Below, one piece after another: positions 1-64,000 of a DNA stretch of 64,000 nucleotides. The position numbers and the translations under genes are program-made. Origin of the DNA: Meridianimarinicoccus sp. MJW13 (GTDB lineage: Bacteria > Pseudomonadota > Alphaproteobacteria > Rhodobacterales > Rhodobacteraceae); contig NZ_JACNMU010000006.1 of NCBI RefSeq assembly GCF_014901205.1, forward strand, positions 248,001 to 312,000, read 5' to 3'. The notes under the pieces are model-generated. The model was not told where the DNA came from. It saw nothing but the letters and a program-made list of their open reading frames with translations, and made no database searches. Each line of letters opens with the position of its first letter. Positions within the stretch are counted from its first letter, which is position 1.

Positions 1-1284
1 ATGGTTGGACGCGGCACACGGCTTTGCACCGATTTGTTTGGCCCTGGAAAGGACAAGACCGTCTTCCGGATCTTCGACCACTGGGCTAACTTCAAACGCT
101 TCGAAGAGGGGTACAAACCTGCCGAGCCGACGGTTACAAAATCACTGCTCCAACAGCTTTTCGAGCAGCGCATCCAGCTTGCTGAAACGGCACTGCAGAA
201 AAGCGAGATTGCCGTCTTCGATCACGTGATCCAGTTGATCGCTGCCGACATCAATGCGCTCGATGAAAACACCGTCGCGGTGCGGGAGAAGTGGCGGGAG
301 AAGCGCTCGACTGCTTCGATTGAGAACCTGAAACGGTTCGATCCCGGGACAGTATCGGTGCTGCGCCAGACCATCGCCCCGCTGATGCAATGGCGCGATA
401 TCAGGGGCAAGGCCGAGGCGCATGCGTTCGATCTGCTTGTGTGCAAGGCTCAGATCGCGGTCCTGCATCAGTCTGCCGAAGTCACCGATCTCAAGATCGA
501 TTTCCTCGATCGTCTGGGCTCGCTCCAGATGCATCTCAACCCGGTCCGTGAGAAAGCCGAAATCATCAAAAAAGCAAAGTCGGATGCCTTCTGGAACGGC
601 GTGACCGTGATGGACCTTGAGGCCGTGCGCGAGCCGTTGCGCAGCATCATGATCTACCGCGACCGACAAAAGATTGGCGGCAACGGCCCCAAGATCGTCG
701 ACATCACTGAAGACACCGGTCTCGTGCAGTCCTCGCGGCGCAGCGCTTCGCTCAAGACCGTGGACATGGCTGCGTATGAGCAGCTCGTGGAAGCTGAACT
801 GAAAAAACACTTCGAGACCAATGCGACGTTGAAGAAAATCCGCGCAGGCGAGGCGGTCACGCCCGAGGACCTCAACGCAATCATCTCGCTGGTCTTGACC
901 CAGAACCCCGATGTCACCCGCAACGCGCTGGAAGAGTTTTTTGCGTCCACGACGCTGCCGCTCGACATCACCATCCGCAAGATGGTCGGGCTCGAAGAAC
1001 AGGCCGTGAAGGAAAAGTTCTCGGCTTTCGTGCTGGGCCATCCCGAACTGACCGCCAAGCAGACACGCTTCCTGGCGCTGCTGCAAAACCACATCATCAA
1101 ATTCGGTTTCATCACCATCGACCGCCTCTATGACCAGCCATTCACGGTTGTGGATGCCGATGGTCCCGAGGGCATTTTCGAAAAACCCGATGACATTGAC
1201 CAGTTGATGAAGATCGTCAATCTCTTCGCTCCGGCGCCCAAAGGCGATGACGGAGCCGATACATCCCAAGGAAAGCTACACTAA
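1..1284 (+). CDS. hsdR: Type I restriction enzyme, R subunit (3' part)
   Basis: This is the C-terminal 427 residues of the restriction subunit, which translocates DNA with ATP and cleaves it away from the recognition site. The frame is open from base 1. Its first residues (MVGRGTRLC, then LFGPGKDK and FRIFDHW) match the last helicase motif and following segment of HsdR, so the true start lies well upstream and the first ATG is internal. The nuclease and most helicase motifs are outside the window. The rest is the helical C-terminal part that contacts the methylase. The stop overlaps the start of hsdM by one base (TAATG), which indicates translational coupling. The family call is secure; activity cannot be judged from this fragment. 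Confidence 0.9.
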
Positions 1285-2804
1285 TGGTAACCGGCGAATT
1301 GAAAAAGAAGATCGATGCCCTCTGGACCGAGTTCTGGACCGGCGGCATCACCAATCCGCTGACGGTAATCGAGCAGATCACCTTCCTGATCTTCGTGCGC
1401 TTGCTCGACGTGAACGAAGCCCGCGACGAAAACCGCCTGAAGCGCAGCGGCGTGGAGTTCAAGCGCCGGTTCAATGCTGATGAACAGGAACTCCGCTGGT
1501 CGCAGTTCCGCCATCTGGGTGCCGACGAGATGCTGCCGCTGGTGCGCGACCGGGTCTTCCCGCATTTCCGCAAGGCATCCGTCGGCACCACCTTTGCCGA
1601 ATTCATGAAGGATGCGCAGCTGATGATCCAGAAGCCCAGCCTTCTGGTGAAGGCGGTCAACATGATCAACGACCTGCCGCTCACCGCTGGCGACACCAAG
1701 GGCGACCTCTACGAATATCTGCTCGGCAAGCTGACCACGGCAGGCATCAACGGACAGTTCCGGACACCGCGCCACATCATCCGCCTGATGGTGGACATGC
1801 TGGAGCCCAAGCCCACCGACGTGATTTCCGACCCGTCATGTGGAACCGGCGGCTTTCTGGTCGAGACGATGAACTATCTTCTCGAAAACCACACGTCGCC
1901 CGAAGCGGTGATGGAGGAAACGGATCCGGACACCGGCAAGACCGAGAAAACCTTCACCGGCGACCTGCTCGAAGATCATTGGACCCATATCCGCAACGAC
2001 ATGTTCCACGGCTTCGATTTCGACGCCACCATGCTGCGCATCGCGGCCATGAACATGATGCTGCACGGCGTCGACAATCCCGACATCCATTACCAAGACA
2101 CGCTGAGCAACAGCTTCCCGGAGAAATTCCCCAAATCATCAAGCGAAGGCTTTGACATTGTCCTCGCCAATCCGCCCTTCAAGGGATCGCTTGATTTCGA
2201 GGATGTGCATGCCGGGCTTCTGCGACAGGTGAAGACGAAGAAGACGGAACTGCTGTTTCTGGTGCTGATCCTGCGCATGCTGAAAACCGGCGGGCGCTCG
2301 GCCACCATCGTGCCCGATGGCGTGCTCTTCGGCTCGTCCACCGCCCATGTGGCGCTGCGCAAGCTGCTGGTCGATCACAACCAGCTGGAGGCGGTGATTT
2401 CGCTGCCCGCGGGTGTGTTCAAGCCCTATGCGGGTGTGTCCACCGGCATCCTCGTCTTCACCAAAGGCGGGCGCACCGATGATGTCTTCTTCTACGATGT
2501 GGAGGCGGACGGTTACTCGCTGGACGACAAGCGCGACCCGATCGAGGCCAATGACCTGCCCGATTGCATCACCGCTTGGCGGAACCGCGATCCGAAGCGC
2601 GACACGGACCGCAAGCAGAAGGCCTTCTTCGTTCCGGCCGATGACATCCGCGAGGCGAATTACGACCTCTCGCTCTCCAAGTACAAGGAGCGCGTCTACG
2701 CGGAACAAAAATACGACCCGCCGAAGCTCATCCTGAAGCGGATGAAGAGCTTGAATGACGACATCGCCAAGGACCTCGCCGAACTTGAGGGGATGTTGGG
2801 ATGA
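1284..2804 (+). CDS. hsdM: Type I restriction-modification, methylase M subunit
   Basis: This 506-residue N6-adenine methyltransferase subunit has the usual family length. An HsdM N-terminal helical domain precedes the catalytic domain. The SAM-binding motif [11 protein letters not shown], begins near residue 183, and the adenine-methylase motif IV, NPPF, is near residue 296. Both are intact, so the methylase should be active once HsdS provides specificity. It is coupled to hsdR upstream by a 1-base overlap and to hsdS downstream by an ATGA overlap. The R-M-S order is typical of type I loci carried on mobile islands. Confidence 0.96.
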
Positions 2805-3988
2805 CGACCCAAACCATTCCACTTGGCGATCTGGTCGAGATAAAAGGGGGCGGCACCCCTAGCCGGACTGTTTCAGAGTTCTGGAATGGGAATATTCCAT
2901 GGGCCACAGTCAAAGACTTCAAATCGACTGCACTCGACGCCACCGAAGAATCCATAACACTGGAAGGGCTTAAGCGCTCGGCAACAAACATCATTCCTTC
3001 CGGAAATGTTATCATCCCTACAAGGATGGCAGTCGGAAAAGCTGCAATCAATTCGGTCGATATGGCCATTAATCAGGATTTGAAGGCGCTGCTACCAAAG
3101 GGAAAAATCGACAAGCGGTTTTTGCTTCACTTCCTTCTCGCAAAGGGTGAATTCCTTGAAGGGCAAGCACAGGGTGCCACCGTCAAAGGCATCAAACTTG
3201 ACCTTCTGAGGACCTTGCCTTTTCCAGCGCTTCGCCTCGACGAACAACGCCGGATTGCGGTGATCCTCGACAAGGCCGATGCCATCCGCCGCAAACGCCA
3301 GCAGGCCCTCGCCCTCGCCGACGATTTTCTCAAATCGGTGTTTCTGGAGATGTTCGGTGATCCGATAATAAACCCACATGGTTTTGTGCGTGAAAAAGTC
3401 CGGTTACATCTGGATGGATCAAGAACCGGAATTCAATCAGGCCCGTTCGGAGCGGCACTAAAAAAACATGAGTATGTCGATGCTGGCGTGCCGGTGTGGG
3501 GCGTGGAAAACGTCCAGCACAACTTTTTTGTTGATGTGCCCAAGCTGTTTATCACGGATGAGAAATATCAGGAACTGCTTCGTTACAGTGTGAAATCCGG
3601 CGATGTACTGATTTCACGTGCTGGAACTGTTGGTCGTATGTGCATCGCAACGACTTCGCATCAGCGTTCAATAATCAGCACAAACCTCGTTCGAGTTGCA
3701 CTCAATCCGGATAGTTTGACATCTCATTATTTTGTGTCGCTGTTTACGTATTTGCCCGGACGTATCGGGGCACTAAAAGCAAACAACAAGGATGATGCAT
3801 TCACATTTTTGAATCCGAAGACACTGAGAGAACTAGAAATACCCATTCCAGACATGACGCGGCAAATTGAGTTTCTAAAGATCGCCCAGAAAACTAAACG
3901 CGCAATAGACATCCAGTCTCAACATGTCGATGGCTTAGATGACCTCTTTGCGGCCCTCTCACAGCGCGCTTTCCGGGGGGAGCTATGA
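2801..3988 (+). CDS. hsdS: Type I restriction-modification, specificity S subunit
   Basis: This 395-residue subunit determines which bipartite DNA sequence is recognised. It has two target-recognition domains. The first opens with [15 protein letters not shown] near residue 6. A conserved helical spacer follows ([17 protein letters not shown], then LFLEMFGDP-like residues to about 190). The second domain runs to about residue 350 and ends in a second spacer ([13 protein letters not shown], then [10 protein letters not shown]). The two domains are visibly richer in A/T than hsdM, as expected for exchangeable recognition modules. It overlaps hsdM by 4 bases and its own stop overlaps the next start by 4 bases. 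The recognition sequence cannot be read from the protein. Confidence 0.95.
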
Positions 3989-4914
3989 GTGATCTGAAAC
4001 TCTTCCGGATTGGTGGTACGGATGTCTGCGAGGTGCATGGCACGTCGCTTGCGCTGGAAAAATCGCTGCAGACGCTGATCGAGCAGAACCTGGAGACCTT
4101 TCTGGGTGTCCGCTTTCTGGCGTCGGAATTTTCCACCGGCCGCGACCATGGCGGGCGGATGGACACGCTTGGCATCGACGAGAATTCCTGCCCGGTGATC
4201 ATCGAATACAAGCGTTCCTCCAACATGAACGTCATCAATCAGGGCCTGTTCTATCTTGACTGGCTGGTGACCCATCGCGGCGATTTCGAGATGCTGGTCT
4301 TGAAGAAGTTCGGCGAGAAGGCCGCCCAATCCGTCGAGTGGTCATCGCCGCGCCTGATCTGCATCGCCGGCGACTTCTCCCGCTATGATGAGCACGCCAT
4401 CAAGCAGATGAACCGCAACATCGAACTTATCCGCTACATGAAATTCGACGACGACCTGCTGCTGCTGGAACAGGTAAACGCAGCCTCTGCTCCGCTGAAC
4501 GGCGTGATCGCGACGGATAAAGTTGATGGCGGCACGGACGGCGGGCAAAAGCAGAAATACACCACCGTCTCGCAATATCTCGACAAGGCGGACGGTGAGC
4601 TGCGCGCCCTCTTTGATACGGTGAAGGAGCACCTCGAAGGGTTGGGGGATGATGTACAGTTCAAGGTGCTGCGCTTCTATTTCGCGTTCAAGCGGATCAA
4701 GAATTTCGCCTGCGTCGAGATCAAGACCCAGGAGCGCAAGCTGATCGTCCACGTCAAGGTCGACCCCGACACCATCACGCTGGAAGACGGCTTTACCCGC
4801 GACGTGCGCACCATCGGCCATTTCGGCACCGGCGATTTGGAAATCACCATCCGCTCGATGGAAGATTTCGAGAAGGCCAAGCCGTTGTTCGAGCGCAGCT
4901 ATGAGAATGCGTGA
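3985..4914 (+). CDS. PD-(D/E)XK nuclease-like protein with DUF5655 domain
   Basis: This 309-residue protein is not a classical type I component. The N-terminal half looks like a PD-(D/E)XK nuclease: an early helix with a Glu-rich segment (TLIEQNLETFLG), then D60 in GRMDTLG and E74-x-K76 in VIIEYKRSS, the D...ExK spacing of this fold. The C-terminal part, from about residue 190, resembles DUF5655 (YLDKADGELRALF, then FYFAFKRIKNFACVEI). It shares a 4-base ATGA overlap with hsdS, so it is expressed with the restriction system. Nuclease activity is inferred from the motif. A DNA-binding or regulatory role is the alternative. Confidence 0.8.
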   Translation: MSDLKLFRIGGTDVCEVHGTSLALEKSLQTLIEQNLETFLGVRFLASEFSTGRDHGGRMDTLGIDENSCPVIIEYKRSSNMNVINQGLFYLDWLVTHRGDFEMLVLKKFGEKAAQSVEWSSPRLICIAGDFSRYDEHAIKQMNRNIELIRYMKFDDDLLLLEQVNAASAPLNGVIATDKVDGGTDGGQKQKYTTVSQYLDKADGELRALFDTVKEHLEGLGDDVQFKVLRFYFAFKRIKNFACVEIKTQERKLIVHVKVDPDTITLEDGFTRDVRTIGHFGTGDLEITIRSMEDFEKAKPLFERSYENA

Positions 4915-4923
4915 GGTGGGGTG

Positions 4924-5439
4924 ATGGCGGAACTCCACACTCTCACCCTGCCCGGCCCGATGCTGCAACGCGGGTTCTGGCTCTATGTCTGGCGGATCGA
5001 CACGCCGAAGGGTGAACGCCTGTATGTCGGGCGCACCGGGGATAACAGCAGCCCATACGCGACCGCGCCGTACACGCGGATGGGGCAACATCTGGGATTT
5101 CAGAAAGCATCCAACAGCCTTCGCCGCTTGCTTACCGAGCAGGGCATCAAACCGGAGCAATGCGGGCAATTCGATTTGGTCTCCTACGGGCCGATTTTCC
5201 CAGAGATCGGGAAGACCGAGGAGCAGGATCACGGTGAGCAGATGGAGCTGCACAAACCTGTTCGCGACCGGATGGCGGCACTGGAACGGGACCTGCGCGA
5301 CGCATTGTCCGATGCTGGCTATTCGGTTCTCAACGTGGTGCGCAGCAAAGCGAAATCCGATCCGGTCACATGGCGGGACGTTCTGGCGGCGTTTTCGGCA
5401 AACTTCCCGAAGCTGATTGAAGGGCGTGCAGATGGGTGA
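4924..5439 (+). CDS. Small GIY-YIG-like domain protein
   Basis: This 171-residue protein is not a named family I know. Near the N-terminus, WLYVWRI (about residues 19-25) followed by LYVGRTG (about 33-39) matches the two strands of a GIY-YIG nuclease, and acidic candidates for the metal ligand follow in EEQDHGEQMELHKP. The ATG at 4924 is preferred over the GTG at 4921 because a GAGG ribosome site sits 7 bases upstream of the ATG. It lies 9 bases after the DUF5655 gene and overlaps the next gene by 8 bases, within the same coupled operon. The domain call is moderate; the cellular role is unknown, presumably phage defence by context. Confidence 0.65.
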   Translation: MAELHTLTLPGPMLQRGFWLYVWRIDTPKGERLYVGRTGDNSSPYATAPYTRMGQHLGFQKASNSLRRLLTEQGIKPEQCGQFDLVSYGPIFPEIGKTEEQDHGEQMELHKPVRDRMAALERDLRDALSDAGYSVLNVVRSKAKSDPVTWRDVLAAFSANFPKLIEGRADG

Positions 5440-6409
5440 GCTCCTCCCTGAAGACCGCCAGATCTGGGTGCGCGCATTCTACGGCTTCAACCCGGAAGAC
5501 GCCGGTTATATTGGCTTCACGCACGAAGCTCAGCGTGAAGATATGCTGACCAAGATGAAGGACGGAGATCTTGTCCTCATCTACGGTGCCGTAGACTCTC
5601 TCACTGACGCCGATCTTCAGAGGCAAGCCCTTGGCTTCATGGAGGTCAAATTGGAGCGATGCCAAGATCTGGACCGGCAGACTGAGGAGTCGAGGAAATG
5701 GAAGCTAGATCATGGTTTTCAGGATCGGTGGACTTACGGCCTGAAGGTTGTCCGTGCATGGCGCGTCACAAACCGGGTTCACATCAAGACCATTGCGCCG
5801 ATAGCCTATGACAGCAAGAAGCGGTTTGAGAGAACGACCAAGGCTGTCCTGCTTGAGCCAGATGAAAAGCGCAGGGCGCTCAGCCACCATGTCCGGCAGG
5901 TGAACGTCTACGGTGAACCGCCCATCGCAACGGATGAACTCGACAGCGGCTATATGAATGACGTGCTCAAGCCGTCCAAGGGTATTCCTCCAAGTTTCGG
6001 GGACCGAACTTCCAAGCACGAAGACGGTGAGAACCACCTATACCTGATGAAATTGACAGCCAATGCGGAAGCACTGCTCGGCAGAACCGGCCCTCACCTC
6101 GGCCAGGCATTGGTGAAAATCGGCAGATCAAATGATCCAATCCGTCGGTTCAAAGAGGTCAACGGCGGGTTTCCCAAAAGCGCTGTTTGCCGATGGGAAC
6201 TAAAGTACCACCAACCGTTTGACGATGGGGCAACGACTCATAGTCATGAGACAGAATTGAAAGCGCGCTTTGCTGAGGAATTCACTTCACAGTCAGGAGA
6301 GTTCTACACTGGTGAATGGGACGCCATGGAACGGGTTTTCCAAACCTTTTGTTTTTCCAAGATGCCCAAAATTCTCGCCGCGGCTGCGAAGGCCAAGGGC
6401 GTGAAGTAA
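5432..6409 (+). CDS. PUA-like plus GIY-YIG (T5orf172/MUG113-like) protein
   Basis: This 325-residue protein has two recognisable parts. The first about 130 residues (VRAFYGF, GDLVLIYGAVDS, WTYGLKVVRAWRV) look like a small beta-barrel of the PUA/EVE kind, a fold often used to read modified bases. From about residue 202, HLYLMKLTAN, LVKIGRSNDPIRRF and a Glu-rich segment ending GEFYTGEW match the GIY-YIG variant in T5orf172/MUG113 proteins. The ATG at 5432 is chosen over an in-frame TTG at 5417 because GAAGGG lies about 8 bases upstream. A modified-base sensor joined to a nuclease would fit defence, but this is inference. Confidence 0.65.
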   Translation: MGELLPEDRQIWVRAFYGFNPEDAGYIGFTHEAQREDMLTKMKDGDLVLIYGAVDSLTDADLQRQALGFMEVKLERCQDLDRQTEESRKWKLDHGFQDRWTYGLKVVRAWRVTNRVHIKTIAPIAYDSKKRFERTTKAVLLEPDEKRRALSHHVRQVNVYGEPPIATDELDSGYMNDVLKPSKGIPPSFGDRTSKHEDGENHLYLMKLTANAEALLGRTGPHLGQALVKIGRSNDPIRRFKEVNGGFPKSAVCRWELKYHQPFDDGATTHSHETELKARFAEEFTSQSGEFYTGEWDAMERVFQTFCFSKMPKILAAAAKAKGVK

Positions 6410-6423
6410 GAAATGAGAATGTC

Positions 6424-8115
6424 ATGCGACTGAGCCGGATCGAAATCGAAAACTTCAAAGGTGTTGGTGCCAAGCAGGTCATTGAGCTACGGCCGATCAC
6501 GCTGTTGTTCGGCCCAAATAGCGCGGGCAAAAGCACGATCCTTCAGGCGTTGCACTATGTTCGCGAAATCCTAGAGAGGAAGAACCCCGATCCGGATCAA
6601 ACGATTGCGGGCGGCCTGATCGATCTCGGCGGTTTCAAGAAGCTGATCCATAACCATGATCTCTCGAATTCAATGACGATCAAGCTGGTCATCGATTTGT
6701 CCGGAGATCAGGGTAATGAACGGCTGCCAATCAATAACGGAAATTCGCTCGGTGATCCTGAGTTTGAAAGTCTGCGCATCCGCTACATCGTTGGCGAGAA
6801 CACCGATCTGAAGGAGTACGCTGTTGTCCAAGAGATCGGTGTCTCCCTACAGGTTCAATGGAGTGACTTGATCAACGCGCCTTATGTATCGGTCTTGATT
6901 GTCGAGATGGATGGCGAAAACATCGCCTCAATCAAGTCTCCACCGCAAGCTGGGCAGGCGCAGCTAACCGACTTCAACTTCCAGCATCCACTTTTGCAGG
7001 AGTATGTGGATGCAGACGACGAAGTGCCCGAAGGCCTTGCTGAAGGCGACCCACTCGGCACCAAATTGGGGATCGAGATTTGGGAACTATCAAGAGATAT
7101 GGCGAGATCAGCTGACTTGAAAGGTATCGGCGAATTTCGCATCGCCTCTTCATCCGTGATTGGCGCTCTGCCGGATATTACCAAGCCCTGGGCACTGGAA
7201 CTGCGCGATCCGGAACCAATGAAGCTGGAACTGGAAGGCAACACGCCGCGAGTGCGTGGCCTATCCTTATTGCTAGATGAATTACTTTTGGGACCTCTGC
7301 GCATTGCACGCGACTACCTTTCGGAGATGACCTACATTGGTCCGCTCCGGGACATCCCTCCAAGGGCTTTCCGACCCCAGGTTTCACCTGATGAGGGGCG
7401 TTGGGCACAGGGCCTGGCGGCATGGGATCTTCTCTATTCAGACAAGCAGGGCAGATTGCTTAGCGAAGTGAATGCCTGGCTGAGTGGTAGGGACGGTCTG
7501 GGAACGAGTTACGAGATCGCGAAGTCGGAGTATCTGGAAATACCGGTCTCAAGCCGGATCGATCAGTTGTTCAAACGCGGCATCAGCGAAGACGACATCG
7601 GAGAACTACAGGAAGAGTTCCAGAAGCTGGGATCGCGTACCGAGGTTGTTTTGCGTGACGTGGTGAAAGGCATTGATGTAGCCCCAAGCGATGTTGGTGT
7701 TGGCATCTCTCAGATGATCCCGGTCATCGTCGCTTGCCTTCGCGACAAGGATGGCATTCTGGCAATCGAGCAGCCCGAACTTCACGTACATCCGGCAATT
7801 CAGGTCGGGGTCGGCGACCTTTTCATTCATGCTGTAGTGCCCGGCGAGCAATCGTTCGGTTCAGGCAAAACCCTACTTGTCGAAACCCATAGCGAACACA
7901 TCATGCTGCGGCTCCTACGCAGAGTGCGGGAGACCACCGAAGGAGAACTCCCGCCAAGAAAAAATGCACTGAAACCCGATGATCTCTCTGTCATATACGT
8001 CGAAAATTCCGAAAAAGAAGTGCATTTTCGCCGCCTTCGCGTTGATAGAGACGGTGATTTCTCTGACCGGTGGCCAGATGGGTTCTTCGAAGAACGGGCG
8101 GAGGAACTGTTCTGA
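6424..8115 (+). CDS. AAA/ABC-type ATPase with DUF3696 C-terminus
   Basis: This 563-residue ATPase belongs to the SMC/RecF/OLD-like group used in many defence systems. It opens with RIEIENFKG and a Walker A motif GPNSAGKST at residues 30-38. The second ATPase half carries GVGISQMIPV, a Walker B-like segment EQPELHVHP near residue 448, and the switch region ETHSEHIMLRLLRR near 485. It ends with the DUF3696 hallmark (WPDGFFEERAEELF). No TOPRIM nuclease is present, unlike OLD proteins, so it needs a partner effector. The start at 6424 fits the conserved N-terminus; the frame is open upstream but only over the previous gene. Its stop overlaps the next start by one base. Confidence 0.88.
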   Translation: MRLSRIEIENFKGVGAKQVIELRPITLLFGPNSAGKSTILQALHYVREILERKNPDPDQTIAGGLIDLGGFKKLIHNHDLSNSMTIKLVIDLSGDQGNERLPINNGNSLGDPEFESLRIRYIVGENTDLKEYAVVQEIGVSLQVQWSDLINAPYVSVLIVEMDGENIASIKSPPQAGQAQLTDFNFQHPLLQEYVDADDEVPEGLAEGDPLGTKLGIEIWELSRDMARSADLKGIGEFRIASSSVIGALPDITKPWALELRDPEPMKLELEGNTPRVRGLSLLLDELLLGPLRIARDYLSEMTYIGPLRDIPPRAFRPQVSPDEGRWAQGLAAWDLLYSDKQGRLLSEVNAWLSGRDGLGTSYEIAKSEYLEIPVSSRIDQLFKRGISEDDIGELQEEFQKLGSRTEVVLRDVVKGIDVAPSDVGVGISQMIPVIVACLRDKDGILAIEQPELHVHPAIQVGVGDLFIHAVVPGEQSFGSGKTLLVETHSEHIMLRLLRRVRETTEGELPPRKNALKPDDLSVIYVENSEKEVHFRRLRVDRDGDFSDRWPDGFFEERAEELF

Positions 8116-9047
8116 TGCTGTCAGAATACGCGGTAGAGCCTGCTGCCATTGGCGCGGACTGGCGAACCTTTAAAGACCTGATCGACCGCTTCGGCGCGGA
8201 TAAAGGTCGACTGATTTCACGATTTCCAACAAAATGGGAGAGGAAAGTCATCCAAGCAGCAAAAGAGGCTGGCGTACCGGATATTCGTATGTCCAGCATC
8301 ACAGAACGTTTGCGCAACTCGAAGCATAAGGTCGTCGATTTCAATCGTGCCTATGACTACGAGGAAAACTGGATAAACAACACCCTATGCGAACACGCCG
8401 CCCGGCCGTTCAAAGCAATCATATGCGACGCTGGAAATACGGCCTGCGCAGAGTCAATGCATCCGGACGATTGCTCCGATGGACATGCGCTCTTTAGCGC
8501 AGCAACAAGCTGCAACGTGACAAGGACGGAAGACAAAATTGCCGACACCCTCAATACCTTTGCTGCGGTGTCGAGGGAGGTCGATATCATTGATCCTTAT
8601 TTCGATCTTCGACCAACCGAGGGCAATTATCTCGCCCCACTTGTAGCGCTGCTTGATCGACTCGGACGTGGGCCTTGGCCGCCAAAAGTCATCAAGATCC
8701 ATTTCCGAGAACATGGTTCGCGCCCCCCGCCTGAGCTCGTTGCTCGAGACGGTGCCGCCCAGATCAAAGGACGACTCCCATTAGGCTACAGCTTGGAGCT
8801 TTACGCGTGGTCGGAAAAAAAGGGCGGCGAAGACTTCCACGATCGCTTCGTTTTGACAGACTTGGGCGGGATCATGATTGGTGCGGGCTTATCTGCAGAT
8901 GGACCGGCTGAGTCCGCTGCATTCACACTCTTGGACTTCGAACACGCTCAGAATCTTCGTAACAGATTTGCAGACGGATCAACAGCCTACGCGCGCGCGG
9001 GATATGCTGTCCGATTCCATGACGACGGTAGCACCGAGTTATTCTGA
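8115..9047 (+). CDS. PLD-like putative effector partnered with DUF3696 ATPase
   Basis: This 310-residue protein is encoded in a one-base TGATG overlap with the ATPase gene. I do not recognise a named family. The second half resembles a phospholipase-D-like fold: DIIDPYF near residues 157-163 and HDRFVLTD starting at H242, followed by GGIMIGAGLS. A full HxKxxxxD signature is absent, so the catalytic residues, if any, are degenerate. The N-terminal 60 residues (SEYAVEP, GRLISRFPTKW) look like a separate interaction domain. The context suggests an effector gated by the ATPase. The alternative is a non-catalytic sensor. Confidence 0.6.
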   Translation: MLSEYAVEPAAIGADWRTFKDLIDRFGADKGRLISRFPTKWERKVIQAAKEAGVPDIRMSSITERLRNSKHKVVDFNRAYDYEENWINNTLCEHAARPFKAIICDAGNTACAESMHPDDCSDGHALFSAATSCNVTRTEDKIADTLNTFAAVSREVDIIDPYFDLRPTEGNYLAPLVALLDRLGRGPWPPKVIKIHFREHGSRPPPELVARDGAAQIKGRLPLGYSLELYAWSEKKGGEDFHDRFVLTDLGGIMIGAGLSADGPAESAAFTLLDFEHAQNLRNRFADGSTAYARAGYAVRFHDDGSTELF

Positions 9048-9347
9048 CGGTGAGAGTTCGATTATCTTCCATCTCGCGCAGCACAGGGAGAACGCTTTCG
9101 CCAGGGCAAGTGGCGGAGGAAAGCGGATTCGAAATGAGTGGTTGTTCAACCAAGACCAAAAGGCATCAAACGACGGTGGCACGCTCCAAGAACCAAATCC
9201 TATGGCCCAATTGCACTTTGACTGGCTGGTGATCTCAGCAATGCCCCTGCCTTTACGCGCCATGCCCCTACTACGCCTTCACAGCTGTTGCCCCTAGGCC
9301 AATAGCGGTCTTCTTGATCGGTCTCGTGATCCATCGCGAGGCCAACC
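9048..9347. other. Gap between defence operon and trb cluster
   Basis: No convincing gene is present in these 300 bases. The coding order usual for such elements would place a CopG-type regulator and the coupling protein gene traG before trbB, but neither is here. One plus-frame segment around 9200-9235 reads QLHFDWLV, slightly reminiscent of tyrosine recombinases, but it is too short to call. The base composition is lower in GC than trbB. The stretch may hold the trb promoter and a recombination scar. Confidence 0.4.
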
Positions 9348-10316
9348 ATGACCGTTACGTCTTTCAAAACCGAGACGTCTTCCCGCGGCGCACGCATGTT
9401 GCGCACGGCACTTGGGCCGGGCATCGCCGCCTGGCTCGAAGATACGGGCGTCGTCGAGGTGATGCTGAACCCTGACGGGCGGCTCTGGGTTGACCGGCTG
9501 GCCGATGGGCTGAGCGACACAGGCGCAGTGCTGTCTCCCGCCGATGGCGAGCGCATCATCCGTCTTGTCGCGCATCACGTCGGGGCGGAGGTCCATCCTG
9601 CGGCCCCGCGTGTTTCGGCTGAATTGCCGGACACGGGCGAGCGCTTCGAGGGTTTGCTGCCCCCAGTGGTTTCTGCACCCACATTTGCTATTCGCAAGCC
9701 CGCCGTCGCGGTGTTCACCCTCGAGGACTATGTCGCAAAGGGCATGCTCTCCTCAGATGCGGCTGCGCAGTTGCGCGAGGGGGTCACCAGCCGGGCCAAT
9801 ATTCTTGTCGCGGGCGGGACCTCCACCGGCAAGACGACCCTCACCAATGCGCTGTTGGCGGAGGTCGCCAAGACCGCAGACCGCGTTGTCCTGATCGAGG
9901 ACACGCGCGAACTGCAATGCCTGACCCCCAACCTCGTGGCTCTTCGCACCAAAGACGGGGTCGCGACCTTGTCCGATCTCGTGCGCGCGTCGCTGCGGCT
10001 GCGGCCTGATCGAATCCCCATCGGCGAGGTGCGCGGCCCGGAAGCGCTCGACCTGCTGAAAGCCTGGGGCACCGGCCATCCAGGCGGGATCGGGACGATC
10101 CATGCCGGGTCCGCCATTGGTGCTCTGCGGCGGCTCGAACAGCTGGTCCAGGAGGCGGTGGTCACCGTCCCACGCGCGCTAATCGCAGAAACCATCGACC
10201 TGATCGCCGTTCTGTCCGGACGGGGCGCTGATCGTCGCCTGTCCGAATTGGCGCGTGTCACCGGCCTGACCGCCTCGGGCGATTACGCTCTCACCCCCCT
10301 CTTCACACAAAAATAA
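9348..10316 (+). CDS. trbB: Conjugal transfer ATPase TrbB (VirB11 family)
   Basis: This 322-residue hexameric secretion ATPase drives pilus assembly and substrate transfer from the cytoplasmic face of the type IV secretion channel. The Walker A motif GGTSTGKTT is at residues 156-164; the Asp box VLIEDTREL and the Walker B/His box segment [13 protein letters not shown] follow in the expected order. The length is normal for TrbB. A GAGG ribosome site lies just upstream of the ATG. It is the first of eleven closely packed genes in the order usual for alphaproteobacterial trb clusters. Confidence 0.95.
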
Positions 10317-10327
10317 GGAAGCCATCC

Positions 10328-10654
10328 ATGACCCTTCTGCCATCATTTCGCACAGCCCTTGGCGCAACCGCGCTCGGCCTGATCGCTTTTACCCTGCCCG
10401 ATCCGGCGCTCGCCGCCGGATCGGGAATGCCGTGGGAAGCGCCCCTGCAATCCGTCCTCGAGTCGATCGAAGGTCCGGTCGCCAAGATCGTCGCCGTGAT
10501 CATCATCATCGTCACGGGCCTGACACTGGCCTTTGGCGACAGTTCAGGCGGCTTCCGGCGGCTTGTGCAGATCGTTTTCGGCCTTTCCATCGCCTTCGCG
10601 GCCTCGAGCTTCTTTCTGTCCTTCTTCTCCTTCGGCGGCGGAGCGCTGATCTGA
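10328..10654 (+). CDS. trbC: Conjugal transfer pilin TrbC (VirB2 family)
   Basis: This 108-residue protein is the predicted pilin of the mating pilus. It has a signal sequence (FTLPDPALAAGSG around residues 21-33) and two hydrophobic segments, the second being GLSIAFAASSFFLSFFSFGGGALI at the C-terminus (about residues 85-108), split by a short charged turn, which is the TrbC/VirB2 topology. It starts 11 bases after trbB and its stop overlaps trbD by one base. Maturation, possibly cyclisation as in RP4 TrbC, needs a peptidase that is not encoded here. Confidence 0.88.
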   Translation: MTLLPSFRTALGATALGLIAFTLPDPALAAGSGMPWEAPLQSVLESIEGPVAKIVAVIIIIVTGLTLAFGDSSGGFRRLVQIVFGLSIAFAASSFFLSFFSFGGGALI

Positions 10655-10923
10655 TGGAGAACCCCACCGACATTCCCGGCTATTTCGCGCCGGTGCACCG
10701 CGCCCTGATCGATCCGATCCTGCTGGCCGGTGCCCCCCGCACCATCGCCATTGCCAATGGGACTCTGGCCGCGGCCATCGGGCTTGGCCTGCGGCTCTGG
10801 CTCGTAGGCCTCGTGTTCTGGCTCGTCGGTCATCTCCTCGCGGTCTGGGCCGCGAAGCGGGATGCGCAGATCGCCGAGGTGGCGCGGCGGCATCTCCGTT
10901 ACCCCTCCTGGTTCGGGGTCTGA
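10654..10923 (+). CDS. trbD: Conjugal transfer protein TrbD (VirB3 family)
   Basis: This 89-residue inner-membrane protein has the short VirB3/TrbD form: a polar N-terminus (MENPTDIPGYFAPVHRAL) followed by two hydrophobic helices in tandem (about residues 27-60), then a basic tail. The ATG overlaps the trbC stop (TGATG). The start at 10654 is preferred because it matches the conserved N-terminus and gives the normal length. It is thought to work with the TrbE ATPase, whose gene follows directly. Confidence 0.85.
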   Translation: MENPTDIPGYFAPVHRALIDPILLAGAPRTIAIANGTLAAAIGLGLRLWLVGLVFWLVGHLLAVWAAKRDAQIAEVARRHLRYPSWFGV

Positions 10924-10927
10924 GCCG

Positions 10928-13408
10928 ATGATGCGTCTCGCCGAATACCGCTCCAAATCCGCCCTTCTGGCCGATTTTCTGCCCTGGGCTGCATTGGTCG
11001 CACCCGGCGTCATCCTGAACAAAGATGGCAGCCTGCAACGCACAGCGCGGTTTCGGGGGCCGGATCTGGATTCAGCCACGCCCGCCGAACTGGTCGCCAC
11101 GTCGGCCCGGCTGAACAGCGCCCTCCGGCGGCTTGGTTCTGGCTGGGCCGTCTTCATCGAGGCGCAGCGGATCCCGGCACAGGACTATCCGGCCTCCGAG
11201 TTCCCCGATCCTGTCTCCGCCCTCGTCGATGCCGAACGCCGCGCGCAGTTCGAAGAAGCGGGCGCTCATTTCGAGAGCGCGTATTTCCTGACGCTGATAT
11301 GGATGCCGCCCGCTGACGACGCGAGCCGCGCCGAGGGCTGGTTGCTAGAAAACGCACCGGATCGCAGCACCAAGCCTCAGGATCTTGTCTCCAGCTTTGT
11401 CAGCCGCGCCGACCGGCTGATCGATCTGCTTGACGGGTTCATGCCGGAAATCGCCTGGCTCTCCGATGCCGAGACCCTGACCTACCTGCATTCGACCGTT
11501 TCGACCCGGCGCCAGCGCGTCCGCGTCCCGGAGGTCCCGATGCATCTGGACGCGGTGCTGGCCGATGATCCGTTGGTGGGTGGGCTGACACCACGGCTCG
11601 GGGCCGCTCATCTCAAGACCCTGACCATCATCGGCCTGCCAAGCGCCACCTGGCCCGGTTTGCTCGACGAATTGAACGCTCAGGGTTTCGAGTATCGCTG
11701 GTGCACGCGCGCGATCTGCCTCGACAAGACGGATGCCGCCCGGGTGTTCACCCGTATCCGACGCCAGTGGTTCGCCAAGCGCAAGTCGGTGGCCGCGATC
11801 CTAAAGGAGGTGATGACCAACGAGGCCTCGACCCTGCTCGACAGCGACGCGGCCAACAAGGCGGCAGATGCCGATGAAGCGCTCCAAGAACTCGGCGCCG
11901 ATGTGGCGGGCGCCGCCTACGTCACCGCCACGATTACCGTCTGGGACGAGGACGCAGCAGCCGCCGAGGCCAAGCTCAAGGCCGTCGAGAAGATTGTCCA
12001 GGGGCGCGATTTCACCTGCATCCCGGAGACGTTGAACGCGCTCGAGGTCTGGCTCGGCTCCCTGCCCGGCCATCTCTACGCCAATGTCCGTCAGCCACCC
12101 ATCTCGACGCTGAACCTGGCCCATATGATCCCGATCTCGGCGGTCTGGGCGGGGCCGGACCAGAACGACCACCTCGACGGCCCGCCACTGTTCCACGCCG
12201 AAACCGACGGCACGACCCCGTTCCGCTTCTCCACACATGTGGGCGATGTCGGCCATACCTTGATCGTCGGCCCGACCGGGGCGGGCAAATCAGTCCTGCT
12301 GGCCCTCATGGCGCTGCAGTTCCGGCGCTATGCCGGTGCCCAGGTCTTCGCCTTCGATTTCGGCGGATCAATCCGCTGTGCCACGCTCGCCATGGGCGGC
12401 GATTGGGAAAACCTCGGCGATGCGCTGGCCGACGGAGATCCCGCGGTGCAGCTGCAGCCGCTCGCCGGGATCGATGAGGCGTCGGAACGCGCCTGGGCGC
12501 AGGACTGGCTCGCGGGAATCCTCGGACGGGAAGGCGCGACGATCGACCCTGCTGCGCGGGACCATCTCTGGTCGGCGCTGACCTCGCTCGCGTCGGCCCC
12601 GCCCCAGGAACGCACGCTGACCGGCCTCTCGGTCCTGCTGCAATCGACCGAATTAAAGCGCGCGTTGAAACCGTTCTGCATCGGAGGTCCCTTCGGACGG
12701 CTTCTCGATGCTGAAGCCGAAGACCTGGGCAGCGCCGAGGTGCTCGCGTTTGAAACGGAGGGGCTGATCGGCTCAGCAGCGGCACCCGCCGTGCTCGCCT
12801 ATCTCTTCCACCGGATCGAGGCGCGGCTCGACGGACGTCCCACCATGATCCTGATCGACGAGGGCTGGCTTGCGCTCGATGACGCCAATTTCGGCGGGCA
12901 GCTCCGCGAATGGCTGAAGACGCTGCGGAAGAAGAACGCCTGCGTTGTTTTCGCCACCCAATCGCTGGCCGATATCGACGGGTCCCTCATCGCGCCTGCC
13001 ATCGTCGAGAGCTGCCCGACGCGGATCTTCCTTCCCAACGAGCGTGCCTTCGAGCCCCAGATCGCCCGGATCTACCGGAACTTCGGGCTGAACGACCGCC
13101 AGATCGACATCGTCGCCCGCGCGACGCCGAAGCACGACTACTACTGCCAGTCGCGGCGTGGCAACCGGCTCTTCTCGCTGGGCCTCGGCGAGGTGGCGCT
13201 GGCCTTCACCGCCGCCTCCTCCAAGGCCGATCAGGCCACAATCAGCAATCTTATCGCCGACCATGGCCAGAACGGCTTTGCCGCCGCCTGGCTGCGCCAT
13301 CGCGGTCTCGACTGGGCAGTCGAGTTGCTTGGCCCCGCCACAGCGCCACCCGTTCCAGAACCCCAACCCACCGACCAGAAGGAGACAGAACATGACCCGC
13401 AATCCTGA
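10928..13408 (+). CDS. trbE: Conjugal transfer ATPase TrbE (VirB4 family)
   Basis: This 826-residue protein is the largest energiser of the type IV secretion machine. An N-terminal CagE/VirB4 domain (MMRLAEYRSKSALLADFLPW onward) precedes the ATPase domain. The Walker A motif GPTGAGKS is at residues 448-455 and the Walker B segment MILIDEGWLAL is near 640, followed by FATQSLADI. ATG codons at 10928 and 10931 are both possible starts. The gene lies 4 bases after trbD, and its 3' end overlaps trbJ by 17 bases. All motifs look intact. Confidence 0.95.
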   Translation: MMRLAEYRSKSALLADFLPWAALVAPGVILNKDGSLQRTARFRGPDLDSATPAELVATSARLNSALRRLGSGWAVFIEAQRIPAQDYPASEFPDPVSALVDAERRAQFEEAGAHFESAYFLTLIWMPPADDASRAEGWLLENAPDRSTKPQDLVSSFVSRADRLIDLLDGFMPEIAWLSDAETLTYLHSTVSTRRQRVRVPEVPMHLDAVLADDPLVGGLTPRLGAAHLKTLTIIGLPSATWPGLLDELNAQGFEYRWCTRAICLDKTDAARVFTRIRRQWFAKRKSVAAILKEVMTNEASTLLDSDAANKAADADEALQELGADVAGAAYVTATITVWDEDAAAAEAKLKAVEKIVQGRDFTCIPETLNALEVWLGSLPGHLYANVRQPPISTLNLAHMIPISAVWAGPDQNDHLDGPPLFHAETDGTTPFRFSTHVGDVGHTLIVGPTGAGKSVLLALMALQFRRYAGAQVFAFDFGGSIRCATLAMGGDWENLGDALADGDPAVQLQPLAGIDEASERAWAQDWLAGILGREGATIDPAARDHLWSALTSLASAPPQERTLTGLSVLLQSTELKRALKPFCIGGPFGRLLDAEAEDLGSAEVLAFETEGLIGSAAAPAVLAYLFHRIEARLDGRPTMILIDEGWLALDDANFGGQLREWLKTLRKKNACVVFATQSLADIDGSLIAPAIVESCPTRIFLPNERAFEPQIARIYRNFGLNDRQIDIVARATPKHDYYCQSRRGNRLFSLGLGEVALAFTAASSKADQATISNLIADHGQNGFAAAWLRHRGLDWAVELLGPATAPPVPEPQPTDQKETEHDPQS

Positions 13409-14174
13409 GCGCCCTGCTCGGCCCCGCAAACTCGCCGCCGTATTGATGGCCAGCGCCCTCGTAATGACACCGGTTCTCGCAACACCGGCCCAGGCCTTCC
13501 TCTTCGGCGGTGGCGGACGGATCGTCTACGACCCGCGCAACCATGCCGAAAACATCCTCTCGGCCGCCCGCGCGCTCGAACAGATCAACAACCAGATCGC
13601 GCAGATCCAGAACCAGGCGCAGATGCTGATGAACGACGCGCTGAACCTTGCAAACCTGCCGCATTCCTCGCTGGCGCAACTGCAGGACGCCATCGGTGAA
13701 ACCCAGCGACTCCTGGCCGATGCCCAAAGCCTCGCCTTCGACGTGGCGACCATCGAACAGGCCTTTGCTCAGGACTACGGAACTGCCGCAGCGCAAGGTG
13801 ATTTCGACGCGATGATCGCCGGAGCGCGCAAGCGGTGGGAGACCTCGGTCGCGGGCTTCGAGGACAGCTTGCGCGTGCAGGCCGGGGTAGTGGGCAATAT
13901 CGACGGAGCCCGCAGCCAGATGGACGCGCTCATCCGCGAAAGCCAGGGCGCCGTTGGGGCCCTGCAGGTGGCCCAAGCCGGGAACCAGCTCCTCGCATTG
14001 CAGTCGACGCAGATCGCCGATCTGACCGCCGCCATCGCCGCGCAGAACCGCGCCGAAGCGCTGGAAACCGCCCGCATCGCCTCCGCCGAGGCGCAGGGCC
14101 GCGAGAACCTCGCGCGGTTTCTGGATTACGGCGGCGGCTACTCCCCCGGCACAGTACGGCTGTTCGGGGAGTAA
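13392..14174 (+). CDS. trbJ: Conjugal transfer protein TrbJ (VirB5 family)
   Basis: This 260-residue periplasmic protein corresponds to the minor pilus-tip component TrbJ. A basic start and a hydrophobic core ending in LATPAQA give a clear signal peptide, with cleavage expected near residue 37. The mature part begins FLFGGGGRIVYDPRNHAEN, the usual TrbJ opening, and then forms long Gln/Ala-rich helices (QINNQIAQIQNQAQM). The start at 13392 lies inside the end of trbE and is preceded by GGAGAC. In related systems TrbJ is paired with TrbK. Confidence 0.9.
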   Translation: MTRNPERPARPRKLAAVLMASALVMTPVLATPAQAFLFGGGGRIVYDPRNHAENILSAARALEQINNQIAQIQNQAQMLMNDALNLANLPHSSLAQLQDAIGETQRLLADAQSLAFDVATIEQAFAQDYGTAAAQGDFDAMIAGARKRWETSVAGFEDSLRVQAGVVGNIDGARSQMDALIRESQGAVGALQVAQAGNQLLALQSTQIADLTAAIAAQNRAEALETARIASAEAQGRENLARFLDYGGGYSPGTVRLFGE

Positions 14175-14178
14175 GCGC

Positions 14179-14448
14179 ATGGCCCTCGACACCCCGCGAA
14201 CTCTGCGCCTTGTCGCCTTCGGTATCGGCGGCCTTGCCGCCCTCGCCGCCGCCGTCGAACTGACACGCACGGTCCTGCCCACCGACACCGGGCATGTGGT
14301 CAGGGATGACGCCTTGCGCAGCACCCTCGCGCATTGCCGTGACCTGACGCCCGAAGACTACGCCACCGACACCGAATGCCGCGCCGCCTGGGAGGCGGCC
14401 CGGCAGCGCTTCTTCGATCTGGCTCCAGAGCCGGCCGGGACGGAGTGA
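14179..14448 (+). CDS. trbK: TrbK-type entry-exclusion candidate
   Basis: This 89-residue protein has one N-terminal hydrophobic helix (about residues 9-30) and a small periplasmic domain with two cysteines, in AHCRDL and TECRAAW. The position between trbJ and trbL, the length and the paired-Cys pattern fit the alternative TrbK family, which is proposed to block redundant transfer between cells carrying the same element. It lacks the lipobox of RP4 TrbK. Sequence conservation in this family is low, so the call rests largely on synteny. Confidence 0.75.
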   Translation: MALDTPRTLRLVAFGIGGLAALAAAVELTRTVLPTDTGHVVRDDALRSTLAHCRDLTPEDYATDTECRAAWEAARQRFFDLAPEPAGTE

Positions 14449-14452
14449 GGGA

Positions 14453-15739
14453 ATGGGCGGCGTCAGTGTCATTGACCGGTTTCTCGAGGTCTTCGCCTCC
14501 TATATAGATTCCGGCTTCGGCCTTCTGGGTGGCGACGTCGCCTTCCTCGCCAACACGCTGATCGTCATCGACATCACGCTGGCCGCCCTCTTCTGGGCCT
14601 GGGGCGCGGATGACGACATCTTCGCCCGGCTGGTGAAAAAGACCCTCTTTGTCGGGGTCTTCGCCTATATCATCGGCAACTGGAACACGCTGGCCCGGAT
14701 CGTTTTCGACAGTTTCGCGGGCCTTGGCCTGGTCGCCACCGGCGGCACGATCTCCGCCGGTGAACTGCTTCAGCCGGGGCGCATCGCGCAGGTCGGGCTC
14801 GAGGCCGGGCAGCCGATCCTCGCCTCCATCGCCGACCTCTCCGGGTTCGTCGCCGTCTTCGAGAACTTCATCCAGATCGGGATCCTGTTCTTCGCCTGGC
14901 TGGTGGTCCTGCTGTCGTTCTTCATCCTCGCGATCCAGCTCTTTGTCACCCTGATCGAATTCAAGCTGGCCACGCTGGCGGGTTTCATCCTCGTGCCCTT
15001 CGGCCTCTTCAACAAGACCGCCTTCATGGCCGAACGCGTGCTGGGCCTCGTCATTTCCTCCGGCGTCAAGGTGCTGGTGCTGGCCGTGATCGTCGGCATC
15101 GGCTCCACCATCTTCAGCGAATTCACCGCCGGATTCGCGGGTGAACCCACGATCAACGACGCCATGTCGGTGGTCCTTGGCGCGCTGGCGCTCCTCGCTC
15201 TTGGCATCTTCGGACCGGGCATCGCCAATGGTATCGTCTCTGGCGGGCCGCAACTTGGCGCAGGGGCCGCTGTCAGCACCGGAATTGCCGTGGGCGGGTC
15301 TGCAGTCGCTGGTGTCGCCGGAACCCGGATGGCCCTTGGCACTGGCGGTGCCGCCCTGCGCGGTGCCAGCGCTGTCGGCAGCGGAACCGCCACTGCATAC
15401 CAGCTCGGCGCGGCCTCGCGCAGCACAGGCCTCGGAAAAACCGTCGGTGGCGCGGCCGCTGTTGGCAAGACCGGTGCTGTCGCCGCGTTCAGCCCGCTCC
15501 GGCGCGCGATCTCGGACGGCGCGCAGTCCGGCGCCCGCGCAGCCTATGCCGCCACCGGGGGACGGATGGCGGGTGGTGCCCCGCCCTCCCCGGCCAATGA
15601 CGGCCCACCCGACTGGGCGCGCCGGATGAAGCGCCAGCAATCCCTTCAACACGGCCTCTCGACCGCCGCCCACGTCATCCGCTCCGGCGATCATGGCGGC
15701 GGCGGCACGGTCGTCAGCCTCTCCGAAAGGTCCTCCTGA
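14453..15739 (+). CDS. trbL: Conjugal transfer channel protein TrbL (VirB6 family)
   Basis: This 428-residue polytopic inner-membrane protein forms part of the secretion channel. Several hydrophobic segments are visible between residues 20 and 270 (FLANTLIVIDITLAALFWAW, FFAWLVVLLSFFILAIQLF, LALLALGIFGPGIANGI). The last about 150 residues are rich in Gly and Ala and end in a basic cytoplasmic tail, as in other TrbL proteins. GAGGG lies just before the ATG, and the stop overlaps trbF by one base. Confidence 0.92.
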   Translation: MGGVSVIDRFLEVFASYIDSGFGLLGGDVAFLANTLIVIDITLAALFWAWGADDDIFARLVKKTLFVGVFAYIIGNWNTLARIVFDSFAGLGLVATGGTISAGELLQPGRIAQVGLEAGQPILASIADLSGFVAVFENFIQIGILFFAWLVVLLSFFILAIQLFVTLIEFKLATLAGFILVPFGLFNKTAFMAERVLGLVISSGVKVLVLAVIVGIGSTIFSEFTAGFAGEPTINDAMSVVLGALALLALGIFGPGIANGIVSGGPQLGAGAAVSTGIAVGGSAVAGVAGTRMALGTGGAALRGASAVGSGTATAYQLGAASRSTGLGKTVGGAAAVGKTGAVAAFSPLRRAISDGAQSGARAAYAATGGRMAGGAPPSPANDGPPDWARRMKRQQSLQHGLSTAAHVIRSGDHGGGGTVVSLSERSS

Positions 15740-16422
15740 TGTTCCGACGCCCCAGTGTCCGCTACGGCACCACGCCCGAACCCGTCACCCCCTACCAGAA
15801 GGCCGCCCAGGTCTGGGACGAGCGGATCGGCTCGGCCCGCGTCCAAGCCCGCAACTGGCGCCTCATGGCGATGGGCTGCCTCGCCCTCTCCGCCGGGCTC
15901 AGCGCGGCCCTCGCCTGGCAATCGACGCGCAGCAGCGTCGTCCCTTACGTGGTCGAGGTCGACAATCTCGGCGCGGCACAGGCCGTCGCCCCGGCGCTCG
16001 CCGAATATCGCCCGACCGATCCGCAGATCGCCTGGCATCTCGCCCGCTTCGTCGAGCATGTCCGGCAGGTCCCGGCCGATCCGATCGTGCTGCGCCAGAA
16101 CTGGCTGCGCGCCTACGATTTCGCTACCGATCGCGGCGCTGTCGCGCTGAATGACCATGCCCGGGTGAACGATCCATTCGCGCTGATCGGCGACACGCAG
16201 ATTTCCATCGAGGTCTCGAGTGTCATTCGCGCCTCGGAGTCGAGCTTCCGTGTCGCCTGGATCGAGCGCCGCTATGAAAACGGTCAGCTCGCCACAACCG
16301 AACGCTGGACCGCCATCCTGACCGTCGTGATCCAGCCCCCGCGCGATGCAGAGCGCCTGCGGGCCAACCCGCTCGGCGTCTATGTCCATGCCATCAACTG
16401 GTCGAGGGAGAATGCCCAATGA
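15739..16422 (+). CDS. trbF: Conjugal transfer protein TrbF (VirB8 family)
   Basis: This 227-residue bitopic protein nucleates the inner-membrane complex of the secretion system. A short cytoplasmic N-terminus (TPYQKAAQVWDERIGSARVQ) is followed by one transmembrane helix at about residues 36-55 and a periplasmic NTF2-like domain. The WRLMAMGCLAL and VPYVVEVDNLGAA segments are typical of TrbF. It overlaps trbL by one base upstream and trbG by four bases downstream (ATGA). Confidence 0.92.
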   Translation: MFRRPSVRYGTTPEPVTPYQKAAQVWDERIGSARVQARNWRLMAMGCLALSAGLSAALAWQSTRSSVVPYVVEVDNLGAAQAVAPALAEYRPTDPQIAWHLARFVEHVRQVPADPIVLRQNWLRAYDFATDRGAVALNDHARVNDPFALIGDTQISIEVSSVIRASESSFRVAWIERRYENGQLATTERWTAILTVVIQPPRDAERLRANPLGVYVHAINWSRENAQ

Positions 16423-17399
16423 GACGACTTCGCCCCATCCCCGTTCTTCTCCTAGCGGCCACGGCGCTGACCGCCTGCACGGGGCAACGCCCGCCCGAAA
16501 TCGCCTATGACGACCAGGTCCCGGCCCTTGCTCCGCCGCCGGCACCACCCCCGGCCGAGGGGCTGCCCCGCCCGGTTCACACACCGCCTGCCTGGACGCC
16601 CTCCCGCGGCGGCGATCCGGAAGCGGACACACCGGAAGCCCGCATCATCGCCGCCAATGCCGCGGCCCGGGTCGAGCCCCGCCAGCAGGGCTACTACAAC
16701 GCCATGCAGGTTTTCCCGTGGAGCGAAGGCGCGCTTTACCAGATCTACGCAGCACCCGGCCAAATCACAAATATCGCGCTCGAACCTGGCGAACGCCTGA
16801 CCGGCCCCGGCCCGATCGCGGCGGGCGACACCGCGCGCTGGATCATTGGCGACACCACCAGCGGCGCTGGATCCACAGTCCGCGTCCATATCCTCGTGAA
16901 ACCCACGCGCCCCGACATCACCACCAATCTCGTCGTCAACACCGACCGGCGCAGCTACCACATCGAGTTGCGTGCAAATGAAGAAGCCTGGATGCCCAGC
17001 GTGGCGTGGGCCTATCCAGAGGTGCGAACCACGCCCCGCACCCCGACAATTGGCCGCCCGGCGATCCCGCACGAGGCCGACCGGCACTACCGTTATGGCC
17101 TGCAGGGCGACGCCCCGCCCTGGCGGCCGGTCTCGGTCTTCGACGATGGACGGCGTGTCTATGTCGTCTTTCCACCCGGCATCGCCCAGGGCGAAATGCC
17201 TCCGCTCTTCGTGATCGGCGCGGATGGGCGCGGCCAGATCGTGAACACCCGCGTGCTCGGCAACGTCCTGATCGTGGACCGGCTGTTCGGGGCTGCAGAA
17301 CTGCGTCTCGGCGAAAGACGACAGCAGGTCGTGCGGATCGTGCGTACGGATGGCGATCAGCGCCCGCCGCCTGCGCCCCAGCCAGAGGTGGAGCGATGA
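16419..17399 (+). CDS. trbG: Conjugal transfer lipoprotein TrbG (VirB9 family)
   Basis: This 326-residue protein contributes to the outer-membrane core of the channel. The signal peptide ends in the lipobox LTAC (Cys near residue 20), so it should be a lipoprotein that also supplies the VirB7-like anchor. A Pro/Ala-rich linker (APPPAPPPAEGLPRP) precedes the VirB9-type beta domain, which has the GERLTGPGPIAAGDTARW and TNLVVNTDRRSYHIEL segments of this family. It overlaps both neighbours by four bases. Confidence 0.93.
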   Translation: MRRLRPIPVLLLAATALTACTGQRPPEIAYDDQVPALAPPPAPPPAEGLPRPVHTPPAWTPSRGGDPEADTPEARIIAANAAARVEPRQQGYYNAMQVFPWSEGALYQIYAAPGQITNIALEPGERLTGPGPIAAGDTARWIIGDTTSGAGSTVRVHILVKPTRPDITTNLVVNTDRRSYHIELRANEEAWMPSVAWAYPEVRTTPRTPTIGRPAIPHEADRHYRYGLQGDAPPWRPVSVFDDGRRVYVVFPPGIAQGEMPPLFVIGADGRGQIVNTRVLGNVLIVDRLFGAAELRLGERRQQVVRIVRTDGDQRPPPAPQPEVER

Positions 17400-18595
17400 C
17401 ACAAGTCCCTGATATGCAAGAGCCGCCACGGACCGAGGAAGAGATCGTCCATGAACTCCGTCTCAGGCCCGATCCGCCCCGTGTCATGCGCCTGTCCCGC
17501 CGGGCCATTGCCCTTGCCACCGCCATCGGCGGACTTGGCCTTGGCGCAATCCTGATCATGGCCCTGCAGTACAACCGGCAGGAGGGCAACCAGACGGAGC
17601 TCTTTTCCACCGAACGCATTCAGGCGGCTGAAGGGCTGTCCTCACTGCCTCGGGATTACGCCGATGTCCCGCGTCTCGGCCCACCCTTGCCCGGTGAGTT
17701 GGGCCGCGCCATCCTTGGGGCGCAAGATCGCGGCCAGCCGGTCCCGGCACCGCCCCTTTCCGGTCCATTGGCCCCCACAGTCGATCCGGAGGAACAACGC
17801 CGTCTCCAGGAACTCGACGCCGCCCGACTGAGCGCCCTTTTCGCCGAGGCGCAAACCGTGCCGCGCAACGGAACACAGGCCACACCGACCTCCCCCGCGA
17901 CCGGCGCGCTCTTCCCCTCCACATTGGGCAGCCCTACGGCAAGCGATCCGATTTCCGGCCGGGAGGCGTTCCTCACCCGTCCCGGAGACACGGACACCGT
18001 CAGTGCGCAACGCATAGTGCCGCCGCCCAGCCCCTACATCCTGCAGGCCGGCACGGTGATCCCGGCCGCCCTGATCACCGGCCTGCGCTCCGACCTTCCC
18101 GGCCAGATCTCGGCCCAGGTGACTGGAGACGTCTACGACAGCCCGTCCGGGCGATACCTGCTGATCCCGCAAGGCGCGCGCCTGCTGGGAGAATACGACA
18201 GCCGCATCGCATCCGGGCAAAGCCGCCTGCTCCTCGTCTGGACCCGCCTCATCCTTCCGGATGGTCGCTCCATTGTGCTGGAACGCGCGCCCGGCACTGA
18301 CGGAACTGGCGCGTCTGGCCTGCAGGACCAGGTCAACTATCATTGGGGTCGCGTCTTTCTCGCCGCAGGCCTCGCCACGATCCTGAACCTCGGCCTGGAA
18401 AGCGGGGCCGACAGCGAGGATGACGTCGCCCGTGCCATTCGCGAGGCCGCGCAGGACACGATCGGGCGGACCGGGGACGAGATCGTCCGGCAGCAGCTCG
18501 CCGTCCCGCCGACGCTGACCATCCGCCCGGGCTTCCCCGTCCGCGTAATGGTCACCCGCGACCTGATCCTCGAGCCTTTGGGAGAAGTAAGATGA
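17396..18595 (+). CDS. trbI: Conjugal transfer protein TrbI (VirB10 family)
   Basis: This 399-residue protein spans inner and outer membranes and couples ATP-driven changes to the outer channel. A cytoplasmic N-terminus with PRVMRLSRRA leads into one transmembrane helix (about residues 38-58), then a Pro-rich periplasmic linker and the VirB10 beta-barrel domain (VIPAALITGLRSDLPGQISA, LLIPQGARLLGEYDSR). The ATG at 17396 sits in an ATGA overlap with trbG; the frame is open further upstream but only as an overprint on trbG. The length is normal. Confidence 0.93.
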   Translation: MTQVPDMQEPPRTEEEIVHELRLRPDPPRVMRLSRRAIALATAIGGLGLGAILIMALQYNRQEGNQTELFSTERIQAAEGLSSLPRDYADVPRLGPPLPGELGRAILGAQDRGQPVPAPPLSGPLAPTVDPEEQRRLQELDAARLSALFAEAQTVPRNGTQATPTSPATGALFPSTLGSPTASDPISGREAFLTRPGDTDTVSAQRIVPPPSPYILQAGTVIPAALITGLRSDLPGQISAQVTGDVYDSPSGRYLLIPQGARLLGEYDSRIASGQSRLLLVWTRLILPDGRSIVLERAPGTDGTGASGLQDQVNYHWGRVFLAAGLATILNLGLESGADSEDDVARAIREAAQDTIGRTGDEIVRQQLAVPPTLTIRPGFPVRVMVTRDLILEPLGEVR

Positions 18596-18864
18596 CGAAG
18601 CTGAAGCTTGGCCCGATCCATGACGACAAGCCGGTCAAACTGACGGTGGAGCTTCCCGCCGACGTGCACCGCGATCTCTGCGACTACGCGACGGTCCTCG
18701 GCCAACAGACCGGACAGGATCTTGAGCCCGCCCGCCTCGTCGCCCCCATGCTTGCCCGGTTCATGTCAACCGACCGTGGGTTCGCCGCAGCGCGCAAAAC
18801 GGGATCGCGGGCGAACCGCAAGAAACCAGACCTATCGAAGTCTCTGGATACCGATCACGGCTAA
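18592..18864 (+). CDS. DUF2274 protein at the end of the trb operon
   Basis: This 90-residue soluble protein starts in an ATGA overlap with trbI. LKLGPIHDDKPVKLTVELPADVH followed by LCDYA (residues 4-31) matches the DUF2274 family, which regularly closes trb clusters in alphaproteobacteria. The segment looks like a ribbon-helix-helix fold, so DNA binding and control of transfer genes is possible. The C-terminal 25 residues are basic and low in complexity. It is the last recognisable gene of the mobile element on this side. Confidence 0.85.
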   Translation: MTKLKLGPIHDDKPVKLTVELPADVHRDLCDYATVLGQQTGQDLEPARLVAPMLARFMSTDRGFAAARKTGSRANRKKPDLSKSLDTDHG

Positions 18865-19249
18865 GTATCGGTGAAATCAAAGGTCTCCCGGCAGATCGCA
18901 TTGCACATGGATCGCACATAGGCACCCCCTACCTGCCTGAAGTTGCGCCGGAGTCGAGCCGATCCTCCATAGGCGCAGTAGCTAACCGCGCTGTCGCAGT
19001 GGCTGCGTTGTTGGGCATTCCTGGGGCTCCAATGATCAGCGAACCGGTTTTCGCGTCCATAGCGCACACAAACTGTACACGAATTGGGGCGGTCCAGCCC
19101 CCCGAGCACGAAGAGAGGTGAGCGGCGATGATAGAGCATTGCTGAACTACAGCAGCTTGAGAAAGCCCGTCAACATGGTCCGCACAAAGTCGCATTCGAC
19201 GATCTGTTACTTTGTACTTTCGGTTCGTCCCGCCAACATAGCATTAGCT
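18865..19249. other. Junction between trb element and chromosomal locus
   Basis: No known gene is recognised in these 385 bases. A plus frame from about 18920 to 19120 is open and reads GAVANRAVAVAALLGIPGAPM without a credible start, possibly the remnant of a truncated coding region. No tRNA or obvious direct repeat that would mark an attachment site was found by eye. The stretch separates the conjugation cluster from a convergent metabolic operon and may contain an element boundary. Confidence 0.35.
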
Positions 19250-19774
19250 TCACTGTTTCATGCCGATCGCAGTTTGAACAATGACAGCAAATGCTTGGGT
19301 ACAGCTTTCCGGCATGGGATCACCGTTCGGGATTGCCAGAAACCACGCGGGAACCGGATACAGGTCCGTAGAACTGCCTGTCGTACCTATATGCGTCAGC
19401 CAGGCTTCGGCCCATGCAATCTGCATCTGCTCGGCCAGCAGCTCGGCCCGTTTGACCTGGTCGCGCAGTATTTCCTTGGTCACATACGGCATGTCGGAGC
19501 GGGGCGGTTTGAGGGCGCGGCGAATATGGCGCAGTGGCAGCACGGTCATTTCGCGCCAGCCTTGCATTTCGGCCCGTAATTCGGCTCCTTCTGCCTCGCA
19601 CAGAGACATGCCAAGCATCGACCATGCGTAAAGCACGATGACAAGCTCAACGATGTCTGCGTCCAGTCGATCCTGTAGCGTAAGGCATGCCTCAGCCACG
19701 CCGGGGCGTCCGTAAAAATCAAGCGCGAAAGCCCATGCGGGGTTTTCCAGATCAAGAGCCACTGTCTGTTCCAT
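19250..19774 (-). CDS. TIGR02444 family protein
   Basis: This 174-residue protein has the TIGR02444 opening WAFALDFYGRPGVAEACLTLQDRLDADIVEL split over residues 14-44 (aromatic, RPGVAEACL and QDR-ADI are the recognisable parts). The rest is helical and soluble with no known catalytic motif. The family has no assigned function that I know of. It begins two bases before the ubiX stop region ends (ubiX stop at 19776), so it is almost certainly cotranscribed with the UbiX/UbiD pair, an unusual neighbour for this family. Confidence 0.72.
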   Translation of the reverse strand: MEQTVALDLENPAWAFALDFYGRPGVAEACLTLQDRLDADIVELVIVLYAWSMLGMSLCEAEGAELRAEMQGWREMTVLPLRHIRRALKPPRSDMPYVTKEILRDQVKRAELLAEQMQIAWAEAWLTHIGTTGSSTDLYPVPAWFLAIPNGDPMPESCTQAFAVIVQTAIGMKQ

Positions 19775-19775
19775 T

Positions 19776-20387
19776 TCAGGTGCCTGACTGGTCTTGCATC
19801 TCGGTCTTGATACCCTGCCAACGTGGCATCCCGCCCATGTCGATCCCGAACAGGTCCAGCGCGCGACCGATGGAATAATCCACCATCTCGTTCAATGTCG
19901 CGGGCTTGGTGTAGAAGGCCGGCACTGGCGGCATGATGATCGCGCCCATTTCGGTGATCGAGGTCATGGTGCGCAAATGCCCCAGATGCAGCGGCGTTTC
20001 GCGCAGCATCAGAACCAGCCGCCGCCGTTCCTTGAGAACGACATCGGCCGCACGGCTGATCAGCGTATCGGTGGTCCCGGCCGCAATTTCCGACATCGTG
20101 CGGACGGAACAGGGCGCAATCAGCATGCCAAGCGTGTGGAACGACCCGCTGGCGATCGTGGCACCGATGTCGCGGGTATTGTGAACGACGCTTGCCCGTG
20201 CCTCCAGCTCGGCCGGGCGCATGTCCAGTTCCTGCGCGAGGGTGAGATGCGCGGATTTCGTCACCACAAGATGCGTTTCCACACCGAGCCGACGCAGATG
20301 ATCCAGCGCCCGCAGCCCATAGATCGCGCCCGAGGCCCCGCTGATGCCGATGATGATACGCGGCGGATGATCGGTCACAGGCTTCAT
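19776..20387 (-). CDS. ubiX: UbiX-type flavin prenyltransferase
   Basis: This 203-residue enzyme prenylates reduced FMN to make prenyl-FMN, the cofactor of UbiD-type decarboxylases. The flavin-binding GISGASGAIYG is at residues 14-24, followed by the conserved APCSVRTMSEIAAGTTDTLI and VLKERRRLVLMLRETPLH segments that bind the phosphate and dimethylallyl group. The length is typical. It overlaps the UbiD-family gene by four bases, so cofactor maker and user are produced together. This suggests a dedicated pair rather than the ubiquinone-pathway copy. Confidence 0.95.
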   Translation of the reverse strand: MKPVTDHPPRIIIGISGASGAIYGLRALDHLRRLGVETHLVVTKSAHLTLAQELDMRPAELEARASVVHNTRDIGATIASGSFHTLGMLIAPCSVRTMSEIAAGTTDTLISRAADVVLKERRRLVLMLRETPLHLGHLRTMTSITEMGAIIMPPVPAFYTKPATLNEMVDYSIGRALDLFGIDMGGMPRWQGIKTEMQDQSGT

Positions 20388-21703
20388 TTTGTGTCGAACC
20401 AGTCTGCCAGATCAATATCATTGGCCATGCGGATGGTCTTGCGCAGAAATTCCTCTTCGCGGCCCCAGGGTTTAGTGGCATCGACCAGGAGGCGGCCCCA
20501 ATGGTCTTTTTGTTCGTCACGGTAGAATGACGGCGTTTCGGGAATGATCATCATGTCCTTGTCCGGACGGCAGCGGGTCAGCGTGGCCCACATAACATCA
20601 TCCATATCGTAGATGTCCACATCCGCGTCGACGACGGTGATCACCTTGGCCCAGATCGGCTCCGCGCCGATGGTGGCCAGCATGACCTGCCGCGCGTGAC
20701 CTTCGAACTGCGGATCAATCTGGACAATCGCATGATTAACGAAAGGCTGACAGGTGACGTTCAGGATCCCCGGCAGGGCGGCGCTGAGGCGCTGGAAGAT
20801 ATTGGCGGAGACCGACAATTCCAGCGTCAGAACCTCCTCTTCCGAGCCGCACAGGATGCTGTGGAACAGTGCATCAGGGCGGACATTGACGCCCAGAACC
20901 TCGAACACGGCATTGGGGGCTTCGGGCACGTAATAGCCCATGAATTCGCCGAACGGCCCTTCGAGACGGCGTTCATTGGGCAAGAAGCGGCCTTCGATGA
21001 CGATCTCGGTCTCGGCGGGCACCTCCAGGTCGATATGCTTGCATTTGCGCATCGGCATCGGCTCACCTTTGAGACGTGCCGCAACCTCCAGTTCATCGGC
21101 GTCATAGGCCAGCGGAGCCGCTGCGGTCAGGAAAGAGGTGGCCGGTGCCCCGATCAGCATCGCGGCCTCCAGGTATTCGCCCTTTGCCTCGGCTTTCTCG
21201 TGATAGATCGTCAGGTGGTGGCGCGGGGCCAGTCGGCAGCGCAATTCCTCGTCATTGATATACATGCTCCGGTGATAGGACAGGTTGCCCACGCCGGTAT
21301 CGGGGTCTTTGGCGATGAACATGGCGGATGTGAAATAGGCCCCGCCATCGCGGTCCGAATAGGTGATGAGCGGCAGGTCGGACATTTTCACGTCGATCCG
21401 CTCTTCCTCCTCTGCCTTTACAAAGGGCGTACCACTGCCCTGCCCCAGATTGGCCAGATTGCTCCACTGTCGGCAAAAATCATTCGCGTCGATGCCGATG
21501 ACCTCTGCCAGGCGTTCGCGCGAGCCATAGACATTGGTGACAACCGGGAATTTCGTACCTTTCACATTGGTGAACAGAATCGGTTTGCCCCATTTCTTCA
21601 TCGCGTTATGCGTGACGGCGGCCAATTCGTGGAACGGATCAACCTCCTTGTCGACAACCATCAGGTCTCCGCGGGCGCGCAGGCGTTCGACAAACTCTCT
21701 CAT
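20384..21703 (-). CDS. UbiD family prenyl-FMN-dependent decarboxylase
   Basis: This 439-residue enzyme belongs to the family that reversibly decarboxylates aromatic, heteroaromatic or alpha,beta-unsaturated acids. The catalytic Glu-Arg-Glu set is visible: R145 in LSYHRSMYIN, and E248 and E253 in RRLEGPFGEFMGYY, with the five-residue spacing of the family. AGGAG lies just upstream of the ATG. It follows the GntR gene by two bases and overlaps ubiX. Because the operon carries its own regulator and a divergent transporter, the substrate is more likely an imported carboxylate or its oxidation product than a ubiquinone precursor. The exact substrate is not readable. Confidence 0.9.
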   Translation of the reverse strand: MREFVERLRARGDLMVVDKEVDPFHELAAVTHNAMKKWGKPILFTNVKGTKFPVVTNVYGSRERLAEVIGIDANDFCRQWSNLANLGQGSGTPFVKAEEEERIDVKMSDLPLITYSDRDGGAYFTSAMFIAKDPDTGVGNLSYHRSMYINDEELRCRLAPRHHLTIYHEKAEAKGEYLEAAMLIGAPATSFLTAAAPLAYDADELEVAARLKGEPMPMRKCKHIDLEVPAETEIVIEGRFLPNERRLEGPFGEFMGYYVPEAPNAVFEVLGVNVRPDALFHSILCGSEEEVLTLELSVSANIFQRLSAALPGILNVTCQPFVNHAIVQIDPQFEGHARQVMLATIGAEPIWAKVITVVDADVDIYDMDDVMWATLTRCRPDKDMMIIPETPSFYRDEQKDHWGRLLVDATKPWGREEEFLRKTIRMANDIDLADWFDTK

Positions 21704-21705
21704 GG

Positions 21706-22470
21706 CTATCTCCTTGACGGGTTCGACCTGCGCGACGGCGGCGTCATCACAGATGCATTGTTTGTGGCTTCATGGGCACTGGAGAGGCGATAACGGTCCC
21801 CAGGGTATAGAAATCGGCTCCGGGTCACCGGGGTGTCGTCATGCCAAGTCTGGCGGTTGATCAGCAGGCAGGGATGCGCGGCGTCGATCTGCAGCAGTTG
21901 TTGGGCCTCTTCGTCGGGGCGAATGGCGCGGATCGTGTTGTCGACAAAGCTGACCTTGGTTTCGCGCAGTAGATAGGCATGGGTCGTGATGCGGGTGAAA
22001 TCCTGCGAGATGTAGTCAGGGGCCAACGCGGCATTGATGAAACGGTCCTCGATCTGGATCGGGGTGCGGTCCTCCATATGCAGGATCCGCGAATAATAGA
22101 CCGTTCCGCCATTGACCGGCAGAAGATTGTAGCGCGGGTCATCCGGCTCCAGGGCGCAGAGCGTGACGATCTCGCTCGAATGCACGCCGCCATTGTTTTC
22201 AATCTCTTCCGAGACATCCTCGATGCCGAAGACGGCACATTGCATCCTGGGGCCGACCACGAATGTGCCCCGCCCGCGCACCCGCACAAGCACGCCCTCC
22301 GATTGCAACTCGCGCAGGGCGCGGCGCACGGTCAGATGCGAGACGTTGAATTCCTCAGAGAGCGCCTCTTCGCTCGGAACCTTGAAATCGGCATGCCAGT
22401 CGCGGCTCTCGATTCGGTCCTCGATGGCGGATTTGATCTGGCTGTATAGCGGTTTTGGCTCGGCAGTCAC
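21706..22470 (-). CDS. GntR/HutC-family transcriptional regulator
   Basis: This 254-residue regulator has an N-terminal winged helix (KVPSEEALSEEFNVSHLTVR, about residues 25-44) and a C-terminal UTRA ligand-binding domain (GGTVYYSRILHMEDRTPIQIE, from about residue 119). It is the first gene of the ubiD-ubiX operon and faces the aldehyde dehydrogenase gene across 233 bases. Two copies of the motif ATAAYAATATCATTA lie in that gap and are the natural operators, so it probably represses both arms until an inducer, likely the substrate or a pathway acid, binds the UTRA domain. Confidence 0.92.
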   Translation of the reverse strand: MTAEPKPLYSQIKSAIEDRIESRDWHADFKVPSEEALSEEFNVSHLTVRRALRELQSEGVLVRVRGRGTFVVGPRMQCAVFGIEDVSEEIENNGGVHSSEIVTLCALEPDDPRYNLLPVNGGTVYYSRILHMEDRTPIQIEDRFINAALAPDYISQDFTRITTHAYLLRETKVSFVDNTIRAIRPDEEAQQLLQIDAAHPCLLINRQTWHDDTPVTRSRFLYPGDRYRLSSAHEATNNASVMTPPSRRSNPSRR

Positions 22471-22482
22471 TGTTTGGCCCCT

Positions 22483-22497
22483 ATAATAATATCATTA
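22483..22497. promoter_or_regulatory. Predicted GntR operator 1
   Basis: The sequence ATAATAATATCATTA contains a 14-base inverted repeat (TAAT-N6-ATTA, 12 of 14 positions palindromic). It lies 13 bases upstream of the GntR start codon, on the side of the leftward operon. A copy with one difference lies 94 bases downstream at 22591. Assignment to the adjacent GntR protein is by position and symmetry. Confidence 0.65.
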
Positions 22498-22578
22498 CTC
22501 GACTGATACCTCAGCAAAATTTGCCTGTCCATACGCATGAACCTTTGCTTTCCAAAGTTTATCACCCAAAAATCGCCG

Positions 22579-22605
22579 TTGACAAGTCATATAACAATAT
22601 CATTA
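22579..22605 (+). promoter_or_regulatory. Promoter -35 and predicted GntR operator 2
   Basis: A consensus -35 box TTGACA (22579-22584) is followed seven bases later by ATAACAATATCATTA (22591-22605), the second copy of the operator motif (14 of 15 identical to the first). The operator therefore occupies the spacer and -10 area of a rightward promoter for the aldehyde dehydrogenase operon, a layout that would give repression by steric block. The -10 box itself is weak and not assigned. Confidence 0.6.
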
Positions 22606-22703
22606 GCTACTCCAACAGATGCAATGCGTCGACTTAATGGCGATGACATAACGGAGCCCGGCCAAAGCCATTGGGATCCGAACCAAGTTTGAAAGGGTAG
22701 AAG

Positions 22704-24197
22704 ATGACCGAAGCCGGGGGCCTTACGAAGCTTCAGATGTATATTGGCGGCGAGTGGGTCGCACCTTCGGGGGGCGACTATATCGAATCGGTCAACCCGT
22801 TCACCGCGCAACCCTGGGCGCTGGTGCCGCGCGGCAATGCGCAGGATGCAGATCGCGCAATCCTTGCCGCCGATGAGGCGTTTCGCAACGGTCCCTGGGG
22901 GCGGATGCATGCATCTGACCGGGGCGCGATCATCCACCGACTTGGTGCCCTGATTGAGAAACACGCCGATGAGCTGGCCGAGATCGAGGTGCGCGACAAT
23001 GGCCGCCTCTTGGCCGAGATGCGCCATCAGATCGCATATGTCGCAAAGTGGTATTACTACTACGCCGGGCTGGCCGACAAGATTGAAGGCACGGTCCATC
23101 CCTGCGACAAGCCTGCCCTGAGCTATTCGAAACACGAGCCTCTGGGCGTCTGCGTGGGCATCGTGCCCTGGAACGCGCCGTTGCTATTGTTCTCGCTCAA
23201 GGCCGCCCCGGCCCTGGCGGCTGGCAACACGATCGTCATGAAACCTGCGGAAACCACCTCGGCCACCGCGCTCAAGCTGATGGAACTGGTCGAGGCCGCG
23301 GGTTTTCCGCCCGGTGTCGTCAACGTCGTGACCGGCTATGGCAAGGAAGTGGGCGAGCCGCTGGCCACCCATCCCAAGACCCGGCATATCGGCTTTACCG
23401 GCTCGACCGCGACGGGTGCCCATCTGGGAATGCTGGCCGCGCGCGACATCAAGCGGGTCAGCCTGGAACTGGGCGGCAAATCCCCCAATATCGTCTTTGC
23501 GGATGCGGATCTGGACAATGCCGTGCGCGGTGTCGTTGGCGGCATTTTCGGGGCCACTGGCCAGACCTGCATCGCGGGCTCGCGCCTGTTGGTGCAGCGC
23601 GAAGTGCATGATGAATTCGTCGAGAAGCTGGCCGCCTTCACCAAGGCCGCGCGTGTCGGCGATCCTTGCAACCCCGCGACCCAGATCGGCCCGATGGCCA
23701 ACCAGATGCAGTATCAGCGGGTGCTGGACTATATCGAGGTTGCCAGGAACGAGGGGGCCAAGCTGGCCCTGGGCGGCAAACACCCCGAGATCGAGGAATG
23801 CGCCACCGGCTATTTCATCGAACCCACGATCTTTACCGGCGTCACCAACAACATGCGGATCGCCCGCGAAGAGGTGTTCGGGCCGGTCCTGTCCACGATC
23901 GTCTTCGATGATGCCGAAGAGGCCATCGCCATCGCCAATGACAGCGAGTTTGGCCTCGCCGCCGGGGTCTGGACCTCGGATATGCGCCTCGCGCTGAAAA
24001 TGTCGGACCGGCTGGAGGCGGGAAGTGTCTGGATCAATACCTACCGCGACATTTCCTACACCACCCCCTTTGGCGGCTACAAGAAAAGCGGCCTGGGCCG
24101 GGAAAACGGCGTCGAGGGTATCCGCGAATATCTGCAGACCAAGGCGGTCTGGATCTCCACCGCCAAGGAAATCGCAAACCCGTTTGTCATCGGATGA
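22704..24197 (+). CDS. NAD(P)-dependent aldehyde dehydrogenase
   Basis: This 497-residue enzyme oxidises an aldehyde to its acid. All catalytic parts are present: N157 in PWNAPL, FTGSTATG at 231-238 for NAD binding, the general base E255 in LELGGKS, and the nucleophile C289 in GQTCIAGS. The substrate class cannot be decided from sequence. It is the first gene of a rightward operon with an ABC importer and an FAD oxidoreductase, opposite to UbiD/UbiX. This fits a route in which an oxidase makes an aldehyde, this enzyme makes an acid and UbiD removes carbon dioxide. Confidence 0.93.
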   Translation: MTEAGGLTKLQMYIGGEWVAPSGGDYIESVNPFTAQPWALVPRGNAQDADRAILAADEAFRNGPWGRMHASDRGAIIHRLGALIEKHADELAEIEVRDNGRLLAEMRHQIAYVAKWYYYYAGLADKIEGTVHPCDKPALSYSKHEPLGVCVGIVPWNAPLLLFSLKAAPALAAGNTIVMKPAETTSATALKLMELVEAAGFPPGVVNVVTGYGKEVGEPLATHPKTRHIGFTGSTATGAHLGMLAARDIKRVSLELGGKSPNIVFADADLDNAVRGVVGGIFGATGQTCIAGSRLLVQREVHDEFVEKLAAFTKAARVGDPCNPATQIGPMANQMQYQRVLDYIEVARNEGAKLALGGKHPEIEECATGYFIEPTIFTGVTNNMRIAREEVFGPVLSTIVFDDAEEAIAIANDSEFGLAAGVWTSDMRLALKMSDRLEAGSVWINTYRDISYTTPFGGYKKSGLGRENGVEGIREYLQTKAVWISTAKEIANPFVIG

Positions 24198-24305
24198 AAA
24201 GGACCGAGCGGCGCGCGTTCTGTGTCGCCCCGACATAACGACTTTACCGGCCCGAAACAGTCGAAAACCAAAGGGCCAAAAAGACCACCATGGAGGAGAA
24301 ACAAA

Positions 24306-25193
24306 ATGACTATCAAGAAGCATGGGGCGCGCCGCGCCTGCCTGACCGGAACATCGGCCCTTGCATTGGGTCTGATGATCAGTGCCGGATCTGCCACTGC
24401 CGAAGGTGCCGCGGACCTCTTGCCGCAGGAATACCGGGATGCGGGCGTCATCCAGCTTGTGACCGACGCGCAATATCCACCCTTCCAATATATCAATGAC
24501 GAAGGCGAAATGGTCGGGTTCGAGGTCGATCTCTGGGATGCGATTGCCGAACGCCTTGGCGTCGAGATGGAGGTCACATCGGTGTCCTTCGATTCGATGA
24601 TCCCCGGCGTCCAGTCCGGCCGGTGGGACATTGCTATGGAGGGCATCACGGACAACCCGGTGCGCCGCGAAGTCGTGAGTTTCGTCAATTACGGCTACAC
24701 GACCTCTTCAGCCTATGTGCTGGAGGAAAACTCCAAGGGTATCGAGGATCACCTTGACCTGTGCGGGATGAATGGCGCGGCCCAGAGCGGCACCGAATGG
24801 GTCGACATGATCGCCGAAACACTGTCGGATGCCTGCGTGACGGATGGTCAGGAACCGATGACCGTCTCCGAATACGGCACCGGCAATGACGTGCTGCTGT
24901 CCCTCTATTCTGGCCGGACCGATTTCGTCCTGACCTCGGCGGCCTCGGCGCGCGAGATCATGAACAATGCACCGCGCCCGGTCAGCGTTGTCGCCGTCGA
25001 CATCCTGCCACGCCAGCCAAGCGGCATCGCGTTCCGCCCTGACGAGATGGATCTGGGCGAAGCGATCCTCGAAGCCCTGCGCGAGGTTATGGCCGATGGC
25101 ACCTATGAGGCCATCTATACCGAATGGGACGTAACGCCGATGATGATGACGCATGAGCCCGGCATCAACTCGGCCACCATTCCCTCCAACTGA
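24306..25193 (+). CDS. Amino-acid-type ABC transporter substrate-binding protein
   Basis: This 295-residue periplasmic binding protein of the family-3 (polar amino acid) type has a signal peptide ending in SAGSATAEG. The mature part has the hallmark YPPFQYINDEGEMVGFEVDL near its start and WDIAMEGITDNPVR in the first lobe. The start at 24306 is chosen over an upstream in-frame ATG because GGAGG lies just before it and because it gives a normal signal peptide. An 11-bp hairpin lies directly after its stop. The ligand is unknown; the gene context suggests a nitrogen-containing carboxylate. Confidence 0.9.
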   Translation: MTIKKHGARRACLTGTSALALGLMISAGSATAEGAADLLPQEYRDAGVIQLVTDAQYPPFQYINDEGEMVGFEVDLWDAIAERLGVEMEVTSVSFDSMIPGVQSGRWDIAMEGITDNPVRREVVSFVNYGYTTSSAYVLEENSKGIEDHLDLCGMNGAAQSGTEWVDMIAETLSDACVTDGQEPMTVSEYGTGNDVLLSLYSGRTDFVLTSAASAREIMNNAPRPVSVVAVDILPRQPSGIAFRPDEMDLGEAILEALREVMADGTYEAIYTEWDVTPMMMTHEPGINSATIPSN

Positions 25194-25205
25194 AGCTACC
25201 ACGCG

Positions 25206-25231
25206 GGTCCGGCAGGGTTGCCTGCCGGACC
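25206..25231 (+). promoter_or_regulatory. Intercistronic hairpin after binding-protein gene
   Basis: GGTCCGGCAGG and CCTGCCGGACC form a perfect 11-bp stem with a four-base loop, 13 bases after the binding-protein stop and before the permease start at 25261. There is no T-tract, so it is more likely an mRNA stabiliser or partial attenuator that raises binding-protein output over the permease than a full terminator. Confidence 0.75.
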
Positions 25232-25260
25232 TCACCCTGCCCGTTTGCCCCGGAGCGATC

Positions 25261-26181
25261 ATGGACGTGTCCTCACCCAGCCCTGCCCCATCCAATGAAA
25301 ACCAGACCGACCAGCCGCCGCTACTGACCTATGTTCCCATCCGCGGCTATGGCCGCAAGGCTGCCGCAATTGTACTGGCCGCCATTTTGCTGTCTTTTCT
25401 GGTTTCGATTGCGGGCAACGACAATTTCGGCTGGCCCGTCGTCGGCCAGTATCTGTTCGATGACCGCATCATGTCCGGGCTGTTCCTGACCTCCTGGCTG
25501 ACTGTGGTCACGATGGTGATCGGGGTCGTTCTGGGAACCATCCTGGCGATCATGGCGATGTCGACGAATAACGTCATCTCCTTTGTCGCCAATACCTATC
25601 TGTGGTTCTTTCGCGGCACGCCGGTCCTGGTTCAGCTGATCTTCTGGTATAATCTGGCGGCCCTGTTTCCGGACCTGTCCATCGGCATTCCCTTCACCTC
25701 GCTATGGGTGTCCATCGACACGAATGTCGCGATCACCCCCGTCATGGCCGCCATCCTCGGCCTGGGCTTGAATGAGGGGGCCTATATGTCCGAGATCATC
25801 CGCAGCGGGCTGATGTCAGTCGATTCCGGCCAGCGCCAGGCGGCAAAGTCGCTTGGCATGACCAATGGCAAATCGCTCTGGCGGATCGTGATTCCGCAGG
25901 CCATGCCGATTATCATCCCACCGACCGGCAACCAGACCATCGGGATGCTCAAGACATCCTCGCTGGTCAGCGTCATCGCGCTGTCCGATCTGCTCTATTC
26001 GGCGCAGACGATCTATTCGCGCAATTTTCAGACCATCCCGCTCCTGATCGTTGCCTGTATCTGGTATCTGACCGCAACCTCGATCCTAACCGCGATCCAG
26101 TCCCGGATCGAACGCCATTACGGGCGGTCCTTGCTGCAAACCGATGCGCCCGTGCGCTGGCGTCTTTTCCGCTCATCCTAG
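25261..26181 (+). CDS. Amino-acid-type ABC transporter permease
   Basis: This 306-residue inner-membrane permease is of the HisM/GlnP type. Hydrophobic helices run from about residue 35, and the EAA loop that docks the ATPase is present (GQRQAAKSLGMTNGKSLWRI, near residues 195-214). WFFRGTPVLVQLIFWY is a typical HisM-family signature. The ATG at 25261 is preferred over earlier in-frame codons because those lie within the hairpin region. Only one permease gene is present, so the channel is probably a homodimer. Confidence 0.92.
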   Translation: MDVSSPSPAPSNENQTDQPPLLTYVPIRGYGRKAAAIVLAAILLSFLVSIAGNDNFGWPVVGQYLFDDRIMSGLFLTSWLTVVTMVIGVVLGTILAIMAMSTNNVISFVANTYLWFFRGTPVLVQLIFWYNLAALFPDLSIGIPFTSLWVSIDTNVAITPVMAAILGLGLNEGAYMSEIIRSGLMSVDSGQRQAAKSLGMTNGKSLWRIVIPQAMPIIIPPTGNQTIGMLKTSSLVSVIALSDLLYSAQTIYSRNFQTIPLLIVACIWYLTATSILTAIQSRIERHYGRSLLQTDAPVRWRLFRSS

Positions 26182-26193
26182 GGGGATCCATCC

Positions 26194-26958
26194 ATGTCAG
26201 ATCCGATGGTCGTGTTTGACCGTGTATCCAAGAGCTACGGCGCGCTGGAGGTTCTCAAGGGGATCAACCTGGAGGTCGCGCCCGGCGAGGTGCTCAGCCT
26301 GATCGGCCCCTCGGGTTCCGGCAAATCCACGCTGCTGCGCTGCGTAAATCATCTGGAACGCATAGATAGCGGAGCCATCACCGTAGATGGCGAATTGATC
26401 GGCTATCGGCAGGTCGGAAATCTGGCCTATGAGCTGCCCGAGAAACTGATCGCCAGACAGCGCGCCCGGATCGCCATGGTGTTCCAGAATTTCAACCTCT
26501 TTGGCCATATGACGGTGCTGGAAAACGTGATCGAGGCCCCAACACAGGTTCTGGGAGTGCCGCGCCGCCATGCAGAGGAACATGCCGCCGCCATCCTTGA
26601 GCGTGTCGGCTTGGGCGACAAGCTGACCAGCTATCCGCGCATGTTGTCGGGCGGCCAGCAGCAGCGCGTCGCCATCGCACGGGCGCTGGCGATGAAACCC
26701 AAACTGATCCTCTTCGACGAACCCACCAGCGCCCTTGACCCCGAACTGGTCGGCGAAGTGCTGGACGTGATGCGCGCCCTTGCCGAAGAAGGCATGACGA
26801 TGATGGTCGTCACCCACGAGATGGCCTTTGCCCGCGATGTCTGTCACCGGGTCGCATTCATGGATGGCGGCAAGATCGTGGAATGCGGCCCGCCCGGAGA
26901 GGTGCTTGCCAACCCCTCGCATGAGCGGACCCGCACCTTCCTGTCCAAGGTCAACTAG
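26194..26958 (+). CDS. Amino-acid-type ABC transporter ATP-binding protein
   Basis: This 254-residue ATPase is of the HisP/GlnQ type. Walker A GPSGSGKST is at residues 38-46, the signature LSGGQQQRV is near 150, and Walker B LILFDEPTSALD follows. VFQNFNLFGHMTVLENV is the Q-loop region typical of polar amino-acid importers. It starts 12 bases after the permease with GGGG just upstream. It completes the importer, and an FAD oxidoreductase follows 24 bases downstream. Confidence 0.95.
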   Translation: MSDPMVVFDRVSKSYGALEVLKGINLEVAPGEVLSLIGPSGSGKSTLLRCVNHLERIDSGAITVDGELIGYRQVGNLAYELPEKLIARQRARIAMVFQNFNLFGHMTVLENVIEAPTQVLGVPRRHAEEHAAAILERVGLGDKLTSYPRMLSGGQQQRVAIARALAMKPKLILFDEPTSALDPELVGEVLDVMRALAEEGMTMMVVTHEMAFARDVCHRVAFMDGGKIVECGPPGEVLANPSHERTRTFLSKVN

Positions 26959-26982
26959 GGCCGTGGCGGCGTCAGGGGCTTC

Positions 26983-28245
26983 ATGAAACCGGTCAACGAC
27001 ACAGAGCATTGGGATGTGATCATCGTGGGGGGCGGCATCATGGGATGCTCTGCCGCCTATTACATGTCGAGGGCCGGGCTTCGCGTGCTACTGTTTGAAC
27101 GCGACACGCCTGGTTCTGCGCAATCGGGCCGCAATCTGGGCTTTGTCCGTCAACAGGCGCGCGATTTCAGGGAGGTTCCGCTTGCCATGGGCGCAATACG
27201 GCTGTGGCAGGATCTGGAGCGGGATCTGGACCGCAAACTGGGCTGGTACCAAGGCGGAAACATCGTGCTGGCCCTGTCCGAGGACGACATCGCACAGCAA
27301 TTTGCCTGGCAGAAGGAAGCGCAGGGATACGGGCTGGACACGCAGATATTGAGCGCGGCGCAGGTGGCGGGGAAACTGCCGGGCCTCGCACCGGGTTCGA
27401 ATGTGTTGGGGGCCATGTTCACAGCATCGGACGGCCGCGCAGAACCTGCTCAGGCGACGCGCGCATTTCTGGACGCCGCCGTTGAACATGGCGCAGAGGT
27501 GATCCTGGGGCAGCGCGTGTCAAAGCTGGAGACGGCGGCCGGAGCCATCACCGGGGTCAGGTGCGCAGGTCGGCTTTACCGCGCAAAAACGGTTATCTGC
27601 GCAGCCGGGGCGAAGAGCGCCGCTTTGCTCAGGTCACTTGGCATCGTGCTCCCGCAGGAGATTATTCGCGCCACAGTGGCCAAGACCGAACCGCTGGTCG
27701 TTCCGTTTCCGCATTGCGTGTCGTGCCCCATGACCGGGATCCGGCAAGCCGCCGACGGATCGCTGCATCTTTCAGTGGCAGGCGGCGAATATGACGTGCG
27801 GATGGATTCCGTTCGCTATGCCCGCTGGTATATGAAAGTCAGGAAAGAGCAGCCCGAGGCCTCGCGCATCAATTATCTTTCCCCCCTGCGAGGCATCCTG
27901 TCACGCGGTGCGCCGCCGCCTCTGGCCGATATCCCGCCGACGAGCGATTGCGTGCCACCGAACCCGACCCGCATTGAACAGGCGCTCACTGAAACGACCG
28001 ATTTCTTTCCCGCATTCTCCAACTTGCGGGTTCGCGCAAGTTGGGCAGGCTACATAGACACATTGCCTGATATGATCCCCGCCATCGGGCCGGTATCGAC
28101 AACCGGCGGCCTGCTGGTCGCCACCGGCTTCAGCGGCCACGGTTTCGGCCTGGGACCAATGGTGGGCAGGGTGCTGTCGCAGTTGATACAAGGCAAACAA
28201 CCCGGTGCCGATATCAGTCAGTTCTCGCCCGAGCGGTTTGGGTGA
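26983..28245 (+). CDS. FAD-dependent oxidoreductase, DAO family
   Basis: This 420-residue flavoenzyme resembles glycine/sarcosine/D-amino-acid oxidoreductases. The dinucleotide fold VGGGIMGCSAAYYMSRAG is near residues 12-29, followed by an acidic residue in LLFERD. The C-terminal GLLVATGFSGHGFGLGPMVG closes the FAD site. Enzymes of this family oxidise C-N bonds of amino acids or secondary amines. In this operon, after an amino-acid-type importer and an aldehyde dehydrogenase, it probably performs the first oxidation of the imported compound. The substrate is unassigned. Confidence 0.88.
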   Translation: MKPVNDTEHWDVIIVGGGIMGCSAAYYMSRAGLRVLLFERDTPGSAQSGRNLGFVRQQARDFREVPLAMGAIRLWQDLERDLDRKLGWYQGGNIVLALSEDDIAQQFAWQKEAQGYGLDTQILSAAQVAGKLPGLAPGSNVLGAMFTASDGRAEPAQATRAFLDAAVEHGAEVILGQRVSKLETAAGAITGVRCAGRLYRAKTVICAAGAKSAALLRSLGIVLPQEIIRATVAKTEPLVVPFPHCVSCPMTGIRQAADGSLHLSVAGGEYDVRMDSVRYARWYMKVRKEQPEASRINYLSPLRGILSRGAPPPLADIPPTSDCVPPNPTRIEQALTETTDFFPAFSNLRVRASWAGYIDTLPDMIPAIGPVSTTGGLLVATGFSGHGFGLGPMVGRVLSQLIQGKQPGADISQFSPERFG

Positions 28246-28249
28246 ATAG

Positions 28250-28610
28250 CGGGCACTCCCGCCCTCAGGCAGATACGTCGTAAAGTTGTGCCTGAGCCTG
28301 TGCGGCGAGGCCTTCTTCCCTATCTCGGCAAAGGCGCAGGCCACCCCAAGGGCGCGGTTGAATTGCTGCGTCGAGATTGGATCGACCAAGGTGCCGCCGG
28401 GAAAAGCCAGCCATCGGACCGGACCTCGCGATAGTCGTCGCGCATGACCTCCAGCAAACTCGGCGAAAGCGTCAGGTGGCGGTCCTTTCGGTCCTTGTCC
28501 TAATCGACGTGGATCAGCATCCGACCGCTGTGGATTTCGCCGACCTTCAAATGAGTGACTTAGCGCGCCGGCTGAGCGCCGCCACATGTCACGCTGAAAA
28601 CGGCCCGGTA
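28250..28610 (-). pseudogene. Tyrosine recombinase remnant (IS91-linked type)
   Basis: The minus strand encodes the catalytic half of a tyrosine recombinase broken by mutations. Reading leftward from about 28555, VTHLKVGEIHSGRMLIHVD is followed by an in-frame TAG, then DRHLTLSPSLLEVMRDDYRE. The frame shifts by one base at a run of four T near 28400 and continues FPGGTLVDPISTQQFNRAL and SPHRLRHNFTTYLPEG, the last containing the RHxxR-type box (HRLRH). The copy stops about 28260, so the final tyrosine region is lost. It resembles integrases that accompany IS91/ISCR elements. It is not functional. Confidence 0.8.
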
Positions 28611-29072
28611 TTGCACCCTACCCGAGGCCGACCGTCAACTCACTGAATCCCTGATCGTCGCGCCGTGGGACAAATGGCCATGTTTCGTTGCAGGCTTTGT
28701 GAGGCCCGTAAGTCATTTTGGTTCCAATGCGCTGCAAATTGACCAAGTTCGCGCAATCGCCAAACACCCGAAAGAGCGCGACATAGGGCGATCTTGTGTT
28801 GCACACATAGTGCACACGACGTCCCTCAACCTATTGAATCCAATTGTGAGCCTGCCCAATCCATCATAGGCGCGACGGACAATCTGGCGTGTTGGCTTAG
28901 GTCCATGTCTTGCATCATCTGTCAGCGGGCGGCGACGGCCGCGACGCCATGATGCCTCCTGGTTGGCGCTTCTGCCACGGCTCTTTGCATAAATTTGCCA
29001 GATACGAAAGCCGTCTTCCCCGCCAGCACCGGCATGCGTTTTGACGGTTCATGTCGACCCGTGGCACCCGAA
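28611..29072. other. Non-coding or degenerate stretch
   Basis: No supported gene is present. Short frames exist on both strands but have no recognisable domain. The region lies between a dead recombinase and the terminator of the TRAP operon and is less GC-rich than its surroundings, which fits the remains of a mobile insertion. Confidence 0.4.
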
Positions 29073-29106
29073 GAAAAAGTGGCGCGGGTCCGCCGACCCA
29101 CGCCAC
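29073..29106 (-). terminator. Rho-independent terminator of the TRAP operon
   Basis: On the minus strand a stem of GTGGCGTGGGTC with GACCCGCGCCAC (29106-29095 with 29090-29079, one wobble pair, four-base loop) is followed directly by ACTTTTTCTT. It lies about 40 bases after the dctM stop. The stem plus T-tract is a standard intrinsic terminator for the leftward dctP-dctQ-dctM transcript. Confidence 0.85.
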
Positions 29107-29145
29107 AAACTCGTTACATCCACCACGGCAGCGCCGGTTCAGCCC

Positions 29146-30429
29146 TTACGGGTTCAGCAAGGCCGGCAAGGTCAGGGACACGGCTGGAACGAAAGTAATC
29201 AGCATCAGAGCCACGAGGATCGCGATGTAGAACGGCCAGATCGTGCGGACCGCCTGTTCCATCGGCAGCTTGCCGACCGCACAGCCCACGAACAGACATG
29301 ATCCGACCGGCGGTGTGCACAGCCCAAGCCCGAGGTTGACCAAGAGGATCATGCCGAACTGGTAGGGATCGACGCCCATGCTGACAGCAACCGGCAGGAA
29401 GATCGGCGTACAGATCAGGATCAGCGCCGCCATGTCCATGATCATCCCGAGCACCAGAAGTGCGATGTTGATCATCAGCAGGATGAGGATGGGATTGTCC
29501 GTCAATGCGGTCAGCAGGTCGATGGTCTTGTCCGGCACCCGGTAGAAGGTCAGCATATAGGCAAAGGCCCCGGCACAGGCGATCAGGATCATCACCATCG
29601 AGGTCGTCCGCACCGATTGCGCAACCGCCGTGCGGAAGTTGGTCCACGTGATGCTGCGATAGACCAGAAGCGTGACGAGGAACGCGTAGATGGCGCCGAA
29701 GGCACCCGACTCGGTCACGGTGAACACCCCCGACAGCACGCCGCCGACGATGATCACGGCGGTCAACAGGCCCGGAAGCGCCCCGAGGAAGGCCATCATG
29801 AGCGCGGCCCAACCGGGGAATTTCTCGGCCTGATAGCCGCGTTTCACGGCAACGATATAGGCCGCCGCCGCCAGGCAGCAGCACATCAGGACTCCGGGAA
29901 CAACACCGGTGAGGAACAGTTTGGAGATCGAGATGCCGCCGCCCGCTGCAATGGCGTAGATGATCATGTTGTGGCTGGGCGGGATGATGATGCCGGCGAT
30001 CGACGAGGTCACGGTCACATTGACCGCGTAGTCCGCATCATACCCCTTTTCCTTCATCACCGGCACAAGGATAGACCCAAGCGCCGAGATGTCGGCCACG
30101 GCAGAGCCGGAGATGCCGCCGAACAACATCGACGAGAAGACGTTGACGATGCCCAGGCCGCCACGAACCGCACCGACGGCGGCAGAGGCAAACTTCACCA
30201 GCCGCATGGCAATGCCGCCGTGGAACATCAGCTCACCGGCGAAAATGAAGAAGGGGATCGCCATCAGCGAGAAGACGTTGATGCCCGAGATGATCCGCTG
30301 AAAACCGATCATCAGCGGCAAGCCTTCGAAGGCAAAGGCCGCAAGCGCAGAGATGCCAAGCGCGAAGGCGACCGGAAGGCCGATCACGACGCAAAGGGCG
30401 AACAGGCCGAGAAGAAGGAAAAGTCCCAT
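29146..30429 (-). CDS. dctM: TRAP transporter large permease DctM
   Basis: This 427-residue inner-membrane protein is the ion-coupled transport subunit of a TRAP importer. It has about a dozen hydrophobic helices and the DctM signature segments IPFFIFAGELMFHGGIAMRL and IPPSHNMIIYAIAAGGGIS, the latter being the PPS motif near the substrate path. The length is typical. It is the last gene of a three-gene operon after the binding protein and the small permease. The substrate is likely a uronate or related sugar acid, given the shared operator with a ManD-type dehydratase operon. Confidence 0.94.
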   Translation of the reverse strand: MGLFLLLGLFALCVVIGLPVAFALGISALAAFAFEGLPLMIGFQRIISGINVFSLMAIPFFIFAGELMFHGGIAMRLVKFASAAVGAVRGGLGIVNVFSSMLFGGISGSAVADISALGSILVPVMKEKGYDADYAVNVTVTSSIAGIIIPPSHNMIIYAIAAGGGISISKLFLTGVVPGVLMCCCLAAAAYIVAVKRGYQAEKFPGWAALMMAFLGALPGLLTAVIIVGGVLSGVFTVTESGAFGAIYAFLVTLLVYRSITWTNFRTAVAQSVRTTSMVMILIACAGAFAYMLTFYRVPDKTIDLLTALTDNPILILLMINIALLVLGMIMDMAALILICTPIFLPVAVSMGVDPYQFGMILLVNLGLGLCTPPVGSCLFVGCAVGKLPMEQAVRTIWPFYIAILVALMLITFVPAVSLTLPALLNP

Positions 30430-30438
30430 TGCGGTGCC

Positions 30439-30975
30439 TTATTGTATGGTGTCGGTGCGCGGGTCACGCCCCAGCGCAAGGCGCGCCAGATGTGCCAGAG
30501 CAAACAACATGATGAGGCCGCCACCGATGGTCAGCGGAAGCGATCTGAGGCCTTCAGGAAGCTGGATGAGCGGGATCATGGATCCCCATTTGAATGCGGT
30601 GAGCTTGGCACCGTAGATCAGCATCAGCAGACCGAAGCCGGCCATGAGCGCATCGGTCAACACAACGAACACGGTGCGCATCCAGCGCGGGACATAGGTA
30701 CGGAAGGCAACGACCGCCAGGTGCGTGTTTTCATGCACCCCGACGGCTGCGCCCAGAAAGGCGATGACCATCGTCAGCAGCAAGGCGGCCTGTTCGACCC
30801 ATGTGGGGGTGGCATTCAGCACATAGCGGCCAAAAACCAGCCAGCCGAAGATCACCGTCAGGACCACGAGCGAGGTGCCCGTGATGATCCGGCAAATCAG
30901 GGCAATGGTATCGAGCAGTTTCTCAATCGGCCGCAGAAAATCGCCAGCCGACGAATGGGCGTTCGGATCGCTCAT
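30439..30975 (-). CDS. dctQ: TRAP transporter small permease DctQ
   Basis: This 178-residue protein has four hydrophobic helices, the DctQ topology, including RIITGTSLVVLTVIFGWLVF and ALLLTMVIAFLGAAVGV. The segment GVHENTHLAV is a common DctQ landmark. The start at 30975 (MSDPNAHSS) is chosen over an upstream in-frame ATG at 31026, which would run through a strong intercistronic hairpin. It pairs with DctM, nine bases downstream, to form the membrane unit. Confidence 0.9.
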   Translation of the reverse strand: MSDPNAHSSAGDFLRPIEKLLDTIALICRIITGTSLVVLTVIFGWLVFGRYVLNATPTWVEQAALLLTMVIAFLGAAVGVHENTHLAVVAFRTYVPRWMRTVFVVLTDALMAGFGLLMLIYGAKLTAFKWGSMIPLIQLPEGLRSLPLTIGGGLIMLFALAHLARLALGRDPRTDTIQ

Positions 30976-30997
30976 GATGTGTCCCCCAAGTGATGAC

Positions 30998-31022
30998 GGC
31001 CCCGCGGGTGTCCCGCGGGGCC
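30998..31022 (-). promoter_or_regulatory. Intercistronic hairpin after dctP
   Basis: GGCCCCGCGGG and CCCGCGGGGCC form a perfect 11-bp stem with a three-base loop, 18 bases after the dctP stop and 22 bases before the dctQ start. No T-tract follows on the minus strand. The position suggests protection of the dctP message or partial attenuation, giving excess binding protein. Confidence 0.75.
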
Positions 31023-31040
31023 GCACATGTCAGCGCAGGT

Positions 31041-32024
31041 TTACTCGGTAGACTGGATCAACTCGACCAGCGGGCGCAGATCGGGATTGTCCGCAAGATA
31101 GGCCTCATAGACCGGCACCATGGCTTCCTGGAAGGGGCCCTTGTCGGCGATCTCGTTGGTGACGACACCGGCCTCTTCCACCAACTTGCGGCTGGAGGCT
31201 TCGCGTGCGGCCCAAAGCTCCTGCTGCAGAGCCGCCGATTCCATCGCCGCCTCTTTCACCGCGACTTTCATCTCGTCCGACAGGCCGTTGTAGACATCGG
31301 CATTCATGCAGACACATTCCGGGATGATCAGGTGCTGGCTGAGCGAGTAGTAGCCCGCCACCTCGTAGTGGCCGGTGGACTCGTAGGACGGCCAGTTGTT
31401 TTCGGCCCCGTCCACAACACCGGTCTTGAGCGACTGGTAGACTTCCGCGAAGGCCATCGGCGACGGGTTGCCGCCCAGTTCAGCGATCATGCCGGAATAC
31501 AGGTCGTTGTTCATGACCCGCACCTTCATGCCCGTCACATCCTCGGGCACATTGATCGGCTTCTGGCCGTTGTAGAACGACCGCGCACCGGCGTCGTACC
31601 ACGCCAGCGGCACAAGACCCTTGGCGGCCATGCCCTCGGCAATGGCCTGCCCGCCTTCCCCGTTCAGAACGCGGAACATGTGCGGTACGTCCTTGAAGAT
31701 AAACGGCAAGGACACGACATTTGCCTCGGCCGCGATCGGTCCGATGGGGCCGAGGTTGAAGTTGGCAACCTCCAGCGCACCCAGGCGCACCTGCTCGATG
31801 GCGTCGGACTGGCTGCCCAGTGTGCCACCGTGGAACATCTGCAGGGTGATTTCGCCATCGGTCTTCTCGGCAAGAAGTTCGGCGAACTTGTCCATTGCAA
31901 CGGTGTTCGGGTATCCATCAACGTGGATATTCCAGCCGCGCCAGTTGTCTGCCATCGCGGCAGAGCCCAGCAAGGTTACAGCGGCAACCGCCCCGACGAT
32001 TGATGCGCCAAGTTTTTGATACAT
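31041..32024 (-). CDS. dctP: TRAP transporter substrate-binding protein DctP
   Basis: This 327-residue periplasmic receptor has a signal peptide ending near LLGSAAMADN. It has the TRAP pattern KFAELLAEKTDGEITLQMFHGG early and GMKVRVMNNDLYSGMIAELGGNP, which contains the Arg that binds the ligand carboxylate, near residues 168-190. The ligand is therefore an organic acid. The promoter region upstream holds a TTGACA box and a copy of the FCD-GntR operator. Its divergent neighbours act on sugar acids, so a hexuronate or aldonate is the best guess. Confidence 0.93.
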   Translation of the reverse strand: MYQKLGASIVGAVAAVTLLGSAAMADNWRGWNIHVDGYPNTVAMDKFAELLAEKTDGEITLQMFHGGTLGSQSDAIEQVRLGALEVANFNLGPIGPIAAEANVVSLPFIFKDVPHMFRVLNGEGGQAIAEGMAAKGLVPLAWYDAGARSFYNGQKPINVPEDVTGMKVRVMNNDLYSGMIAELGGNPSPMAFAEVYQSLKTGVVDGAENNWPSYESTGHYEVAGYYSLSQHLIIPECVCMNADVYNGLSDEMKVAVKEAAMESAALQQELWAAREASSRKLVEEAGVVTNEIADKGPFQEAMVPVYEAYLADNPDLRPLVELIQSTE

Positions 32025-32155
32025 GAGATCCTCCCTTTTTTGACCAATGACGTTTGACCTGAACGAACAAATGCGCTGACACTAAGTCAGTTCGACACTC
32101 CCCCGCGCCAAGCCATCGTCAGCACGTCCTCCAACGTGCGGATGCCCTATAGGCT

Positions 32156-32177
32156 ACTAGCATATCAGTTCTGTCAA
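32156..32177 (-). promoter_or_regulatory. dctP promoter region with FCD-GntR operator copy
   Basis: A -35 box TTGACA reads leftward from 32177 to 32172, and directly inside it lies ACTAGCATATCAGT (32156-32169, plus strand), a copy of the ACTAGTATACCAGT motif found at the regulator's own promoter, with two differences. The site would sit between -35 and -10 of the dctPQM operon and fits repression. Confidence 0.65.
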
Positions 32178-32248
32178 GTGGAAATCTTTCGGACGGTGAG
32201 AAAGCCAGTAAGGGTCAGCTTTCCTGCTGTTTGAAGACCGTTCCGGGA

Positions 32249-32283
32249 TTGCCCTCGACTGCGGGTGATTCTAGTATACTAGT
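32249..32283 (+). promoter_or_regulatory. Gfo/Idh-manD promoter with FCD-GntR operator copy
   Basis: TTGCCC (32249-32254), a 17-base spacer and TAGTAT (32272-32277) form a plausible promoter. The operator copy TCTAGTATACTAGT (32270-32283) contains the perfect 12-base palindrome CTAGTATACTAG and overlaps the -10 box. It lies 30 bases before the Gfo/Idh start codon. Occupancy by the GntR regulator would block RNA polymerase. Confidence 0.65.
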
Positions 32284-32313
32284 CGTCCTTATGTCAATTC
32301 GGGAGATCCACGC

Positions 32314-33453
32314 ATGAACGAAGCACTGAAAGTTCTGGTTCATGGGACCGGATTCGCGGGTGCGGGTCATGCCGAGGCCTTCCGCGCCGCGGGTGCCAAA
32401 ATTGTCGGTATCGTCGAACGCACGCAAACCGTCGTCGAGGACGTCGCCCGCAAACTGGACATCCCCTATGCCGGTACCGATTGGGAAGCCGCATTGGAAG
32501 AGTGCACCCCCGATATCGTGTCCATCGCCACGCCGGGCGGCGCGCACTATGACCCCATCAAGCAAGCCATCGCGCAGGGTTGTCACGTGTTCTGCGACAA
32601 GCCGATGACCACCACGGGCGCCACAGCGCAGGAGCTTCATGAGCTCGCGCAAGCCAGGGGCGTCAAGACGGCCTTTGCCGCAAGTTTCCGTTACACCGCC
32701 AGCGTGCAACACGCCAAACGCCTTGTCGCCGAAGGCGCGATCGGCGAGCCAACCGAGGTCGAGTGCATCTCGCATTTCAATCTGGAACGCGAGATTCCCT
32801 TCGGCTGGTCGCACCGTGCCGAAGATGGCGGCGGACGCCTGAACAACAACTTTACCCACACGCTATCCATCGTTACGGCGGTGGTCGGCGACAAGATCAC
32901 CCGCATTGCCGGGGACGTGCGCGACGACCTGATCCGCGCGCCGATTGTCGACGGCGTGCATAATTTCGCCACCCGCCGCGACTTCATCCCGAAGGATCTG
33001 GACGACCCCAAGCTGCAATGGGGCGAAAGCAACGTCGAATGGTCCTACACCGTCATGGCCCGGATCGACAGCGGCCTGGCGGAACGCCCCGTGTCGGTTC
33101 TGTTCAAGCACGGGGGATTGGTGCCCCGGTTTCACAAGGATCACATCGTGTTCTATGGCACCAGGGGCGCGATCTATCTGGAAGGCCATTACGGCAGCGG
33201 GCAGCTTCATCACTATGGCGCGGACAAGACCTGGACCGCCCTGCCCCTGCCCGCCGATATTGCCGATGCCGTGCCCGATGTGGCCGGCGAAACCGAACAA
33301 TGCTGGCATGTCCTGGCCCGCGATTTCGTTGGTGACATTCGGGGCGACGTGGTCGACCCCTACCCCACCTTTGCCGAGGGCAGCCAGTATCAGCAGATCA
33401 TTGATCTGATCCGCACCAGCGACACCTGGATCGATGCGCCCGATCTGACCTGA
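32314..33453 (+). CDS. Gfo/Idh/MocA family oxidoreductase
   Basis: This 379-residue NAD(P)-dependent sugar dehydrogenase has an N-terminal Rossmann fold (VHGTGFAGAGHAEAFRAAGA, near residues 9-28) and the family active-site segment VFCDKPMTTT near residue 97, with Lys conserved although the usual EKP is DKP. The C-terminal domain holds HRAEDGGGRLNNNFTHT, where His is the usual catalytic partner. It is followed after 13 bases by a ManD-type dehydratase. It probably oxidises or epimerises a sugar acid that leads to mannonate, but the substrate is not certain. Confidence 0.88.
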   Translation: MNEALKVLVHGTGFAGAGHAEAFRAAGAKIVGIVERTQTVVEDVARKLDIPYAGTDWEAALEECTPDIVSIATPGGAHYDPIKQAIAQGCHVFCDKPMTTTGATAQELHELAQARGVKTAFAASFRYTASVQHAKRLVAEGAIGEPTEVECISHFNLEREIPFGWSHRAEDGGGRLNNNFTHTLSIVTAVVGDKITRIAGDVRDDLIRAPIVDGVHNFATRRDFIPKDLDDPKLQWGESNVEWSYTVMARIDSGLAERPVSVLFKHGGLVPRFHKDHIVFYGTRGAIYLEGHYGSGQLHHYGADKTWTALPLPADIADAVPDVAGETEQCWHVLARDFVGDIRGDVVDPYPTFAEGSQYQQIIDLIRTSDTWIDAPDLT

Positions 33454-33466
33454 AAAGGACAAACCT

Positions 33467-34693
33467 GTGAAAATCACCGATGCAAATGTCTTTGTTGGCG
33501 GACCGAAGAAGAACTATGTCACCTTGAAGATCATGACCGATCAGGGGGTCTACGGGTTAGGCGATGCCACGCTGAACAACCGCGAAACGCTGCCCGCGAA
33601 ATACCTGAAAGACTACCTGATCCCAAACCTGATCGGGATGGATCCGCGCAACAGCGAGGACATCTGGCAATTCCTCTATCGCGGGGCCTATTTCCGGGGC
33701 GGCCCGATCGCGATGGCCGCTTTTGGGGCCATCGACATGGCGCTGTGGGACATCAAAGGGAAGTTGGCGAACATGCCACTGTACCAGCTTTTCGGCGGGA
33801 AAAGCCGTGACGGCGCGATGGTCTATGCCCATGCCACCGGCGCCGATCTGGAAGACCTGATGGACTCCATCGCCCAGTATGTCGAAGAGGGCTACAAGGC
33901 GATCCGCGTCCAATGCGGCATCCCCGGCATGCCCACGGCCAGCTATGCGGTGCCGGAAAAAAAGGGCGACACGAAGAACTATATCACCGACTACACTGGC
34001 ATCCGACCCAAGGTCGAGATCTGGGACACCGACAAATACATGCGCTACATGCCCGGCGCGCTGGCCGAGATTCGCGACCGTTTCGGGCCGGACATCCATA
34101 TCCTGCACGACGTTCATCACCGGCTGCTGCCGCGTGAGGCCGCGGAATTCGCCAAGGCCGTGGAGCCCGTGCGCCTGTTCTGGATGGAAGATCCGACCCC
34201 GGCCGAGAATCAGGACGCGCTGCGGCTGATCCGTCAGCATTCGACCACGCCCATCGCCATCGGCGAGGTGTTCAACTCGATCTGGGACTGCAACAAGCTG
34301 ATCGAGAACGAGTTGATCGATTACATCCGCCTGGCCGCGACCTATGTCGGCGGCATCACGCCGCTGAAGCGAATCGTCGATCTGGCGGGCCTGCACAACG
34401 TGCGCACCGGGTTTCACGGCGCGCCCAGCCACTCGCCCATTTCCATGGCCGCCCAGCATCACCTGAATGCCTGGGCCCCGAATTTCGGCGTGCAGGAATA
34501 CCTGGTGCTGGGCACCCCCGAATGCGACGCGCTGTTCCCGTCAGAGCATCGGATGGAGAACGGCATGGTGTATGTCAGCGACGCGCCGGGCTTGGGCGTG
34601 GATTTCGACGAGGCCGAGGCCGCGCGCTACACCTACACGCCGGGCAGTCACCCGGTCGTGCGGCTGGAAGACGGGACCATGTGGAACTATTGA
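33467..34693 (+). CDS. Enolase-superfamily D-mannonate dehydratase-like (ManD)
   Basis: This 408-residue enzyme closely follows the ManD/RspA pattern and should dehydrate an aldonic acid, most likely D-mannonate, to 2-keto-3-deoxygluconate. Metal ligands are readable: Asp in LHDVHHRL near residue 215, Glu in WMEDPTPAENQ near 240, and Glu in IAIGEVFN near 266. The loop YAVPEKKGDT and the C-terminal FHGAPSHSPISMAA are also typical. High- and low-efficiency ManD subgroups and gluconate dehydratases are alike, so specificity is inferred from the uronate context. Confidence 0.87.
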   Translation: MKITDANVFVGGPKKNYVTLKIMTDQGVYGLGDATLNNRETLPAKYLKDYLIPNLIGMDPRNSEDIWQFLYRGAYFRGGPIAMAAFGAIDMALWDIKGKLANMPLYQLFGGKSRDGAMVYAHATGADLEDLMDSIAQYVEEGYKAIRVQCGIPGMPTASYAVPEKKGDTKNYITDYTGIRPKVEIWDTDKYMRYMPGALAEIRDRFGPDIHILHDVHHRLLPREAAEFAKAVEPVRLFWMEDPTPAENQDALRLIRQHSTTPIAIGEVFNSIWDCNKLIENELIDYIRLAATYVGGITPLKRIVDLAGLHNVRTGFHGAPSHSPISMAAQHHLNAWAPNFGVQEYLVLGTPECDALFPSEHRMENGMVYVSDAPGLGVDFDEAEAARYTYTPGSHPVVRLEDGTMWNY

Positions 34694-34764
34694 AACCGGT
34701 AGACTGCTGCCGAAGTCGTCGGCCTCAGGACGCCTGCGACGGCGCGCGATGCCCATGGCACAGA

Positions 34765-34789
34765 TGAGGCCGTGATCATTTCGGCCTCA
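34765..34789. terminator. Hairpin between convergent manD-like and MATE genes
   Basis: TGAGGCCG and CGGCCTCA form a perfect 8-bp stem with a nine-base loop in the 113-base gap where two transcription units converge. There is no long T-tract on either side, so bidirectional termination is plausible but unproven. Confidence 0.5.
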
Positions 34790-34806
34790 CCCTGACCGGC
34801 CCCAAA

Positions 34807-36183
34807 TCACGCCGCCAGTTCCGCCCGTTTCCAGTCCCCTTTCAGCAGCCGCCTGTGGAACGCCGGGAACTTGACCAGTTCCTCCAACAACAGGATCGAC
34901 AGCACCCAGAAGACAGGCACCTGAAAATACAGGACCGCGATCGCCGTGGCCGGGACGCGGAACAGCCATTGTGACCAGATGAAAACATGCATGACATAGA
35001 TCGTGTCGCCACTGGCCCGCAGCGTGTTGCCGCAAATGGCGTTCGAACATTTGGGAAACGGCAGGATCACCAGGATCGGCAGGAAGCTCAGCAAATAGGC
35101 GCGGGTCTCGACGCTCAGATCTGCATAGATCACGCCCGCCGACAGACACACGCCACTGTAGACCAGTGCAACGCAGGCCGCCGCCACGAAGGCGCCGCGC
35201 CAGGCGCTGCCAAGGAACCGGTCCAGCACCGCCTCGGGCTGCCGTTGACCCAGAAGCTGGGCCACGATGATGCCCGACGCCTGCGCCCATTGCATCCCGA
35301 TGGTGCCCGCAACCATGATCCACGGCGCGATGATCGTCATGGCCGCGAATTCGTTCAGGCTCATCCTGGCGTAGATCAGGGTGCAGAACTGGGCGGCGAA
35401 AGTCGCGCTGAAGAAGGTCGCGGCGATGGGCAGGGAAAAGGCAAGGTGTCGTTTGATTGTTGCGTTGAGTGTTCCATTGCGCCAACCGACGACGTGGCGC
35501 AGCGGACCATCAAGGCGGACCAGCCGCCAGACCAGGAACCCGACCTGCACGCACACCGCGATGGCGCTGCCCATCGCCGCCCCAGTCACGCCGAACGCCG
35601 GCAGGCCGAAAAGGCCGTGGATCAGCACGATGCTGGCCGCCACATTGATGGGAAGAGACAGGCAGAAGCTGTAGAGTGGCAGCTTGGTCCGGCCACAGCC
35701 ATTGAAGAAGCTCGACAGGCACTGCCCCACCGCCTCCCCCAGGATGACCAGCGAGAAGACCGCGAGATAGTTGATCGCCAACCCGGCCACCTCGGCCGTG
35801 GGGGCCATTGCGTCAAGGAGCCTGCCCCCGAACAGCGAGATCACCAGCAAGCCAATGCTGCCGACCGCAAGGCTGATCGCCATGCCCGCAACCAGCACCG
35901 ATTTCAGGAATACGGGATCATTGGTGCCATAGGCCTGAGCCGTGCGGATCTGCATCGCGTTCGAAAACGCCAGGATCCCGCCCAGCACGAACCCCGCGAT
36001 TGCGGCGGCCAGCCCCATGGCGGCCAGTGCGGTTTCGCCAAGGGACGACACCAGATAGGCGTCGATCACCACCGTCCCGTGCAGGATGATGGCTTTCAGC
36101 GTCATCGGCCAGGCCAGATGGAAGACATTGCGCGCCCCAAAGCCCGGGATCGTCGACGTGTCATGCGTGGATTTGGGTGTCAT
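34807..36183 (-). CDS. MATE family efflux transporter
   Basis: This 458-residue membrane protein has the twelve-helix MATE layout. It begins with HLAWPMTLKAIILHGTVVID, the usual first helix region, and shows two homologous halves, the second starting at about residue 240 (LPIAATFFSATFAAQF). MATE proteins export cationic or planar compounds using ion gradients. It lies 84 bases downstream of the FCD-GntR gene on the same strand and may be cotranscribed with it. A role in exporting a toxic uronate intermediate is possible but not supported by sequence. Confidence 0.88.
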   Translation of the reverse strand: MTPKSTHDTSTIPGFGARNVFHLAWPMTLKAIILHGTVVIDAYLVSSLGETALAAMGLAAAIAGFVLGGILAFSNAMQIRTAQAYGTNDPVFLKSVLVAGMAISLAVGSIGLLVISLFGGRLLDAMAPTAEVAGLAINYLAVFSLVILGEAVGQCLSSFFNGCGRTKLPLYSFCLSLPINVAASIVLIHGLFGLPAFGVTGAAMGSAIAVCVQVGFLVWRLVRLDGPLRHVVGWRNGTLNATIKRHLAFSLPIAATFFSATFAAQFCTLIYARMSLNEFAAMTIIAPWIMVAGTIGMQWAQASGIIVAQLLGQRQPEAVLDRFLGSAWRGAFVAAACVALVYSGVCLSAGVIYADLSVETRAYLLSFLPILVILPFPKCSNAICGNTLRASGDTIYVMHVFIWSQWLFRVPATAIAVLYFQVPVFWVLSILLLEELVKFPAFHRRLLKGDWKRAELAA

Positions 36184-36267
36184 GAATGTCCATCACTGGC
36201 AGGCCCGTTGGGGAACTCCCCCACGGACGCCTTGCCGAGTTCGCGGCCCACTGGGGCCGACGCGTGA

Positions 36268-36960
36268 TTACTCGTCCACAGGTTCGAAGTAGTTGGCGTT
36301 GGTTTCGGTGATCCGGCGGATGGTGTCATCCAGCCGCGACAGGTGCAGTACCCCTGCCTCGATCGCCCGCGCGGCGTCATGGGCTTTGACGGCCTCGGCA
36401 ATGGCGCGATGGTCCGCCACCAGTTCGGGCATGCGATCCTCTTTCGACAGGCTCAACATGCAAAGACGGTCGACTTTGGCCTTCTCTAGAAGGATCACGT
36501 CGAACACGAAATCTGCCTTGGCGATGTTGCACAGCTTGCGGTGAAACTCGTAGTCGAGCGCACCGAAGCTTTCGACGTCGCGCTTCTCGATGGCGACCTC
36601 CTGTTCGGCCAGCGCTGCGTCCAGTTCGGCCGCGTTGATGGCGTTGCAATACTCCGACGCGCGCCGCAGCACCTCCTTCTCGACCGAGGCCCTGACGAAG
36701 CGGGATTTTTCGATCTCGCGCATGGAAAAACGCTTCACTTCGGTGGCGCGCTGCGGACGGATCAGCAACAGATCAAGGTTCGCCAGACGACTGAAGGCAT
36801 CGCGCACGGGCTGCCGCGAGACACCGAATTGTGCCGCGATATCCGCCTCGGAAATCTTGTCGCCGGGCCGCAGCTGCAACGACAGGATCTCGTCGTGCAG
36901 ATAGTCGAAAATATCGTCGACGCTGGTCCGCCGAACGCCAAGCTGGGTTGCCTGAGCCAT
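36268..36960 (-). CDS. GntR-family regulator, FCD type
   Basis: This 230-residue regulator has a winged helix (GDKISEADIAAQFGVSRQPVR, about residues 33-53) and an all-helical FCD ligand domain with the metal-binding histidines in YEFHRKLCN, DHRAI and LHLSR. FCD regulators usually answer to sugar acids. The start at 36960 (MAQATQ) is preferred over 37002 because AGGAAGG lies about 8 bases upstream. Two operator copies sit in its own divergent promoter region at 37036-37069, and further copies precede the TRAP and Gfo/Idh operons. It probably represses the whole uronate regulon and itself. Confidence 0.92.
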   Translation of the reverse strand: MAQATQLGVRRTSVDDIFDYLHDEILSLQLRPGDKISEADIAAQFGVSRQPVRDAFSRLANLDLLLIRPQRATEVKRFSMREIEKSRFVRASVEKEVLRRASEYCNAINAAELDAALAEQEVAIEKRDVESFGALDYEFHRKLCNIAKADFVFDVILLEKAKVDRLCMLSLSKEDRMPELVADHRAIAEAVKAHDAARAIEAGVLHLSRLDDTIRRITETNANYFEPVDE

Positions 36961-37035
36961 GGTGTCCACCTTCCTGAAACTCGTCTCTCTGCCACGGTTC
37001 ATTCGCGGCTTTCTGAATGATCTACAGCAATTCGA

Positions 37036-37069
37036 ACTAGTATACCAGCATAATTACTAGTATACCAGT
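37036..37069. promoter_or_regulatory. Tandem FCD-GntR operators
   Basis: ACTAGTATACCAGC (37036-37049) and ACTAGTATACCAGT (37056-37069) are 13 of 14 identical and their starts are 20 bases apart, two helical turns, so two dimers could bind the same DNA face. The core is near-palindromic. The pair lies between the regulator gene and the sugar ABC operon and could control both directions. Confidence 0.75.
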
Positions 37070-37142
37070 TTTCACCGAGCGCCGAATCAAGCGCGTGACC
37101 GCGTTGTGTCACGGGAGAAGGCGCAGATAGTGGGGAGGGAAC

Positions 37143-38246
37143 ATGTCCGGCGTCAGTCTTAAGGGCATCATAAAGGCCTACGGTGCGGTTCAGGTGGTCC
37201 ACGGGATCGACCTGGAAGTTCAGGAAAAGGAATTCGTCGTCCTTGTCGGCCCATCGGGCTGCGGCAAGTCGACAACGCTGCGCATGATCGCAGGGCTCGA
37301 AGAGATCTCGGACGGGGAACTGACAATCGACGGTCGCTTCGTGAACCGGGTTGCCCCCAAGGATCGCGACGTGGCGATGGTGTTCCAGAACTACGCGCTT
37401 TATCCCCATCTGAACGTGGCGGACAACATCGCCTTCGGGCTGCGCATCCGCAAGGAAAGCAAGGAAACCATCGCCTCTTCGGTGGACGAGGTCGGGGAAA
37501 TCCTTGGCCTGACCCCCTATCTGGATCGCCGCCCGGCCGACCTGTCCGGCGGCCAGCGTCAGCGTGTTGCCATGGGGCGTGCCATCGTCCGGCGGCCCAA
37601 GGTCTTCCTGTTCGACGAGCCGCTGTCCAACCTTGATGCCAAGCTGCGCACCCAGATGCGCGCCGAAATCAAGCGGTTGCACAAGCGGCTGGGCGTGACC
37701 TCGATCTATGTGACCCACGACCAGGTCGAAGCCATGACACTCGCCGACCGGATCGTTGTCATGCATGACGGGCGCATCGAACAGGTCGGCACGCCGATGG
37801 ACCTGTTCCTGAATCCGGCCAACACCTTCGTCGCCTCCTTCCTTGGCTCGCCGCCGATGAACATGGTCAAGGCCACGATTGTGGCCGGGGATCAGGGGCC
37901 CGTCGCCGAGTTCGACGGCCAAAGCCTGCCGCTGGCGCAAATTCCCGCGCTTCAGAATTCGGTGGGCAAGGCCGTGACCCTGGGCATTCGCCCCGAGTTC
38001 GTGACCGTCGCAGCATCCGGCACGCCCGGCTGCGTCAATGTCGATGTGGACCTGGTAGAGACCCTCGGCTCGGAGGCGCTGATTCACGCCAGCCTGCAGG
38101 GCGACCCCTTTGTCATCCGGACCGAGACCCTGGGCCACCTGGGCATGCTGGGCGACATTTCCGGCTTCACCATCGAACCGGACCTGATCCGCGTCTTTGA
38201 CGCCGAAAGCGGCGCGGCGCTGCCTGGTCAGGGGACGAAGACATGA
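37143..38246 (+). CDS. Sugar ABC transporter ATP-binding protein (AlgS/UgpC-like)
   Basis: This 367-residue ATPase is of the MalK/UgpC group. Walker A GPSGCGKST is at residues 36-44, the signature LSGGQRQRV near 137 and Walker B KVFLFDEPLSNLD follow. A C-terminal TOBE/OB domain (from about residue 235) contains LGIRPEF. It starts seven bases after GGGAGG and overlaps the first permease by four bases. By its neighbours it is the AlgS counterpart of an oligoalginate importer. Confidence 0.94.
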   Translation: MSGVSLKGIIKAYGAVQVVHGIDLEVQEKEFVVLVGPSGCGKSTTLRMIAGLEEISDGELTIDGRFVNRVAPKDRDVAMVFQNYALYPHLNVADNIAFGLRIRKESKETIASSVDEVGEILGLTPYLDRRPADLSGGQRQRVAMGRAIVRRPKVFLFDEPLSNLDAKLRTQMRAEIKRLHKRLGVTSIYVTHDQVEAMTLADRIVVMHDGRIEQVGTPMDLFLNPANTFVASFLGSPPMNMVKATIVAGDQGPVAEFDGQSLPLAQIPALQNSVGKAVTLGIRPEFVTVAASGTPGCVNVDVDLVETLGSEALIHASLQGDPFVIRTETLGHLGMLGDISGFTIEPDLIRVFDAESGAALPGQGTKT

Positions 38247-39238
38247 GCAGCGATCCGAATTTCACCGGCCCGCGCACCGAGGGTCTCGTCACCGAGGCCA
38301 AAGAGGCGCTGCGCCGCCGCAAGCCCGGCCGCATCGAACGCGTGGGCGATCATCTGAAGCGAGAATGGCAGCTCTACCTGTTGCTGATCCCGACAATCTT
38401 GTGGCTGCTGGTCTTCCTCTACAAGCCGATGTACGGGCTGCAGATCGCCTTCAAGGACTACAGCGTCTTCCGCGGCCTCGCAGCCAGCCCCTGGGTCGGC
38501 TTCGAACACTTCCAGACCCTTTTCGGGAACGACCAGTTCCTGCGGGCCCTGCGCAACACCATCTACATCAGCATGCTGAGCCTGATCTTCGGCTTTCCCA
38601 TGCCGATCATCCTGGCGGTGATGTTCAACGAAATCCTGCACCAGACCTTCAAGAAGACGGCGCAGACCATCGTCTACCTGCCGCACTTCATCAGTTCGGT
38701 GATCATCGCGGGCATCGTCATCACCGCCTTCTCGCCCTCGGCGGGGATCGTGAACACGGTGATGGGATGGTTCGGGCTGGAACCGATCTACTTCCTGACC
38801 AAATCCGAATGGTTCCGTCCGATCTTTGTCGGCACCTCGATCTGGCAAGAAGCCGGGTTCCAATCCATCGTCTACCTTGCCGCGATCGCGGGCATCTCTC
38901 CCACACTGTATGAATCCGCAGTCGTGGACGGCGCCAGCCGCTGGCAAATGGTCTGGAAGATCACCGTGCCATCGATCCTGCCGACCATCATCATCATGCT
39001 GATCATCCGCATCGGCAACATGCTGGAAGTCAGCTTCGAGATGATCATCCTGCTCTACCAGCCTGCGACCTACGAGACGGCGGATGTGGTGAACACCTTC
39101 ATATACCGGCAGGGCATCCAGGGAGGACAATACGATCTGGCCGGTGCCGCAGGACTGTTCAACGCCGTGGTCGCCTTCGTTCTGGTGATGACTGCAAACA
39201 CCATTTCCAAGCGCTATTCGCGCACGTCGCTGTGGTGA
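38243..39238 (+). CDS. Sugar ABC transporter permease 1 (LplB/AlgM1-like)
   Basis: This 331-residue inner-membrane permease has an extended cytoplasmic N-terminus, then helices beginning at LYLLLIPTILWLLVFLY (about residues 47-63). The segment MYGLQIAFKDYSVFRGL is characteristic of the LplB/YteP subgroup, which handles large uronide oligomers. The EAA loop is present as YESAVVDGASRWQMVWKITVP split near residues 223-243. It is the AlgM1 counterpart next to an AlgM2-like partner. Confidence 0.92.
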   Translation: MSSDPNFTGPRTEGLVTEAKEALRRRKPGRIERVGDHLKREWQLYLLLIPTILWLLVFLYKPMYGLQIAFKDYSVFRGLAASPWVGFEHFQTLFGNDQFLRALRNTIYISMLSLIFGFPMPIILAVMFNEILHQTFKKTAQTIVYLPHFISSVIIAGIVITAFSPSAGIVNTVMGWFGLEPIYFLTKSEWFRPIFVGTSIWQEAGFQSIVYLAAIAGISPTLYESAVVDGASRWQMVWKITVPSILPTIIIMLIIRIGNMLEVSFEMIILLYQPATYETADVVNTFIYRQGIQGGQYDLAGAAGLFNAVVAFVLVMTANTISKRYSRTSLW

Positions 39239-39251
39239 GGAGGCCAGACCA

Positions 39252-40133
39252 ATGCTGAACATGAACCTCTATTCGCGTGGCGACAAACTGTTCGTCGTCA
39301 CCAACATGGTCCTGATCGGACTGTTCACGATCTCGACGCTCTATCCGTTCATCTACATCGCGTCACTGTCGATGAGCACAGGCTTCGAAGCCCGCGCCGG
39401 CAATGTGACCCTGACCCCGGTCGGGTTCACGCTGGAAGCCTACAAGCAGGTGCTGAGCGAGCCGTTGTTCTGGAGTTCGTACAAGAACACCTTCATCTAC
39501 ACCATCGGCGGCACCCTGATGAGCCTCGCGTTCATCATCCCCGGCGCCTATGCCCTGTCGCGGCCGCAACTGTACGGTCGGCGGTTCTGGAACCTGATGG
39601 TGGCCTTCACCATGTGGTTCCACGCCGGGATGATCCCCTTCTTCCTGAACATGCGCGACCTGGGTCTGCTGGACAGCTACTTCGGGATCATCATTGGCTT
39701 CGCGGTCAACGGCTTCAACATCATCCTGCTGCGCAACTTCTTCGAAGGCATCCCGCAGAGCTTTGAAGAAGCCGCCCGGATGGATGGCGCCAACGAATTC
39801 CAGGTGCTGTGGAAGGTCTATGTGCCGCTGTCGAAACCGGCCATCGCAACCGTCGCGCTGTTCTGCATCGTGTCGCGCTGGAACGGCTTCTTCTGGGCCA
39901 TGGTGCTGCTGCAGGATGAAGAGAAAATTCCGCTGCAGGTCTATCTGCGCAAGGTCATCGCCGAACTGTCCGATGACGAGGAATTCGCAACATCGCTGCT
40001 GTCTGCCGCCTATTCGTTCGAAACGGTCAGCGCCGCGATCATCGTCTGCTCGATCATCCCGATCCTGCTGATCTACCCCTTCCTTCAGAAGTACTTCAGC
40101 AAGGGCATCCTGCTGGGTGGGGTGAAGGAATAA
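39252..40133 (+). CDS. Sugar ABC transporter permease 2 (LplC/AlgM2-like)
   Basis: This 293-residue permease is of the LplC/YtcP subgroup. Helices start with LFVVTNMVLIGLFTISTLYP, then YIASLSMSTGFEARAG, a subgroup landmark. The EAA loop EEAARMDGANEFQVLWKVYV is near residues 173-192. GGAGG lies nine bases before the ATG. With the LplB-like protein it forms the heterodimeric channel for the binding protein encoded next. Confidence 0.92.
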   Translation: MLNMNLYSRGDKLFVVTNMVLIGLFTISTLYPFIYIASLSMSTGFEARAGNVTLTPVGFTLEAYKQVLSEPLFWSSYKNTFIYTIGGTLMSLAFIIPGAYALSRPQLYGRRFWNLMVAFTMWFHAGMIPFFLNMRDLGLLDSYFGIIIGFAVNGFNIILLRNFFEGIPQSFEEAARMDGANEFQVLWKVYVPLSKPAIATVALFCIVSRWNGFFWAMVLLQDEEKIPLQVYLRKVIAELSDDEEFATSLLSAAYSFETVSAAIIVCSIIPILLIYPFLQKYFSKGILLGGVKE

Positions 40134-40163
40134 CCAGAAAACATCGCATTAAGGGAGGACTCC

Positions 40164-41729
40164 ATGCGAACGTTCAAACTGTCACTCGCCATCCTTGGCA
40201 CCACCGCCTTGACGGCACCGGTCTTCGCCGATGATCAATTGCCCATCGTCGACAAACCGCTGGAACTGACGATCCACATGCACTGGCCGCGTGCCCAGGG
40301 CTATGGGCCCGGTGGCGACACCAACACGCTCTACCCGGTCGAAGTGGTTGCGCGCGAGCGGACCAACATCCACCTCGTTGACGAAACCTCTGGCCGCAAC
40401 ACGACCGACAACAACGAGGCGATGAACCTGCTTCTGGCCAAAGGCGACCTGCCCGACATCGTTGGCGGCAACCTGATCCGGCAGCCGGTCAACCAGTACG
40501 GCCCCGAAGGCGCCTTCCTGCCGCTGAACGAGCTGGTGGATGAGCATGCGCCCAACATCAAGAAGTTCTGGGAAGAGCATCCGGGCCTGAAGGAAGCGAT
40601 CTCGGCCTATGACGGCAACTACTACTACATCCCCTACCTGCCGGATGGCAAATACGGTCGCGCTTGGTTCATCCGTCAAGACTGGCTAGATGCGCTTGGT
40701 CTTCAGCAACCGCAGAATGTCGATGAACTCTACGACGTCATGGTGGCCTTCCGCGATCAGGACCCGAACGGCAACGGTGAAAAGGACGAAGTTCCGTATT
40801 TTGCCCGCGACTGGGAAGAAGTGAACCGTCTGCTGACGCTGTGGGATGCCCGTTCGTCCGGGTCGGACATATACCATGACTTTTACGTCACCGATGACGG
40901 CCAGATCGCGCACCCCTATGCGCAGGACGCTTATCGCGAGGGGATTGCGAACATCGCGAAATGGTACGAAGAAGGCCTGATCGACGCCGAGATCTTCACT
41001 CGCGGATCGTCCTCACGCGACTTCCTGCTGGGCGAGAACCTGGGCGGCGTGACCCATGACTGGTTCGCATCGACCAGCGGCTACAACGCAGCACTGGCCG
41101 ACAAGATCGAAGGCTTCAACTTCATCCCGTTCCTGCCGCCGGCATCGGTGGGTGGGGTGCGGATGGAAGAGCACCGCCGTATTCCGATCAAGCCGGACGG
41201 CTGGGCAATTTCCTACACCAACGAGCACCCGGTCGAGACCATCAAGTATTTCGACTTCTGGTTCTCCGAGGAAGGCGCGCTGCTGGCCAACTTCGGTGTC
41301 GAAGGCAAGACCTGGGACATGGTGGATGGCGAGCCGATCTACAAACCCGAAGTGCTGAACTCCGCCACGCCGGTGAACAGCCAGATGTATCTGGAAGGGG
41401 CGCAGGTCTATCGCGGCTACCCGCAGGACTACCGCTATGAATGGCAGTGGACCTCGCCGGCGGCCCGCGAAGGCATCGAGCTTTACGATACCGAAGACCT
41501 GCTGGTCGACCAGTTCCTGGGCGTTGCCTTCAACAAGGATGAACAGGCGGTCTACGACAAGTACTGGCCGTCGATCCGGACTTACATGCTGGAGCGCAAC
41601 CAGGCGTGGATCCTTGGCAGCGGCGACGTCAATGCGGATTGGGATGCCTACATCTCGACCCTCGAAAAGCTGGGCTACCAGAAGGTTCTGGACGTCATGA
41701 ACTCGGCCTATGCACGCCAGTACGGCTGA
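40164..41729 (+). CDS. Oligosaccharide-binding protein, AlgQ/LplA-like
   Basis: This 521-residue periplasmic receptor has a signal peptide ending VFADD near residue 23. The size matches AlgQ1/AlgQ2 of Sphingomonas A1, which bind alginate oligomers. A calcium loop of EF-hand type, DPNGNGEKDE at residues 200-209, has Asp/Asn/Asn/Asp/Glu at the positions known as calcium ligands in AlgQ2 (about 179-188 of the mature protein), almost the same location. Aromatic and basic residues are frequent, as needed for acidic sugars. A strong hairpin follows the stop. Alginate oligomers are the best candidate ligand because a PL15-type lyase is encoded next. Confidence 0.9.
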   Translation: MRTFKLSLAILGTTALTAPVFADDQLPIVDKPLELTIHMHWPRAQGYGPGGDTNTLYPVEVVARERTNIHLVDETSGRNTTDNNEAMNLLLAKGDLPDIVGGNLIRQPVNQYGPEGAFLPLNELVDEHAPNIKKFWEEHPGLKEAISAYDGNYYYIPYLPDGKYGRAWFIRQDWLDALGLQQPQNVDELYDVMVAFRDQDPNGNGEKDEVPYFARDWEEVNRLLTLWDARSSGSDIYHDFYVTDDGQIAHPYAQDAYREGIANIAKWYEEGLIDAEIFTRGSSSRDFLLGENLGGVTHDWFASTSGYNAALADKIEGFNFIPFLPPASVGGVRMEEHRRIPIKPDGWAISYTNEHPVETIKYFDFWFSEEGALLANFGVEGKTWDMVDGEPIYKPEVLNSATPVNSQMYLEGAQVYRGYPQDYRYEWQWTSPAAREGIELYDTEDLLVDQFLGVAFNKDEQAVYDKYWPSIRTYMLERNQAWILGSGDVNADWDAYISTLEKLGYQKVLDVMNSAYARQYG

Positions 41730-41748
41730 TCTGTCCACCTGACATCGA

Positions 41749-41776
41749 CGCGTGGCCGGATTTGGCTGGCCACGCG
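41749..41776 (+). promoter_or_regulatory. Intercistronic hairpin after AlgQ-like gene
   Basis: CGCGTGGCC and GGCCACGCG form a perfect 9-bp stem with a ten-base loop, 19 bases after the binding-protein stop and 41 bases before the lyase start. There is no T-tract. As at the other binding-protein genes, partial termination or 3'-end protection is likely. Confidence 0.7.
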
Positions 41777-41817
41777 CACCCCCTCATTCAATCCTCTGAC
41801 ACGCAAGGACCTCTTCC

Positions 41818-44136
41818 ATGCTCGCCACCACGCATCCCAAGCTCGACGAACCCAAGGCGGGCCGGTTGACGATCCAATACGCCCCGACGTCGGACACAGA
41901 CGTTGCGGAAAATCCGCCGCGCTTTACATGGCTGCCGGTGATCGAGGACGAGGCGCACTACGTGCTGCGCATTTCGCAGGACGCAAAATTCCCCGCCAAG
42001 GAAACCCGGGTCTTTGCCAATATCCCGGTGAACTTCTTCACCCCCGATGTCGCCTTTGCGCCGGGAGAGTATCATTGGTCCTATGCGGTCTGCGACGCGG
42101 CCGGAAAGCCCGTCACCGGCTGGAGCACCACCCGCAGCTTCACGCTTGCCGAAGGCCTGCCCGAAACACCCCTGCCCGCGCGGGCCACGCGATTTGCGGC
42201 CTCCACCACCGCGCATCCGCGGCTCTGGATGACGCCGGAACGCCTGGTCGAGTTCCGCAAGGCCGTCGAGGCCGATCCGAACCATTGCACCTGGTCCACC
42301 TTCTATGAGGGGTCCGTCCTGCCGTGGATGGATCGCGAGGTGATGAAAGAGCCTGCGGGCTATCCCAACCACACGCGGACGGCCCCGGTCTGGCGTCAGA
42401 CCTATATCGACCTTCAGGAACTGTGGTACGCCATCCGGCACCTGGCCATCGGCGGCACGGTCACCAATGATGCCGCGATGCTGGACCGCGCCAAGGCATG
42501 GCTGCTGGAGGCCGCAAGCTGGGATCCCATGGGGGTCACCTCGCGCGCCTATACCGACGAATGGGCCTACCGCGTGAACAACGCGCTCGCCTGGGGCTAT
42601 GACTGGCTTTACGACCACATGGACGAAGACGAGCGCAAGATCGTACGCGCCGCCCTGCTGGAACGGACCCGCGACATTGCCGAACACGCGATCCTGAACG
42701 CCAAGATCCACCTGTTCCCCTATGACAGCCACGCGGTGCGCTCGGTCTCGCTGACGCTGGTGCCGGCCTGTATTGCGCTTCTGGGAGATGACGAGGATAA
42801 CGAGGCCCGCGCGTGGCTGGATTACTGCGTCGAGTTTCTGTTCACCGTCTACACCCCGTGGGGCGACAAGGATGGCGGCTGGGCCGAAGGCACGAACTAC
42901 TGGATGATGGGCATCGCCTATCTGATCGATGCCGCCAACCGTCTGAAATCCTTTTCCGGGATCGACATCTACAAGCGGCCCTTCTTCCAGAAGACCGGGG
43001 ATTTCCCGCTGTTCTGCAAGGCCCCGAACACGCGCCGCGCCACCTTTGGCGACGACAGCACGCAAGGCGACCTGCCCGCCATCAAGACCGGGCTGAACAT
43101 GCGCCAGTTTGCAGGCGTCACGGGCAACGGCGCCTACCAATGGTATTGCGACGAGAACCTGCGCCTGAACCCGGGCACCGAGATGGCCTTCTATAACTGG
43201 GGCTGGTGGGACACGCGCTTTGACGAGATGGTTTACCGCACGGATTTCCCCTTTGTCGAAGCCACCCCCCCCGAAAGCGGCATGCGTCATTTCGAAGGCA
43301 TCGGCTGGGTCGGGATTCAGCACGCGATGGACGATCCCGACCAGCATGTGCAGTTCGTGTTCAAGTCCAGCAAGTTCGGCTCGATCAGTCACAGCCACGG
43401 CGATCAGAACGCTTTCTGCATGGCTGCCTATGGCGAGGATCTGGCGATCCAGTCTGGTTATTACGTGGCCTTCAACTCGTCCATGCATCGCACCTGGCGG
43501 CGCCAGACGCGGTCCAAGAATGCCATCCTGATCAATGGCAAGGGCCAATACGCTGACAAGGACAAGGCCATGGCGATGGCCGCGACCGGCCGGATCATCA
43601 CCGCCGAGGAACGCGACGATCATATCTATATCAAGGGCGACGCGACCCCGGCCTATCGCACCCTGTCGCCCGAGGTGACGCTGGCCGAGCGCGAGGTCTA
43701 TTTCGTCCGCAACTCGTACTTCGTCATCGTCGACAGCGTCGATGCGGAGACGCCGGTCTCGGTCGACTGGCTGCTGCACGCCAACGCCCCCTACGATCTG
43801 GGCAAGACCTCGTTCCGCTACACCGGCGAACGCGCGGGCTTTTACGGCCAGGTCATCTGGTCCGAGGCTGGCAAGCCGCAACTGACGCAGGAAACCGGCT
43901 TTCCGGGCGTCAATCCGGCGGATTACGAAGGGCTGCCGGTCAGCACCTGCCTGCATGCGCAGTACCCCGAAGCCACCCGGCACCGCATCGCAACCTTGCT
44001 GGTGCCCTACAAGCTGAGCGCGCCGAAGCGGATCTTCCACTTCCTCGACGATCAGGGCTACGACGCCGACCTCTACTTCAGCGACCCGGAAGAAAACACC
44101 TTCCGCGTCGTGATGAAGAAATTCGCCAAGACCTGA
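41818..44136 (+). CDS. PL15-type exo-oligoalginate lyase
   Basis: This 772-residue heparinase-II/III-like lyase has an N-terminal beta domain, an (alpha/alpha)-barrel (about residues 130-400) and a C-terminal beta-sandwich domain. H305 in PYDSHAVRS, Y361 in EGTNYWM and H525 in SISHSHGDQ fall within six residues of His311, Tyr365 and His531, which I recall as the key residues of the Agrobacterium exo-alginate lyase Atu3025 (776 residues). No signal peptide is seen, so it should act in the cytoplasm on imported oligomers and release unsaturated monomers. Specificity for alginate over other uronides rests on this match and on the AlgQ-like importer. Confidence 0.87.
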   Translation: MLATTHPKLDEPKAGRLTIQYAPTSDTDVAENPPRFTWLPVIEDEAHYVLRISQDAKFPAKETRVFANIPVNFFTPDVAFAPGEYHWSYAVCDAAGKPVTGWSTTRSFTLAEGLPETPLPARATRFAASTTAHPRLWMTPERLVEFRKAVEADPNHCTWSTFYEGSVLPWMDREVMKEPAGYPNHTRTAPVWRQTYIDLQELWYAIRHLAIGGTVTNDAAMLDRAKAWLLEAASWDPMGVTSRAYTDEWAYRVNNALAWGYDWLYDHMDEDERKIVRAALLERTRDIAEHAILNAKIHLFPYDSHAVRSVSLTLVPACIALLGDDEDNEARAWLDYCVEFLFTVYTPWGDKDGGWAEGTNYWMMGIAYLIDAANRLKSFSGIDIYKRPFFQKTGDFPLFCKAPNTRRATFGDDSTQGDLPAIKTGLNMRQFAGVTGNGAYQWYCDENLRLNPGTEMAFYNWGWWDTRFDEMVYRTDFPFVEATPPESGMRHFEGIGWVGIQHAMDDPDQHVQFVFKSSKFGSISHSHGDQNAFCMAAYGEDLAIQSGYYVAFNSSMHRTWRRQTRSKNAILINGKGQYADKDKAMAMAATGRIITAEERDDHIYIKGDATPAYRTLSPEVTLAEREVYFVRNSYFVIVDSVDAETPVSVDWLLHANAPYDLGKTSFRYTGERAGFYGQVIWSEAGKPQLTQETGFPGVNPADYEGLPVSTCLHAQYPEATRHRIATLLVPYKLSAPKRIFHFLDDQGYDADLYFSDPEENTFRVVMKKFAKT

Positions 44137-44206
44137 CGCACCCCGAAACAGGGGCGCGCGGGCCACCACCCCCGCCCCACCGCAATGCACGACACGGAGA
44201 CCGACA

Positions 44207-44539
44207 ATGACCGTAAAGAACCTGTTTCCCGGCGCTGAAAACAAGCTGTTCGACGCCGGAGGCGGGCTGACACGAAAGGTCGCCGCCTTCAACGACAACC
44301 TGATGATCGTCGAGGTGCACTTCGAGACCGGCACGGTGGCAGCGCGTCACAGCCATCCGCACGAACAGATCACCTATGTCATTTCGGGCAAGTTCGAGTT
44401 CACCGTCGGCGATGAGACCTATGTCATTTCCGCCGGCGACTCCCTGTACAAGCAACCCGATATCGTCCACGGGGCGACCTGTCTTGAAGCGGGCACACTG
44501 CTCGATGTCTTCACGCCGCATCGCGAAGATTTTCTCTGA
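44207..44539 (+). CDS. kdgF: KdgF, unsaturated-uronate linearising cupin
   Basis: This 110-residue single-domain cupin matches KdgF, which opens 4,5-unsaturated monouronates to 5-keto-4-deoxyuronate (DEH). Metal ligands are H48 and H50 in RHSHPHEQ, Q54 and H88 in IVHGA. The C-terminal CLEAGTLLDVFTPHREDFL is a near-exact KdgF signature, with Asp and Arg near the active site. It directly follows the lyase whose product it would process. This placement strongly supports a route from oligoalginate to DEH. Confidence 0.93.
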   Translation: MTVKNLFPGAENKLFDAGGGLTRKVAAFNDNLMIVEVHFETGTVAARHSHPHEQITYVISGKFEFTVGDETYVISAGDSLYKQPDIVHGATCLEAGTLLDVFTPHREDFL

Positions 44540-44578
44540 ACCAACAATCACAAAGAACAGACTTAGGGAGTACACGGC

Positions 44579-45460
44579 ATGACCAAACCCGTCATCGGCT
44601 TCATTGGCCTCGGCCTCATGGGCGGCAATATGGTGGAGAACCTTCAGAACAGGGGGTTCGAACTGGTCGTGATGGACCTCAACAAGGATGCCGTGGCAAC
44701 GGTTCTGGCCCGTGGCAACGCCACCGAGGCCGCCTCGCCCCGGGAATTGGCCGCGGCCAGCGATATCGTGATGCTCTGCCTGACCACATCCGAGGTCGTC
44801 GAGAAGATCGTCTACGGGGACAACGGCATTCTGGCGGGCATCAAGGACGGCGCCGTACTGATCGATTTCGGCACCTCCATCCCCGCCTCGACCCGCAAGA
44901 TCGGGGCCGATCTGGCCGCGAAAGGCGCGGGCATGGTTGACGCCCCGCTGGGCCGCACCCCGGCACATGCCAAGGACGGCCTGCTGAACATCATGGCTGC
45001 CGGAGACAAGGAGACCTTCGAGAAGGTCAAGCCGGTGCTCGACCAGCAAGGCGAAAACGTCTTCTACCTGGGCGCGCTCGGCGCGGGTCATGTGACCAAG
45101 CTGATCAACAACTTCATGGGCATGACCACCGTCTGCACCATGAGCCAGGCCTTCGCCGTCGCAGACCGGGCCGGGGTCGATCGCCAGCAGCTTTTCGACA
45201 TCATGTCGACCGGCCCGTCGAACTCGCCATTCATGGCGTTCTGCAAGAACTATGCGGTCGATGGCGTCAGCGATCTTGGCTTCTCGATCAACAACGCCAA
45301 CAAGGATCTGGGCTATTTCCTGAAGATGGCCGAGGACATGGGCACGCGCGCCGAGATTGCCGAAGGTACCTCGAACAACCTTCAGGCCGCCGTCGCCGCC
45401 GGCATGGGGGATGGGAACGTTCCGGAAATCTTCGACTATTTCCTGAAGCTGGAAAGATAG
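44579..45460 (+). CDS. 3-hydroxyisobutyrate dehydrogenase-family oxidoreductase
   Basis: This 293-residue beta-hydroxyacid dehydrogenase has the Rossmann motif GFIGLGLMGGNM near residues 8-19, the substrate loop DAPLGRTPAHAKDG near 121-134 and the catalytic Lys in GHVTKLINNFMG near 175. The family includes GarR (tartronate semialdehyde) and other sugar-acid reductases. Next to KdgF and an SDR enzyme, it may reduce DEH or a related keto-sugar acid. The usual GG-T/S pattern is RTPAHA here, which points to a subgroup other than valine catabolism. GGGAG lies eight bases before the ATG. Confidence 0.85.
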   Translation: MTKPVIGFIGLGLMGGNMVENLQNRGFELVVMDLNKDAVATVLARGNATEAASPRELAAASDIVMLCLTTSEVVEKIVYGDNGILAGIKDGAVLIDFGTSIPASTRKIGADLAAKGAGMVDAPLGRTPAHAKDGLLNIMAAGDKETFEKVKPVLDQQGENVFYLGALGAGHVTKLINNFMGMTTVCTMSQAFAVADRAGVDRQQLFDIMSTGPSNSPFMAFCKNYAVDGVSDLGFSINNANKDLGYFLKMAEDMGTRAEIAEGTSNNLQAAVAAGMGDGNVPEIFDYFLKLER

Positions 45461-45526
45461 GTCGAAGGTCGGTTAAAAACCACGACACGGCCGTGCGGTC
45501 ATCCATTCAAGATAGGACAAGAAACC

Positions 45527-46270
45527 ATGAAACTGCAGGGTAAAACCGCAATCGTCACCGGCGGCGGTCGTGACATCGGGAGGGCGTGTGCCATCAAGCT
45601 CGCCTCGGAAGGCGCGAACGTGGCGATCAACTATTTCGCCAGCAGCGCCGGGGCCGAGGAAACCGTGGCAGAGATTGAAAACAACGGCGGCAAGGCCATC
45701 GCGCTTCAGGGTGACCTGTGCAAGGCCGCAGATGTGCAGGCGCTGGTGGCGAAGACGGTCGAAACCTTCGGCGGCGTCGATGTCCTGGTCAACAACGCGG
45801 GCGGCCTGATCGCGCGCAAGACCATTTCCGAAATGTCACTTGAGCATTGGCAGGCGGTGATGGACCTGAACGTGACCAGCACCTTCCTGATGATCAAAGC
45901 CTGCCTGCCGCACCTGAAAGCGGGCGCCATCGTCAACATTGCCAGCCAGGCAGGCCGCGATGGCGGCGGCAACGGCGCAGTGGCCTATGGCACCTCCAAG
46001 GGTGCGATCATGACCATGACCCGCGGACTTGCAAAGGAACTGGGGCCGGACATCCGCGTCAACGCGCTGTGCCCGGGCATGATCGACACCGATTTCCATA
46101 ACATCCACACCCCTGATGCGGGCCGCCGTGGATTGGAAGCCGCAGCACCGCTCAAGCGACAGGGCGTGCCCGAGGACGTGGCCAACCTGGTGCTGTTCCT
46201 TGCCAGCGACGACGCCGGGTATCTCACCGGAACCAACGTCGACATCAACGGCGGGATGCTGTTCTCGTAA
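45527..46270 (+). CDS. SDR family reductase, probable DEH reductase
   Basis: This 247-residue short-chain dehydrogenase has TGGGRDIGRA at residues 12-21 for cofactor binding, NNAGG near 87, the catalytic Ser in NIASQAG and YGTSKGA containing Tyr and Lys. NNAGGLIARKTISEM resembles the alginate-pathway reductase A1-R, which turns DEH into 2-keto-3-deoxygluconate. It is the last gene of the rightward uronate operon. NADPH or NADH preference is not clear. No 2-keto-3-deoxygluconate kinase or aldolase follows, so these must be elsewhere in the genome. Confidence 0.82.
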   Translation: MKLQGKTAIVTGGGRDIGRACAIKLASEGANVAINYFASSAGAEETVAEIENNGGKAIALQGDLCKAADVQALVAKTVETFGGVDVLVNNAGGLIARKTISEMSLEHWQAVMDLNVTSTFLMIKACLPHLKAGAIVNIASQAGRDGGGNGAVAYGTSKGAIMTMTRGLAKELGPDIRVNALCPGMIDTDFHNIHTPDAGRRGLEAAAPLKRQGVPEDVANLVLFLASDDAGYLTGTNVDINGGMLFS

Positions 46271-46483
46271 CCAATACGGTCGGCGACCATGGCAGCGCCC
46301 GGTCATTCCGCGCGCTGTCCCGCCGGCCGATCCCATGCCTTGACCAGAGGGGACTGGATGTCGCGACGGCCAGGGTCTGGGGTCGGACGGCTTCCGGCTA
46401 TTCTTCATGGATTGCACAGGCTTGCCGCCACCATCGGTGAGACAAGATATGACCTTGCAATCCCCGTCCAGCGAAAGTCACAT

Positions 46484-47356
46484 GTGGCATCCCTAACGCT
46501 GGTGACGCCCTTGGCACGCATTCTTCGCGAACCCCTCCTGCACTTTGCCGTCTTTGCGGTGATCCTGTTTGTCGTCTACGCAATCCGCAACGACGACGCG
46601 CCGCCGCCCCCCTCACAAGACGCCATCTTGATTTCCCAGGACGACGCGCGTGCCTTGGCCCAGCAGTTTGCCGGTGTCTGGAACCGCCAGCCCGTGCAAG
46701 AGGAACTCGACACCCTGATTGCCTCATATGTCGACGAGGAGGTTCTGGTGCGCGAAGCCTTGAAGCTGGGGCTTGATCGCAATGATCCGGTCATCCGCAA
46801 TCGGTTGCGCCAGAAAATGATGTTTCTCGCGGAATCCGAGTCCCAGACGCTGGTGCCCGACGACACGGTTCTGGAACAGTATTTGCAGGCCAATCCCGAA
46901 CGGTTTTCCAACCCGGGCCAGATAACATTCCAGCAGGTGTATCTGGGCGAGACACCGTCCCAGGAAGCCGTCCGGCAAAGCAGCGCTCTGTTGGCCGACG
47001 GTCAGGATCCCGCACAGGTCGGTGCCAACACGCTTCTGCCCGTGGCGATGGAGGCGGCCCTGCCCCAGCAGGTGGATCGCCTGTTCGGCACGGGGTTCTT
47101 TGAAAGTATGGCGCAGGTGGCGGACACCGAATGGGCCGGCCCCATCCGCTCGGGCTACGGCCTGCACCTTGTGCGGATCACGGATCGCGTTGCGCCGCTC
47201 CAACCCTCACTTTCCGAAGTGCGCGACGACGTGCTGGCGGACTGGCGTCGGGAGCAGTCCCAGATCCTTGCCGACGCCTATCTGGCCGCGCTGCGAGACA
47301 CCTATGACATCGCCCTGCCCGATGCGGCCCAATTGCAGGACATCGTGACGCAATGA
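46484..47356 (+). CDS. Membrane-anchored PpiC-like peptidyl-prolyl isomerase
   Basis: This protein of about 290 residues has an N-terminal anchor (LLHFAVFAVILFVVYAI) and a parvulin-like C-terminal domain (ITFQQVYLGETPSQE, then AGPIRSGYGLHLVRITDR). The start is uncertain: GTG at 46484 or 46502 places the anchor normally, whereas ATG codons at 46289 and 46358 would add a non-conserved, Arg-rich extension; no site has a good ribosome sequence. It overlaps the HupE/UreJ gene by four bases, a pairing I recall from other proteobacteria. It probably assists folding of a periplasmic or membrane protein. Confidence 0.75.
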   Translation: MASLTLVTPLARILREPLLHFAVFAVILFVVYAIRNDDAPPPPSQDAILISQDDARALAQQFAGVWNRQPVQEELDTLIASYVDEEVLVREALKLGLDRNDPVIRNRLRQKMMFLAESESQTLVPDDTVLEQYLQANPERFSNPGQITFQQVYLGETPSQEAVRQSSALLADGQDPAQVGANTLLPVAMEAALPQQVDRLFGTGFFESMAQVADTEWAGPIRSGYGLHLVRITDRVAPLQPSLSEVRDDVLADWRREQSQILADAYLAALRDTYDIALPDAAQLQDIVTQ

Positions 47357-48369
47357 GATGGCTGGCCGCAATGGGGTTCCTGGTGGTGATGCTGGTCGCG
47401 GCGATGCCCAATGCCACGCGCGCCCATGCCCTTGATCCCGGTTACCTGAGCCTCGAGCAATTGTCCGGTCAAAGCTGGCGCGTGTTCTGGCGCAAGCCGG
47501 ATGTCAGTGGCAGACCCATGCGCATCGATGCCCGTTTGCCCGCGTTCTGCACGCCCACAACCGGGCCGGTTCCCTTTTCCGATGGCAAGGCCTGGGTGTC
47601 TCAGTGGCAAGCGACCTGTAGCGAGACATTGCAGGGGGCGACAATCGTCATCGAAGGTCTGGAAAACACCCGAACGGATGTTCTTGCGCGCCTTCAGACT
47701 GCGGACGGAACGGTGATCACCTCGCGTCTGACCGCCGATACCCCCAGCCTTGTGGTGCCCGAACAACTCTCTGGTCTGGCGGTGTTCTGGCAATACCTCG
47801 TGCTGGGTTGGGAGCATATCCTGGAAGGGCTGGATCATCTGCTGTTCGTCTTTGCGCTTCTGGTGCTGGTGCAATCGCCGGGGCGCTTGCTGGGGGCCAT
47901 TACGGCCTTCACGGTGGCACATAGCATCACGCTGGCAGCGGCATCGCTGGGGCTGCTGTCGGTACCCTCGCCGCCGGTCGAGGCCGCTATTGCCCTGTCT
48001 ATCGTGCTGTTGGCGGTAGAGATCCTGAAACAAGGCGACGGCAAACCGTATCTGACCGCCAACGCGCCATGGATTGTCGCCTTCCTGTTCGGGCTTCTGC
48101 ATGGCCTTGGATTTGCAGGTGCGCTGTCTGAAATCGGCCTGCCCGCCGGGGACATCCCGCTGGCCCTTCTGGCCTTCAATCTGGGGGTCGAGGCGGGGCA
48201 ACTGACCTTCGTCGCCGGAGTGCTCGCGGTGTTCCTGGTGGTGCGGTGGATGGCTCCCGTGCTGGCCAGGGCGTTCCATGCCCCCGGCGCACCCGGCACG
48301 AAGGTCCTTGGCTACGCCATCGGGGGGGTGTCGGTGATCTGGCTGACAGAGCGGGTGGCCGGCTTCTGA
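47353..48369 (+). CDS. HupE/UreJ family membrane protein
   Basis: This 338-residue protein has a signal-like start, a periplasmic N-terminal domain of about 130 residues, then a HupE/UreJ membrane domain from about residue 140. WEHILEGLDHLLFVFALLVL and FTVAHSITLAAASLGLL contain the His residues typical of the family, and LLHGLGFAGALSEIGLP is its third landmark. HupE/UreJ proteins move nickel or related metals. The ligand here is unknown. It is translationally coupled to the isomerase gene upstream. Confidence 0.85.
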   Translation: MRWLAAMGFLVVMLVAAMPNATRAHALDPGYLSLEQLSGQSWRVFWRKPDVSGRPMRIDARLPAFCTPTTGPVPFSDGKAWVSQWQATCSETLQGATIVIEGLENTRTDVLARLQTADGTVITSRLTADTPSLVVPEQLSGLAVFWQYLVLGWEHILEGLDHLLFVFALLVLVQSPGRLLGAITAFTVAHSITLAAASLGLLSVPSPPVEAAIALSIVLLAVEILKQGDGKPYLTANAPWIVAFLFGLLHGLGFAGALSEIGLPAGDIPLALLAFNLGVEAGQLTFVAGVLAVFLVVRWMAPVLARAFHAPGAPGTKVLGYAIGGVSVIWLTERVAGF

Positions 48370-48483
48370 CCAGGGCGCTGGCCGGCGCGACTCGCATTGA
48401 CACCATCCAGCGCGGGCCCAGGACTCACGATCACGCGCGCGTCCTTCGCACAGTCGTACAGATCTAAACCTTTAGAAGGAAAG

Positions 48484-48558
48484 TGGCTGGGGTGGTAGGA
48501 TTCGAACCTACGATACACAGTACCAAAAACTGCTGCCTTACCACTTGGCTACACCCCA
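48484..48558 (-). tRNA. tRNA-Gln (anticodon TTG)
   Basis: The minus strand folds into a standard cloverleaf of 75 bases including an encoded CCA end. The acceptor stem is TGGGGTG/CACCCCA, the anticodon loop is TTTTGGTA-like with TTG, and the T-loop GTTCGAATC is intact. The G of the discriminator and the acceptor fit Gln. No integrase or attachment repeat is seen beside it. Confidence 0.95.
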
Positions 48559-48694
48559 ACGTGGGGGCGTATCTACGGTTTTGGTTCGGGCAGCGCAAGA
48601 CGTTTATCGAAGTTTTTTGCACCGCCCGAAGGCATTTTTTTGCCTGCCCTCGCGACAGGTTCGCGAGACCGGCGCGACCCGGTCCGTGCGCACC

Positions 48695-49528
48695 TCAGAC
48701 GCGCAGCGGATCGGCCTTGGCCAACGCGTCGAACTGCATCAACGACGCCACCAGCGCCGGCATCTGGTCCAGCGGGATCATGTTCGGTCCATCCGACGGG
48801 GCGGTGTCCGGGGCCTCGTGGGTTTCGATGAAAACGGCCCCGATTCCCAGCGACACGGCACAGCGGGCCATGACCGGCGCAAACTCCCGCTGACCGCCCG
48901 AGGAACCGCCCTGCCCGCCCGGTTGCTGCACTGAATGGGTGGCGTCCATCACCACCGGATAGCCGGTCTTGGCCATGGTTGGCAGCCCGCGCATATCGGC
49001 CACGAGGGTGTTGTAGCCGAAGCTGGTGCCGCGCTCGGTCAGCAGAATGCGGTCGTTGCCGGTGCTTACCACTTTCTTGACGACATTCACCATATCCCAG
49101 GGTGCCAGGAACTGGCCTTTCTTGATGTTGATGACCGCGCCGGTGTTGCCCGCCGCCACCAGCAGATCGGTCTGGCGACACAGGAAGGCGGGGATCTGCA
49201 GGATGTCCACGGCCTCGGCCACCGGGGCGCATTGGGCTTCGGAATGGATGTCGGTCAGGGTCGGCACATCGAATTCGCGCCGGATTTTCGCCAGAACCTC
49301 CAGGCCGGCGTCCATCCCCAGCCCGCGCTTGCCCGAGACCGAGGTCCGGTTGGCCTTGTCATAGGACGCCTTGAAGACATAGCCGGCGCCGGCGGCGGCG
49401 CAGGCCTTCTTCATCGCCTCGGCAATCATCGCCGCGTGGTCATAGCTTTCCAGCTGGCAAGGCCCGGCGATGACGGTCAGCGGGCTGTCATTGCCGATGG
49501 TCAGATCGCGGATGGTGACGGTTTTCAT
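48695..49528 (-). CDS. kdsA: 3-deoxy-8-phosphooctulonate synthase
   Basis: This 277-residue enzyme condenses phosphoenolpyruvate with arabinose-5-phosphate in lipopolysaccharide (KDO) synthesis. VIAGPCQLES near residue 20, FKASYDKANRTS near 53 and TDIHSEAQCAPVAE are diagnostic, as is MDATHSVQQPGGQGG. The ATG at 49528 (MKTVTIRD) is preferred over 49552 because GGAGAG lies seven bases upstream. It is a core gene on the strand opposite to the uronate locus. Confidence 0.96.
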   Translation of the reverse strand: MKTVTIRDLTIGNDSPLTVIAGPCQLESYDHAAMIAEAMKKACAAAGAGYVFKASYDKANRTSVSGKRGLGMDAGLEVLAKIRREFDVPTLTDIHSEAQCAPVAEAVDILQIPAFLCRQTDLLVAAGNTGAVINIKKGQFLAPWDMVNVVKKVVSTGNDRILLTERGTSFGYNTLVADMRGLPTMAKTGYPVVMDATHSVQQPGGQGGSSGGQREFAPVMARCAVSLGIGAVFIETHEAPDTAPSDGPNMIPLDQMPALVASLMQFDALAKADPLRV

Positions 49529-49575
49529 CGTAAGGCTCTCCTGCCTGCGCATGTCGGTTGGCTTTCAGATAACAC

Positions 49576-49604
49576 CCCCTGCCCGAGATACCAGTGGGCA
49601 GGGG
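49576..49604 (-). terminator. Hairpin after nhaA
   Basis: CCCCTGCCC and GGGCAGGGG form a perfect 9-bp stem with an eleven-base loop, 18 bases after the nhaA stop on the minus strand and upstream of kdsA. The following bases (GTGTTATCTG) are only weakly T-rich, so it is a likely but imperfect terminator. Confidence 0.6.
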
Positions 49605-49622
49605 ACGGGGCTGGGCGGCGGG

Positions 49623-50891
49623 TCAGCCCGGCAACTCGCGCTTCTGCACGCCGGTCAGCTTGCCCGCCACGATCGAGATGATGGCGGCGGCGAAACTGAA
49701 CAGCGCGCCCATCTTCGCGGCCTCCTGCACGGCACCGCCATCGAAGGCCACGGTGGCGATGAACAGCGAAACGGTAAAGCCGATGGCGGCCACGCAACCG
49801 ATCACGAACAGGTCGATGGTCCGCATTCCCTCGGCCAGACCCAGCCGCAAGGGTCCGGCGGCAAACCAGCCAAAGGCCAGGATGCCGATGGGTTTGCCCA
49901 CCAGCAACCCGGCCAGCACCAGGATCGTGGGCGCGCCGATGGAGGAAAACTCGACGCCCGCGTTCATCAGGCCGAAGAAGAACAGCACCATTTCGACGGG
50001 GTACTTCAGCCCGTGTTCGATCTTGTTCAGCAAGTCGTGCAGATGCGCCTCGGCGGCCGAGAAGATGCCGAAGGCGCGATCCGCATGGGGAATGGCGGGT
50101 ACGACCGGCAGCAAGCCCAAGGCCGGGTGCAGGCCGCTTTCCTGAAAGCCGTACCAGCTGAGCGCACCGGCCACCGCATAGGGCCAGAAGCCCAGCGTCT
50201 TGCGCACCCAGGTCGAATTGCGGCGCAACTGGTCACCACGGTCCAGACGGCGCGGCAGGTAGTTGAACAGCAGGAACACGCCCAGTGACGCGCCCAGCGA
50301 CAGCAGCAGCCATTCAGGTGCCAGTTCGCCACTGGGATAAAAGATTGCCAGAATGATCAGCCCCGCCGCATCGTCGGCAATCGCCAGCAGCAGCAGGAAC
50401 CGCACCGCGGGGTGGCCCGCGCCAAAGACGATGCGCCCCACCAGGTAGGAAAAGGCGATATCGGTGGCCGTGGGGATTGCCCAGCCGCGCGACACCGCGT
50501 CGTAGACATCGCTGCCCAGAAAGGCTGCCAGCCCCAGATAGACGGCGACCGGCCCGACCATGCCCCCGGCGGTGGCAAACAGCGGGGTGGCCGCCTTCTT
50601 GCCGCGCAACGAGCCGTTTTCAAGGATGATCGCTTCCCAGACTTCCTTGGCCGCGATGGCAAAGAAGAAGGCCATCAGCACGTCGTTCACAAGGTAATGC
50701 AGGGTCAGGGTGCGATGCACATGGCCATGTTCGTCCAGATGGGCGTGGCCGATGAAGAAGTCGTCCACCAGAACGAACTCGACAAAATCATGATAGCTGT
50801 GGGGGTTGAGATTGGCCCAGACCAGCGCCAGCACGGCACCGGCAATCAGCAGCAGGGAGTAGTTGGTGACGAAATTCCAGACCCGGTACAT
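49623..50891 (-). CDS. nhaA: Na+/H+ antiporter NhaA
   Basis: This 422-residue inner-membrane antiporter exchanges sodium for protons. Typical segments are GGMVGPVAVYLGLA, AIPTATDIAFSYLVGRI with the TD pair of the TMS-IV/XI crossing, and the ion-binding Asp pair in LLLLAIADDAAGLIILAIF. The length is a little greater than E. coli NhaA (388). GGGGGG precedes the ATG. Such a gene suits a marine or otherwise saline habitat. Confidence 0.95.
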   Translation of the reverse strand: MYRVWNFVTNYSLLLIAGAVLALVWANLNPHSYHDFVEFVLVDDFFIGHAHLDEHGHVHRTLTLHYLVNDVLMAFFFAIAAKEVWEAIILENGSLRGKKAATPLFATAGGMVGPVAVYLGLAAFLGSDVYDAVSRGWAIPTATDIAFSYLVGRIVFGAGHPAVRFLLLLAIADDAAGLIILAIFYPSGELAPEWLLLSLGASLGVFLLFNYLPRRLDRGDQLRRNSTWVRKTLGFWPYAVAGALSWYGFQESGLHPALGLLPVVPAIPHADRAFGIFSAAEAHLHDLLNKIEHGLKYPVEMVLFFFGLMNAGVEFSSIGAPTILVLAGLLVGKPIGILAFGWFAAGPLRLGLAEGMRTIDLFVIGCVAAIGFTVSLFIATVAFDGGAVQEAAKMGALFSFAAAIISIVAGKLTGVQKRELPG

Positions 50892-50918
50892 GTGCCCCCC
50901 GTTACGTACATGTGACTA

Positions 50919-50944
50919 GGGCGAGCCTAACCGATGGCTCGCCC
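50919..50944 (-). terminator. Hairpin after the permease gene
   Basis: GGGCGAGCC and GGCTCGCCC form a perfect 9-bp stem (10 bp with the flanking A-T pair) with an eight-base loop, 28 bases beyond the stop of the permease gene and before nhaA. No T-tract follows. It may terminate the arsR-permease transcript. Confidence 0.55.
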
Positions 50945-50971
50945 TTGGCAACAGAAGGATGGCTCAGCAGG

Positions 50972-52006
50972 TCAGGCGATGGCCGCCCAGGCAAAGCCCG
51001 CCGCGACAGCGCCGGACAGCCCCAGCACGGCATAGGCGGCAAAGACCCGCGGCTTGACCAGCGCCCAGACCGCCACCGCCGCCGGGATGCAACTGACCCC
51101 GCCCGCAACCACGAAGGACATGGCGGCACCGGGGCTCATGCCCTGTTCCAGCAGACCGCCCACCAGTGGCACGGCGGCATAGCCGTTCAGATAGGCCGGA
51201 GCCCCCACCAGCGCGCCCAGAAGGATCGGGCCAGCGCCCTGCCCGCCCAGCACCTGCGCAATCAGATCGGCGGGCACATAGCGCAGCATCAGGGATTCCA
51301 GCAGATAGGCCAGCGCCAGCCACTTCAGCAGGAAAATGGAATTGTCACGCACGGTGGTGCCAAAGGTCGCGCGGCGGGCCGGATCGCCCCAGAATTTCCA
51401 GACCGGCTTGTCATCCACGGGCGCGTGGCTGGAGCAACAGCCGGTCCGCGCCGGACGGGTCCGCAGCGGATCGACAAAGACCGGCGACCTGGCAAAGACC
51501 ATCACCGTCAGCCCGCCAAGGATCCCCAGCGACACCGCGACCACGGTCTTTGCAATTGCGAAGTCCAGCCCGATCGCACCTGCGGTGATGGCAAACATCG
51601 CTGGATCCATCAGCGGAGAGGCCAGCCAAAGCGCCATGACCGCCGACAGCGGGGCCCCAAGCGCCAGAAGCCCGGCGATGAAGGGAATGATCTCGCACGA
51701 ACAGAACGGCGACAGCCCGCCCATCAGCGCGGCCAGAAAGATCATCCGCAATTCGCGCCCGTGGAAGGCGGCGGCCACCAGATGCTCGGCCCCGGTGGCT
51801 TTCAGATAAGCCACGGCCAGCACCGCAAAAGCGATATAGGGTGCGGTATGCGCCAGCGAGGATACGGTGGATGCCGCGATCCCGCCCAGGGCGGCGGCGT
51901 CCAGCACCGCCACTGCCGCGAACACGACCGCAAAGGCCAGAAGCACCTTGTCCAGACGCCGCCACAGGGCGGGCAGCGGTCTAGGCGCGGTTGAGAGATC
52001 GGTCAT
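50972..52006 (-). CDS. Permease of the DUF318/ArsP-like (SO_0444) type
   Basis: This 344-residue membrane protein has about eight helices in two blocks separated by a cytoplasmic loop. The motif FCSCEIIPFIAGLLALGAP contains the Cys pair common in this family, and GGVSCIPAAVAVWAL adds another Cys. The loop has TGCCSSHAP, a likely metal or metalloid site. Related permeases export arsenicals, copper or zinc. The ATG at 52006 has AGGA at proper spacing. It overlaps arsR by 26 bases, so metal-responsive control is expected. Confidence 0.82.
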   Translation of the reverse strand: MTDLSTAPRPLPALWRRLDKVLLAFAVVFAAVAVLDAAALGGIAASTVSSLAHTAPYIAFAVLAVAYLKATGAEHLVAAAFHGRELRMIFLAALMGGLSPFCSCEIIPFIAGLLALGAPLSAVMALWLASPLMDPAMFAITAGAIGLDFAIAKTVVAVSLGILGGLTVMVFARSPVFVDPLRTRPARTGCCSSHAPVDDKPVWKFWGDPARRATFGTTVRDNSIFLLKWLALAYLLESLMLRYVPADLIAQVLGGQGAGPILLGALVGAPAYLNGYAAVPLVGGLLEQGMSPGAAMSFVVAGGVSCIPAAVAVWALVKPRVFAAYAVLGLSGAVAAGFAWAAIA

Positions 52007-52337
52007 GATCATGATCCTTGTGAGGCGCCTTGGCATCGGCGCAGCAATTGGTCAGCAGAAAGGTCGAGAGGTTCTTGACCTCGTCATAGGCGGCCGCGGC
52101 GCACACCGTGGCACGGCCAATCTTGGTCTGGGAGATGAGCCCCGCCTGCGCGAGGATCTTCAGGTGATGCGTCAGGGTCGAGCCGCGCACGCCGCAGCGT
52201 TGCCCCAGCTCGCCGATCACCAGCCCTTCGGGTCCGGCCCGAACCAGCGTGGCAAGCACTGCAAGGCGCTGCTCGGATCCGAGGGCGGCGAAGGCCGAGG
52301 CGGCCTTGATGAGGTCGAGTTCAGATATTGGTTCCAT
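51981..52337 (-). CDS. ArsR/SmtB-family metal-responsive repressor
   Basis: This 118-residue regulator has a winged helix (GLVIGELGQRCGVRGSTLTHHL, split around residues 40-61) of ArsR type. The C-terminal tail TNCCADAKAPHKDHDHD combines vicinal cysteines with a His/Asp cluster, a possible metal sensor. The start at 52337 (MEPISEL) follows the family; an upstream TTG at 52367 is possible. It overlaps the permease gene, the probable target. An ATTTC-N10-GAAAT repeat lies directly upstream of the start. Confidence 0.88.
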   Translation of the reverse strand: MEPISELDLIKAASAFAALGSEQRLAVLATLVRAGPEGLVIGELGQRCGVRGSTLTHHLKILAQAGLISQTKIGRATVCAAAAYDEVKNLSTFLLTNCCADAKAPHKDHDHDRSLNRA

Positions 52338-52357
52338 ATTTCTATATTTATCGAAAT
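52338..52357. promoter_or_regulatory. Candidate ArsR operator
   Basis: ATTTC (52338-52342) and GAAAT (52353-52357) form an inverted repeat with a ten-base AT-rich spacer, immediately before the ArsR start codon. The size and A/T content fit ArsR-family sites. The assignment is positional only. Confidence 0.4.
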
Positions 52358-52413
52358 GTCGAAACAATGCAATGAGTCGTTGTCGCGCCCTTCATCCTGC
52401 CTAACATCGATGC

Positions 52414-53025
52414 ATGAGCCAGAAAGACTTCACCGCGCTGTGTGACGAGATCCGGGACTGCCGCCTGTGCGCTGACCGGTTTGCCGCCACCGCCACGACG
52501 CATGCGCCCCGCCCCGTGGTCTGGCTGCGGCGCTCGGCCCGGATCGTGGTGGCCGGACAGGCGCCTGGCGCGCGGGTGCACGACAGCGGCGTGCCCTTCG
52601 ACGATCGCTCTGGCGACCGGCTGCGCGACTGGATGGGGCTGACGCGCGACGCCTTCTATGATCGCAACCGGGTGGCGGTCCTGCCCATGGCCTTCTGCTT
52701 TCCCGGCTACAATGCCAAGGGTGCAGACCTGCCGCCGCCGCCGCTGTGCGCCCGCACCTGGCACGCCCGCGTGATGCCGCAGCTGCCGCATCGGCGGCTG
52801 CTGTTGGTGGTGGGCGGCTACGCGCAGAAATGGCATCTGGGCGCGGCAGCCAAGGGCGGGGTCACGGCCACGGTACAGGACTGGCGCAGCTTCCTGCCGC
52901 AGGCCCTGCCCTTGCCTCATCCGTCGTGGCGCAATACCGCATGGCTGAAACGCCACCCGTGGTTCGAAACCGACCTGTTGCCCGACCTGCGCCAGCGCGT
53001 CCGCGCCATACTGGAGATGCCATGA
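52414..53025 (+). CDS. Uracil-DNA glycosylase family protein
   Basis: This 203-residue protein has the uracil-DNA glycosylase fold: motif 1 VVAGQAPGARVHDSGVPF near residues 45-62 and motif 2 PHPSWRN near 168-174. An early CRLC pair could be part of an iron-sulfur site as in families 4 and 5, but the full four-Cys set is not evident. It may excise deaminated bases or act on another substrate. Its stop overlaps the SseB-like gene by four bases. Confidence 0.82.
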   Translation: MSQKDFTALCDEIRDCRLCADRFAATATTHAPRPVVWLRRSARIVVAGQAPGARVHDSGVPFDDRSGDRLRDWMGLTRDAFYDRNRVAVLPMAFCFPGYNAKGADLPPPPLCARTWHARVMPQLPHRRLLLVVGGYAQKWHLGAAAKGGVTATVQDWRSFLPQALPLPHPSWRNTAWLKRHPWFETDLLPDLRQRVRAILEMP

Positions 53026-53813
53026 CCCCGCTCACGCCGCTCGACCATGCCCATGCCGCCATGGCGGCTGCCCCCGACGACGACGCCCTGCGGCTGCGCT
53101 TCTTCGAACGTCTGGCCGATGCCGAGCTGTTCTTGCTGCTGGAACGGGAAGCCCGTGACGAGACCGTCGATCCGCAAATCTTCGAAACCGACGATGGCAA
53201 GTTCCTGCTGGCCTTCGATCTTGAAGAACGGCTTGCCGGGTTTGCCGAAGGCACCATGCCCTATCTGGCGCTGTCGGGCCGCACCCTGATCGCCATGATC
53301 GCACAACAGGGCGTCGGGCTGGGGCTGAACCTGGGTACCGCGCCGTCGGAAACCCTGTTGCCGCCCGAGGCGGTGGATTGGCTGGCCGAGACGCTGGCGC
53401 ATGCCCCCGAAGAGGCCGAAGACCGCCCGCGCGAACTGGCGCCCCCCAAGGGGTTGCCCGAAAGTCTGCTGACCGCGCTGGACGGCAAGCTTGCGCTGAT
53501 GACCGGGCGGGCGCGGCTCGCCTATCTCTGTGCGGTGACCTACGAAAGCGGTCGGCGCAGTCATCTGCTGGCCTTCGTCGACACCACCGAAGGCGCCGAA
53601 ACCGCGCTGGCCCGCGCGGTGAACGAGGCCCTGGCCTTTTCCGGGCTGGAAGCCGGTGCGCTGGACGTTGCGTTTTTCGCCGCCAGCGATGCGATTGCCG
53701 CCCGATTGGCCCGCACCGGGTTGCGCTTCGATCTGCCCCAGCCCGACCCGCAGGACCCGTCCAGGCGTCCGGCGCCGGGTTCTGACCCCACAGCACCGCC
53801 GATCCTGCGCTGA
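53022..53813 (+). CDS. SseB family protein
   Basis: This 263-residue soluble protein contains an SseB N-terminal domain: RFFERLADAELFLLLEREA, then FLLAFDLEERLAGFA and MPYLALSGRTLIAMIA. Pro-rich ends and no catalytic motif are visible. The SseB family has no settled biochemical role; E. coli SseB is linked to serine-sensitivity. The start at 53022 overlaps the glycosylase stop (ATGA). Confidence 0.8.
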   Translation: MTPLTPLDHAHAAMAAAPDDDALRLRFFERLADAELFLLLEREARDETVDPQIFETDDGKFLLAFDLEERLAGFAEGTMPYLALSGRTLIAMIAQQGVGLGLNLGTAPSETLLPPEAVDWLAETLAHAPEEAEDRPRELAPPKGLPESLLTALDGKLALMTGRARLAYLCAVTYESGRRSHLLAFVDTTEGAETALARAVNEALAFSGLEAGALDVAFFAASDAIAARLARTGLRFDLPQPDPQDPSRRPAPGSDPTAPPILR

Positions 53814-53936
53814 CCCGGTGCGCCAGCCGGTTCGGGGCAAAAGGCACATTATCAACGCGTCAATTGACCAATGTCAAAGTTTGCGCCGTCGGAAGATGTA
53901 GTCTCTTGGGATAAACTTCCTGAGGGAGATCCAGCG

Positions 53937-54380
53937 ATGCGCCTGACTACACGCACCAACCTTGCGATGCGGGCCTTGATGTTCTGCGCCGTCAATCCGG
54001 GAAGGATCGTCCGGAAAGCCGAGATTGCCGAGGCTTGCAATGCCTCGCTCAACCATCTGGGCCTGGTCATCAATCTTCTCGGGCAAGCCGGGTTTATCGC
54101 CACCACCCGTGGCCGCAACGGCGGCGTGCAACTTGCGCGTTCGCCCGAAAGCATCACGGTGGGCGAAATCTGCCGACTTCTGGAAAGCGACGTGCCCTTC
54201 GCCGAATGCTTCGCCGGGGCCGACAACAACTGCCCGCTGGCCGGTTGCTGCCGCTTGCGCGGGGCCTTCTGCCGGGCGTTGAATGCCTTTTATGCGACGC
54301 TCGACAAGGTCACATTGGCCGAACTGACCGAAGACAATACCGAGTTGTGCAATCTCTTGGCCATCGGGTCGGCGGCCTGA
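53937..54380 (+). CDS. Rrf2-family regulator, NsrR-like
   Basis: This 147-residue iron-sulfur regulator has a winged helix starting MRLTTRTNLAMRALMF, then RGRNGGVQLA of the wing. The three cluster cysteines fit the NsrR pattern in AECFAGADNNCPLAGCCRL, and TLAELTEDN is an NsrR-like C-terminal landmark. NsrR proteins sense nitric oxide. GAGGGAGA lies eight bases before the ATG at 53937. It converges with the sulfur operon but no target is coupled here. Confidence 0.85.
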   Translation: MRLTTRTNLAMRALMFCAVNPGRIVRKAEIAEACNASLNHLGLVINLLGQAGFIATTRGRNGGVQLARSPESITVGEICRLLESDVPFAECFAGADNNCPLAGCCRLRGAFCRALNAFYATLDKVTLAELTEDNTELCNLLAIGSAA

Positions 54381-54421
54381 CGCGACCGCCCCCCTGATCT
54401 GAGAAAGTCCGCGGCCCCCGT

Positions 54422-56197
54422 CTATTGGGCCGCGGTGGCTTTCGGATCCTCTGGCGGTGTGTCGCACAGGGCGACCACCTCCTCCACCGCGCCGTGTTGC
54501 GACAGGAAGACCTTGCCGGTCAGTTCCTCAAGGAAGTCGCTGCGTTGCAGGCGATCCATGACCGGGCCCTTGACCTCGGACAGGTGCAGGCGAATGCCCA
54601 TGCTGTCGAGCCGATGGTTGATCGCTTCAAGGCTTTCAAGCGCACTCATGTCGATCTCGTTCACCGCCGAGCACATGATGATGACATGGCGCAGCGCGCT
54701 GTCGCCGACCACGCGATCCAGCACATAGTCCTCAAGATAGCGCGCGTTGGCGAAATAGAGGCTCTCGTCGATGCGGATGGTCAACACGCGCGGATCGGTC
54801 AGAACCTTGTGGCGCAGGATGTTACGGAAATGTTCGGTGCCGGGCACCAGCCCGACCTCGGCGATATGCGGGCGCGATGTCTTGTAGAGATGCAGCGCGA
54901 TGGACAGGATCACCCCGGCCAGCACCCCGATCTCGACCCCGAAACCCAGCGTCAGCACGATGGTCGCCGCCACGGCGGTAAAGTCGGCACGCGAATAGAT
55001 CCATGTGCGTTTCAGGATCGACAGATCCACCAGCGACAAAACCGCCACCACGATGGTCGCGGCCAGCGTCGCCTTGGGCAGAAAGAAGATCAGCGGCGTC
55101 AGGAACAGCGCCGCCACCGCGATACCAATGGCCGTGTAGGCCCCTGCCGCCGGGGTTTCCGCTCCGGCGTCGAAATTCACCACCGACCGGGAAAACCCGC
55201 CGGTCACCGGATAGCCGCCCGAGATGGCCGAGGCGACGTTCGATGCGCCCAACCCGATCAATTCCTGATCCGGCACGATGCGCTGACGGCGCTTGGCCGC
55301 CAGTGTCTGCGCCACCGAGACGGATTCGACGAAGCCGATGACCGAGATCAGCAGGGCCGAGACGAACAGGCTGCTCCAGACGTCGGCATCGAATTGCGGC
55401 ACCGTCAGCGGCGGCAGGCCGCTGGGCACCTCGCCGACGATGGCCACGCCGGCCTCGTTCAGACCGAACAGCGCCACGACCAGCGTCGTCACCGCAACAG
55501 CTGCGACCGGCCCGGCCTTGGCAAGGATTTCAGCCAGACGCGGCGGCAGGCCCAGCGACAGCAGCGCCGGCTTCAGCCCCTTGCGCACCCAGAACAGGAA
55601 GGCCATGGAACTGCCGCCGATCAGCAGGGTCCAGAGGCTGGCATTGGGGATCTGGATGACCAGCGCGTGCAGGATCTCGACCAGATTGTGACCCGAGGCC
55701 TGCACCCCAAGGATGTGTTTCATCTGGCTGGCCGCGATCAGGATGCCGCTGGCGGTGATGAAGCCGGCAATCACCGGGTGGCTGAGGAAGTTGGCCAGAA
55801 ACCCCAGCCGCAGCACGCCCATGGCCAGCAGGATCAGCCCCGACAGGAAGGCCAGCACGATGGCCGCCGCGATGTATTCCGCCGTCCCCTGCAGCGCCAG
55901 GTTGCCCACCGCCGCCGCCGTCATCAACGAGGCCACCGCCACCGGCCCCACCGACAGCGCCCGCGAGGTGCCGAAGATGGCATAGGCGATCAGCGGCAGG
56001 ATCGACGCATAGAGCCCCATCTCGGGCGGCAACCCCGCCAGCAGCGCATAGGCCAGCGACTGCGGGATCAGCATAATCGTGACGATCACCGCCGCCACCA
56101 TGTCGCTGGTCAGCGTGTCACGGGTATAGCTGCGGCCCCAATCCAGGATCGGCATGGCGCCACCAAGACGAGACAGGAGCGAAGGGCGCTGGGACAT
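54422..56197 (-). CDS. SulP family anion transporter with STAS domain
   Basis: This 591-residue permease has ten or more helices starting DMVAAVIVTIMLIPQSLAYALLAGLPPEMGLYAS split at residues 32-66, the SulP signature, and a cytoplasmic STAS domain from about residue 450 (VIIMCSAVNEIDMSALESL). SulP proteins move sulfate, bicarbonate or other anions. As the last gene of an operon for sulfide oxidation, it may export sulfite or sulfate made by the upstream enzymes. Confidence 0.92.
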   Translation of the reverse strand: MSQRPSLLSRLGGAMPILDWGRSYTRDTLTSDMVAAVIVTIMLIPQSLAYALLAGLPPEMGLYASILPLIAYAIFGTSRALSVGPVAVASLMTAAAVGNLALQGTAEYIAAAIVLAFLSGLILLAMGVLRLGFLANFLSHPVIAGFITASGILIAASQMKHILGVQASGHNLVEILHALVIQIPNASLWTLLIGGSSMAFLFWVRKGLKPALLSLGLPPRLAEILAKAGPVAAVAVTTLVVALFGLNEAGVAIVGEVPSGLPPLTVPQFDADVWSSLFVSALLISVIGFVESVSVAQTLAAKRRQRIVPDQELIGLGASNVASAISGGYPVTGGFSRSVVNFDAGAETPAAGAYTAIGIAVAALFLTPLIFFLPKATLAATIVVAVLSLVDLSILKRTWIYSRADFTAVAATIVLTLGFGVEIGVLAGVILSIALHLYKTSRPHIAEVGLVPGTEHFRNILRHKVLTDPRVLTIRIDESLYFANARYLEDYVLDRVVGDSALRHVIIMCSAVNEIDMSALESLEAINHRLDSMGIRLHLSEVKGPVMDRLQRSDFLEELTGKVFLSQHGAVEEVVALCDTPPEDPKATAAQ

Positions 56198-56225
56198 GGG
56201 AGGTTACCACTTACGGAAAAGGGGT

Positions 56226-56251
56226 GCGGAGGCCCCTTTCGGGGTCTCCGC
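56226..56251 (-). promoter_or_regulatory. Intercistronic hairpin between SQR and SulP genes
   Basis: GCGGAGGCCCC and GGGGTCTCCGC pair over 11 positions (one G-T pair) with a four-base loop, between the SQR stop and the SulP start. No T-tract follows. It may stabilise the upstream message or reduce SulP expression. Confidence 0.65.
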
Positions 56252-56272
56252 CGGAGGACGAAAGTGTGCCGG

Positions 56273-57946
56273 TCAGCGGACGGTGACGGCCTCGGGCTTG
56301 GCCATCCATTCCTTGCCGCGCAGCATCGCCAGCCAGTAGACTGGCGGCAGGATCTGCTCTTTCAACAGCCAGGCGGTACGGGTCGGCTTGGTGCCATCCA
56401 CCAGCCATTTGGGAAAGCTGGGTTTCAGGGTGCCGCCATAGCCGAATTCGGCCAGCACGATCTTGCCTCGCTCGACCGTCAGCGGGCAAGAGCCATAGCC
56501 GTCGTATTGCGCCACCGGGCTTTTGCCCAGGATATCGGCCACGATATTCTCGGCGACCACGGGGGCCTGCTTGCGCGCGGCGGCGGCGGTCTTGGCGTTG
56601 GGGGCGTTCATCACGTCGCCCATCGACCAGATGTTGTCAAAGGTCTTGTGGCGCAGGGTCGCCTGATCCACATCGACCCAACCGGCGGCATCGGCCAGCG
56701 GCGAGACCCGGATGAAATCGGGCGCGGTCTGCGGCGGGCAGACATGCATCATGTCGAAGTCCACTTCGACCCGTTCCACCGGAGTGTCGGGTTGGGCCAC
56801 ATCGAACCAGGCTTTCTTCGCGGGGCCATCGACCGCCACCAGATTGTTGAAGAAGTTCAACCGGGCATCGTATTTCTCGACATACTCCATCAGCGCCGGA
56901 ACATAGTCCTTGACCCCGAACAGCACGCCACCGGCGTTGTGGAACCCGATCTCGATGTCCTTCAGCACACCGGATCTGAACCAATGGTCAGCCGACAGAT
57001 ACATGGCCTTTTGCGGCGCGCCTGCACATTTGATCGGCATCGGCGGCTGGGTGAACAGCGCCCGGCCCGATTTCAACTCCTGCACCAGTTTCCAGGTGTA
57101 GGGCGCAAGGTCATAGCGATAGTTCGACGTGACGCCGTTCTTGCCCAGCGTATCCACCAGCCCCTCGATCTTGTGCCAATCCAGCTTGATGCCGGGGCAG
57201 ACCACGAGACGGCCATATTTCACCACCCGGCAGCCATCGAGGATGACGGCATTGTGCTGCGGCTCGAAGGCGGCCACGGCGGCCTTGATCCAGTGCACGC
57301 CCTTGGGGATCAGCGACCCCATGGTGCGCGCCGTGGTCTTGGCATCGAAGATGCCGCCGCCGACCATGGTCCAGCCGGGCTGGTAATAGTGAATGTCGGC
57401 GGGATCGATGATGGCGATCTCGGCATTGGTCTGGCGCGCCTGAAGGCTGGCCGCCACCGAGATGCCCGCGGCCCCGCCGCCGATGATGACGATGTCAAAG
57501 CTGGCGTCACCCTGATCCAGCGGGGTCGTGCCGCCGTTGACGATGCGCCGCACCACCCCGCCCATGTCATAGCCCGCGGCCTTGGTCGCGGCCAGAATGT
57601 CCGAGGTCGGCTTGGTCTTGGCGACGCTGAGCGACCACAGGGTCGCCGACCGCGTGCCCGAGCGGCAATAGGCCAGCGTCGGCCCCGGCAGATAGGTCAG
57701 CAGCTTGCCGAATTCGGCCGCGTCCATATCCGTCACCTTGCCCTGTTCGATGGGCAGGTAGCGCGCCTCGATCCCGGCCGCTTTCGCGGCGGCTTCGATT
57801 TCTTCGAAGGTCGGCTGATCCATGCCCTCGCCGTCGGGGCGGTTGCAGATGATCGACCGGAAGCCCTGTTCGGCAAGCGCCGGAACGTCGGCAGCGGTGA
57901 TCTGCGGGCTGACGGACAGCTCGGGCGAGATGGATTTGGGATCCAT
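56273..57946 (-). CDS. DUF442 phosphatase/sulfurtransferase-like domain fused to type II SQR
   Basis: This 557-residue fusion has two enzymes. Residues 1-about 125 form a DUF442 (TIGR01244) domain with the P-loop CRSGTRS at 94-100, like protein phosphatases and rhodaneses. Residues from about 150 form a sulfide:quinone oxidoreductase with IIGGGAAGIS at 154-163. The redox cysteines are C307 in PIKCAGAPQK and C487 in GYGSCPL, matching the human SQOR arrangement. It would oxidise sulfide, reduce ubiquinone and pass sulfane sulfur to a thiol acceptor. The adjacent MBL protein would then use the persulfide. Confidence 0.92.
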   Translation of the reverse strand: MDPKSISPELSVSPQITAADVPALAEQGFRSIICNRPDGEGMDQPTFEEIEAAAKAAGIEARYLPIEQGKVTDMDAAEFGKLLTYLPGPTLAYCRSGTRSATLWSLSVAKTKPTSDILAATKAAGYDMGGVVRRIVNGGTTPLDQGDASFDIVIIGGGAAGISVAASLQARQTNAEIAIIDPADIHYYQPGWTMVGGGIFDAKTTARTMGSLIPKGVHWIKAAVAAFEPQHNAVILDGCRVVKYGRLVVCPGIKLDWHKIEGLVDTLGKNGVTSNYRYDLAPYTWKLVQELKSGRALFTQPPMPIKCAGAPQKAMYLSADHWFRSGVLKDIEIGFHNAGGVLFGVKDYVPALMEYVEKYDARLNFFNNLVAVDGPAKKAWFDVAQPDTPVERVEVDFDMMHVCPPQTAPDFIRVSPLADAAGWVDVDQATLRHKTFDNIWSMGDVMNAPNAKTAAAARKQAPVVAENIVADILGKSPVAQYDGYGSCPLTVERGKIVLAEFGYGGTLKPSFPKWLVDGTKPTRTAWLLKEQILPPVYWLAMLRGKEWMAKPEAVTVR

Positions 57947-57972
57947 GGAAAGGCGTCTCCTGTAGGGGGGGT

Positions 57973-57996
57973 GGCCCGGTCGCTGCGCGCCGGGCC
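57973..57996 (-). promoter_or_regulatory. Intercistronic hairpin between MBL and SQR genes
   Basis: GGCCCGG and CCGGGCC form a perfect 7-bp stem with a ten-base loop in the 84-base gap between the MBL stop and the SQR start. No T-tract follows. It is one of three hairpins in the three larger gaps of this operon. Confidence 0.6.
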
Positions 57997-58030
57997 AGAG
58001 GGTCGGAGGCGAGGCTCCGCGAAGGCCGGA

Positions 58031-58915
58031 TCAGAGGCCGTTGACCGGCACTTTCAGCATCGGACGGCCGTCCTTGTCCTCGGGGATCTCACCGGCCCGC
58101 ATGTTGACCTGCAACGACGGGATGATGAGTTTCGGCATGGCCAGTTGCGCGTCACGCTCGGTGCGGAACTTGACGAACTCGTCCTTGGACTTACCGCCAC
58201 CGACGTGGATGTTGTGCGCCTTCTCCTCGGCCACCGTGGTTTCCCACTGGATATCGCGACCGTTGGGGCCGTAGTCGTGGCACATGAACAGCCGGGTTTC
58301 ATCGGGCAGCGCCAGCACCTTCTGGATCGAGTCGTACAACTCGCCCGCGTCGCCGCCGGGGAAGTCCGCCCGTGCCGAACCGCCATCGGGCATGAACAGC
58401 GTATCGCCGACAAAGGCCGCATCACCGATCACATGCACCATGCAGGCGGGCGTGTGGCCCGGGGTGTGCATGGTAAAGCCGGTCATGCCACCGATCTTGT
58501 AGGTGTCGCCATCAGTGAACAGCGCATCGAACTGCGAGCCGTCGCGCTGGAACTCGGTGCCTTCGTTGAAGACCTTGCCGAAGGTGTCCTGCACCACGGT
58601 GATCTTCTCGCCGATGCCGATCTTGCCGCCCAGCTTTTCCTGGATGTAAGGCGCCGCCGACAGATGGTCGGCGTGCACATGGGTTTCCAGCAACCATTCC
58701 AGTTTCAGCCCGTTGTCCTGCACATAGGCAATGACCGCATCGGCGTTGTCATAGGTAATCCGCCCGGCGGCATAGTCGATGTCCATCACGGAATCGACAA
58801 TGGCACAGCTGTTCGAACCGGGGTCCTTCACGACATAGGTGATGGTGTTGGTGGCTTCGTCGAAAAAGCCTTTCACCTGCGGCGAGACGGATGAATCTAC
58901 GGGATAGTTTGCCAT
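58031..58915 (-). CDS. MBL-fold persulfide dioxygenase-like protein
   Basis: This 294-residue metallo-beta-lactamase-fold protein resembles ETHE1-type persulfide dioxygenases. The metal motif THVHADHL is at residues 78-85, and GHTPACMVHVIGDAAFVGDTLF and FMCHDYGPNGR contribute the other ligands. GDTLFMPDGGSARADFPGG is the family's substrate-side landmark. It would turn the persulfide made by the SQR partner into sulfite. The ATG at 58915 is chosen because AGGAGG lies four bases upstream. Confidence 0.92.
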   Translation of the reverse strand: MANYPVDSSVSPQVKGFFDEATNTITYVVKDPGSNSCAIVDSVMDIDYAAGRITYDNADAVIAYVQDNGLKLEWLLETHVHADHLSAAPYIQEKLGGKIGIGEKITVVQDTFGKVFNEGTEFQRDGSQFDALFTDGDTYKIGGMTGFTMHTPGHTPACMVHVIGDAAFVGDTLFMPDGGSARADFPGGDAGELYDSIQKVLALPDETRLFMCHDYGPNGRDIQWETTVAEEKAHNIHVGGGKSKDEFVKFRTERDAQLAMPKLIIPSLQVNMRAGEIPEDKDGRPMLKVPVNGL

Positions 58916-58932
58916 GTGTCCTCCTGACTGCG

Positions 58933-58979
58933 GGTGCTTGCGCGGCCGGATCAGGGGGGAACCGGACCGCGCAAGCACC
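58933..58979 (-). promoter_or_regulatory. Long hairpin in the leader of the MBL gene
   Basis: GGTGCTTGCGCGG (58933-58945) and CCGCGCAAGCACC (58967-58979) form a perfect 13-bp stem, extended inward by a CCGG/CCGG pairing past a bulged A. It ends a few bases before the AGGAGG ribosome site of the MBL gene. Processing or control of translation at the DUF2892-MBL junction is likely. An AT-rich block just upstream (ATATATAAAACTG on the minus strand) could be an internal promoter. Confidence 0.65.
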
Positions 58980-59062
58980 ACGGCATTCGTATACAGTTTT
59001 ATATATGTGTTTGCAGCCGCCGCGAAAGCCCTGCGACATTGCGCCGGATGCAGACAGGATGG

Positions 59063-59263
59063 TCACATATTGCAGGTATTCTTGCCCAGCAGTCGATAGG
59101 CGGGGCAGAATTTCATGGCCGAGGTGGCCAGCATCACGGCCCCCACCACAAGGACCAGCCAGAACAGGCCGCCCGAAACGGTGCCGGACAGGGCCACGAA
59201 CAGCAGGATCACGCCAATCACGGCGCGCAGGATTCGGTCGATTTTTCCAACATTGGCAGTCAT
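59063..59263 (-). CDS. DUF2892 small membrane protein
   Basis: This 66-residue protein has two hydrophobic helices and the family pattern VGKIDRILRAVIGVILL, then KFCPAYRLLGKNTC with the conserved CPxYxLLGxxTC motif. The two cysteines suggest binding of sulfane sulfur or of a metal. DUF2892 proteins often accompany rhodanese and persulfide enzymes, as here. GGAGAG lies eight bases upstream of the ATG at 59263. It is the first gene of the sulfur operon. Confidence 0.9.
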   Translation of the reverse strand: MTANVGKIDRILRAVIGVILLFVALSGTVSGGLFWLVLVVGAVMLATSAMKFCPAYRLLGKNTCNM

Positions 59264-59338
59264 GACAGTCTCTCCAGAGTGCGATTTGGCCTGAAGATAC
59301 GGCACGGGGGCGGCGCGGTCTGTGACCTTGTCACCAAA

Positions 59339-59358
59339 GTCTGCGAATATTTGCAGAC
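59339..59358. promoter_or_regulatory. Palindromic operator of the sulfur operon
   Basis: GTCTGCGAATATTTGCAGAC is palindromic at 18 of 20 positions and lies 76 bases upstream of the DUF2892 start codon. Its 12-base core GCGAATATTTGC recurs 79 bases before the start of the adjacent Crp/Fnr gene. A second perfect inverted repeat GTGAC-CTT-GTCAC lies at 59322-59334. Activation by the Crp/Fnr protein is the natural reading. Confidence 0.65.
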
Positions 59359-59376
59359 AATCGGGGGTGCCGGGTT

Positions 59377-60030
59377 TCAGGCCTCTGCCAGTGCCCGGAT
59401 GGCAGCCACGTTGGACAAGGCAATCTCGCCCCGTGACAGGGTGATCCAGTCGCGGCGGCGAAACTCCTGCAACTGCCGCGAGACCACTTCGCGCGCGGTC
59501 CCCAATTCGCCGGCCAGTTGCTGATGGGTGGCGCGCACAAGGTCACCCTGCCCCGCCAGATCCAGCAGTTTCTGCGCCAGCCGGATGTCGATCCGCTGGA
59601 AGGCCACTTCCTCGATCACAAGGAACAGGTCAGCGATGCGCCGGGAATAGGCTTCGAACACGAAGCTGCGGAAATCGGGCGAGCGCGCCACCAGATCGTC
59701 GAACGTGGCGCGCGGGATGGCCACGGCCTCGATCTCGGATTCGGTGATGCCCTCGGCGGAATAGGCATCATGGGCCATCAGGCAGGCGGTGGTCATGACA
59801 CAACTCTCGCCGGCGTTGATGCGATACAGGACGATCTGGCGGCCGCTGTCGGACAGGTGCTGCACCCGCACCGTCCCCGAGATCAGCAGCAGCAGGTTGT
59901 CAGCGGTGCTGCCGGGGCCAAAGATGACCTTCCCCTCGGGCACCTTCAGAACCTTGCCGTCGCGATCCAGCCGGCGGCGAAGATCGGGATCCAGCCGCGA
60001 GAGGCCGGGAAACTTTTCAACCCAGGACAT
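59377..60030 (-). CDS. Crp/Fnr family transcriptional regulator
   Basis: This 217-residue regulator has an N-terminal cyclic-nucleotide-type beta roll (GKVIFGPGSTADNLLLLISG) and a C-terminal helix-turn-helix (HQQLAGELGTAREVVSRQLQ, about residues 168-187). Only one cysteine, C77 in ESCVMTTA, lies in the sensor domain, so there is no FNR-type iron-sulfur cluster; a thiol sensor for persulfide or redox state is possible. It faces the same direction as the sulfur operon and lies just upstream of it. The shared core motif at both promoters suggests that it controls the operon and itself. Confidence 0.9.
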   Translation of the reverse strand: MSWVEKFPGLSRLDPDLRRRLDRDGKVLKVPEGKVIFGPGSTADNLLLLISGTVRVQHLSDSGRQIVLYRINAGESCVMTTACLMAHDAYSAEGITESEIEAVAIPRATFDDLVARSPDFRSFVFEAYSRRIADLFLVIEEVAFQRIDIRLAQKLLDLAGQGDLVRATHQQLAGELGTAREVVSRQLQEFRRRDWITLSRGEIALSNVAAIRALAEA

Positions 60031-60108
60031 GGGACACCTCTTTCAGCATTGGCTTTCGACCTAGCCCCCCCGTCAGGGCGTTGGCAAGCGCCGCACCCGA
60101 CCCGTTCC

Positions 60109-60120
60109 GCGAATATTTGC
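60109..60120. promoter_or_regulatory. Second copy of Crp/Fnr operator core
   Basis: GCGAATATTTGC is identical to the core of the operator at 59339-59358 and lies 79 bases upstream of the Crp/Fnr start codon. The flanks are not palindromic here. The equal distance in both promoters supports a shared regulatory role. Confidence 0.55.
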
Positions 60121-60247
60121 CCGATGAGAGCGGGTGACGCTAAGGTAGGCCCACACTATCATTGACCGCGCCACCGAAATCTCACTCAATTGCGGCACAG
60201 CGGCACAGACCGCGAGTCAACGACACGCAACAGGAAGGAAAGATCCC

Positions 60248-61831
60248 ATGACTCTCCACAGCCTCCGTGCGGGCCTTCTGGCCACCACATTGCTGGCCAC
60301 AAGCCTTGGTGCTGCCCAGGCCGCCACCTACATGCGCGGCAACAGCGGCGATCCCGAGACACTGGATCAGCACAAGACTTCGACCACCGTCGAGGCGCAT
60401 ATCATGCGCGATCTCTACGAGGGGCTGGTGATCTACGACAACAAGGCCAAGGTCGTGCCCGGCGTTGCCGAAAGCTGGGAGGTCAATGAGGACGGCACCG
60501 TCTATACCTTCAAGCTGCGCAACGATGCGAAATGGTCGAACGGCGATCCGGTGACCGCGGGCGATTTCGTGTTCTCGCTGAACCGCATCATGGATCCCGC
60601 CACCGGCGCGAAATACGCCAACATCCTCTATCCGATCGCCGGGGCCGAGGCGATCAACAAGGGCGAAGGCGGTGAGTTGGGCGTCAAGGCGCTGGACGAT
60701 CACACGCTGGAAATCACCCTGGCCCAGGCCACGCCCTATTTCCTGGAACTGCTGACTCACCAGACCGGCCTGCCGCTGCATCCCGGCACGGTCGAGGCGC
60801 ATGGCAAGGACTTCGTGCAGCCCGGCATCATGGTGTCCAACGGCGCCTTCACGCTGGAAAGCTTCACCCCGAACGACAAGATTGTCCTGACCAAGAACCC
60901 CAACTTCCACGATGCCGCCAACGTGGCGCTGGAAGCGGTGCACTATCTGCCGTTCGAAGATCGCGCCAACTGTGCGCGCCGCTTCGAAGCCGCCGAAGTG
61001 CAATCCTGCGATGACATTGCCACCGAGCAACTGCCCGACCTGACCTCGCGACTGGGCGACCAGGTGGTGGTGACGCCCTATCTGGGCACCTATTACTACG
61101 GTCTGAACACCGCCCGCGATCCGATCAGCGATGTACGCGTGCGCCAGGCCCTGAGCATGGTCATCGACCGCGAGTTCCTGGCCGAGGAAATCTGGGGCGG
61201 CGCGATGCTGCCGGCCTACAGCCTGGTGCCGCCGGGCATCTCGAACTACGTCGACGAGCCGCCGATGCTGGATTACGCCGATCTGCCGATGCTGGATCGC
61301 GAAGACGCCGCCATCGCGCTGCTGGCCGAAGCGGGCTATGGCCCCGACAATCCCATCGAGATCGAGATCAGCTACAACGCCTCGGAAAACCACAAGAACA
61401 CGGCGACCGCCATCGCCTCCATGTGGGAACCGCTGGGGGTCTCCGTGGCCTATAACGTGCGCGACATCTCGGCCCACTACGCCATGCTGCGCGACGAGAA
61501 AAGCCATGACGTCGCCCGCGCGGGCTGGATCGGCGACTATTCCGATCCGCAGAACTTCCTGTTCCTGAACCGTGCCGACAACCCCGGCTTCAACTACGGC
61601 AACTACAACAACCCGGACTACGACGCGCTGCTGGACAAGGCTGCGGGCACCGTCGATCTGGCTGAACGCGCCGCGATCCTGGCCGAAGCCGAGGAACTGT
61701 TCCTGCGCGACCTGCCGCAGATGCCGCTGCTCTACTACTCCTCGATGAACCTGGTCTCCGACAAGCTGCAAGGCTGGGAGCCGAACATCCAGGACGTGCA
61801 CGGCTCGCGCTTCATCTCGATTTCCGAGTAA
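60248..61831 (+). CDS. Peptide-type ABC transporter substrate-binding protein (OppA-like)
   Basis: This 527-residue family-5 binding protein has a signal peptide ending GAAQA near residue 26. YMRGNSGDPETLDQHKTSTT, MRDLYEGLVIYDNKAKVVPGVAESW and FKLRNDAKWSNGDPVTAGDFVFS are the usual OppA/DppA landmarks, split along the first 120 residues. Oligopeptides are the most likely ligand, although some members bind sugars or opines. A 10-bp hairpin follows the stop. AGGAA lies just before the ATG. Confidence 0.92.
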   Translation: MTLHSLRAGLLATTLLATSLGAAQAATYMRGNSGDPETLDQHKTSTTVEAHIMRDLYEGLVIYDNKAKVVPGVAESWEVNEDGTVYTFKLRNDAKWSNGDPVTAGDFVFSLNRIMDPATGAKYANILYPIAGAEAINKGEGGELGVKALDDHTLEITLAQATPYFLELLTHQTGLPLHPGTVEAHGKDFVQPGIMVSNGAFTLESFTPNDKIVLTKNPNFHDAANVALEAVHYLPFEDRANCARRFEAAEVQSCDDIATEQLPDLTSRLGDQVVVTPYLGTYYYGLNTARDPISDVRVRQALSMVIDREFLAEEIWGGAMLPAYSLVPPGISNYVDEPPMLDYADLPMLDREDAAIALLAEAGYGPDNPIEIEISYNASENHKNTATAIASMWEPLGVSVAYNVRDISAHYAMLRDEKSHDVARAGWIGDYSDPQNFLFLNRADNPGFNYGNYNNPDYDALLDKAAGTVDLAERAAILAEAEELFLRDLPQMPLLYYSSMNLVSDKLQGWEPNIQDVHGSRFISISE

Positions 61832-61844
61832 TCCCTGAAACCCT

Positions 61845-61869
61845 CCCGGCCGGAGATGTTCCGGCCGGG
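61845..61869 (+). promoter_or_regulatory. Intercistronic hairpin after OppA-like gene
   Basis: CCCGGCCGGA and TCCGGCCGGG form a perfect 10-bp stem with a five-base loop, 13 bases after the binding-protein stop and 20 bases before the permease start. No T-tract follows. It is the fourth such hairpin after a binding-protein gene in this window. Confidence 0.75.
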
Positions 61870-61889
61870 GTCCGACGGGAAGCGATTTC

Positions 61890-62813
61890 ATGTTCAGATA
61901 TGTCCTGCGCCGGCTGCTGGGGGCGATCCCGACCCTGCTGCTGATCATCACCGGGTCTTTCTTCCTGATGCGCGTGGCGCCGGGCGGCCCCTTCGACCGG
62001 GAGCGCACGCTGGAGCCGACGGTGATGGAAAACCTCAACCGGGTCTTTCACCTCGACAAGCCGCTTTATGAACAGTTCTTCTACTATCTTGGCAACCTGA
62101 TGCGCGGGGACATGGGGCCGTCGTTCATCTATCGCGACTTCACCGTCGCCGAGCTTCTGGCCGCCGGTCTGCCGGTGTCCATGAAACTGGGGGCGCTGGC
62201 GCTGCTGCTGGCCCTGGTCATGGGCGGCGTTCTGGGCTGCATTGCGGCGCTGCGCCAGAACACCTGGATCGACTATGCGGTGATCGCCACCGCCACCTTC
62301 GGCATCACGGTGCCCAACTTCGTGCTGGCCCCCCTGCTGGCGCTGATCTTCGGTGTCTGGCTCAGCTGGCTGCCGGCGGGCGGCTGGAACAACGGAGCGG
62401 CCCCGAACCTCGTCCTGCCCGTGATCGCCCTGGCACTGCCACAAGTGGCGGTGGTCGCACGCCTGATCCGCGGCGCGATGATCGAGGCCTTGCGATCGGA
62501 CCACGTGCGCACCGCGCGCGCCTATGGCCTGCCCACAAGGATGATTGTCATCACCCACGCCCTGCGCGCCGCCTGCCTGCCCGCGGTCAGCTATCTGGGT
62601 CCGGCGGCGGCGGCCCTGCTGACCGGCTCCATCGTGATCGAACAGATATTTGGTCTGCCAGGGATCGGCCGGTATTTCGTCACCGGCGCGCTGAACCGTG
62701 ATTACACGCTGGTGATGGGCACGGTCATCATCGTGGCGGTCTTCGTGGTGCTCTTCAACCTGATCGTGGACATTCTCTATGCCGCACTTGACCCGCGAGT
62801 CCGTTATGATTGA
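61890..62813 (+). CDS. Peptide-type ABC transporter permease (OppB-like)
   Basis: This 307-residue permease begins MFRYVLRRLLGAIPTLLLII, the typical OppB start. The EAA-like loop is present as RTARAYGLPTRMIVITHAL, near residues 206-224, and FVTGALNRDYTLVMGTVII is a late landmark. Six helices are expected. It partners the OppC-like protein downstream, separated by a palindromic repeat of 80 bases. Confidence 0.94.
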   Translation: MFRYVLRRLLGAIPTLLLIITGSFFLMRVAPGGPFDRERTLEPTVMENLNRVFHLDKPLYEQFFYYLGNLMRGDMGPSFIYRDFTVAELLAAGLPVSMKLGALALLLALVMGGVLGCIAALRQNTWIDYAVIATATFGITVPNFVLAPLLALIFGVWLSWLPAGGWNNGAAPNLVLPVIALALPQVAVVARLIRGAMIEALRSDHVRTARAYGLPTRMIVITHALRAACLPAVSYLGPAAAALLTGSIVIEQIFGLPGIGRYFVTGALNRDYTLVMGTVIIVAVFVVLFNLIVDILYAALDPRVRYD

Positions 62814-62839
62814 TCGCACGCCTGTGGCCCGCCCTTCGC

Positions 62840-62920
62840 CGCCTCCGGCGGGAGTATTTCAGCCAAGAAGAAAGCATGTCTGGCTACATTGTCCGGTGTT
62901 TCTTCTTGGCAAAAATACTC
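62840..62920. repeat. Palindromic intergenic repeat element
   Basis: Two nested palindromes fill the OppB-OppC gap. The first is CCGCC-TCC-GGCGG (62840-62852). The second pairs GAGTATTTCAGCCAAGAAGAAA-type left arm (62852-62873; 22 bases, given here by its parts GAGTATTT, GCCAAGAAG, AAA) with its complement at 62899-62920, matching at 20 of 22 positions around a 25-base loop. A similar CCTCCGGCGGGAGTATTT-type sequence is common between genes in Rhodobacteraceae as I recall. It may act in 3'-end formation or be a REP-like element. Confidence 0.75.
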
Positions 62921-62965
62921 AAACCCGACACCGCCGCACCGGCCACGGCATGACTGGAGGCCCGC

Positions 62966-64000
62966 ATGGCTGACACCACCATGGATATCTCCGCCCCCAG
63001 CCGCTCGCTTTGGGCGACGGCCTGGCTGCGGCTGCGCAAGAACCATGCCGCCATGGCTTCGATCTGGATCCTGGTCTTTCTGCTGCTGGCCGGGATCTTT
63101 GGGCCGATGGTGGCGCCGCATGACTATTCCAAGGTCTACCCCGAATTCGTCAAGGTACCGGCCAGCCTGAAGGCCTATCCGCGCGTCGATACCGTGATCC
63201 CGGCGGCCGAAAAGGTTCTGACTCGCGCCCGCCTGGCGCCGGAGGAGATTTCGGTCGAGGGCAACACTCTGCGTGTCACCGCCACGTCGCACCGTGAGAT
63301 AGATCCGCGCGTGACGCGCTATGTGGATCGCTCCAACCTGTTTTCCAACGCGCGGGTTGTCGAGATGTCGCCCGACGGCACCTCGGCGGTGATCGAGGCG
63401 GATGTGGCGCGCTATCACTTCTTCTTCGGCACCGATGCCAATGGCCGGGATCTGCTGTCGCGGGTTCTGATCTCGGTGCGGATTTCCATGTTCATCGGGG
63501 CGCTGGCCACCGGGGTGTCGCTGCTGGTCGGTGTTGCCTACGGTGCGGCGGCGGGCTATCTGGGCGGGCGGATTGATGCGATGATGATGCGGGTGGTGGA
63601 TATCCTGTATTCCCTGCCCTTCATCTTCTTCGTGATCCTGCTGGTGGTGTTCTTCGGGCGCAACGTGATCCTGATGTTCATTGCCGTGGGCCTGGTGGAA
63701 TGGCTGGACATGGCGCGGATCGTGCGCGGGCAGACCATCTCGCTGCGACAACGCGAATTCGTGCAGGCGGCGGATGCCCTGGGCGTCGGGTCTGCCGGCA
63801 TCCTGCGTCGGCACATCATTCCCAACACGCTGGGTCCGGTGATCATCTACATGACGCTTCTGGTGCCCAAGGTGATCCTGCTGGAAAGCTTCCTGTCGTT
63901 CCTGGGGCTGGGGGTGCAAGAGCCGCTGACCTCGCTGGGCGTGCTGATCTCGGAGGGCGCCAAGGACATGCGCGGTGCGCCCTACATGCTGCTGTGGCCG
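62966..64000 (+). CDS. Peptide-type ABC transporter permease (OppC-like), 3' end missing
   Basis: The frame is open from ATG 62966 to the end of the window (345 codons), with GGAGG nine bases upstream. An OppC N-terminal segment (WLRLRKNHAAMASIWILVFL) is followed by a large periplasmic insert of about 90 residues (62-155), then the permease domain with FGTDANGRDLLSRVLISVR near residue 154 and the EAA loop VQAADALGVGSAGILRRHII near 265-284. The gene is cut off shortly before its expected stop. ATPase genes oppD and oppF would be expected beyond the window. Confidence 0.92.
   Translation, partial: MADTTMDISAPSRSLWATAWLRLRKNHAAMASIWILVFLLLAGIFGPMVAPHDYSKVYPEFVKVPASLKAYPRVDTVIPAAEKVLTRARLAPEEISVEGNTLRVTATSHREIDPRVTRYVDRSNLFSNARVVEMSPDGTSAVIEADVARYHFFFGTDANGRDLLSRVLISVRISMFIGALATGVSLLVGVAYGAAAGYLGGRIDAMMMRVVDILYSLPFIFFVILLVVFFGRNVILMFIAVGLVEWLDMARIVRGQTISLRQREFVQAADALGVGSAGILRRHIIPNTLGPVIIYMTLLVPKVILLESFLSFLGLGVQEPLTSLGVLISEGAKDMRGAPYMLLWP

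Follow-up and report, generated by a model that had tools for sequence, protein, structure and literature searches.

The first 9047 positions of the window (the whole 64,000-nucleotide stretch of DNA analysed here) carry an operon that very probably belongs to a composite frame with an internal slot: a regulator, then hsdR, hsdM and hsdS, the slot, an ATPase and a phospholipase D (PLD)-like protein. Judged by gene order among relatives, this frame is conserved, with a regulator of either the WYL or the CARF/RtcR-like type. The best explanation of the whole, to which we give somewhat better than even odds, is an echeloned defence operon on a conjugative element. Within such an element, the operon is flanked by the coupling-protein gene on one side and, downstream, by the trb genes.

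A reading-frame check of the window finds eight open reading frames at positions 1-9047, all on the + strand. With starts set by domain limits and relatives (g5 at 4924, g6 at 5432, the ATPase at 6424 and the PLD gene at 8115), the junctions are -1, -4, -4, +9, -8, +14 and -1 bases, and the eight-gene, same-strand set of the first-pass annotation is reproduced in every frame and junction value. hsdR is truncated at the window edge; the gene starts at L002:17668 and the complete protein has 1138 amino acids. Upstream of the window lies a WYL-domain regulator (L002:16817-17671; Pfam WYL, E 5e-8) whose gene overlaps hsdR by 4 bases, so the set comprises nine genes.

The restriction genes follow one another as the C-terminal part of hsdR (1-1284; PADLOC REase_I, E 2.7e-79, and Pfam EcoEI_R_C), hsdM, the N6-adenine methyltransferase of the type I system (1284-2804; Pfam N6_Mtase and HsdM_N, with an NPPF motif), and hsdS, the specificity subunit (2801-3988; Pfam Methylase_S in two stretches). 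Nuclease and helicase motifs are present in HsdR and its EcoEI-type C terminus is clear, as are the family assignments of hsdM and hsdS from profile matches. All three subunits of a type I restriction-modification system are present with frames and core motifs intact, and the enzyme would be expected to cut unmodified invading DNA.

The ATPase (6424-8115), a core gene of the frame, is of the ABC-type AAA kind with a C-terminal DUF3696 domain. Matches to AAA_15/AAA_21 and DUF3696 bear out its earlier naming as a DUF3696 ATPase; Walker A lies at residue 30 and Walker B (EQPE) at 449-452, and profile matches give it a RecF/Rad50-like head. Its neighbour, a PLD-like putative nuclease (8115-9047), has no family match in the family search and matches no PADLOC model. 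Against the PDB, the AlphaFold2 model (pLDDT 95.4) matches phospholipases D best, the top Foldseek match, 2ze4, reaching E 4.7e-5 and probability 1.00 but a TM of just 0.34 by query length. The predicted fold is thus that of the PLD superfamily, and the label first given to this protein stands. H242 and R244 are invariant in 53/53 relatives. The motif is therefore H-x-R, not the classical H-x-K of HxK(x)4D, with arginine in place of lysine in all 53, so that catalysis is assumed. Residues 1-42 are the most conserved part of the protein. Taken whole, it has a median identity of 0.38, and of the six proteins of the frame that were compared only HsdS varies more; the complete gene is swapped between close relatives.

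Three genes occupy the slot in the window. The first, g4 (3985-4914; PADLOC candidate PDC-S18), carries a DUF5655 domain and a D60...E74-x-K76 motif, in keeping with its earlier description as a PD-(D/E)XK/DUF5655 protein. The next two had both been called GIY-YIG-type proteins, a description that survives for one of them. The C terminus of g6 (5432-6409) gives a GIY-YIG-type (MUG113) match barely above the cut-off, and its N terminus is EVE-like, with a match barely below it; passages of PMC7641849 treat EVE/GIY-YIG fusions as predicted modification-dependent nucleases. For g5 (4924-5439; 171 amino acids, no family assigned), domain and family profile searches give no GIY-YIG family match, the predicted structure, with a model pLDDT of only 76, has no fold match at E <= 0.001, and a profile comparison with g6 yields no match; none of the three supports its assignment to GIY-YIG. 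A UDG match of g5 (E 0.003, below the cut-off) was put down to chance, and no weight was given to the succession of elements in its model (two strands, helix, strand, helix), although this would be compatible with GIY-YIG. The earlier statement that the operon combines three different nuclease folds is too strong, because no nuclease fold has been demonstrated for g5.

Class-wide profile searches with the PLD protein and with g5 each matched the source genome alone (1 of 385 genomes). The set is therefore rare, and co-occurrence was measured on contig loci selected by ATPase similarity: 80 loci, the best of 155, near copies included. Wherever sufficient upstream DNA was available, hsdS lay upstream of the ATPase in 69/75 loci, and the PLD-like gene adjoins the ATPase in 75/76. 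The slot between hsdS and the ATPase is empty in 40/71 loci, 21 of which have the two genes exactly 9 bases apart, and holds cargo in 25/71. On plasmids, the five records with the ATPase are the same five that have the PLD gene, and hsdS is directly upstream in three of the four inspected. Among other DUF3696 ATPases of the same class, a small control (n=9) in which the L135 and L136 ATPases follow large genes without assigned identity, none has an hsdS or PLD relative in the stretch read. Distances of HsdR and ATPase correlate (rho 0.55; 0/999 permutations as high), and divergence is correlated among hsdR, ATPase and PLD. At the head, a regulator relative upstream on the same strand is missing in 16/67 loci.

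The middle genes behave differently from this frame. One or more of g4, g5 and g6 is present in 9/71 hsdS-bearing loci, in six combinations besides that of the window and in differing orders; each is also found at restriction systems elsewhere that lack the ATPase-PLD pair, and the three middle genes of the window recur downstream of hsdS in further type I systems. Such a distribution is that of exchangeable cargo and not of core genes. For these three, variable presence and order together with their other contexts are what the first-pass annotation had named as the mark of separate systems piled up; its proposal of one composite system, for which it had suggested looking at conserved co-occurrence and order next to hsdS, holds for hsdS, ATPase and PLD, which keep their order and adjacency and have promoter signals at the head only. 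In relatives, outside L063, the cargo includes CBASS, TIR/short-Argonaute and GmrSD-like genes, some of them complete systems; a GmrSD_N (DUF262-type) protein fills the slot in L050. A GmrSD_N-related fragment was also seen upstream in L069, a locus without hsdS in the stretch covered.

The candidate promoter signals lie at the operon head, with none before hsdM or the ATPase. Scanning with a sigma-54 consensus fixed beforehand places a site between rtcR and hsdR in 16/20 loci and none before hsdM or the ATPase in the loci scanned; in L055 and L077, both without hsdRMS, the site lies between rtcR and the ATPase. A sigma-70-like site precedes the WYL gene in 16/23 loci, by a pattern defined after sequence inspection and with near copies (L031, L034, L082) and loci with <200 bases upstream excluded. 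Within positions 1-9500, the promoter scan gives 2 sites, below the shuffled mean of 4.5.

A near-identical element, L018, has an ATPase 98% identical to that of the window; its differences from the window lie mainly in the recognition regions of hsdS, in a single cargo gene and in the PLD gene. Identity breaks in hsdS at 2809-3233 and 3364-3941; at 5445 there is a 1032-base difference, where g5 and g6 of L018 are separated by a DUF4917 gene. Identity drops again at the ATPase/PLD boundary, and an exchange starting at PLD residue 42, where the blastn match ends, is rejected because identity has already fallen at that boundary.

In the echeloned operon as proposed, a regulator that senses a ligand would stand at the head, of the WYL type in the window and of the CARF/RtcR-like type in many relatives, and the layers would follow as complete type I restriction first, the exchangeable cargo slot second and the fixed ATPase-PLD pair last. 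The conserved frame, the variable slot, the intact catalytic motifs, the predicted PLD fold and the head promoter signals are the parts read from sequence. The cargo would add further specificities, in the window through g4 as a DNA nuclease and through g6, whose EVE domain with a GIY-YIG nuclease would probably be directed at modified DNA. The ATPase would bind the PLD protein through the conserved N-terminal 42 residues of the latter; on persistent infection it would activate or release the PLD protein, which would then serve as a backup or abortive effector by degrading nucleic acid. That the pair is such a backup effector has about an even chance. That it answers to one specific trigger, for example anti-restriction proteins, is doubtful.

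The reading can be extended, tentatively when all parts are taken jointly, to a self-assembling multilayer operon with a docking site between hsdS and the ATPase and a swappable nuclease in the pair. The boundary may take up CBASS, short Argonaute, GmrSD-like systems and nucleases under one infection-sensing promoter. The pair may be an undescribed effector in which the whole nuclease gene is swapped and the N-terminal dock kept. By analogy, PLD swapping may resemble the swaps of hsdS recognition domains, and may serve to escape phage inhibitors or alter recognition.

Among the rivals, the one that survives best, although we hold it to be rather less probable, is that the pair would guard the restriction enzyme: it would stay silent as long as the type I enzyme is active and be released when a phage anti-restriction protein blocks that enzyme, leading to cell death or arrest, by analogy with PrrC beside EcoprrI and PARIS facing Ocr. 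Passages of a review (PMC12707154) call PrrC and PARIS restriction guardians, the tight linkage to hsdS extends over two HsdR score groups that differ clearly, and the variability of the PLD protein would fit a part that faces phage proteins. Yet in L074 and L077 the stretch covered has the pair but no type I genes, in L055 the pair is near an MmeI-like gene, a search for PLD-HsdS allele association found PLD identity independent of HsdS identity (rho -0.10), and the partner is PLD-like, with neither an anticodon-nuclease nor a Toprim domain found. In all, hsdS is lacking from the stretch covered in 6/75 loci (L055, L069, L074, L077, L083, L093), as it is with the ATPase on a Deinococcus plasmid; the pair therefore has no obligate tie to type I restriction, and as a few loci carry it alone, the restriction enzyme is not strictly needed by it. 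The same loci weigh on a direct partnership, an unlikely alternative in which an SMC/Rad50-like ATPase and PLD would act on DNA translocated or cut by HsdR and degrade ends open to repair. The RecF/Rad50-like head, the PLD fold and the location behind restriction genes would suit it, but in L055 and L077, which lack hsdRMS, an RtcR-like regulator and the same promoter type precede the pair, and the different HsdR groups that accompany the same pair argue against a specific contact with HsdR. Mere accumulation, in which separate defence systems would have gathered on a mobile element without acting together, formally fits g4, g5 and g6 and is improbable for the whole, given the constancy of hsdS and PLD around the ATPase, the exact 9-base spacing, the correlated divergence of hsdR, ATPase and PLD and the promoter signals confined to the head.

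Should the echeloned reading be true, such type I loci, which occur in several phyla, would be more than restriction systems, having a constant second effector and a slot inside for other defences. The region between hsdS and this ATPase would then be a place to inspect for defence genes, restriction loci would deserve testing as complete operons, and the swapping of a nuclease gene beside an unchanged partner ATPase would be a natural experiment.

The closest published layout is that of the CoCoNuT superoperons, which, in passages of PMC11090510, combine an RtcR-like CARF regulator with type I RM and for which the authors suggest an echeloned response. The likeness lies in an RtcR-like regulator first, type I RM next and further defence genes behind, all in one direction; by those passages, however, CoCoNuTs end in a McrB-type GTPase system, whereas here an AAA/DUF3696 ATPase and a PLD-like protein stand last, the window has a WYL regulator, and cargo lies between hsdS and the pair. 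None of the eight genes has a McrB-type GTPase Pfam match, and trb genes follow downstream. PrrC with EcoprrI, an ATPase-containing effector within a restriction locus, and PARIS (AriA/AriB), one that watches restriction, are alike in that respect in the passages of PMC12707154, but the present effector is a separate PLD-like protein with no anticodon nuclease or Toprim. The location within a type I RM operon agrees with a PrrC-type system; the ATPase protein has AAA-type and DUF3696 domains alone, and no anticodon nuclease was found in it. PARIS, Gabija and Septu are defined by Toprim, UvrD or HNH as the partner of the ATPase, and are rejected since the partner here has a predicted PLD fold. 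MADS is likewise rejected, with HsdM, ATPase and HsdS scoring far below the curated cut-offs of MAD2 (138.5 vs 720 bits), MAD3 (31 vs 420) and MAD5 (60.8 vs 400).

PADLOC scores the ATPase at 142.6 bits for NsnB, which we take to be a Menshen protein, 148 for PDC-M55A, the only PDC-M55 subunit model among the matches listed, and 102.6 for HEC-03B. Menshen is given in passages of PMC10952713 as DUF262 with a predicted OLD nuclease; unlike that system (NsnABC), the window has no DUF262 (GmrSD_N) match among its eight proteins, and the ATPase partner is PLD-like. RtcR-like sigma-54 activators linked to R-M systems are already published (PMC4012209), and the regulator type is the same, while the passages concerned do not describe the ATPase-PLD pair or the cargo slot. 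A literature search that covered few subscription journals returned no paper combining DUF3696 and restriction. Defence genes inside the operon of another system are familiar from the Hma-embedded candidates of PADLOC and the restriction-linked ORFs of Campylobacter; there the host operon is a different one and, as described, the embedded genes alone are at issue. HEC model names also appear among the PADLOC matches.

The operon at 1–9047 on the forward strand is genuine and conserved, a composite whose central part varies. Its genes are hsdR, hsdM and hsdS, three middle genes (g4, a DUF5655 protein of PD-(D/E)XK type; g5, a 171-aa protein; g6, an EVE-like N terminus joined to a GIY-YIG-type (MUG113) C terminus), an AAA ATPase with a C-terminal DUF3696 domain, and a PLD-like gene. 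Reading frames re-derived from the window sequence bear out the eight frames and seven junctions of the first-pass annotation. Once the upstream DNA is added, the full HsdR is 1138 aa long and the upstream WYL-domain regulator overlaps the hsdR start by 4 bases; the core motifs sought in HsdR, HsdM, g4, the ATPase and the PLD protein are all present. The regulator is preceded by genes for a T4SS coupling protein and for a DUF3363 protein taken as a relaxase (12453–16222 of the upstream DNA, L002), and the operon is followed by a trb set at 9348–18595: a T2SSE-type ATPase in the trbB position, TrbC, a TraG/TrbE-type ATPase, TrbL, VirB8, CagX and TrbI. With conjugation genes on both flanks, the operon therefore lies inside the transfer module of a mobile element. 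The only tRNA that turned up in the window is a tRNA-Gln (ttg) gene on the reverse strand, at 48484–48558.

Within the family, four of 149 genomes carry the ATPase, the window's own genome included. Two of the three others, each read over 20 kb, carry WYL-hsdR-hsdM-hsdS-ATPase with nothing in the slot between hsdS and the ATPase; the PLD gene comes next in one and the contig end in the other. A genome-contig scan with a three-sequence ATPase alignment gave 155 relatives. The best 80 of the 155 were analysed (L018–L097), and their hosts include Alpha-, Gamma- and Deltaproteobacteria, Planctomycetota, Verrucomicrobiota and Calditrichales. Some of these loci are redundant: L028 nearly duplicates L082, L033 does the same with L034 except in hsdS, and L034 and L040 are taken as the two family genomes already read. 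The earlier proposal of one composite system stands for the frame of regulator, hsdRMS, ATPase and PLD, but not for the three middle genes, whose presence and order vary. Among these best 80, 75 loci extend at least 1.5 kb upstream, and 69 of them have an hsdS relative there on the same strand (the exceptions being L055, L069 with 1.8 kb upstream, L074, L077, L083 and L093); so do two of the five that reach less far. A PLD-like gene adjoins the ATPase in 75 of the 76 loci that run 900 bases or more downstream, the sole exception being L071, where the ATPase frame stops early. All three hsd genes are present in 61 of the 67 loci with 7.5 kb upstream. In 31 of 72 measured pairs PLD starts at the final base of the ATPase stop codon; in 18 further pairs the called start lies 45 bases inside the ATPase, and 15 of these also have an ATG at the stop position.

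On plasmids, the ATPase occurs in five of 72,556 records and the PLD gene in the identical five, two of which come from a single species. In the four of these that were read, hsdS stands immediately upstream in Methylocella, Azotobacter and Vibrio, and not in Deinococcus. Nine further DUF3696 ATPases, drawn from 142 class genomes, served as a control: none has an hsdS or PLD relative in the stretches read, and two of them (L135, L136) follow large genes. At L031:3018–12498, in Marinicella sp. W31, the WYL, hsdR and hsdM genes are fragmented while the ATPase keeps an intact frame, so that a restriction part in decay stands next to a retained ATPase.

At least one middle gene occurs in nine of 71 hsdS-bearing loci, as g4-g5-DUF4917-g6 (L018, the near-identical element of Paracoccus sp. 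R12_2), g4-DUF4917-g6 (L043), g5-g4-g6 (L022, L026), g5-g4-DUF4917 (L064), g5 alone (L019, L027, L030) or g4 alone (L036). Outside the frame, g4 is found in nine of 385 class genomes, its own included. Of the eight others seven were read: g4 stands immediately 3′ of hsdS in one (L112), a weak g4 relative is the third gene after hsdS in another (L116), and in the remaining five g4 is not directly preceded by an hsdS relative. The g6 gene, in five of 148 family genomes including its own, lies 0.8 kb behind hsdS in L118, near MmeI-like genes in L117 and L120, and in neither setting in L119. Plasmid records number 37 for g4 (one opened, hsdM-hsdS-g4-hsdR), two for g5 (one hsdM-hsdS-g5-hsdR, the other beside a DNA methyltransferase gene) and two for g6 (one opened, with an M48 peptidase gene between it and the upstream hsdS). 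These variable contexts show that the middle genes are able to ride behind hsdS, yet are bound neither to the ATPase-PLD pair nor to a fixed order. The window's g6 resembles the EVE/GIY-YIG fusions that PMC7641849 treats as predicted modification-dependent nucleases.

The hsdS-ATPase gap is below 60 bases in 40 of the 71 loci (exactly 9 bases in 21 of these empty slots), 60–500 in six and larger in 25, reaching 6.7 kb. Family searches covered 18 slot proteins from nine of the 25 filled loci; protein clustering linked further loci to these and was the sole basis for L042 and L091, and the cargoes given here leave out L063. Patatin, CD-NTase and HNH genes in L065 together make up CBASS, and L053 has TIR plus short Argonaute, with the same clusters in L092. 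Further cargoes are DUF4917/PDC-S21 (L018; same cluster in L043, L064), GmrSD_N plus Schlafen AlbA_2 (L050), a dGTPase-like protein (L057), DitA (L084), patatin with a metallo-beta-lactamase-type and a ThiF/JAB protein (L049), and a helicase plus a PD-(D/E)XK protein (L060). The two-gene PADLOC cargo PDC-M61A/B, found by family search in L068 and as the same clusters in L073, L076, L078 and L080, recurs in these five gammaproteobacterial loci, enough to merit its own study. Some of the cargoes listed look like complete defence systems. A further ATPase-like frame between hsdR and hsdM at L091:3976–5805 (20 bits against the window ATPase) is perhaps a second cargo position.

The same-strand upstream regulator is of WYL type in 27 of 67 loci, RtcR-like in 24 and neither in 16, some of which have rtcR downstream or on the opposite strand. 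Where rtcR precedes hsdR, a sigma-54 −24/−12 site (at most 2 mismatches) lies in between in 16 of 20 loci (not in L039, L046, L070 or L087), and none lies before hsdM or the ATPase in these 20. L055 and L077, both without hsdRMS, have such a site in the stretch from rtcR to the ATPase, with 0 and 1 mismatches; L083 has a 2-mismatch site before the ATPase, but it is equalled in 10 of 200 shuffles. A TTGA[CT]-N16-19-TATA site, a pattern picked after the sequences were inspected, precedes the WYL gene in 16 of 23 loci, the window included (shuffled mean 0.07), and never hsdM or the ATPase. A connection between RtcR-like regulators and R-M systems is already published, as is the possibility that RNA ending in a 2′,3′-cyclic phosphate is the ligand (PMC4012209, PMC11090510). 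The Roseovarius set at L039:3880–12810 has an RtcR-like regulator, whereas most alphaproteobacterial relatives have WYL.

From the regulator through into the trb genes, L018 matches the window at 92–97%. The two part company within the recognition regions of hsdS (2809–3233, 3364–3941), at 5445, where L018 has an extra 1032-base stretch with the DUF4917 gene, and over the PLD gene; the match resumes at 9245. In 40-base steps, identity is 0.93–1.00 up to 8099, 0.78 at 8100–8139 and 0.25–0.65 beyond; the exchange therefore begins at the ATPase/PLD boundary. Identity likewise drops there between L027 and L030, and about 200 bases earlier between L032 and L033. Among 28 WYL-type or related sets, 16 pairs have ATPase identity of at least 0.85, and in eight of them PLD identity is below 0.40; the compared pairs share members and are not independent. 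In those eight, the first 42 PLD residues are 0.55–0.74 identical and the remainder 0.27–0.34 (all pairs, medians 0.69 and 0.33). The PLD nuclease gene thus appears to be exchanged as a whole, and contact with the ATPase is probably made by its first 42 residues, which are conserved from one exchanged allele to the next. Median identities in 24 complete sets are 0.80 for HsdM, 0.71 for HsdR, 0.61 for the ATPase, 0.55 for WYL, 0.38 for PLD and 0.25 for HsdS. In these sets HsdR identity correlates with that of the ATPase (rho 0.55) and PLD (rho 0.37), and HsdS identity with none of the five other proteins (PLD rho −0.10).

The closest systems in print are the echeloned RtcR/type I RM/CoCoNuT superoperons and restriction guardians; no description of the ATPase-PLD pair or the slot was found in the literature searched, of which coverage was partial. 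The ATP-binding part of the ATPase resembles OLD, Rad50 and SMC heads. The PLD protein has no PADLOC model match at E ≤ 0.01 and none among PDB chains better than E 0.15. Its AlphaFold2 model, built on 53 sequences (pLDDT 95.4), best matches Streptomyces phospholipases D in the PDB (E 4.7e-5, TM 0.34 by query length), with the restriction enzyme SauUSI at rank 20; W86, H242 and R244 are invariant in 53/53. No restriction genes accompany the pair in the stretches read of L074 and L077, and it is therefore taken as a putative effector complete in itself that usually operates alongside type I restriction. At L055:5328–12683, a gene we take from its sequence to be MmeI-like, an RtcR-like regulator, the ATPase and PLD stand in a row, the pair here lying beside a different type of restriction enzyme.
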